In this document: piece after piece, positions 1 to 20,872 of the stretch | How the letters are laid out: each line of letters starts with the position of its first letter | How positions within the stretch are numbered: position 1 is the stretch's first letter | Virus record (IMG/VR): IMGVR_UViG_3300014499_000217 | Span: 1 to 20,872 of that record | DNA length: 20,872 bases | Direction: 5' to 3' (one strand) | Source of the DNA: a virus | The notes under the pieces: generated by a model | Databases searched by the model: none | What the model was told of the DNA's origin: nothing | What the model saw: the letters and a program-made list of their open reading frames with translations, nothing else | Program-made: the position numbers and the translations under genes

Positions 1-13
1 CCCGGCCGCTTAA
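1..13 (+). CDS. 3' end of an upstream gene (last codons only)
   Basis: The frame 2-4, 5-7, 8-10 reads Pro-Ala-Ala and ends in TAA at 11-13. The last A of this stop is the first base of the next gene's ATG (TAATG junction). This is the overlap style used throughout the window, so an upstream gene of the same operon very probably ends here. From phage gene order it could be the portal or a gene next to it, but nothing in three codons identifies it. Confidence 0.4.
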
Positions 14-348
14 TGCTGATTCAGGCCGGCCACCTCCCGTGCCGGTATTGCAGCAAGTTCCGAGCGCCCGAGGACCTGATGGGCGCGGGCGCGCGCGGCT
101 TCATCTGCCGCTACTGCTTCGAGTGGCATAAGCATGCGCTCGCCGTGCTGAACGGCGAAACGCCGTCCGGATGCCAGGAGTGCGGAACGAGATTGGAAGA
201 AATTTCGCCCGGTGTCGAAATACGGATGTACGTGGTGCCGAAGGATGGGTGCTACCAAGTGCTCTGCAAACGGTGCTGTGACTCATATGTGGCCAGGCGT
301 CGAGATGTCTACGGCGCCACGGAATTTGGAAGACGACTGAAACTATGA
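13..348 (+). CDS. Small four-CxxC zinc-ribbon protein
   Basis: This is a 111-residue protein with four CxxC pairs at about residues 10/13, 32/35, 54/57 and 85/88. The first two pairs are separated by 18 residues and the last two by 27. That spacing suggests two zinc ribbons, each holding one zinc with four cysteines. Between them lies a short charged helix-like stretch (FEWHKHALAVLNGE). No signal peptide or membrane segment is visible, so it should act in the cytoplasm. The ATG at 13 overlaps the stop of the preceding gene, and its own TGA overlaps the ATG of the scaffold-like gene (ATGA at 345-348), so translation is probably coupled on both sides. Small Cys-rich proteins of unknown role are common in phage head-gene clusters. 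Nucleic-acid binding or assembly regulation is possible, but no specific function can be assigned. Confidence 0.85.
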   Translation: MLIQAGHLPCRYCSKFRAPEDLMGAGARGFICRYCFEWHKHALAVLNGETPSGCQECGTRLEEISPGVEIRMYVVPKDGCYQVLCKRCCDSYVARRRDVYGATEFGRRLKL

Positions 349-1055
349 CGCCTGAAGAAACAGCAGCGGCTACCGCCGCCGCAGACGCGGAAAAGGCCAC
401 GACGACGGCGCGGATCGCCGCGCTCGAAACCGAACTCGCAGTCTCGAAAGCGACCACGCTCGAAAAAGAGCAGGCCGCGCAGTTCTGGTATGGCAAGGCC
501 AACGCCCCCAAGACCGAAACCGAGAAAGAGAAGCCCGCGACCGAAGAGGACGTGGACCTGCTCGAACTGATCGGCAAGGGCGGCGGCGGCTTCAAGGAGT
601 GGCTCAAAAAGCAGGGCTTAGTCACGCGCGGCGAAGTGGACGCCATGGTGGCGCAGAAGGCCGGCCAGCTGGTCAAAGAGAACCAGATGGTGGATCGCTA
701 CCCCGAGCTGAAGGACAAGACGTCGGACTTCTTCAAGGCCACGTCGGTCGAGTACATCGCGCTCAAAAAGCAGAGTGTCTCGGACGCGCTGGCGATGGAG
801 ATGGCGGCGGAGAAAGTCGAACTGGCCCAGCTCCGGAGCGGCAAACGCAAGATCCAGACCGACGCGGAGAAGGAAGAGGAGCGGCTCGACCGCGTGAAGG
901 CGCAGGGCGGCGAACGCGGGCGCAGAACGCCCACCGAGCGCGCGGCTTCCACCACCATCTCGAAGGAAGAGAAGGAAATGATGAAGCGTTTCGGCGTCAC
1001 CGAAGAGGACTACAAGAAATCGAAGGCGGCCATGGTGGTCGCGGATCGGGCGTAA
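345..1055 (+). CDS. Putative capsid scaffolding protein
   Basis: This is a 236-residue, highly charged protein rich in Ala, Glu and Lys. It starts with a predicted coiled coil (about residues 5-45), followed by an acidic linker, then a Gly-flanked segment (LIGKGGGGFKEWLKKQG) and further long helices. Its position directly upstream of the decoration and major capsid genes, its helical composition and its size fit an internal scaffold that guides procapsid assembly and is then lost. No Ser-His-Asp protease signature is visible, so it is not a protease-scaffold fusion. Its C-terminus (about 195-236) is a basic/acidic helical segment, the kind of region by which scaffolds often contact capsid subunits. 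It starts within the stop codon of the zinc-ribbon gene. Identification rests on context and composition rather than on a recognised domain. Confidence 0.75.
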   Translation: MTPEETAAATAAADAEKATTTARIAALETELAVSKATTLEKEQAAQFWYGKANAPKTETEKEKPATEEDVDLLELIGKGGGGFKEWLKKQGLVTRGEVDAMVAQKAGQLVKENQMVDRYPELKDKTSDFFKATSVEYIALKKQSVSDALAMEMAAEKVELAQLRSGKRKIQTDAEKEEERLDRVKAQGGERGRRTPTERAASTTISKEEKEMMKRFGVTEEDYKKSKAAMVVADRA

Positions 1056-1058
1056 TAG

Positions 1059-1655
1059 ATGTCGAGAAAAATCAACCCCAACCCGCCGAACGCGAACGCT
1101 TTCGCGCATGTGAACGTCGGTCCGTCGAACGAAGAAGTCATGGCGGATAACGAGCGCATCCAGGCGGAGCGCGCGGCGAAGGGCTTCCCCCGCGTCGAAT
1201 TCGGACGGGACGCGGAAGACAAACGGATCTTCGATCGCACTGAAGGAGAGGGCGGCTCAAGCGATCCATTGCTGCACCCCAACCCGATCGCGGAGCTGAT
1301 CGATCCGATTCAGGCGGCGAACCCCGACAAAGCTTACAAGCTGCTGGGGAAAGTGGCCTGCAAGTTTCACGGGCTGCGCGGCTATGCGCCGGTGCTGAAC
1401 GAGCGCGGCGAACAGGTGGAACTGGGTGGCATGTTCCTCGGCGAAATCCCGAAGTCCGTGGCCGACCAGCGGCAGCGGCATTATCAGCGCGAGTCGCTGG
1501 AGGCGGTATCCACGGCGCAGGACAGCTACACCGAGCAGGTGAACCAGATCCGGCGGGACGCGCAGAGCGCGGGGCTGAAAGTTTTGGAGCCGGGCGATAT
1601 GCCGGCGGGAGAATTCACGGACCAGGAAACGGGCGAGACCCACTTCCTCGGGTAA
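1059..1655 (+). CDS. Conserved-position virion assembly protein, unknown function
   Basis: I do not recognise this 198-residue protein. It is polar and charged. An N-terminal Asn/Pro-rich stretch (NPNPPNANAF) is followed by a helix with ERIQAERAAKGFPRVEFGRD and an apparently folded middle part (about 80-145) containing CKFHGLRGYAPVLNERGEQV. A helical segment rich in Gln, Arg and Glu comes next, and then a flexible end. There is no signal peptide or membrane segment. It starts 3 nt after the scaffold-like gene's stop and sits between scaffold and decoration/capsid genes, so a role in head assembly, or as a minor head or second scaffold component, is plausible from context only. The start lacks a strong Shine-Dalgarno sequence, consistent with translational coupling to the gene before it. 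Confidence 0.8.
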   Translation: MSRKINPNPPNANAFAHVNVGPSNEEVMADNERIQAERAAKGFPRVEFGRDAEDKRIFDRTEGEGGSSDPLLHPNPIAELIDPIQAANPDKAYKLLGKVACKFHGLRGYAPVLNERGEQVELGGMFLGEIPKSVADQRQRHYQRESLEAVSTAQDSYTEQVNQIRRDAQSAGLKVLEPGDMPAGEFTDQETGETHFLG

Positions 1656-1664
1656 CGGCTTAGT

Positions 1665-1674
1665 CAAAAAGGGG
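1665..1674 (+). promoter_or_regulatory. Purine-rich leader / ribosome-binding site of the decoration gene
   Basis: CAAAAAGGGG lies 11 nt before the ATG at 1686, in a 30-nt gap. The identical ten bases occur before the major capsid gene (2284-2293). Most other genes in the operon lack such a leader, so it may support high-level initiation of the two most abundant head proteins. Confidence 0.5.
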
Positions 1675-1685
1675 CTTTCGAAAAC

Positions 1686-2264
1686 ATGGCACAGATCAAC
1701 GTAAACTCTCCGTTCGGCTTCCGGCCGATGCTATTCAACCTCGACGGCGGACCGAGCCGCGTCTCGCAGTACTGCAAGCTGGTGGGCGACACCTACGCCA
1801 TCTTCTGCAACGACCTGGTGACCAAGGTGGCGTCCTCGGCCGTGCCGCTTGAGGGCGGAACGCCGGCGCCGGGCTGCAAGTCCGGATACAACGGCACGCC
1901 GGGCACTTCGCTCTGGCTGGGCAGCTCGCTCAACTACGGGCTGGCCTCAACGCAGACCTTCCATTCGATCATCGATTCGCCCACGGCGGTGTTCATCGCC
2001 CAGACCGATTCGAGCGTGGTCGAAGACGAAACGATCGCCGCGGGCAAGAACGCCAACCTCTCAATCGCGGTCGGCGGTTCTACGACCGTGGCTAAGCTCT
2101 CGGGGATGCAGATCAACACCTCTTCGATCGCCACCACGGCGGGACTCGATCTCAGGCTGCTCAACGCCTACGACGAATATCCCAACGTGGACAACCTCGC
2201 GAATGAAATTTTCGAGGTCGTGATCATGAAGCACCAGTACGCGATGGGAAGCGCCGGCGTCTAG
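1686..2264 (+). CDS. Putative head decoration / capsid-stabilising protein
   Basis: This 192-residue protein starts with MAQINVNSPFGFRPMLFNLD. The PFGFRP motif close to the N-terminus is typical of a family of small phage head proteins encoded next to the major capsid gene. The rest is rich in Ser, Thr, Gly, Ala and short beta-like segments. Its end (LLNAYDEYPNVDNLANEIFEVVIMKHQYA) resembles the 'xDNxxxxxxxxxVxIxxHxF' close seen in such proteins. It probably binds the outside of the capsid or the major subunit. It has three cysteines, no signal peptide and no membrane segment. Its position just 5' of the capsid gene and the strong purine-rich leader point to high expression. The assignment is by motif memory and context; a minor structural protein is the alternative. 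Confidence 0.72.
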   Translation: MAQINVNSPFGFRPMLFNLDGGPSRVSQYCKLVGDTYAIFCNDLVTKVASSAVPLEGGTPAPGCKSGYNGTPGTSLWLGSSLNYGLASTQTFHSIIDSPTAVFIAQTDSSVVEDETIAAGKNANLSIAVGGSTTVAKLSGMQINTSSIATTAGLDLRLLNAYDEYPNVDNLANEIFEVVIMKHQYAMGSAGV

Positions 2265-2283
2265 GCCGCGGCGGCAGAAAACA

Positions 2284-2301
2284 CAAAAAGGGGACACAGG
2301 G
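2284..2301 (+). promoter_or_regulatory. Ribosome-binding region of the major capsid gene
   Basis: The 42-nt gap contains CAAAAAGGGG (2284-2293), identical to the leader of the preceding gene. A closer AGGG at 2298-2301 lies 5 nt before the ATG at 2307. The closer site probably sets the start. This is the largest clean intergenic gap in the window. Confidence 0.5.
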
Positions 2302-2306
2302 AAACT

Positions 2307-3230
2307 ATGTACGTTCGCAGCTTACTGCCGGATCTCAACTCGGAGACGATGCTCCCGGCCATCGACGCGGTCATCATGGGCCGTTACAACCGGTACCCGG
2401 AAGAGTACGTGGACGTGTTCAACGTCGAAACTTCGGACCGCTCTGTTGAGCAGACCACCGAAGTCACCGGCTTCGGCCAGTTCGTTCAGATCCCCGAAGC
2501 GCAGGACACCCGGTTCGACCAGCTGCTCCCGGTCTATAACAAGACCTACAAGCACGCGCAGTGGTCGCTCGGCTTCAAGGTGTCCAAACAGGCCGCGATG
2601 AACGATAAGTTCAACGTGGTCAAAAAGGCTTCGATCGAGCTGGGCAAATCCGCCCGCGAGACCGTCGAAGTGAACGCGGCCAACATCTACAACCAGGGTT
2701 TCAATTCCGGCTACCCGGGCCCCGATGGACTCAGCCTGTTCTCGACGGCGCACATTTTGGCCGGCGGCGGCACCCAGACCAACCGCCTGAGCTACGCGAC
2801 CGACCCGGATGTGACCAGCATCCAGCTTGCCCTGACCGACATGCGCAACACCGTCGATCACCGCGGCAAGAAACAGAAAATCGTCCCCAAGCAACTGGTC
2901 TGCGCGCCACAGAACGAATTCGTGGTGGCGGAGCTGCTGGGCGGCACGGACCGCGGCGATACGGCCAACCGGACGATCAACGCGTTCCGCCGCCGCAGCG
3001 GCATGCCGAGCTTCGACAGCTGGATGGTCTATGACTATCTGACCGACCCGCACGCCTGGATGATCCTGGCGGACAACTCGGACACCGAAGTGCGCTTTTA
3101 CTGGCGCGAGAAATTCAACACCGTGGCCGACGTGGACTTCAAGAGCCGCTCGCAGATGATCGCGGGATGGATGCAGTTCTCTTGCGGTTTCAACAGCTTC
3201 TACGGCGCTTACGGGGTGCCTTCCAGCTAA
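2307..3230 (+). CDS. Major capsid protein
   Basis: This is a 307-residue protein of the size expected for an HK97-fold major head subunit. The N-terminal part (about 1-60) is an extended arm ending in TTEVTGFGQFVQIPE. The middle has the characteristic PDGLSLFSTAHILAGGG segment (about residues 138-154), a motif seen in many phage major capsid proteins where a loaded subunit loop carries 'G..LF...H'. The later part (QLVCAPQNEFVVAELLGGT) fits the peptide that describes a stable beta/alpha core, and a late stretch reads HAWMILADNSDTEVRFYWRE. It follows the scaffold and decoration genes with the best leader in the window. It should form the icosahedral shell in the cytoplasm. No signal peptide or protease-cleaved delta domain is evident, consistent with use of a separate scaffold. 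This is one of the surest functional calls here. Confidence 0.88.
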   Translation: MYVRSLLPDLNSETMLPAIDAVIMGRYNRYPEEYVDVFNVETSDRSVEQTTEVTGFGQFVQIPEAQDTRFDQLLPVYNKTYKHAQWSLGFKVSKQAAMNDKFNVVKKASIELGKSARETVEVNAANIYNQGFNSGYPGPDGLSLFSTAHILAGGGTQTNRLSYATDPDVTSIQLALTDMRNTVDHRGKKQKIVPKQLVCAPQNEFVVAELLGGTDRGDTANRTINAFRRRSGMPSFDSWMVYDYLTDPHAWMILADNSDTEVRFYWREKFNTVADVDFKSRSQMIAGWMQFSCGFNSFYGAYGVPSS

Positions 3231-3237
3231 GGCGGCC

Positions 3238-3765
3238 ATGGCACTGCAACCTCAGATCTCGCGGCCGGCATCGACCGGCCTCACGCGCCTGCGCGTCGGA
3301 CCGAACCGCGTTACGGCGGACCGGTCCCTGCCGGCGATGTGCGCGCCCTATCCGGGCGACAAAAGCACCAACGCCAGCAACAAGAACGTGCTGAGCGTGG
3401 ACTGCTCAATGATGGCGACCTATTCACCGGCCGCCGCTCCCACGCAGTTGACGGGAATAACGACTCACGCGCTCGCTCTGTGGAACATTACGGCGAGTGA
3501 AGCGGGCAGAGCGCCGGATGTGATTCCCGGCGACATCTGGGAGTTTCTGTCAAAGGACAACGTAAACGGGTCGAGCGCGGATCCGCTGACGAACTCGGGC
3601 CTTCTGGTGCTTGGGGTTTATGTCACCGGCACCGGGCCATACGATCTGTCGCTGCTGCTCTACAACTCGACCGCGGGAACGCTTTCGACCCCGGCGGCTT
3701 ACATCCCGCTTCTACTGGTGAACCGCTTCAACAACCTGAGCACGGATCCGAACCCGATCCCCTAG
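3238..3765 (+). CDS. Small virion-associated protein of unknown function
   Basis: I do not recognise this 175-residue protein. It starts 8 nt after the capsid gene's stop. The N-terminal third is polar with basic residues (TRLRVGPNRVTADRS) and an Asn/Ser-rich loop. The C-terminal two thirds look beta-rich, with alternating hydrophobics (LLVLGVYVTGTGPYDLSLLLYN). It has two cysteines close together (about 41 and 56), no signal peptide and no obvious membrane helix. Its place between the major capsid protein and tail-connector genes suggests a minor capsid, head-fibre or head-completion role, but that is inference. The next gene begins 3 nt after its stop. Confidence 0.78.
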   Translation: MALQPQISRPASTGLTRLRVGPNRVTADRSLPAMCAPYPGDKSTNASNKNVLSVDCSMMATYSPAAAPTQLTGITTHALALWNITASEAGRAPDVIPGDIWEFLSKDNVNGSSADPLTNSGLLVLGVYVTGTGPYDLSLLLYNSTAGTLSTPAAYIPLLLVNRFNNLSTDPNPIP

Positions 3766-3768
3766 GCC

Positions 3769-4173
3769 ATGTCTGATATCAAAACCACGCGCGTGCTGCT
3801 CACCATGGCGGCACGCACCGCGACCGTCGCCTCGGCGAAATTCATCGACCGCGCGCAGCAGTTCTGCCGCTTGTACGTCAACGTCACGGTAGCAAGTGGA
3901 ACCGGCGGACTGACAGTGCAGCTGCGCGGGTACGATCCGGTCTCGCTCGAACCGGGCAATACGCCGGCGGGCGCGTTTCTGAACGGCGGCGGCACGGCGA
4001 TCACGGCGACCGGGGTTTATGTGATCGAGCTACTGATGACCGCCGGCTCGATCGTGGGCGGCGTTCATGACAGCGTGGCGCGGATGCTTCCCTGCACCTG
4101 GGACGTGAACGTGGGCGTGGGCGACGCGTCGAGTTACACGTATTCGATCAGCTGCGAAGTGTTTCCCGGTTAA
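3769..4173 (+). CDS. Small beta-sandwich virion protein, unknown role
   Basis: This 134-residue protein seems to be all beta. The pattern FCRLYVNVTVASGTGGLTVQ followed by LRGYDPVSLE and a late LPCTWDVNVGVGDASSYTYS segment matches the style of a small phage protein family seen in tailed-phage structural clusters: 'vxvtxxxgxxxLTVxIxgxDPvSg...LPxxWrVxvxxg...tYsv'. These are thought to be virion components, perhaps an immunoglobulin-like decoration or tail module. No enzyme motif is present. It follows the previous gene after 3 nt with no strong ribosome-binding site, so coupling is likely. Function is not established by the sequence. Confidence 0.78.
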   Translation: MSDIKTTRVLLTMAARTATVASAKFIDRAQQFCRLYVNVTVASGTGGLTVQLRGYDPVSLEPGNTPAGAFLNGGGTAITATGVYVIELLMTAGSIVGGVHDSVARMLPCTWDVNVGVGDASSYTYSISCEVFPG

Positions 4174-4198
4174 TCCGGATTCTTCCCTGGGAGGGCTT

Positions 4199-5929
4199 AT
4201 GCGGTTCGCTGTCTTACTACTCATCGGCTCTTCGCTTCTCAGCGCGCAGAACTCCTTCAATCCCGCGGGCTCGACGCCCCAGATCTTCTCGAACACGGTA
4301 GACGCCTCCGGCGCGATCGCGTGGTTTGAACCCGTGGTGGCCACCGACCCGTCCGGCGCGTGCACGGTGTACGCGATGAAGTATCAGCAGGTGATCAGCC
4401 TCGCATCGGGGAATATGTTCACGTGCGGGCCGAGCGGCGTGTGGCAGGCGGTGTCCTCGTCGTCGTCTTCTTTCGCCGCGCTCTCCGGCGCGATCGCCAT
4501 CACGCAATTTCCAACAGGCGCGACGGTCAACCAGCTCCCTTACTTCAACGGCGCCGCGTGGGTGCTCGGCCAGCTCGGCGCGAGCCAGATCACGGGGCTC
4601 GGCTCAGCGGCGCTCGTTTCCACTTCCACCTTCGATGCTTCCGGAGCGGCCTCCGCCGTCCTTGCCACAAGCGTGCAGAAGGCGAATAACGGCTCGGACT
4701 TCGCGAACGCTTCCACCACGCGCACTAATTTGGGTGTGGCCATCGGATCGAACGTCGAGGCCTGGTCCGCGGCGCTCGACACCTTCGCGACGATGACGCC
4801 GGCGAACGTGATTCTCTCCAGCGGAACTTACTCAAACCCTTCGTGGCTCACAGCGGTCGCGAACGCGAAAGTGACCGGGCTCGGGAGCGCGGCCCTGCAG
4901 GCGAGCAGCTTCTTCGTGCAGCCGGCCTCTTCGAACACCTATTCCGGATCCACATTGCAGGATTTCGGCGCGGCGGGATTCCGGCCGCCCTACGGGACGC
5001 TGGCCGCGATCCCCGGAACGTGCTCGGTCTGGCAGCTCTATATTGCGACAGACCAGCAGGCCGGCGCCAACATTTACGAGTGCGCGGTGGCGAACACATG
5101 GAGCGCAGTCGGCGCGTCGGCCTCGACCGCGAATCTCGCCGTGGTGCGCGACCCCTCGGGCGACATCGCGACCAATCACCACATCTTCGGAGCCTCCAAT
5201 TCCGTGGGCGTTTCCTCCGCGTGGCTGGCGAACAGTTACAACGCCTCGACCAATGCGTATGTGGGCTCGACCAGCGTCGGGCCGATGGACGGCGCGTCGG
5301 CGGGCTTCATCCGCTGGCCCGCGAATAAATACGCATCGCAGCCGATTCTGCAGGACGGCGCGGGGACTTACTACCTCGACTCGGGCGGCTCCTCGAACAC
5401 CATCACGCTCAACGTGGCCTATCCCGAGTACACCGATAACTCAAACCTTTGCTTCAAGGTTGCATACCCGATCACCGGCGCGGTGACCCTCTTCTCCATC
5501 GATAACGCCGCCACCACCAAGACGCTGCAGATGCCCGGCGGGGTGTCCATGGCGTCCGCCGATGCGCCCGCCGGCACGATCCTCTGCGCGGCCTACAACA
5601 CGACCAGCGCCGTGTGGAACGTGACCTCCATCACGCCGAAGGTGGCGTATCAGAATCGCGTCAACACCTACGCGTCGCAGCAAATTATGAATAACGGGTG
5701 GGAGACGGGGGTGGCCACCAACACCGACCAGGCGGGCTCGATCACGCTCGCGGCGGGTGCGGGCTCCTACACCTTCCTGAACACCGGGTACACGCATGCG
5801 CCGATTTGCAGCATGTTCGACTTCTCGTCCCAGGGGACGGCGGTCACGTTCACGGAAACCGTTCTGGCCCTCACCATCACCGGCACGGGAACGCACCAGA
5901 TCTATTACCAGTGCACGCCGCGAAACTGA
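4199..5929 (+). CDS. Tail-fibre-like protein with Sec signal peptide
   Basis: This is a 576-residue protein. Residues 1-16 form a textbook Sec signal: a basic N-end (MR), a hydrophobic core (FAVLLLIGSSLL) and a small-residue site with likely cleavage at SA|Q17. The mature part has fibre-type modules: ITGLGSAAL at about 131 and VTGLGSAAL at about 225, plus a TRTNLGVAIGSNVEAWSAAL segment. Both are common in phage fibres with trimeric shafts. It also carries two Cys-bracketed short modules ending in a conserved Trp: C55...C76 followed by GVWQAV, and C275...C295 followed by NTWSAVG. The mature chain has eight cysteines, and its end is beta-rich. Start choice is firm: GGAGG at 4190-4194 lies 4 nt before the ATG. 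The neighbour starts 2 nt after its stop and also has a signal peptide. Receptor binding or a secreted adhesin is inferred; which one is not decided by sequence. Confidence 0.82.
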   Translation: MRFAVLLLIGSSLLSAQNSFNPAGSTPQIFSNTVDASGAIAWFEPVVATDPSGACTVYAMKYQQVISLASGNMFTCGPSGVWQAVSSSSSSFAALSGAIAITQFPTGATVNQLPYFNGAAWVLGQLGASQITGLGSAALVSTSTFDASGAASAVLATSVQKANNGSDFANASTTRTNLGVAIGSNVEAWSAALDTFATMTPANVILSSGTYSNPSWLTAVANAKVTGLGSAALQASSFFVQPASSNTYSGSTLQDFGAAGFRPPYGTLAAIPGTCSVWQLYIATDQQAGANIYECAVANTWSAVGASASTANLAVVRDPSGDIATNHHIFGASNSVGVSSAWLANSYNASTNAYVGSTSVGPMDGASAGFIRWPANKYASQPILQDGAGTYYLDSGGSSNTITLNVAYPEYTDNSNLCFKVAYPITGAVTLFSIDNAATTKTLQMPGGVSMASADAPAGTILCAAYNTTSAVWNVTSITPKVAYQNRVNTYASQQIMNNGWETGVATNTDQAGSITLAAGAGSYTFLNTGYTHAPICSMFDFSSQGTAVTFTETVLALTITGTGTHQIYYQCTPRN

Positions 5930-5931
5930 CC

Positions 5932-7530
5932 ATGAAACAACTTCTTTTCGCTCTCCTCCTGATCGCCCGCGCGCTCCTCGCCACCGACGTCTCGGTTCCG
6001 AACATGACGGAGCTGCTGACCAACACCGGCGTGCCCTTCGGCAACGGCGGCCAGGTGGGGTGCTCAACGAACTACTGCGTCTGGGCCACCACTCAAACGG
6101 GTGGCGTCTACACCGGCCACTCGGAACTCGCGGGCTGCGGGATCACGGCGGGGCAATGCGCGGCGACGCCGGTCTGCCTCACCTGCGGCAACGACTTCGC
6201 GCAGTTCGGCTATACGACCGGGTACGGCGCGGCGGCCACGGCGACTTACGTCAACTCGACCACGATCACGGTTGCGGTCGGCACGGCGGGCGCCGGCTAC
6301 TCGGCGACGCACCTGCCCACAATTCTTTTCTCGGGCGGAGCCGGAAGCTGCTCGACCATCACGCCCACGGTCTCCGGAGGCGGCGTCGCGACGATCACCG
6401 CGTCGGGCTGCACCGCCTACACGAGTGCGCCAACGGTTTACATCGGCGGCGGCGCGGAAAAGGGCCAGCCGATCTTCGATCCCACGAACGCGTTTCTCTC
6501 GATCGGCGTCAGTAACCCGACCTACGGTCCGAACGCTTCGGCGGGGCCGGCCGCGATCGGCAACGGCGTCGATATCGATAACTGGGTCTGCCCGATCTCC
6601 GTCTCGGCCGGGGTGGCCACGCTTGGGACCTGCCACAACAACACCTCGATCGCAAACAACTACAACGGCATTCTGTTCGGACGCTTCGGCGGTTGCGGGC
6701 CCGGCACGGTGACCACCTGCATCTGGATGAGTTCAAGGTACTCGAACAGCGACTCCAGCAACTCCGGTTCGCTCGGCGACTACCGGATCCGAATCATCCC
6801 ATACACCACGCCCGGCGGCGTGTGGACGCTCGGGACCGAGTTCACTTACCCATCGACGGGCGGATATCGCATCTGCCTGAACACGCTTCAGACGTGCTCC
6901 ACTTACACCGGGAAAAACTACGCGGAGCTGGACGGCGCTTACGACGTGGTAGCCGGCGCGTTTCTTCTGGAGATCGCTCCGGACACGGCATGCAACACCA
7001 CTTGCAGCGGCACCGGAAACTACTTCTGGCAAAACGAAATCGTCGCGTTCGCGCCGACCGGCACTTATGGCCAGTTCGACGTGTTGGTGCCCAGCGGCAA
7101 CACCGCGCCGTGTGGCTGGAACGAGCATCCAAACGAGATCAACGGGCTCCTCTACTGGACCACGAGTAACTTCACCACCCTGACTTACAACGGGTGCGCG
7201 ACGAGCTTTGGCGTGCCTCCGCTCGACAAAGCGGCGGTGCCTTATTACTACACCCTCGACGGGGCGGGCAACGTCCACATGGCGGCGGATATGGAGCACG
7301 CGTTCTCTGTGACGCAGGTCAACGTGCTCGGGACCGCGGACCGCACGGCCGTCTGCGCGGCGCGCCTGGCGCAGGTCGGCGCCGGATGCTCCGGCGCCAC
7401 CGTGATCTCCGGAGGTTATTCGGCTTTCACGACGCCTTCTTTATTCCCCCTGCTGCTCAAGGACTCGAACGGAAACGCCAGCGTATGGACCCTGAATCCC
7501 ATCCTCACGCTGAGCGGGCGGGTGTTCTGA
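5932..7530 (+). CDS. Cysteine-rich secreted virion-like protein, unknown function
   Basis: This is a 532-residue protein when started at the ATG at 5932. That start gives a clear Sec signal peptide (MKQLLFALLLIARALLA|T, cleavage near residue 17). The frame is open further upstream but only as an overlap with the previous gene. The mature part has 20 cysteines, often in close pairs (CSTNYC, CLTC, CLNTLQTC, CNTTC), which suggests many disulfides and an extracytoplasmic fold. Two GxGYxxxPTV-type repeats (Tyr at about 123 and 163) resemble shaft modules of phage fibres and bacterial adhesins. The second has a Cys in place of the usual Gly-rich turn. A middle part resembles a propeller or lectin-like region (NEIVAFAPTGTYGQFDVLVP). 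It is coupled to the preceding signal-peptide gene (2-nt gap). No catalytic motif was recognised; adhesin, receptor binder or exported host-surface modifier are all possible. Confidence 0.82.
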   Translation: MKQLLFALLLIARALLATDVSVPNMTELLTNTGVPFGNGGQVGCSTNYCVWATTQTGGVYTGHSELAGCGITAGQCAATPVCLTCGNDFAQFGYTTGYGAAATATYVNSTTITVAVGTAGAGYSATHLPTILFSGGAGSCSTITPTVSGGGVATITASGCTAYTSAPTVYIGGGAEKGQPIFDPTNAFLSIGVSNPTYGPNASAGPAAIGNGVDIDNWVCPISVSAGVATLGTCHNNTSIANNYNGILFGRFGGCGPGTVTTCIWMSSRYSNSDSSNSGSLGDYRIRIIPYTTPGGVWTLGTEFTYPSTGGYRICLNTLQTCSTYTGKNYAELDGAYDVVAGAFLLEIAPDTACNTTCSGTGNYFWQNEIVAFAPTGTYGQFDVLVPSGNTAPCGWNEHPNEINGLLYWTTSNFTTLTYNGCATSFGVPPLDKAAVPYYYTLDGAGNVHMAADMEHAFSVTQVNVLGTADRTAVCAARLAQVGAGCSGATVISGGYSAFTTPSLFPLLLKDSNGNASVWTLNPILTLSGRVF

Positions 7531-7531
7531 A

Positions 7532-8491
7532 GTGGCCACTTACGGCCAAACCAAACTCCGCCTGAAGCAGCAGTTCCCGAGCGTCCCTCTGGAGCTGCTC
7601 GACGGGTGGATCATGGACCGCTACCAGGCGCTGCTCGATCAGCTCCCATGGAAGCGCATCGAAAGCAACATCACGATCCAGGCTCCGAACGAAGTAAACG
7701 TCGGCACGGTGACGATAGAAATCGGCTCGAACGTCGTGCTCGGGGCCGGCACCGCGTGGACCTCCGCGCAAACCGGCTGGTACTTCCGGCTGCCGGGCGA
7801 CGACGCGTACTTCGCCTTCACCTACGTCAGCCCCACCCAGGGAACGCTCGACCGGCTGTACGACGGATTCTTCGGCGGCCAGCAGGAAGGCGCGAGTCCC
7901 CCGCCCCCGGTTGTGCCGATGTCCGGACTGAGCTATCAGCTGGACCAGGCCATCTACCCGCTGCCCGCGAACGTCCGGCTGATCCAGGGCGTGCGGGATC
8001 TCGATAACGATTACGATCTCGCGAAGATGAGCCAGCAGGAAATGAACGCGTCGGTGCCTTCGCGCTCGGATTACGGGGACTCGAAATTCTACTCCATCAC
8101 CATGGATTCCGCGACCGAGCCGCCGGTCATGCAGATCGAACTGTACCCCATCCCGATGGAACTGACGGGCTACGCGGTGCAGGTTATCTGCGAGGACATC
8201 AACTTCGGACCGGGCCAGACCAGCGTCGCGGCGCTGCCTTTCGTGCGGCCGGCCGCGCTGAACTCCGGCGTCTCGGCCGACGTCTGCCTGTGGATGGAAA
8301 AACTCGCGCAGGCGGAAATGTACGAAAAACAATTCCTGACGCGGCAGCAGGAGATGATCCGGACGGAGAGTTTCCGGATCGGAGCGACGCGCATCGAAGT
8401 CGCCGACCACATGACGCGCCACCGGCAGGACCGTCTGCGCCGGGGATCGAGCTGGAGCGGATGGCTGGGCGGCCAGGGACCGGGAGCTTAA
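7532..8491 (+). CDS. Putative head-tail adaptor / tail tubular A-like protein
   Basis: This 319-residue protein starts at GTG 7532, 1 nt after the preceding stop. The start is helical (TKLRLKQQFPSVPLELLDGWIMDRYQALLDQL), as in connector proteins that begin with an 'LR..l....P....l..wi...y' helix pair. A beta part follows with YPLPANVRLIQGVRDLDNDY (about 142-161) and ELYPIPMELTGYAVQVICED (about 203-222). A helical end follows, with a long basic tail (RHRQDRLRRGSSW). The 'YPLP..V..I......LD....' and 'I.LYPiP...g' signatures also occur, in looser form, in the genes at 8493 and 10394, so the three probably share a fold. By gene order it corresponds to a dodecameric adaptor under the portal, or to T7 gp11. 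No enzyme motif is seen. Family naming is by pattern and position only. Confidence 0.7.
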   Translation: MATYGQTKLRLKQQFPSVPLELLDGWIMDRYQALLDQLPWKRIESNITIQAPNEVNVGTVTIEIGSNVVLGAGTAWTSAQTGWYFRLPGDDAYFAFTYVSPTQGTLDRLYDGFFGGQQEGASPPPPVVPMSGLSYQLDQAIYPLPANVRLIQGVRDLDNDYDLAKMSQQEMNASVPSRSDYGDSKFYSITMDSATEPPVMQIELYPIPMELTGYAVQVICEDINFGPGQTSVAALPFVRPAALNSGVSADVCLWMEKLAQAEMYEKQFLTRQQEMIRTESFRIGATRIEVADHMTRHRQDRLRRGSSWSGWLGGQGPGA

Positions 8492-8492
8492 A

Positions 8493-9200
8493 GTGCAACT
8501 TTCGGACATGCGCACGCGCGTGCAGCAGCGCGTGAACGAACTGACCGGCACTTACTATTCGACCGCCGAAATCAACAGCGCGCTGAACGAGGCGCAGCGG
8601 CTTTTCGTCCTTCTGACGCTGTGCCTCGAAGTGACGGCCGCGTTCACCCTCACGGCGGCGGTGACTTTCTATCACATGCGGACCACCTTCGAGGACTGGA
8701 TACTGCCGCTTCGCGTGACCACTCTCGGAGGCTCGAAAATCTTTCCTTCGGAGCTGGAGGACCTCGACTCGCTCGATTCTGGCTGGCAGGCCTCGCCCGG
8801 CGCGCCCGTCCGCTACGCGTCGCTCGGCTTCGATTTCTTCGCCATCTACCAACAGCCGGCTGCCGCCGGCACGGTGGTCAACATCACCTACGCGCAGCAG
8901 CCGCTCGTGATGGCGGCCGACACCGACACCCCCCAGATCCAGCAGGAATTTCACCCGGCGCTGGTCGCCTACGCCATCTACCGGGTGCGCATGAAGGAAG
9001 GCGCGCAGGAATTTGCGAAGACCATGCCCTACTTCAATTCGTTCCTCGACGAGGCGCAGAAGTGCGGCGAGTACGTCCGGGCCCGCAATATCGGCGGCGG
9101 GTATGACATTCTGCCGTTCGAACTGGCGCGGTTCGACCGTTCCAAGGTCGCCAGGGCTTCTGCAACTAAACGGCCGGAAGGGGCGAACAAGCAAGCGTGA
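8493..9200 (+). CDS. Putative connector / adaptor protein, first of a homologous pair
   Basis: This 235-residue protein starts at GTG 8493, with GGGAG at 8482-8486 placed 6 nt upstream. The N-terminal helix reads LSDMRTRVQQRVNEL and is followed by YYSTAEINSALNEAQRLF. This 'LxxMRxRV...(Y)(T/S)xxEIxxxLNEAxR' pattern is typical of phage adaptor and connector proteins. The centre (about 88-131) has ELEDLDSLDSGWQASPGAPV, then RYASLG, then IYQQPAAAGTVVNITYAQQP. It aligns residue by residue with the protein at 10394. The C-terminal helices (QEFHPALVAYAIYRVRMKEG) are as expected for ring-forming connectors. It overlaps the next gene by 4 nt (GTGA at 9197-9200). Role: probable head-to-tail joint in the cytoplasmic virion assembly line, inferred from fold signature and position. 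Confidence 0.75.
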   Translation: MQLSDMRTRVQQRVNELTGTYYSTAEINSALNEAQRLFVLLTLCLEVTAAFTLTAAVTFYHMRTTFEDWILPLRVTTLGGSKIFPSELEDLDSLDSGWQASPGAPVRYASLGFDFFAIYQQPAAAGTVVNITYAQQPLVMAADTDTPQIQQEFHPALVAYAIYRVRMKEGAQEFAKTMPYFNSFLDEAQKCGEYVRARNIGGGYDILPFELARFDRSKVARASATKRPEGANKQA

Positions 9201-10390
9201 GTACATTAGCAATCACGCCGGGCTCCGGCGCACTCGTTAGAACCGACCTGGGCTCCACTTCCGGGGCGCACATGCAGGTCACCAAGCTGGGCGAATCCGT
9301 GATCGGATCGGATAACCTGATTCCGGCCAGCGTGGCGGCCGGCCTTCTGGTCCAGGTGAGCGGGGTGACCGGGAGCGTGGCCGTAACGAACGCCACACCG
9401 GGCAACCTGCGCGTGGACGCCTCAGGCGTTACTGTGCCGGTGGCGAACGCGGGCGGCGGATCTCTCACGGTGAACGCTCCCGTGGGCACGCCGGCGGCGG
9501 TCAGGATCTCGAACGGCGCCGCTTTCGTCGATACCCTTCCGGTGTCGATCGCAGCCACGGTGCCGGTTTCCGGCACAGTCGGAATTTCCGGGACGCCAGC
9601 CGTCGCGCAGTCGGGCACGTGGAACGTGGGCGCGCTGACCTCTATCACCAACCCGGTGACGGTGACCGGCACGGTGGCCCTGAGCGGGACGTCTCCGGTC
9701 TCGGGCACGGTCACGGCCAACCAGGGGACGCCGGCGGCGGTTGCGAACGCATGGCCCATCGAGGTCTCGGACGGAACCAACACGGCGGGCGTCACCACGG
9801 TGAGCGCGTCGAAGGGGCTGAACGTCGTGCCGCTTTCGATGCCGGCGGGCGCGGCCTTGAGCCAGCAGGACAAAACGGCATTCACCGAAGGCACGACGTT
9901 CGCGAACCCAATCGCCGGCGTGTATAACGATTCGCCCGCGGGCAACCCGGCGGCGAACCAGGCGAGCGTGGTGCGCATCACGCCACTGCGCGCGATCCAC
10001 AGCAACCTGCGCAACCAGGCCGGCACGGAAGTCGGGACGGCGGCGGCTCCCCTGCAGGTGGCGAACGCGCCGTCGCCATCGGGCTTCTGGAAGGCCCACG
10101 TTTCGTTCACGGCGTCGCAGACCGGCCAGACCATTTACGCGCCGGCGAGCGGCAAGACGGTGTACGTCGAAGGGCTCATCATCATGCCCACCACGGCGGG
10201 CGACCTGGTGCAGGTTTTCGACAACACCAATTCCAGTTCGACCATGCTGTTCTCCGGGTACCCGCCTTTGTCGGGAGTGGTGATCACGCCTTCGCGGCCC
10301 ATTCCGCTGGCGGCGGTGAACAACATTCTGACCTACACCACGGGAGCGGGAGCGGCGGGCGACATCACGGCATGGGGCTACGCGGCTTAA
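9197..10390 (+). CDS. Repetitive tail-fibre-like virion protein
   Basis: This 397-residue protein starts at GTG 9197 inside the stop codon of the previous gene, with GGAAGGGG at 9176-9183 upstream. Residues about 45-200 consist of short beta repeats rich in Val, Ser, Thr and Gly, such as VPVSGTVGISGTPAVAQSGT and VTVTGTVALSGTSPVSGTVT, which suggest a shaft. A following segment (VTANQGTPAAVANAWPIEVS and DGTNTAGV) is a recurrent phage module. AGTEVGTAAAPLQVAN comes next, and then a globular C-terminal domain (about 295-397) with FTASQTGQTIYAPASGKTVY that ends in WGYAA. The chain has no cysteine and, unlike the fibre genes at 4199, 5932 and 15722, no signal peptide. It likely is a fibre or receptor-binding component. 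Its place between two homologous adaptor genes is unusual. Confidence 0.78.
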   Translation: MSTLAITPGSGALVRTDLGSTSGAHMQVTKLGESVIGSDNLIPASVAAGLLVQVSGVTGSVAVTNATPGNLRVDASGVTVPVANAGGGSLTVNAPVGTPAAVRISNGAAFVDTLPVSIAATVPVSGTVGISGTPAVAQSGTWNVGALTSITNPVTVTGTVALSGTSPVSGTVTANQGTPAAVANAWPIEVSDGTNTAGVTTVSASKGLNVVPLSMPAGAALSQQDKTAFTEGTTFANPIAGVYNDSPAGNPAANQASVVRITPLRAIHSNLRNQAGTEVGTAAAPLQVANAPSPSGFWKAHVSFTASQTGQTIYAPASGKTVYVEGLIIMPTTAGDLVQVFDNTNSSSTMLFSGYPPLSGVVITPSRPIPLAAVNNILTYTTGAGAAGDITAWGYAA

Positions 10391-10393
10391 GTC

Positions 10394-11044
10394 ATGCTGC
10401 TATTGCTGCTGCCACAAGGCCCCGCGATCGCGGGCGTCGATCTGGCCAACACCATCAACGATATTCTGCCGACCCTCGGAGCGTCCGGCATCGGGGATCT
10501 CGACTGGTGCACGCAGGCGGAACTGTATCAGTGGGCGGATGAAGCGGCCAAACGCCTCTCGCATCGCGTGGGCGTCTTCGTTACGCGCGACACATCGACC
10601 AACTTACTGATCGGCGAAGCGACTTACCCGGTTCCCACGGGCCACGTGGCTACGGTTCATGTGACGGTGCTGCCCACGTCCAAGCTGCTGCCTTCGAGCG
10701 TGCAGGAGCTGGCGGCGCTCGATGCGACATGGCCGGCCTCGACGGGACCGATCACGCGCTATTCGATGGACGCGTCCGGGATCGGCACGATCACCGTGTA
10801 CAAGATTCCCACGGCCACGGGAGTACTCGCCATCATCTACCACCAGTTTCTGCCGCAGATCCAGTCGGGCGCGAGCGCCATCCCGGTCTGTTCCCCCGTG
10901 GCGGATTACTTCGGCTACACCATGCTCGCCGGAGCCAGGCGCAAGGAATCGGACCAGACCATGACGGACATGGCGGACCACTTCGACCAGCGCGTGGCCA
11001 TGTATGAGAAGGTTTTCGCGCACTACTTCGGGGAGGGCCAGTAG
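10394..11044 (+). CDS. Putative connector / adaptor protein, second of a homologous pair
   Basis: This is a 216-residue protein. The helical part WCTQAELYQWADEAAKRLSH corresponds to the STAEINSALNEAQR helix of the gene at 8493. The central part (about 103-150) reads QELAALDATWPASTGPITRY, then VYKIPTATGVLAIIYHQFLP, and aligns well with that gene: shared LxxLDxxWxAxxGPxxRY, YxxPxxxGxxxIxYxQxxP. Helices then follow (YFGYTMLAGARRKESDQ). The ATG at 10394 gives an odd N-terminus (MLLLLLPQGPAIAG) and has no good ribosome-binding site. This leaves the start uncertain: it may be coupled to the gene before it, or the real start may be elsewhere. The short Leu run is not a convincing signal peptide because it has no basic end. 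Role: connector or neck protein, by homology to its neighbour and position. Confidence 0.74.
   Translation: MLLLLLPQGPAIAGVDLANTINDILPTLGASGIGDLDWCTQAELYQWADEAAKRLSHRVGVFVTRDTSTNLLIGEATYPVPTGHVATVHVTVLPTSKLLPSSVQELAALDATWPASTGPITRYSMDASGIGTITVYKIPTATGVLAIIYHQFLPQIQSGASAIPVCSPVADYFGYTMLAGARRKESDQTMTDMADHFDQRVAMYEKVFAHYFGEGQ
11032..11036 (+). promoter_or_regulatory. Ribosome-binding site deciding the GTG start of the propeller gene
   Basis: GGAGG lies 8 nt before the GTG at 11045, which itself directly follows the TAG (11042-11044) of the previous gene. The site lies inside the preceding coding sequence and supports the GTG rather than a later start. Confidence 0.6.
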
Positions 11045-14000
11045 GTGAGCTACAAGCGCGAGTCGAAGCGGGTCCTCTCCGGATCGTTGAACCTTCTGCA
11101 GCCGGGTGACAAGATCCCGGACTCGGACGGCACCCAGATTGAGAACTGGCGCGTCGACCAGTCGGGCGCGCTGGTGTCGCGTTCGGGGATGGCGTTCCTC
11201 TGGACTTACGTTGACCAGGCCAACCTCTACGTGCAGTCGATGTCGCGGCGCGGCGGGACGTTCTATTACGGCGCGGGCACGTATCTTTACCGGAGCGGCC
11301 CGACCGCCATCCAGACCGGCTTCGACGGCAACCCGATCGGCGCGATCGCGTACAACGGCTACTCGTGGTTCATGAATCAGAACCTGCGCTGCAAGGACGG
11401 CCTGAACCCCACGACCGGCTTGCCCCAGGTGACCAACTGGGGGATCGCCGCGCCGACCAACGTGATTCTCCCGTCTGGAGAAACCATCGACCCCGTGGGC
11501 CTGGTGGGCACTTACCAGTGGTACTTCACCTTCGTTTCGGCCGACGGCACTGAGTCGAACCCATCCAAGGCGAGCGCGGCCTATGCCTTGCTCGGGAGCG
11601 GGGACGTGATTATGACCGTGCCCAACTTCTCGCCCGATGCGCAGATTGTGGGGCGCAACGTGTATCGCTCGGGCGGCACGCTGGGGCAGGCATACCGGGT
11701 GAGCGCCGGGATCACGATCAACGACAACACGACCTACGTGTTCACCGACACGATGAACGACCTGAATGTCACCCTGCTCGGGATCCCGATGCCGATCAAC
11801 CATGATCTGCCTCCGGCCTGCGCGGGCGTGTGCGGCCCTTACCTCGGGACCTTCTTCGCGTGGAACGGCGTGGTGGCCGGCCAGAGCTACGTGAACCGCA
11901 TGTGGTACTCGCTCCCGAACCTGCCGCAGTACTTTCCGGGCGCGGCGCTGACCACGGGGCAGTGGTTCGATGTGGGCGACGACGGTGAGGCCATCGTCGC
12001 CGTTGTACCGCACGCGCGCATGCTGGTGATCTATAAGCAGCGCTCGATCTGGCGATTGATTGGCGACCCCTACACGGGCTACCTGGAGCGCTCGGATTCG
12101 ACGACCGGAGCTCTCGCCGTCAACGGCGTTTGCAACGCCGGGCAGATTGACTATTTCATCGGCACCGAGGGGGTTTACAGTTTCGACGGGGATCACGCGG
12201 CGAAGGTCTCGCCGCTGCTCGATCCGCTGTTCCGCGGCGCTTCGGCCACGCCCGTCTACATCTCCGATTCGCTGACCACGATGCCCATGAACTACGGACT
12301 CGCGGCGCAGGCCTCGATCGGCTACGCGGCCGGGCGGCTCTATTTCAGCTTTGCGGAGCAGGGCCAGACCTACAACTCGATGACGTTGATTTATCACGAG
12401 GCGTCCCAGCGCTGGTACACCATGCGCTACTTCCCTTCCGGCTCGTTCGACGGCGGCCTCTCGCTGGGCTTTGGGTGCTTCCTCTACGCCAACCCCACCA
12501 TGCAGGTGGGCGGCCTGGGACGCGTCATGCAACTCGAAACCGGCACGGCGGACTCCGGCGTTTTCATTGGAGGAACGCCGATCGATCTGGCTTACCAGTC
12601 GCGCTACGAGGACTGCGGATCTCCGGACAACCAGAAGATGTACCTCGACGTCACGATCGAGGCCGCATGCGGGAGCGCGGTGACGGTGATGGTGGTCTAT
12701 AACAACGGCGCGGGCGGCAACGTGACGCTGGGGACGATCCCGGTCGGCGCGCGCGGAAAGGCGACGTTTCCGCTCGGGACCGATGGAGTGCTCGCCTTCA
12801 ACATGGCCGTGCGCCTCCAGTCGTTCTCGACCGCGCCGGTGACCATCTACTCGGTGTACTTCAGCTATTACGTCGAGGCGCGGCTGACTGAAACCGTCTC
12901 CACTATTCCGGTCGATCTGGGAAACGGCAAGGTGAAGCAGGTCAAGGAAGTTCAGGCGGATCTCGATTGCTCGACCGGCCCGGCGGTGGTGACGGTGCAG
13001 AGCGATCTGCCGGGCAACCAGATCGTGACGCGCCAGACCCTGACGGCGGCGCAATCGACCGGGCGGCGCATCTACCAGATGCCGACCTCGCAGACGTGGG
13101 AGGGACGCCTGTGGCGCTTCTCGATCGACGCGCCGACAAATTTCCGGCTCTACAGCCTGCGGATTCTGATGCGCGTGATGGCTGTGTACGTGGAAGCCTA
13201 CGAGGCCGCGGCGGGGTTCCTGTGGGATTCGATGGAGCAGGACTTCTCGCGGCTGAAGCGCTATCCGCCGGACCAGTACGACGATCCGATCAAGCGCGCG
13301 CGTAACCTCCAATTCGACATCGAGGCGGACGGGGCCATCACGGTGAACCTCTACTCGGACCTGCCGAACCCGATCAATCTGGCGTCCCCGCAATTCACGG
13401 CCACAATCCAGACGACGGGCAACCGGCGTATCGTCACGCTGCAACTGCCGCAGGGCCTGACGCCCATGATCGAGGGCAAACTGTTCCGCCTGCAGATCGC
13501 GGGAGCCCAGCAATACAAGCTCTTCGACGCGCGGCTCGAAGTGATCGAGATGGGCGTTTACATCGAGGCGTACGAATCCGCCGGCGGCGCGACTTACGAT
13601 TCGCGCGAGATGGACTTCGGCTCGGCCAAGGTGAAGGAAGCGCGCGAGCTGCAGCTGGATGTCGAGACCACGGGCAATATCACGGCGCAGCTGCTTTCCG
13701 ACATGCCCGGCTTCACGATGCAGGTAGTCGCGTCCACCACCTTCAACACGCAATCGACGACTACCGGGCGCAGGAAGATCCACCTGGTGCTCCCGCAGCT
13801 GGAGGGGCGGCTGTGGCGGCTGCTGATCACGGGACCGAGCGCCTTCCGGCTTTACGGAGCGCGCCTCGAAGTCCGCGCCTTCGGCGAATACTACACCTCG
13901 GACGAAGCGGGCCAGGGCGGCTTCTGGGATTCGACCGAGCTCGATCTCGGCGCGCGCAACGCGAAAGAGATCCGCGATATCGAGTTCGAGCTGTGGGCGT

Positions 14001-15148
14001 ACGCGCCGGTCACGGTGACGCTCTACCTCGATCTGCCGGGCAACACGATGACGGCGCAGCTCTCCGCCGTGCTCCCCGCGACCAACGGCCGCAGGAAGTG
14101 GAGCGTGCCATTACCTCAGAACTCGCCCTACCTGTACGGCCGGCTTCTGCGGGTGACCGTGTCGGGCTATGGGGCGTTCAAGCTTTTCGGCGCGCGCGTG
14201 AACTGGCGGCCGGTGGGAACGTACGTCGAAGCCTATGAGGGCGTCGCCGGGGCCATCTGGGATTCGACGGTGGTTACGCTTGCGGACGGCAAGGACGTGG
14301 TTCTCGACCAGGTGCGGTTCGAGATCGATGCGCCGAATGCGGTCACGTGCTCGATCTACACCGACCTGCCGGGCGAGACCCTGACCCTGCGCAAGACCCT
14401 GATGCTGACCACGGGAACCAGCGGGCGGAGCTGGGCCACGATCGAGATGCCGGGCGGCATCTCCGGAGACACCCAGGGGCGCATCGCGCGGGTGACCCTT
14501 TCGAGCACTTCCGACTTCCGGGTCTATCAGGGCCAGTTCTTTGCGCGCCGCATCGGGCGCTACCTCGCGGCCAACGTCTCGGACACATTCCGCACCCTCG
14601 ACTGGGACGGCGGCATGGAACGGGTCAAGGGCTTCAAGAAGATCGAAGTGGACGCCCAGACCGATGGCCCGGTCACATTAACGTTCTTCACCAATCAATC
14701 CACCCAGACCGGCGGCGGCACGATGGCCGCGCAATACACCACGGTCATCAATACCGGAGGCCTCCGCGAGACGCTCGAATTCATTCTGCCGTACAACATG
14801 CGCGGGCGGCTGATGCGCATCGAGATCGGCGGCGCTGCGTCCGGGAGATTGTACGGCCTGCGCGTGTGGCTGCGCCCCTTGAACGAACCGGGCGCGAAGT
14901 GGGAGTGGGCGGCCTTCACGCTCGAAGAGTCCGAAGCGATCGCGCAGTGGAAGCCGCTCCCGGTCGAACCGACTCCGGACGCGTTTCAGTGGTCGGATCT
15001 GCCGGTGCCTCCGACCGCGCCGCAGTGGAGCTGGCAGGATTTCACGGTGAAGCCCACCGACCCGCAATGGACGTGGGGAGAGTTCAACGTCGAGAGCACG
15101 TCTGAGACGTGGGAGTGGGTGGATATCCCCATGGACCAGATTCAATGA
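11045..15148 (+). CDS. Giant beta-propeller tail protein (tail tubular B / nozzle-like) with tandem repeats
   Basis: This is a 1367-residue protein, much larger than T7 gp12 (about 794 residues). It starts with a phage-type opening (LNLLQPGDKIPDSDGTQIEN...ALVSRSGM). About 1-500 reads as a propeller: YVNRMWYSLPNLPQYFPGAA, then VPHARMLVIYKQRSIWRLIG (Trp at about 336), and GVYSFDG at about 376. This closely follows the 'rlfv.G...n.v.yS......f....dG......v....L.v.k..siw.l.G' pattern of podovirus tail proteins. From about 608 come six tandem domains of 107-124 residues, with a seventh, degenerate one before them, each starting near (V)Y(V/I)EAYE. The last 83 residues are six Trp-rich mini-repeats. 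No signal peptide. It is probably the tail nozzle or hub contacting the fibres, with the repeats extending outward. The propeller assignment is strong; the repeat function is unknown. Confidence 0.82.
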   Translation: MSYKRESKRVLSGSLNLLQPGDKIPDSDGTQIENWRVDQSGALVSRSGMAFLWTYVDQANLYVQSMSRRGGTFYYGAGTYLYRSGPTAIQTGFDGNPIGAIAYNGYSWFMNQNLRCKDGLNPTTGLPQVTNWGIAAPTNVILPSGETIDPVGLVGTYQWYFTFVSADGTESNPSKASAAYALLGSGDVIMTVPNFSPDAQIVGRNVYRSGGTLGQAYRVSAGITINDNTTYVFTDTMNDLNVTLLGIPMPINHDLPPACAGVCGPYLGTFFAWNGVVAGQSYVNRMWYSLPNLPQYFPGAALTTGQWFDVGDDGEAIVAVVPHARMLVIYKQRSIWRLIGDPYTGYLERSDSTTGALAVNGVCNAGQIDYFIGTEGVYSFDGDHAAKVSPLLDPLFRGASATPVYISDSLTTMPMNYGLAAQASIGYAAGRLYFSFAEQGQTYNSMTLIYHEASQRWYTMRYFPSGSFDGGLSLGFGCFLYANPTMQVGGLGRVMQLETGTADSGVFIGGTPIDLAYQSRYEDCGSPDNQKMYLDVTIEAACGSAVTVMVVYNNGAGGNVTLGTIPVGARGKATFPLGTDGVLAFNMAVRLQSFSTAPVTIYSVYFSYYVEARLTETVSTIPVDLGNGKVKQVKEVQADLDCSTGPAVVTVQSDLPGNQIVTRQTLTAAQSTGRRIYQMPTSQTWEGRLWRFSIDAPTNFRLYSLRILMRVMAVYVEAYEAAAGFLWDSMEQDFSRLKRYPPDQYDDPIKRARNLQFDIEADGAITVNLYSDLPNPINLASPQFTATIQTTGNRRIVTLQLPQGLTPMIEGKLFRLQIAGAQQYKLFDARLEVIEMGVYIEAYESAGGATYDSREMDFGSAKVKEARELQLDVETTGNITAQLLSDMPGFTMQVVASTTFNTQSTTTGRRKIHLVLPQLEGRLWRLLITGPSAFRLYGARLEVRAFGEYYTSDEAGQGGFWDSTELDLGARNAKEIRDIEFELWAYAPVTVTLYLDLPGNTMTAQLSAVLPATNGRRKWSVPLPQNSPYLYGRLLRVTVSGYGAFKLFGARVNWRPVGTYVEAYEGVAGAIWDSTVVTLADGKDVVLDQVRFEIDAPNAVTCSIYTDLPGETLTLRKTLMLTTGTSGRSWATIEMPGGISGDTQGRIARVTLSSTSDFRVYQGQFFARRIGRYLAANVSDTFRTLDWDGGMERVKGFKKIEVDAQTDGPVTLTFFTNQSTQTGGGTMAAQYTTVINTGGLRETLEFILPYNMRGRLMRIEIGGAASGRLYGLRVWLRPLNEPGAKWEWAAFTLEESEAIAQWKPLPVEPTPDAFQWSDLPVPPTAPQWSWQDFTVKPTDPQWTWGEFNVESTSETWEWVDIPMDQIQ
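12866..14887 (+). repeat. Six tandem protein-level repeats of about 110 residues
   Basis: Units start at residues about 608, 715, 839, 949, 1060 and 1173 of the propeller protein (nucleotides 12866, 13187, 13559, 13889, 14222 and 14561). Each has the order YxEAYE...(F/I)WDSxxxDL, a Lys-rich Val/Ile helix or strand with a 'E(L/I)xxDIExxGxVTVxLYxDLPG' core, a Thr-rich strand pair ending 'TGRRxxxxxLP', and 'EGRLxRLxIxGxxxFRLYGARLEVRxxG'. An earlier section (about 512-607; YEDCGSPDNQKMYLDVTIEA) looks like a diverged seventh copy. The repeats differ too much at DNA level to be recent duplications. The second unit has a longer linker (KRYPPDQYDDPIKRAR). Confidence 0.82.
14897..15148 (+). repeat. 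C-terminal Trp-rich mini-repeats (six units of 12-16 residues)
   Basis: The last 83 residues of the propeller protein divide into units that begin KWEWAAFTLEESEAI, QWKPLPVEPTPDAF, QWSDLPVPPTAP, QWSWQDFTVKPTDP, QWTWGEFNVESTSE and TWEWVDIPMDQIQ. Each has an opening Trp, in four units a second Trp two residues later, then a hydrophobic/Val step and a Pro/Thr/Glu-rich linker. The tail is acidic and Pro-rich, so it is probably an extended peptide with periodic aromatic anchors. Confidence 0.8.
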
Positions 15149-15161
15149 CGAGGGTGAACTG

Positions 15162-15725
15162 ATGGCCCAACTGCCGCAGAACGCCCGCACGGCGCTGGAG
15201 GTGCCGGTAGTGCCCGGCCTGCCGGCCAACGTGCGCCATACGCTCAACGACAGGCTGCGCACGATCGCACAGCGGATCGACTCGCTCACCCCGGCGACGA
15301 CGTCCACCACGACGAGCGCGAGCTCGCCCGCATCGACGACGCCCACCGCGGCGGCGCCGTTTTTCATTCTCTCGCCGGTGGCGCTGGCGATAGCGGCCAT
15401 CAACCTCGCAGGCGCGGCGGCGAGCTGCCAGATGGTGGCGCTCACGATTCCGGTGACTACCATCCAGAACCCGATTAATATTCCTGCCGGCGGCGCGCTG
15501 CTCTCCGTCGTCATCGCGCAGGACTCAACCGGCGCGCGGGCGTTCGCGCTCGATACGGCGTACCTGACGGCGTTCGGAAGGTGGGGGATTACGGCGGCGA
15601 ACCTGGCCGCAAACGTCTCGACCGCGCCGAACTCTCAACTGGCGCTGACCTTCGCTTCGGACGGGAACGGCAACCTGACGCTGCTGAACACGTATCCGCC
15701 GACCCTGATTGCGACAGCCCAATGA
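15162..15725 (+). CDS. Small fibre-like virion protein with Thr/Ser/Pro linker
   Basis: This 187-residue protein has GAGGGTGA at 15150-15156 upstream of the ATG at 15162. The N-terminus (about 1-42) holds a short helix (VRHTLNDRLRTIAQRIDSLT). It is followed by a low-complexity Thr/Ser/Ala/Pro linker (about 43-66), then a hydrophobic Ala-rich stretch (FFILSPVALAIAAINLAGAA). The C-terminal domain (about 105-187) has GGALLSVVIAQDSTGARAFA and resembles a phage module with a 'G..l...i.QD.tG.R....' core found in fibre-associated proteins. No signal peptide starts the protein; the hydrophobic stretch could be buried rather than a membrane segment. Its stop overlaps the start of the tailspike gene (ATGA at 15722-15725), so the two are probably made in step. 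It may connect the tailspike to the tail, but this is inferred from coupling alone. Confidence 0.75.
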   Translation: MAQLPQNARTALEVPVVPGLPANVRHTLNDRLRTIAQRIDSLTPATTSTTTSASSPASTTPTAAAPFFILSPVALAIAAINLAGAAASCQMVALTIPVTTIQNPINIPAGGALLSVVIAQDSTGARAFALDTAYLTAFGRWGITAANLAANVSTAPNSQLALTFASDGNGNLTLLNTYPPTLIATAQ

Positions 15726-18577
15726 AACTACTTCTCTGTTTTGCTTTCGCTCTCTCGCTGCCTGCCCAGTTCCCGAACGCGGTTCCGCGATCGCAATCCG
15801 CCGTGGATGCGGACACGCCTTCGATAAAGACCTTCGGAGCCAAAGGGGACACCCAATTCTATTGGGCCGCTTTCTCCACCAGCGCCGGATCAACCGCCGT
15901 CTCGGTGACAGGGCTCCAATCGACCACGAACACGGCCGCGATCACGGCATCAAGCGCGGCGCAGCTGATCACCTACGCTTCCACGCCGCAGACGAACTTC
16001 GCGGGCTATCTGATCCAAAACCCCGGCGGTCCGGACCAGGAGCAGGTCACGTGCGTGGTGTTTGCGCTGTTCAACTGTCTGGCGGTCTACTCGAAGAACC
16101 ATCCCGCCGGCGAGACCGAGCAGCCTGCCGTTTTCTTCCCCGGCGACGTGGGCAAACAGATCCGCATCGCCGGCGCGGGCCCGGCGACGAACCCGACGTG
16201 GCACACGCTGGTTGCGCCGGGCGGCCTCACAGAGACCACCACGGCGATTACCTGTCCAACCCCAGCTTGCCAGGGGACGATCAGCGCATCGGGGACCCAG
16301 ACGGCCGGCCAGCTTCAGTTTCTGGCGTGGAGCTATGACAACAGCTTCACGTGGAGTATCTGGGGGAGTAATAACGCGAGCTTTTCCGGCGAGAGCATGG
16401 TCCATACCGCGACCGTCGCCGGTTTCCAGATCACGAGCGGCGCCGGATGCAACTCGACGGGCTGCTGGAACTCCCGCGACATTTACACGATCACCAACCC
16501 CGCTTATGCCTACTACCGGGTCAAGACCATCGACGGGGTGAGCGGCACGCATGCGCTGACGGGCATCGACATCGTCGGCGTCGGCCCGGTGCTGGCTTCG
16601 ACCATCGCGACCTACGTGGATACCTTCCACGTGACGATCGCCGCGCCGGCGGCGGCCACCGCTTCCCAGGTGGCGGGGATGTTCGGGACCGACGACACCA
16701 AGGCCACCCAAAACGCGCTGGCCGGAGTGGCGACGGCCGCGCAGCCGCCGTGGGGCGCGCCAGGTCAGGGGATGTCGAACAAACTCTACGTGCCGAGCGG
16801 CACTTACTGGCTGTCGAGTTCGATCAACAACGAGATCTCGGGCGAGCTGGACGTGGAGGGCACAGGCTCTTCGGGTAGCACTTTCATTTTCGATCCGGCT
16901 ATGACGGCGGCGACCACCACGGATGCGGAGATGGGCACGATCCCGTACCTCTGGTGGCAGAACGGCTCGAACGGATACGACTACGGCTCGATCCTGCGGA
17001 AACTGACGATCAACTGCAACGAGGTGGCGGCCGCGGTGTGCCTCTACATGACCGTGCCGCAGGAGTACTCCGGACTCGATGAGGTGACCGCCGAATTCTT
17101 CTATGGGCAGAAGGGCATCTTCGTCGAGGGCGGCCAGAATTTTTCATTCCGCAAGGTCAACTCGATCGGCGCGTACCGGGCCTTCCCCCAGCAGATGTGC
17201 TACCTGACGCAGACCGTCACGCCGTCGTCATCTCCGCAGACCGTGAGCGTCAACTCGACGGCCATGTGGACGACCGGCGCGCAGGCGGACGTCGGCTGGC
17301 TGACCGCGACGCGCGAACAGGGGCTCACCATGACGGTGATTGACGGGACGCACCTCTCGGGCACGTACCTGAAAGCGCACTCGATCAGCGATCCGCTGCA
17401 CCACACCAACATGCCGATCGGCGTGGACCTGAATAACATCTACGTTGGCTTCCACGACGACCAGAGCACGCGAACGGGCACGACGCAATCGGGCGCGGGA
17501 GACGGCATCGGGACCCGCATCCAGTGCTGCGTCGGAGAATTCAACGACCAGCACGCCGAGGGCGCGATCGCGACGCTCGACCTCGAAGGAGCCACCAGCT
17601 CGGTCGTCACCGGCTCCAGCGCGAACTACAACACGGCCGTTGCGATCGCAAATTACTCAACGGGGGACACCCAGGCCTCGAACACCGGCGGGGCGCGAGG
17701 ATTCGGGCAGTGGTTCGACGGCGTCACGGGGACGGCGGACCAGGGCTTCGGATCGATGCTGCACGTGGCGGTCGGGGACACAGTCACGATCGACAACCGG
17801 GGCAGCCCGTTCTACGGCGAATATAATTTCTTCGGCGCGCTCCAGGTGACCGGCGAGGGCGTAACCATGTCGCCATGGATACCGGGCTCCCTGGGACCGC
17901 CCAACACAACCGGCAACACGGCAAGCATCATCGGCGGCTTCAGTAATCCGATGGGTCTGCTGGCCGCTCAGAACTGCACCGCCGGCGGCGTCTTCATGAT
18001 CGCCGGCAACAACTACACGGGGACGAGCGGAGTGGCGCGGTCGGGCACGTATCCATCCCCCTGCTCGCCGACCTACGGCAACGCCGCGGGGTTCGCCGTG
18101 ACCGCGAACAACAACACGGTGCTGAACCGCCTGATGTTCGGGAGCGCGGCGGGGAGCGTGCTCGACTACGGCCTCACGGTGAACTGCTTGGGCTTTGGCA
18201 ATCCGCTATGGTCCACAGGGCAATGGAACTACCGGTGGTGCTCGGACGGCGCGGGCGGGGTGAACGTGCACCTGCAAGCGATACAGTACGGCGGCAGCTG
18301 GACGGACATCCTGGACCTCAATGGAGCGACAGCGCAGGTGACAGCGCCGGGCCTCGTCTCGGGCGCGCTGGCGACGCCGGGCTCGGTGCTGGTGGACACC
18401 GGCACGGGCGCCGCGGGTTCGGTCGAGGATGGGACGGCGCCCGGCGTCGCGACATTCATCGGCGGGACGCTGCCCTTCAGCGGGACGATTCCGCTGGCCA
18501 AGCTGACCACCGGCGGCTCGGCAGGCTCTGAGACGGTGGTGAACGGACTGATTACCGCCGTGGTGCCACCCACTTGA
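15722..18577 (+). CDS. Beta-helix tailspike / pectate-lyase-like protein with Sec signal peptide
   Basis: This is a 951-residue protein when started at ATG 15722 (the frame is open upstream only within the previous gene). Residues 1-15 are a Sec signal (MKLLLCFAFALSLPA|Q). SIKTFGAKGD (about 34-43) and GTDDTKATQNAL (about 322-333) are the two halves of the pectate-lyase-3-type tailspike motif, here separated by roughly 280 residues. KLYVPSGTYWLSSSI (about 354-368), ELDVEGTGSSGSTFIF and later GIFVEGGQNFSFRKVNSI are the expected rungs of a right-handed beta-helix. The C-terminus (SETVVNGLITAVVPPT) matches a common fibre end. About 15 cysteines remain in the mature chain. The active-site residues of a depolymerase cannot be fixed by reading. 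Role: probably host-glycan binding and/or cleavage. GAGGA of the next gene overlaps its stop. Confidence 0.85.
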   Translation: MKLLLCFAFALSLPAQFPNAVPRSQSAVDADTPSIKTFGAKGDTQFYWAAFSTSAGSTAVSVTGLQSTTNTAAITASSAAQLITYASTPQTNFAGYLIQNPGGPDQEQVTCVVFALFNCLAVYSKNHPAGETEQPAVFFPGDVGKQIRIAGAGPATNPTWHTLVAPGGLTETTTAITCPTPACQGTISASGTQTAGQLQFLAWSYDNSFTWSIWGSNNASFSGESMVHTATVAGFQITSGAGCNSTGCWNSRDIYTITNPAYAYYRVKTIDGVSGTHALTGIDIVGVGPVLASTIATYVDTFHVTIAAPAAATASQVAGMFGTDDTKATQNALAGVATAAQPPWGAPGQGMSNKLYVPSGTYWLSSSINNEISGELDVEGTGSSGSTFIFDPAMTAATTTDAEMGTIPYLWWQNGSNGYDYGSILRKLTINCNEVAAAVCLYMTVPQEYSGLDEVTAEFFYGQKGIFVEGGQNFSFRKVNSIGAYRAFPQQMCYLTQTVTPSSSPQTVSVNSTAMWTTGAQADVGWLTATREQGLTMTVIDGTHLSGTYLKAHSISDPLHHTNMPIGVDLNNIYVGFHDDQSTRTGTTQSGAGDGIGTRIQCCVGEFNDQHAEGAIATLDLEGATSSVVTGSSANYNTAVAIANYSTGDTQASNTGGARGFGQWFDGVTGTADQGFGSMLHVAVGDTVTIDNRGSPFYGEYNFFGALQVTGEGVTMSPWIPGSLGPPNTTGNTASIIGGFSNPMGLLAAQNCTAGGVFMIAGNNYTGTSGVARSGTYPSPCSPTYGNAAGFAVTANNNTVLNRLMFGSAAGSVLDYGLTVNCLGFGNPLWSTGQWNYRWCSDGAGGVNVHLQAIQYGGSWTDILDLNGATAQVTAPGLVSGALATPGSVLVDTGTGAAGSVEDGTAPGVATFIGGTLPFSGTIPLAKLTTGGSAGSETVVNGLITAVVPPT

Positions 18578-18580
18578 GGA
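18576..18580 (+). promoter_or_regulatory. Ribosome-binding site of the acetyltransferase gene
   Basis: GAGGA overlaps the stop of the tailspike gene (TGA 18575-18577) and lies 5 nt before ATG 18586. It supports the ATG over the in-frame TTG at 18574, which would sit before the site. Confidence 0.6.
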
Positions 18581-18585
18581 TCTGT

Positions 18586-19287
18586 ATGACGAGACCTTCC
18601 CTCGATTCGATCGAAGTACGCGAACCCTTTCCGGAGTGGGCCTGGCCCTCGGCGTGGGCGTGGGTCGAACCGCACCGCAAGCGCATGGCGGACGACCGCG
18701 GACCGCAAGATCAGGCAGCGTTTGTCGAACAACAGATGAGACTGGCGCGCCAGAATCCGCCATGGCGGACGTTCGGCGTATGGAACGGAACGGCGCTCGG
18801 CGGCTTCGTGCAGCTGGAGCCGATAGCGGCGGGGATCTGGTCGATCCACATCACCTTATCGCGGCCGTTTTTCGGTTGCGGGGCGAAGGCGTCGGGGATG
18901 GTGATCGACAAGCTGTTCCAGTGCGACCAGGCGGCGCGCAAGGTGATCAGCGCGCTGTTGACGACGAACCTGCTGTTCTGTTCGGGACTCGGGCGCAAGT
19001 TGGGGTTTCAGCGGGAAGCGTGCCTCCGGGAGCACGTGATGGTGAACGGCAAGCCGGCGGATTTATTGATTTTCGGGTTACTGAGGGGGGATTGGCATGG
19101 GGTTTCTATCGACAATGCTGGACGGGCTGTTCTCCGGGATCGGAAGCCAGCAGCCGACCACGCAAACGACCAACAGCACGGGGACCAGCACATCGACGTA
19201 CAACCCCAACCAGACTGCCCTGCAGAACAGCCTGTTCCCGTCGCTGACAAGCGCCCTAAGCGGCGGGGTCGGCGGCGCGACGGCTAA
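18586..19287 (+). CDS. GNAT-family acetyltransferase in the ejection-protein module
   Basis: This is a 233-residue protein. The core (about 1-170) follows the phage GNAT pattern: WRTFGVWNGTALGGFVQLEP, then WSIHITLSRPFFGCGAKASG (in the place of the acetyl-CoA-binding loop), then RKVISALLTTNLLFCSGLGR, KLGFQREACLREHVMVNGKP and a terminal LLIFGLLRGDW. Such proteins usually end shortly after that last motif. Here the frame continues for about 64 residues rich in Arg, Gln, Asp and Pro, entirely inside the start of the next gene (191-nt overlap). By order (after the nozzle and tailspike, before ejection proteins) it matches T7 gp13, whose family has been linked to acetyltransferase folds. Substrate is unknown; modification of a virion or host protein is inferred. 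The classical R/QxxGxG/A loop is imperfect, so catalysis is not certain. Confidence 0.75.
   Translation: MTRPSLDSIEVREPFPEWAWPSAWAWVEPHRKRMADDRGPQDQAAFVEQQMRLARQNPPWRTFGVWNGTALGGFVQLEPIAAGIWSIHITLSRPFFGCGAKASGMVIDKLFQCDQAARKVISALLTTNLLFCSGLGRKLGFQREACLREHVMVNGKPADLLIFGLLRGDWHGVSIDNAGRAVLRDRKPAADHANDQQHGDQHIDVQPQPDCPAEQPVPVADKRPKRRGRRRDG
19085..19090 (+). other. G6 run at the acetyltransferase/ejection-protein junction
   Basis: Six G's precede ATTGGCATG, where the ATG (19097) starts the next gene; the G run serves as part of its ribosome-binding site (GAGGGGGG at 19083-19090). Removal of one G would fuse the acetyltransferase in frame to the next gene. An extra G would move it to a frame that ends at 19247. 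It is a place where a sequencing error or slippage would change the reading. Confidence 0.55.
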
Positions 19288-19861
19288 CTCCACGGCGGCT
19301 TTCTCGGCGGCGCTGCCGGCGGCTGAGAAGGCTTTACAGCCGGAACTCGAAGGCGGCACAAACGCGATCAACGAAGCGACGCAGGGCTCCATGGCGCAGC
19401 TCGACCAGGCCGAGGGCGGCCGGGGATTTGGGAACTCAGGGCAGGAAGCCAATAACACCGAGGCGGCGGAGCTGGGGCGCGTGGGGCAGATCGGGAGTTT
19501 GAATAACAGCGTGGACCAGCAGGCCACGGGACTCGCTTCATCGCTCGAAACCCAGGGCGACAACAATTACTACAGCTCTTTGTCCGACGCGCTGAACGCG
19601 GCGTTCGCGAATCCCGGCAAATCGACCACCAGCAACTCGACGCAGACGACGCAGGGAACGATGGCGGGCGGCGTTCTCGGGGGTCTGGGGATGGGGCTGA
19701 GCGCGCTCGGCGGCAAGGGCGGCGGAGGGTCCCAACCGAACACGCCGTGGAACAACGACGGCGTGCAGAGCCAGCTCAATCAGATCAATAACCCGTCCAC
19801 GGCGACCATCGACCCCGGCGACATGATCGGGTCCTCCGGAAACTACACGACGAATCCGTAA
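19097..19861 (+). CDS. Putative internal virion / DNA-ejection protein
   Basis: This 254-residue protein begins MGFLSTMLDGLFSGIGSQQP, a typical short amphipathic start of phage internal or ejection proteins. It is rich in Gly, Ser, Thr, Asn and Gln. A helical middle part (TAAFSAALPAAEKALQPELE...MAQLDQAEGGRGF) is followed by a Gly-rich hydrophobic segment (GVLGGLGMGLSALGGKGGGG) that could insert in a membrane, and a polar end. The ATG at 19097 has a strong ribosome-binding site (GAGGGGGG, 6 nt spacing) but lies inside the acetyltransferase gene's open frame. By position it corresponds to T7 gp14-like proteins, which leave the capsid to build a channel in the outer envelope. No cysteine occurs in the chain. 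Call is by context, start motif and composition; no family match was established. Confidence 0.72.
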   Translation: MGFLSTMLDGLFSGIGSQQPTTQTTNSTGTSTSTYNPNQTALQNSLFPSLTSALSGGVGGATANSTAAFSAALPAAEKALQPELEGGTNAINEATQGSMAQLDQAEGGRGFGNSGQEANNTEAAELGRVGQIGSLNNSVDQQATGLASSLETQGDNNYYSSLSDALNAAFANPGKSTTSNSTQTTQGTMAGGVLGGLGMGLSALGGKGGGGSQPNTPWNNDGVQSQLNQINNPSTATIDPGDMIGSSGNYTTNP

Positions 19862-19874
19862 AGGGGAATGAACC

Positions 19875-20872
19875 ATGTATGACATGACCGGCCCGTTCAA
19901 CGCGGGCATCAACGCGGCGCGCAATCTGAACGCGGCGTATGAGCAGCAGCAGCAGCTCGCCGAGCAGAACCGCGCGGCGCTCGCCACCGAGGCGATGCGC
20001 CAGCAGCAGCTCGATCAGGATTCGACGCGGGACGCGGCGACCCAGCAGCACCAGACGCTCGCCGATCAGCTCGCCGTAATCGGCGGCGGCGGCCAGCAGG
20101 TGCAGAACGGCGCGGTGCAGCAGCCCGTGGCTCCGTCGCAACCTTCAAATGGCGACACTCCCTTGACCGCGATCGCGCAGTCCGCGATGCCGTCGAGCGT
20201 GAACGTGCCGGCGGCGCCGGGGCGCACCGTGAGCGTGGCCGGCCAGCAGTATCAGATGCCGACACAGCAGGAAAGCGGAGACGCGGATCTCGCGCAGAAG
20301 GTGAAAGTGGCCCAGGCGTTGCAGAACGTGAAGGGGCGCGTGCGGCTCGGCGAGTCGATCGCCACGCCGCTGGGCTTCGATCCGAATATGGAAGTGCCGG
20401 TGGAATCCGTGGGCAGCCTTTCGGAGGCGGCGGAGCGTGCGAAGAAGCCCGGCCCGAAGTATCAGTTCCACTACGAAACCAATGACGACGGCACTGTGAA
20501 CGCCTTCCGGACCGACGACGCGGGCAACGTGATCAAGGCGGGAACGTTCCGAGGCGCGGCGGGCACAAAGGCCGGCAGTACAGACCCGGACGCCCCGCCA
20601 GACAAACGGACGGCGGCGGCGATCACCCAACACGACAAGCTTTTCGATCAAGAGAATGTGATCCACGCGCTGCGCGGCCAGCTGGGCTCCGACATCACCC
20701 TAAAAGACGGTGACGAGGTCACTGACCCGTGGACGAAACAAACCATGCCCATGACGGCCGCCAAGCGCACGTTCTATCAACAGCAGGTGGACAAGCTCGG
20801 CACGCAGGCGAAGGACATCGAGAGCCAGCGGCAACAGTTGAGGCAGAACTTTAAGCTGGGCGAGTACGCGCC
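19875..20872 (+). CDS. Putative internal virion / ejection protein (5' part, runs off the window)
   Basis: The frame is open from ATG 19875 to the end of the window with no stop, giving 332 complete residues. TAAAGGGG (19859-19866) lies 8 nt upstream. The N-terminus is a Gln-rich helix (NAAYEQQQQLAEQNRAALAT...MRQQQLDQD), then a Gly/Gln/Pro-rich low-complexity linker. A segment with KVKVAQALQNVKGRVRLGES follows, then a small folded part (KYQFHYETNDDGTVNAFRTD...). The last part visible is helical and coiled (FYQQQVDKLGTQAKDIESQR). Helical, Gln-rich composition and the place after a gp14-like gene fit an internal core protein of the T7 gp15/gp16 sort, packed in the head and injected with the DNA. 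A transglycosylase domain, if any, would lie in the unseen 3' part. No cysteine is seen in the visible part. Confidence 0.78.
   Translation, partial: MYDMTGPFNAGINAARNLNAAYEQQQQLAEQNRAALATEAMRQQQLDQDSTRDAATQQHQTLADQLAVIGGGGQQVQNGAVQQPVAPSQPSNGDTPLTAIAQSAMPSSVNVPAAPGRTVSVAGQQYQMPTQQESGDADLAQKVKVAQALQNVKGRVRLGESIATPLGFDPNMEVPVESVGSLSEAAERAKKPGPKYQFHYETNDDGTVNAFRTDDAGNVIKAGTFRGAAGTKAGSTDPDAPPDKRTAAAITQHDKLFDQENVIHALRGQLGSDITLKDGDEVTDPWTKQTMPMTAAKRTFYQQQVDKLGTQAKDIESQRQQLRQNFKLGEYA

Follow-up and report, generated by a model that had tools for sequence, protein, structure and literature searches.

Tailed-phage assembly is, in the textbook view, wholly cytoplasmic, and we know of no tailed phages that send fibre proteins through the host membrane for folding. 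The virus sequence studied here, from a group of Acidobacteria phages in soil, raises the question of why three large proteins of a phage structural operon would begin with Sec signal peptides. We analysed the entire IMG/VR virus record IMGVR_UViG_3300014499_000217 (20,872 bases; hereafter, the window), which is probably a genome fragment. An initial annotation had described the genes starting at 4199, 5932, and 15722 as fibre or tailspike-type genes with Sec signals, and had offered several meanings for them. Our favoured reading, to which we give a probability of about 0.45, is that they encode exported receptor-binding or adhesion proteins that would be oxidatively folded and would join the virions at lysis.

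Signal peptides in the structural operon

The window is a single co-directional operon, which runs from scaffold-like genes through internal-virion-like genes at its end. From the capsid, adaptor, and other families, it appears to be a P22/SU10-like podovirus module. The features relevant to the question are as follows.

2307..3230, + strand: major capsid protein (phrog_371, PF25209), signal-free; the query for finding relatives
4199..5929, + strand: Sec-signal fibre-type protein, 576 aa, 8 Cys in the mature part
4199..4246, + strand: signal peptide MRFAVLLLIGSSLLSA^Q of 4199; sister phage equivalent MRLPILLLIASSLFA^Q
5932..7530, + strand: Sec-signal, Cys-rich protein, 532 aa, 20 Cys; homologue of a chromosomal secreted host protein
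5932..5982, + strand: signal peptide MKQLLFALLLIARALLA^T of 5932, less canonical, with Arg near its end
7532..8491, + strand: neck/adaptor-region protein, which closes the hypervariable slot
8493..9200, + strand: SU10-type adaptor (PF24175)
9197..10390, + strand: conserved structural protein without a signal
10394-11044: second adaptor-like gene
11045..15148, + strand: large conserved structural protein without a signal, possibly nozzle-like
15162..15725, + strand: signal-less protein, 187 aa, with an N-terminal 'NDRLRxI' motif common to the equivalent gene of most relatives
15722..18577, + strand: Sec-signal tailspike-type protein, 951 aa, with IKTFGAKGD and a fibre-like C-terminus; 15 Cys in the mature part
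15722..15766, + strand: signal peptide MKLLLCFAFALSLPA^Q of 15722; sister phage equivalent MTKLLLSLLLPLAVFA^Q

The N-termini of the three proteins were as quoted in the initial annotation, and all three were marked by a rule of our own, used in place of SignalP, that looks for a charged n-region, an h-region, and an A-x-A-type cleavage site. By this rule, the elements of a Sec signal cleaved by signal peptidase I (n-region, h-region, and small-x-small site) are present at the true start. The window contains 19 genes, and none of the other 16 was positive. The background of the rule was low: among 1476 shadow ORFs it marked 9 (0.6%), and within the three proteins themselves it responded to 0.1-0.2% of internal stretches. 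The signal of 5932 is the weakest and least canonical of the three (LLIARALLA^T). A lipobox, [LVI][ASTVI][GAS]C, was absent by inspection from the cleavage sites of all three. The protein of the second adaptor-like gene also has a hydrophobic N-terminus, MLLLLLPQGPAIAG, which is kept in relatives (MLVLLLPQGPALAG, MPILLFPQGAAALG); it has no positive charge and fails the rule.

The start of 4199 is preceded by a GGGAGGG Shine-Dalgarno sequence, that of 5932 lies 2 nt past the preceding stop, and that of 15722 overlaps the preceding stop (ATGA). The longest ORF of 5932 opens at GTG 5698, a position within the upstream gene. Wrong start codons for the three genes were ruled out by this operon spacing and by the sister phage described below.

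Gaps between the signal genes and their neighbours are short, with medians of 12 nt on the upstream side and 0.5 nt on the downstream side, and a sigma-70 consensus scan, whose consensus may not fit the host, found no promoter-like site between 3200 and 19000. With such gaps and no sigma-70-like promoter found, the signal genes would be co-expressed with the virion genes; they lie in the late structural operon, as podovirus tail fibre and tailspike genes do. The tight packing and the absence of promoter-like sites argue against independent lysogenic-conversion genes, and the genes do not look like morons, which are inserted between phage genes with a promoter and terminator of their own. Downstream, the gene at 18574-19287 has a TTG start that overlaps the tailspike stop and a weak PHROG head-morphogenesis match; similar genes adjoin internal-virion-like genes in several relatives.

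Signal genes in related phages

Used singly as queries, 4199, 5932, and 15722 found no matches among viral contigs, nor did 4199 and 15722 among phage records. Relatives were recruited via the capsid protein. This search yielded 55 viral contigs along with three contigs from MAGs. Of the latter, two carry the label Bryobacteraceae or Bryobacterales and one is labelled Streptosporangiaceae; this last one is perhaps misbinned. Of 257 genomes from the same order, 15 gave matches to the capsid family, some of them weak. In one of these, the capsid locus lies on a 100-kb contig with host genes on both sides and an integrase-like gene at one edge; thus, at least some members of the clade are temperate phages of Bryobacterales (Acidobacteriota). 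The phage loci in Bryobacterales genomes again carry signal genes in the same region. Dozens of viral contigs and an integrated prophage carry the module, which makes a domesticated element, one of the meanings first offered, unlikely.

The closest longer relative, the sister phage G001, has a capsid protein 91% identical to that of the window, and identity is 68-91% across the capsid, adaptor, and nozzle-type genes. The signals are conserved in the homologous slots: all three slots of G001 have one (MRLPILLLIASSLFA^Q, MRALLLFLAALPLAA^Q, and MTKLLLSLLLPLAVFA^Q). The proteins behind them match 4199 over its first 35% only and do not match 5932 or 15722. The N-terminal 212 residues of 4199 are common to the sister protein and the remainder is swapped, an arrangement of conserved N-domain and variable body that was not seen for 5932 and 15722. 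Signals persist though bodies are replaced. The genes that are hypervariable between the sister phages are the signal genes plus those at 3238 and 15162, as expected of receptor-binding proteins. The exported class is indeed distinct, as had been claimed: its members are the large hypervariable genes, whereas the signal-less 9197 is conserved at 68% identity over 99% of its length.

We defined the slot as the interval from the post-capsid genes to the adaptor. Over all loci, 40 of the 61 slot genes were signal-positive, and the 152 control genes gave none (capsid 0/58, homologues of 7532 0/40, of 8493 0/30, and of 11045 0/24). Among the genes upstream, 18 of 460 were positive. When only called starts were used, the counts were 27/54 in the slot against 17/631 (p = 3e-22). 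In 35 loci, the interval from capsid to adaptor is complete; 22 of them encode at least one signal protein downstream of the capsid gene, and L029 has an additional one, seen by eye, beyond this count; the slot and locus counts include related phages, and the events are not independent. Together with the low background of the rule, the slot and control counts bear out the claim that the signals are beyond chance and rule out chance hydrophobic N-termini. The remaining 13 of the 35 phages have no rule-positive signal protein in the module; thus, export is dispensable. Signal genes, one of them collagen-like, also occur upstream of the capsid gene (in L004, L012, L018, L032, L035, L042, and others); these could encode lysis proteins or form a further exported slot.

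In eleven slot proteins, the signal is followed by a mature part that starts with an invariant Q, a domain of about 70 residues (NKMHxAGAWSSTxTYNSQDLV), and then unrelated bodies. The domain weakly resembles CBM5/12 and, in the PDB, gave a weak match to the tail fibre chain of a phage (8ke9, E = 0.008); its AlphaFold model is weak (pLDDT 57). Similar domains occur inside signal-less homologues of 11045, so that what stands behind a signal in slot proteins is contained in the large structural protein of some relatives. This order of a conserved N-terminal domain, presumably for attachment, and variable C-terminal bodies is the usual fibre architecture. A second N-terminal motif, CPQGYxLxGGxC, comes after the signal in five proteins. 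The predicted cleavage of slot proteins is often at A^Q, like that of secreted proteins of the host group. Some slot proteins contain enzyme or lectin domains (GDSL lipase, Laminin_G_3). The bodies of the signal proteins mix phage fibre modules with modules of host secreted proteins.

The initial annotation had held that homologues starting downstream would speak against its signals. Such homologues exist for other slot proteins (in L031 and L058 the protein begins 'M-CPQGY...', against '...FAQQ-CPQGY...' where a signal is present), and none was found for 4199, 5932, or 15722. The tailspikes of L076, with a signal, and L074, without one, have an N-terminal region in common, and a DUF2341/laminin-G type protein has a signal in L028 and none in L019. 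The signal-less slot homologues start at or near the mature N-terminus, which shows a modular signal and not wrong starts. As homologues exist with and without it, the signal is a module that can be detached from fibre-type proteins. The signal-less homologues in the same slots are among the evidence for one of the meanings first offered, virion parts added outside the inner membrane.

The position after the 11045 homologue and the NDRLR-motif gene, here called slot 3, has a signal in the window, G001, G006, G014, and G015 and none in G002, G007, G008, G010-G013, and G016. The 15162 protein is proposed to be a docking protein for tailspikes. In G007, G008, and G016, no separate tailspike follows the NDRLR gene, which in these relatives is long, at 284-441 aa (L069:2569-3705, L070:1-16000, and L077:785-2110); other relatives have a short NDRLR gene and then a separate spike. 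These gene lengths suggest that docking domain and fibre undergo fusion or fission.

Cysteines and host-type modules

Cysteines tend to be paired in proteins whose folding takes place in an oxidising compartment. We counted cysteines in the mature parts of 42 non-redundant complete signal proteins, and 33 of 40 cases had an even, non-zero count; among 187 control proteins of the same phages, the count was even in 52 of 132 (Fisher p = 1.5e-6, with automated gene calls and predicted cleavage sites). The cysteines of the signal proteins often form closely spaced pairs. The pairing holds for the signal class as a whole; in the window, the counts of 4199 and 5932 are even and that of 15722 is odd. 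A number of fibre-type proteins without a signal contain one cysteine or none; the signal-less tailspike of L074, with 10 Cys, shows that this does not hold for all. Cysteine parity thus gives export independent support at the level of sequence. The predicted export of the signal proteins is well supported; translocation and periplasmic folding are what we infer from it.

Two modules link the window to proteins of the host group.

4946..5134, + strand: C-x20-C module of 4199, 'TCSVWQLYIATDQQAGANIYECAVANTW', approximately residues 250-312; common to Bryobacterales secreted proteins
6226..6456, + strand: fibre-like repeat module of 5932, about 77 aa, residues 99-175; an insert of the phage copy that the host homologue lacks

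Matches to 4199 were found in up to 97 of the 257 Bryobacterales genomes, mostly within the C-x20-C segment, and in the host chromosomes it was this module alone that was matched. Most of 10 checked host ORFs with the module have candidate signals. In the case of 5932, a near full-length homologue lies in a host chromosome (38% and 31% identity in two stretches). It has its own signal and 16 Cys, adjoins the rpoA/ribosomal-protein operon, and is outside any phage. The capture of host surface proteins by the phage, also among the meanings first offered, gains evidence from this homologue, and 5932 is the only one of the three with such a counterpart. A second Cys-rich, 5932-like protein is encoded beside a fibre-like protein on a small contig of the same genome (L126:3080-6359), which may be a phage remnant or a host surface locus.

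The description as fibre or tailspike-type stands for 4199, on account of its repeat patterns, and likely for 15722, and fails for 5932, which is mainly a relative of the host secreted protein: by its sequence, it belongs with the secreted proteins of the host and is no plain tail fibre. Neither 4199 nor 15722 matched a family in Pfam, PHROGs, or NCBIfam, and 5932 gave only weak matches to structural-protein repeats. For 15722, no homologues were found in viral contigs, PDB sequences, the 257 host genomes, or phage records; its AlphaFold model, made without an alignment, has a pLDDT of 32.

These data bear on two alternatives. The hydrophobic N-termini might be uncleaved assembly or anchoring helices, or artefacts of start assignment, as the signal calls are rule-based and the segment is absent from some homologues. 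This is highly improbable in view of the canonical n/h/c structure with frequent A^Q, the signals on homologous host proteins, the even-cysteine signature, and the conserved, operon-coupled starts. It is also conceivable, if rather improbable, that the class is mixed, with 15722 and 4199 as exported virion spikes or fibres and 5932-like proteins as captured host proteins with an independent role. The different ancestry of 5932 speaks for such a division, as does slot 3, which follows the NDRLR docking-type gene and in relatives holds tailspikes with or without a signal; however, operon, signal type, and cysteine pairing are common to all three, and 5932 contains an inserted fibre-like module.

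Possible roles of the signal proteins and comparison with known systems

Since lysis frees cytoplasmic proteins anyway, a signal brings a benefit only if the protein acts before lysis or folds in the periplasm. The cysteine result favours folding as a purpose of export. Action before lysis, for which signals matter most, would suit a further reading, which is doubtful in itself and ranks close behind the favoured one: the signal proteins would be late-expressed secreted or surface effectors (free depolymerases, adhesins, or receptor blockers) and not virion parts. Receptor blockers would protect the progeny and exclude other phages. The chromosomal homologue of 5932, the occurrence of the 4199 module mostly in exported host proteins, and the GDSL lipase and Laminin_G_3 domains of some slot proteins agree with such effectors; against them stand the lack of a promoter-like site or gap of the signal genes' own, the signal-less homologues in the same slots, and the tail module of the window, which has no other large hypervariable gene for the tailspike role.

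We favour receptor-binding proteins of the virion because the signal proteins are large and hypervariable and have signal-less homologues in the same slots. In this mechanism, podovirus-like phages of Bryobacterales would make hypervariable receptor-binding or adhesion proteins with cleavable Sec signals. After crossing the inner membrane in an unfolded state, these would be freed of the signal, often by cleavage at A^Q, and would form disulfides while folding in the periplasm. In the cytoplasm, DNA-filled heads, neck, and nozzle would be assembled from signal-less proteins. At lysis, the particles would traverse the periplasmic pool and acquire their fibres or spikes; attachment would probably be made by short docking domains at the N-terminus, directly behind the signal. 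The generalisation that tailed phages of Acidobacteria finish their virions outside the cytoplasm, by Sec export, periplasmic oxidation, and attachment at lysis, with detachable signals and host-derived surface modules, is tentative, with somewhat less than even chances.

If true, an extracytoplasmic stage would be added to tailed-phage assembly, the use of disulfide-stabilised host surface modules as receptor binders would be explained, and signal peptide plus cysteine parity would become a finder of receptor-binding proteins for uncultured soil phages. If the proteins are secreted effectors instead, the late operon doubles as a surface-modification cassette, which is likewise unexpected.

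In the open-licence literature, we found no published precedent for signal peptides on virion proteins of tailed phages, which does not by itself prove novelty. The nearest is a study of rumen Bacteroides phages with one or two signal peptides per genome (PMC5723332), which in its passages on them does not call these virion proteins.

The window proteins resemble the fibres and tailspikes of P22/SU10-like podoviruses in where they sit in the structural operon, in joining a conserved N-domain to a hypervariable body, in their fibre repeats and beta-helix-like sequence, and in having an SU10-type adaptor nearby. They differ in carrying signal peptides; to our knowledge, fibres and tailspikes of that type fold in the cytoplasm and have none. 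Signals were also rare in the module of five cultured or deposited phages with related capsids (5 of 99 genes, mostly from one pelagiphage).

Virion proteins with Sec signals are known from filamentous phages, which assemble at the membrane without lysis; M13 pIII and pVIII have such signals, and pIII is disulfide-bonded. The window proteins share the signals, their virion membership being our proposal, but belong to a tailed-phage module, which includes capsid and adaptor genes and has a relative integrated as a prophage. Exported proteins encoded next to tail genes are known from superinfection exclusion, as in the receptor-blocking lipoproteins of the T5 Llp type. The window proteins are instead large (532-951 aa), fibre-type, embedded in the operon, and present in several slots, and have no convincing lipobox.

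The secreted Bryobacterales proteins (the 5932 homologue and the C-x20-C proteins) are similar in signal, cysteine pattern, and sequence, whereas they are chromosomal and stand-alone, and the 5932 homologue has no fibre-like insert. Pelagiphage HTVC023P (29263-31338) and its relatives have the same capsid family and signal proteins in the structural region, one of them with a Cys-pair motif; their sequences are unrelated to those of the window, with homologues in pelagiphages and a few others. HTVC023P has two such proteins (L065:23442-25514), and one family recurs in pelagiphages and roseophages, once annotated as OmpA family. Other phage groups may thus hold similar exported proteins.
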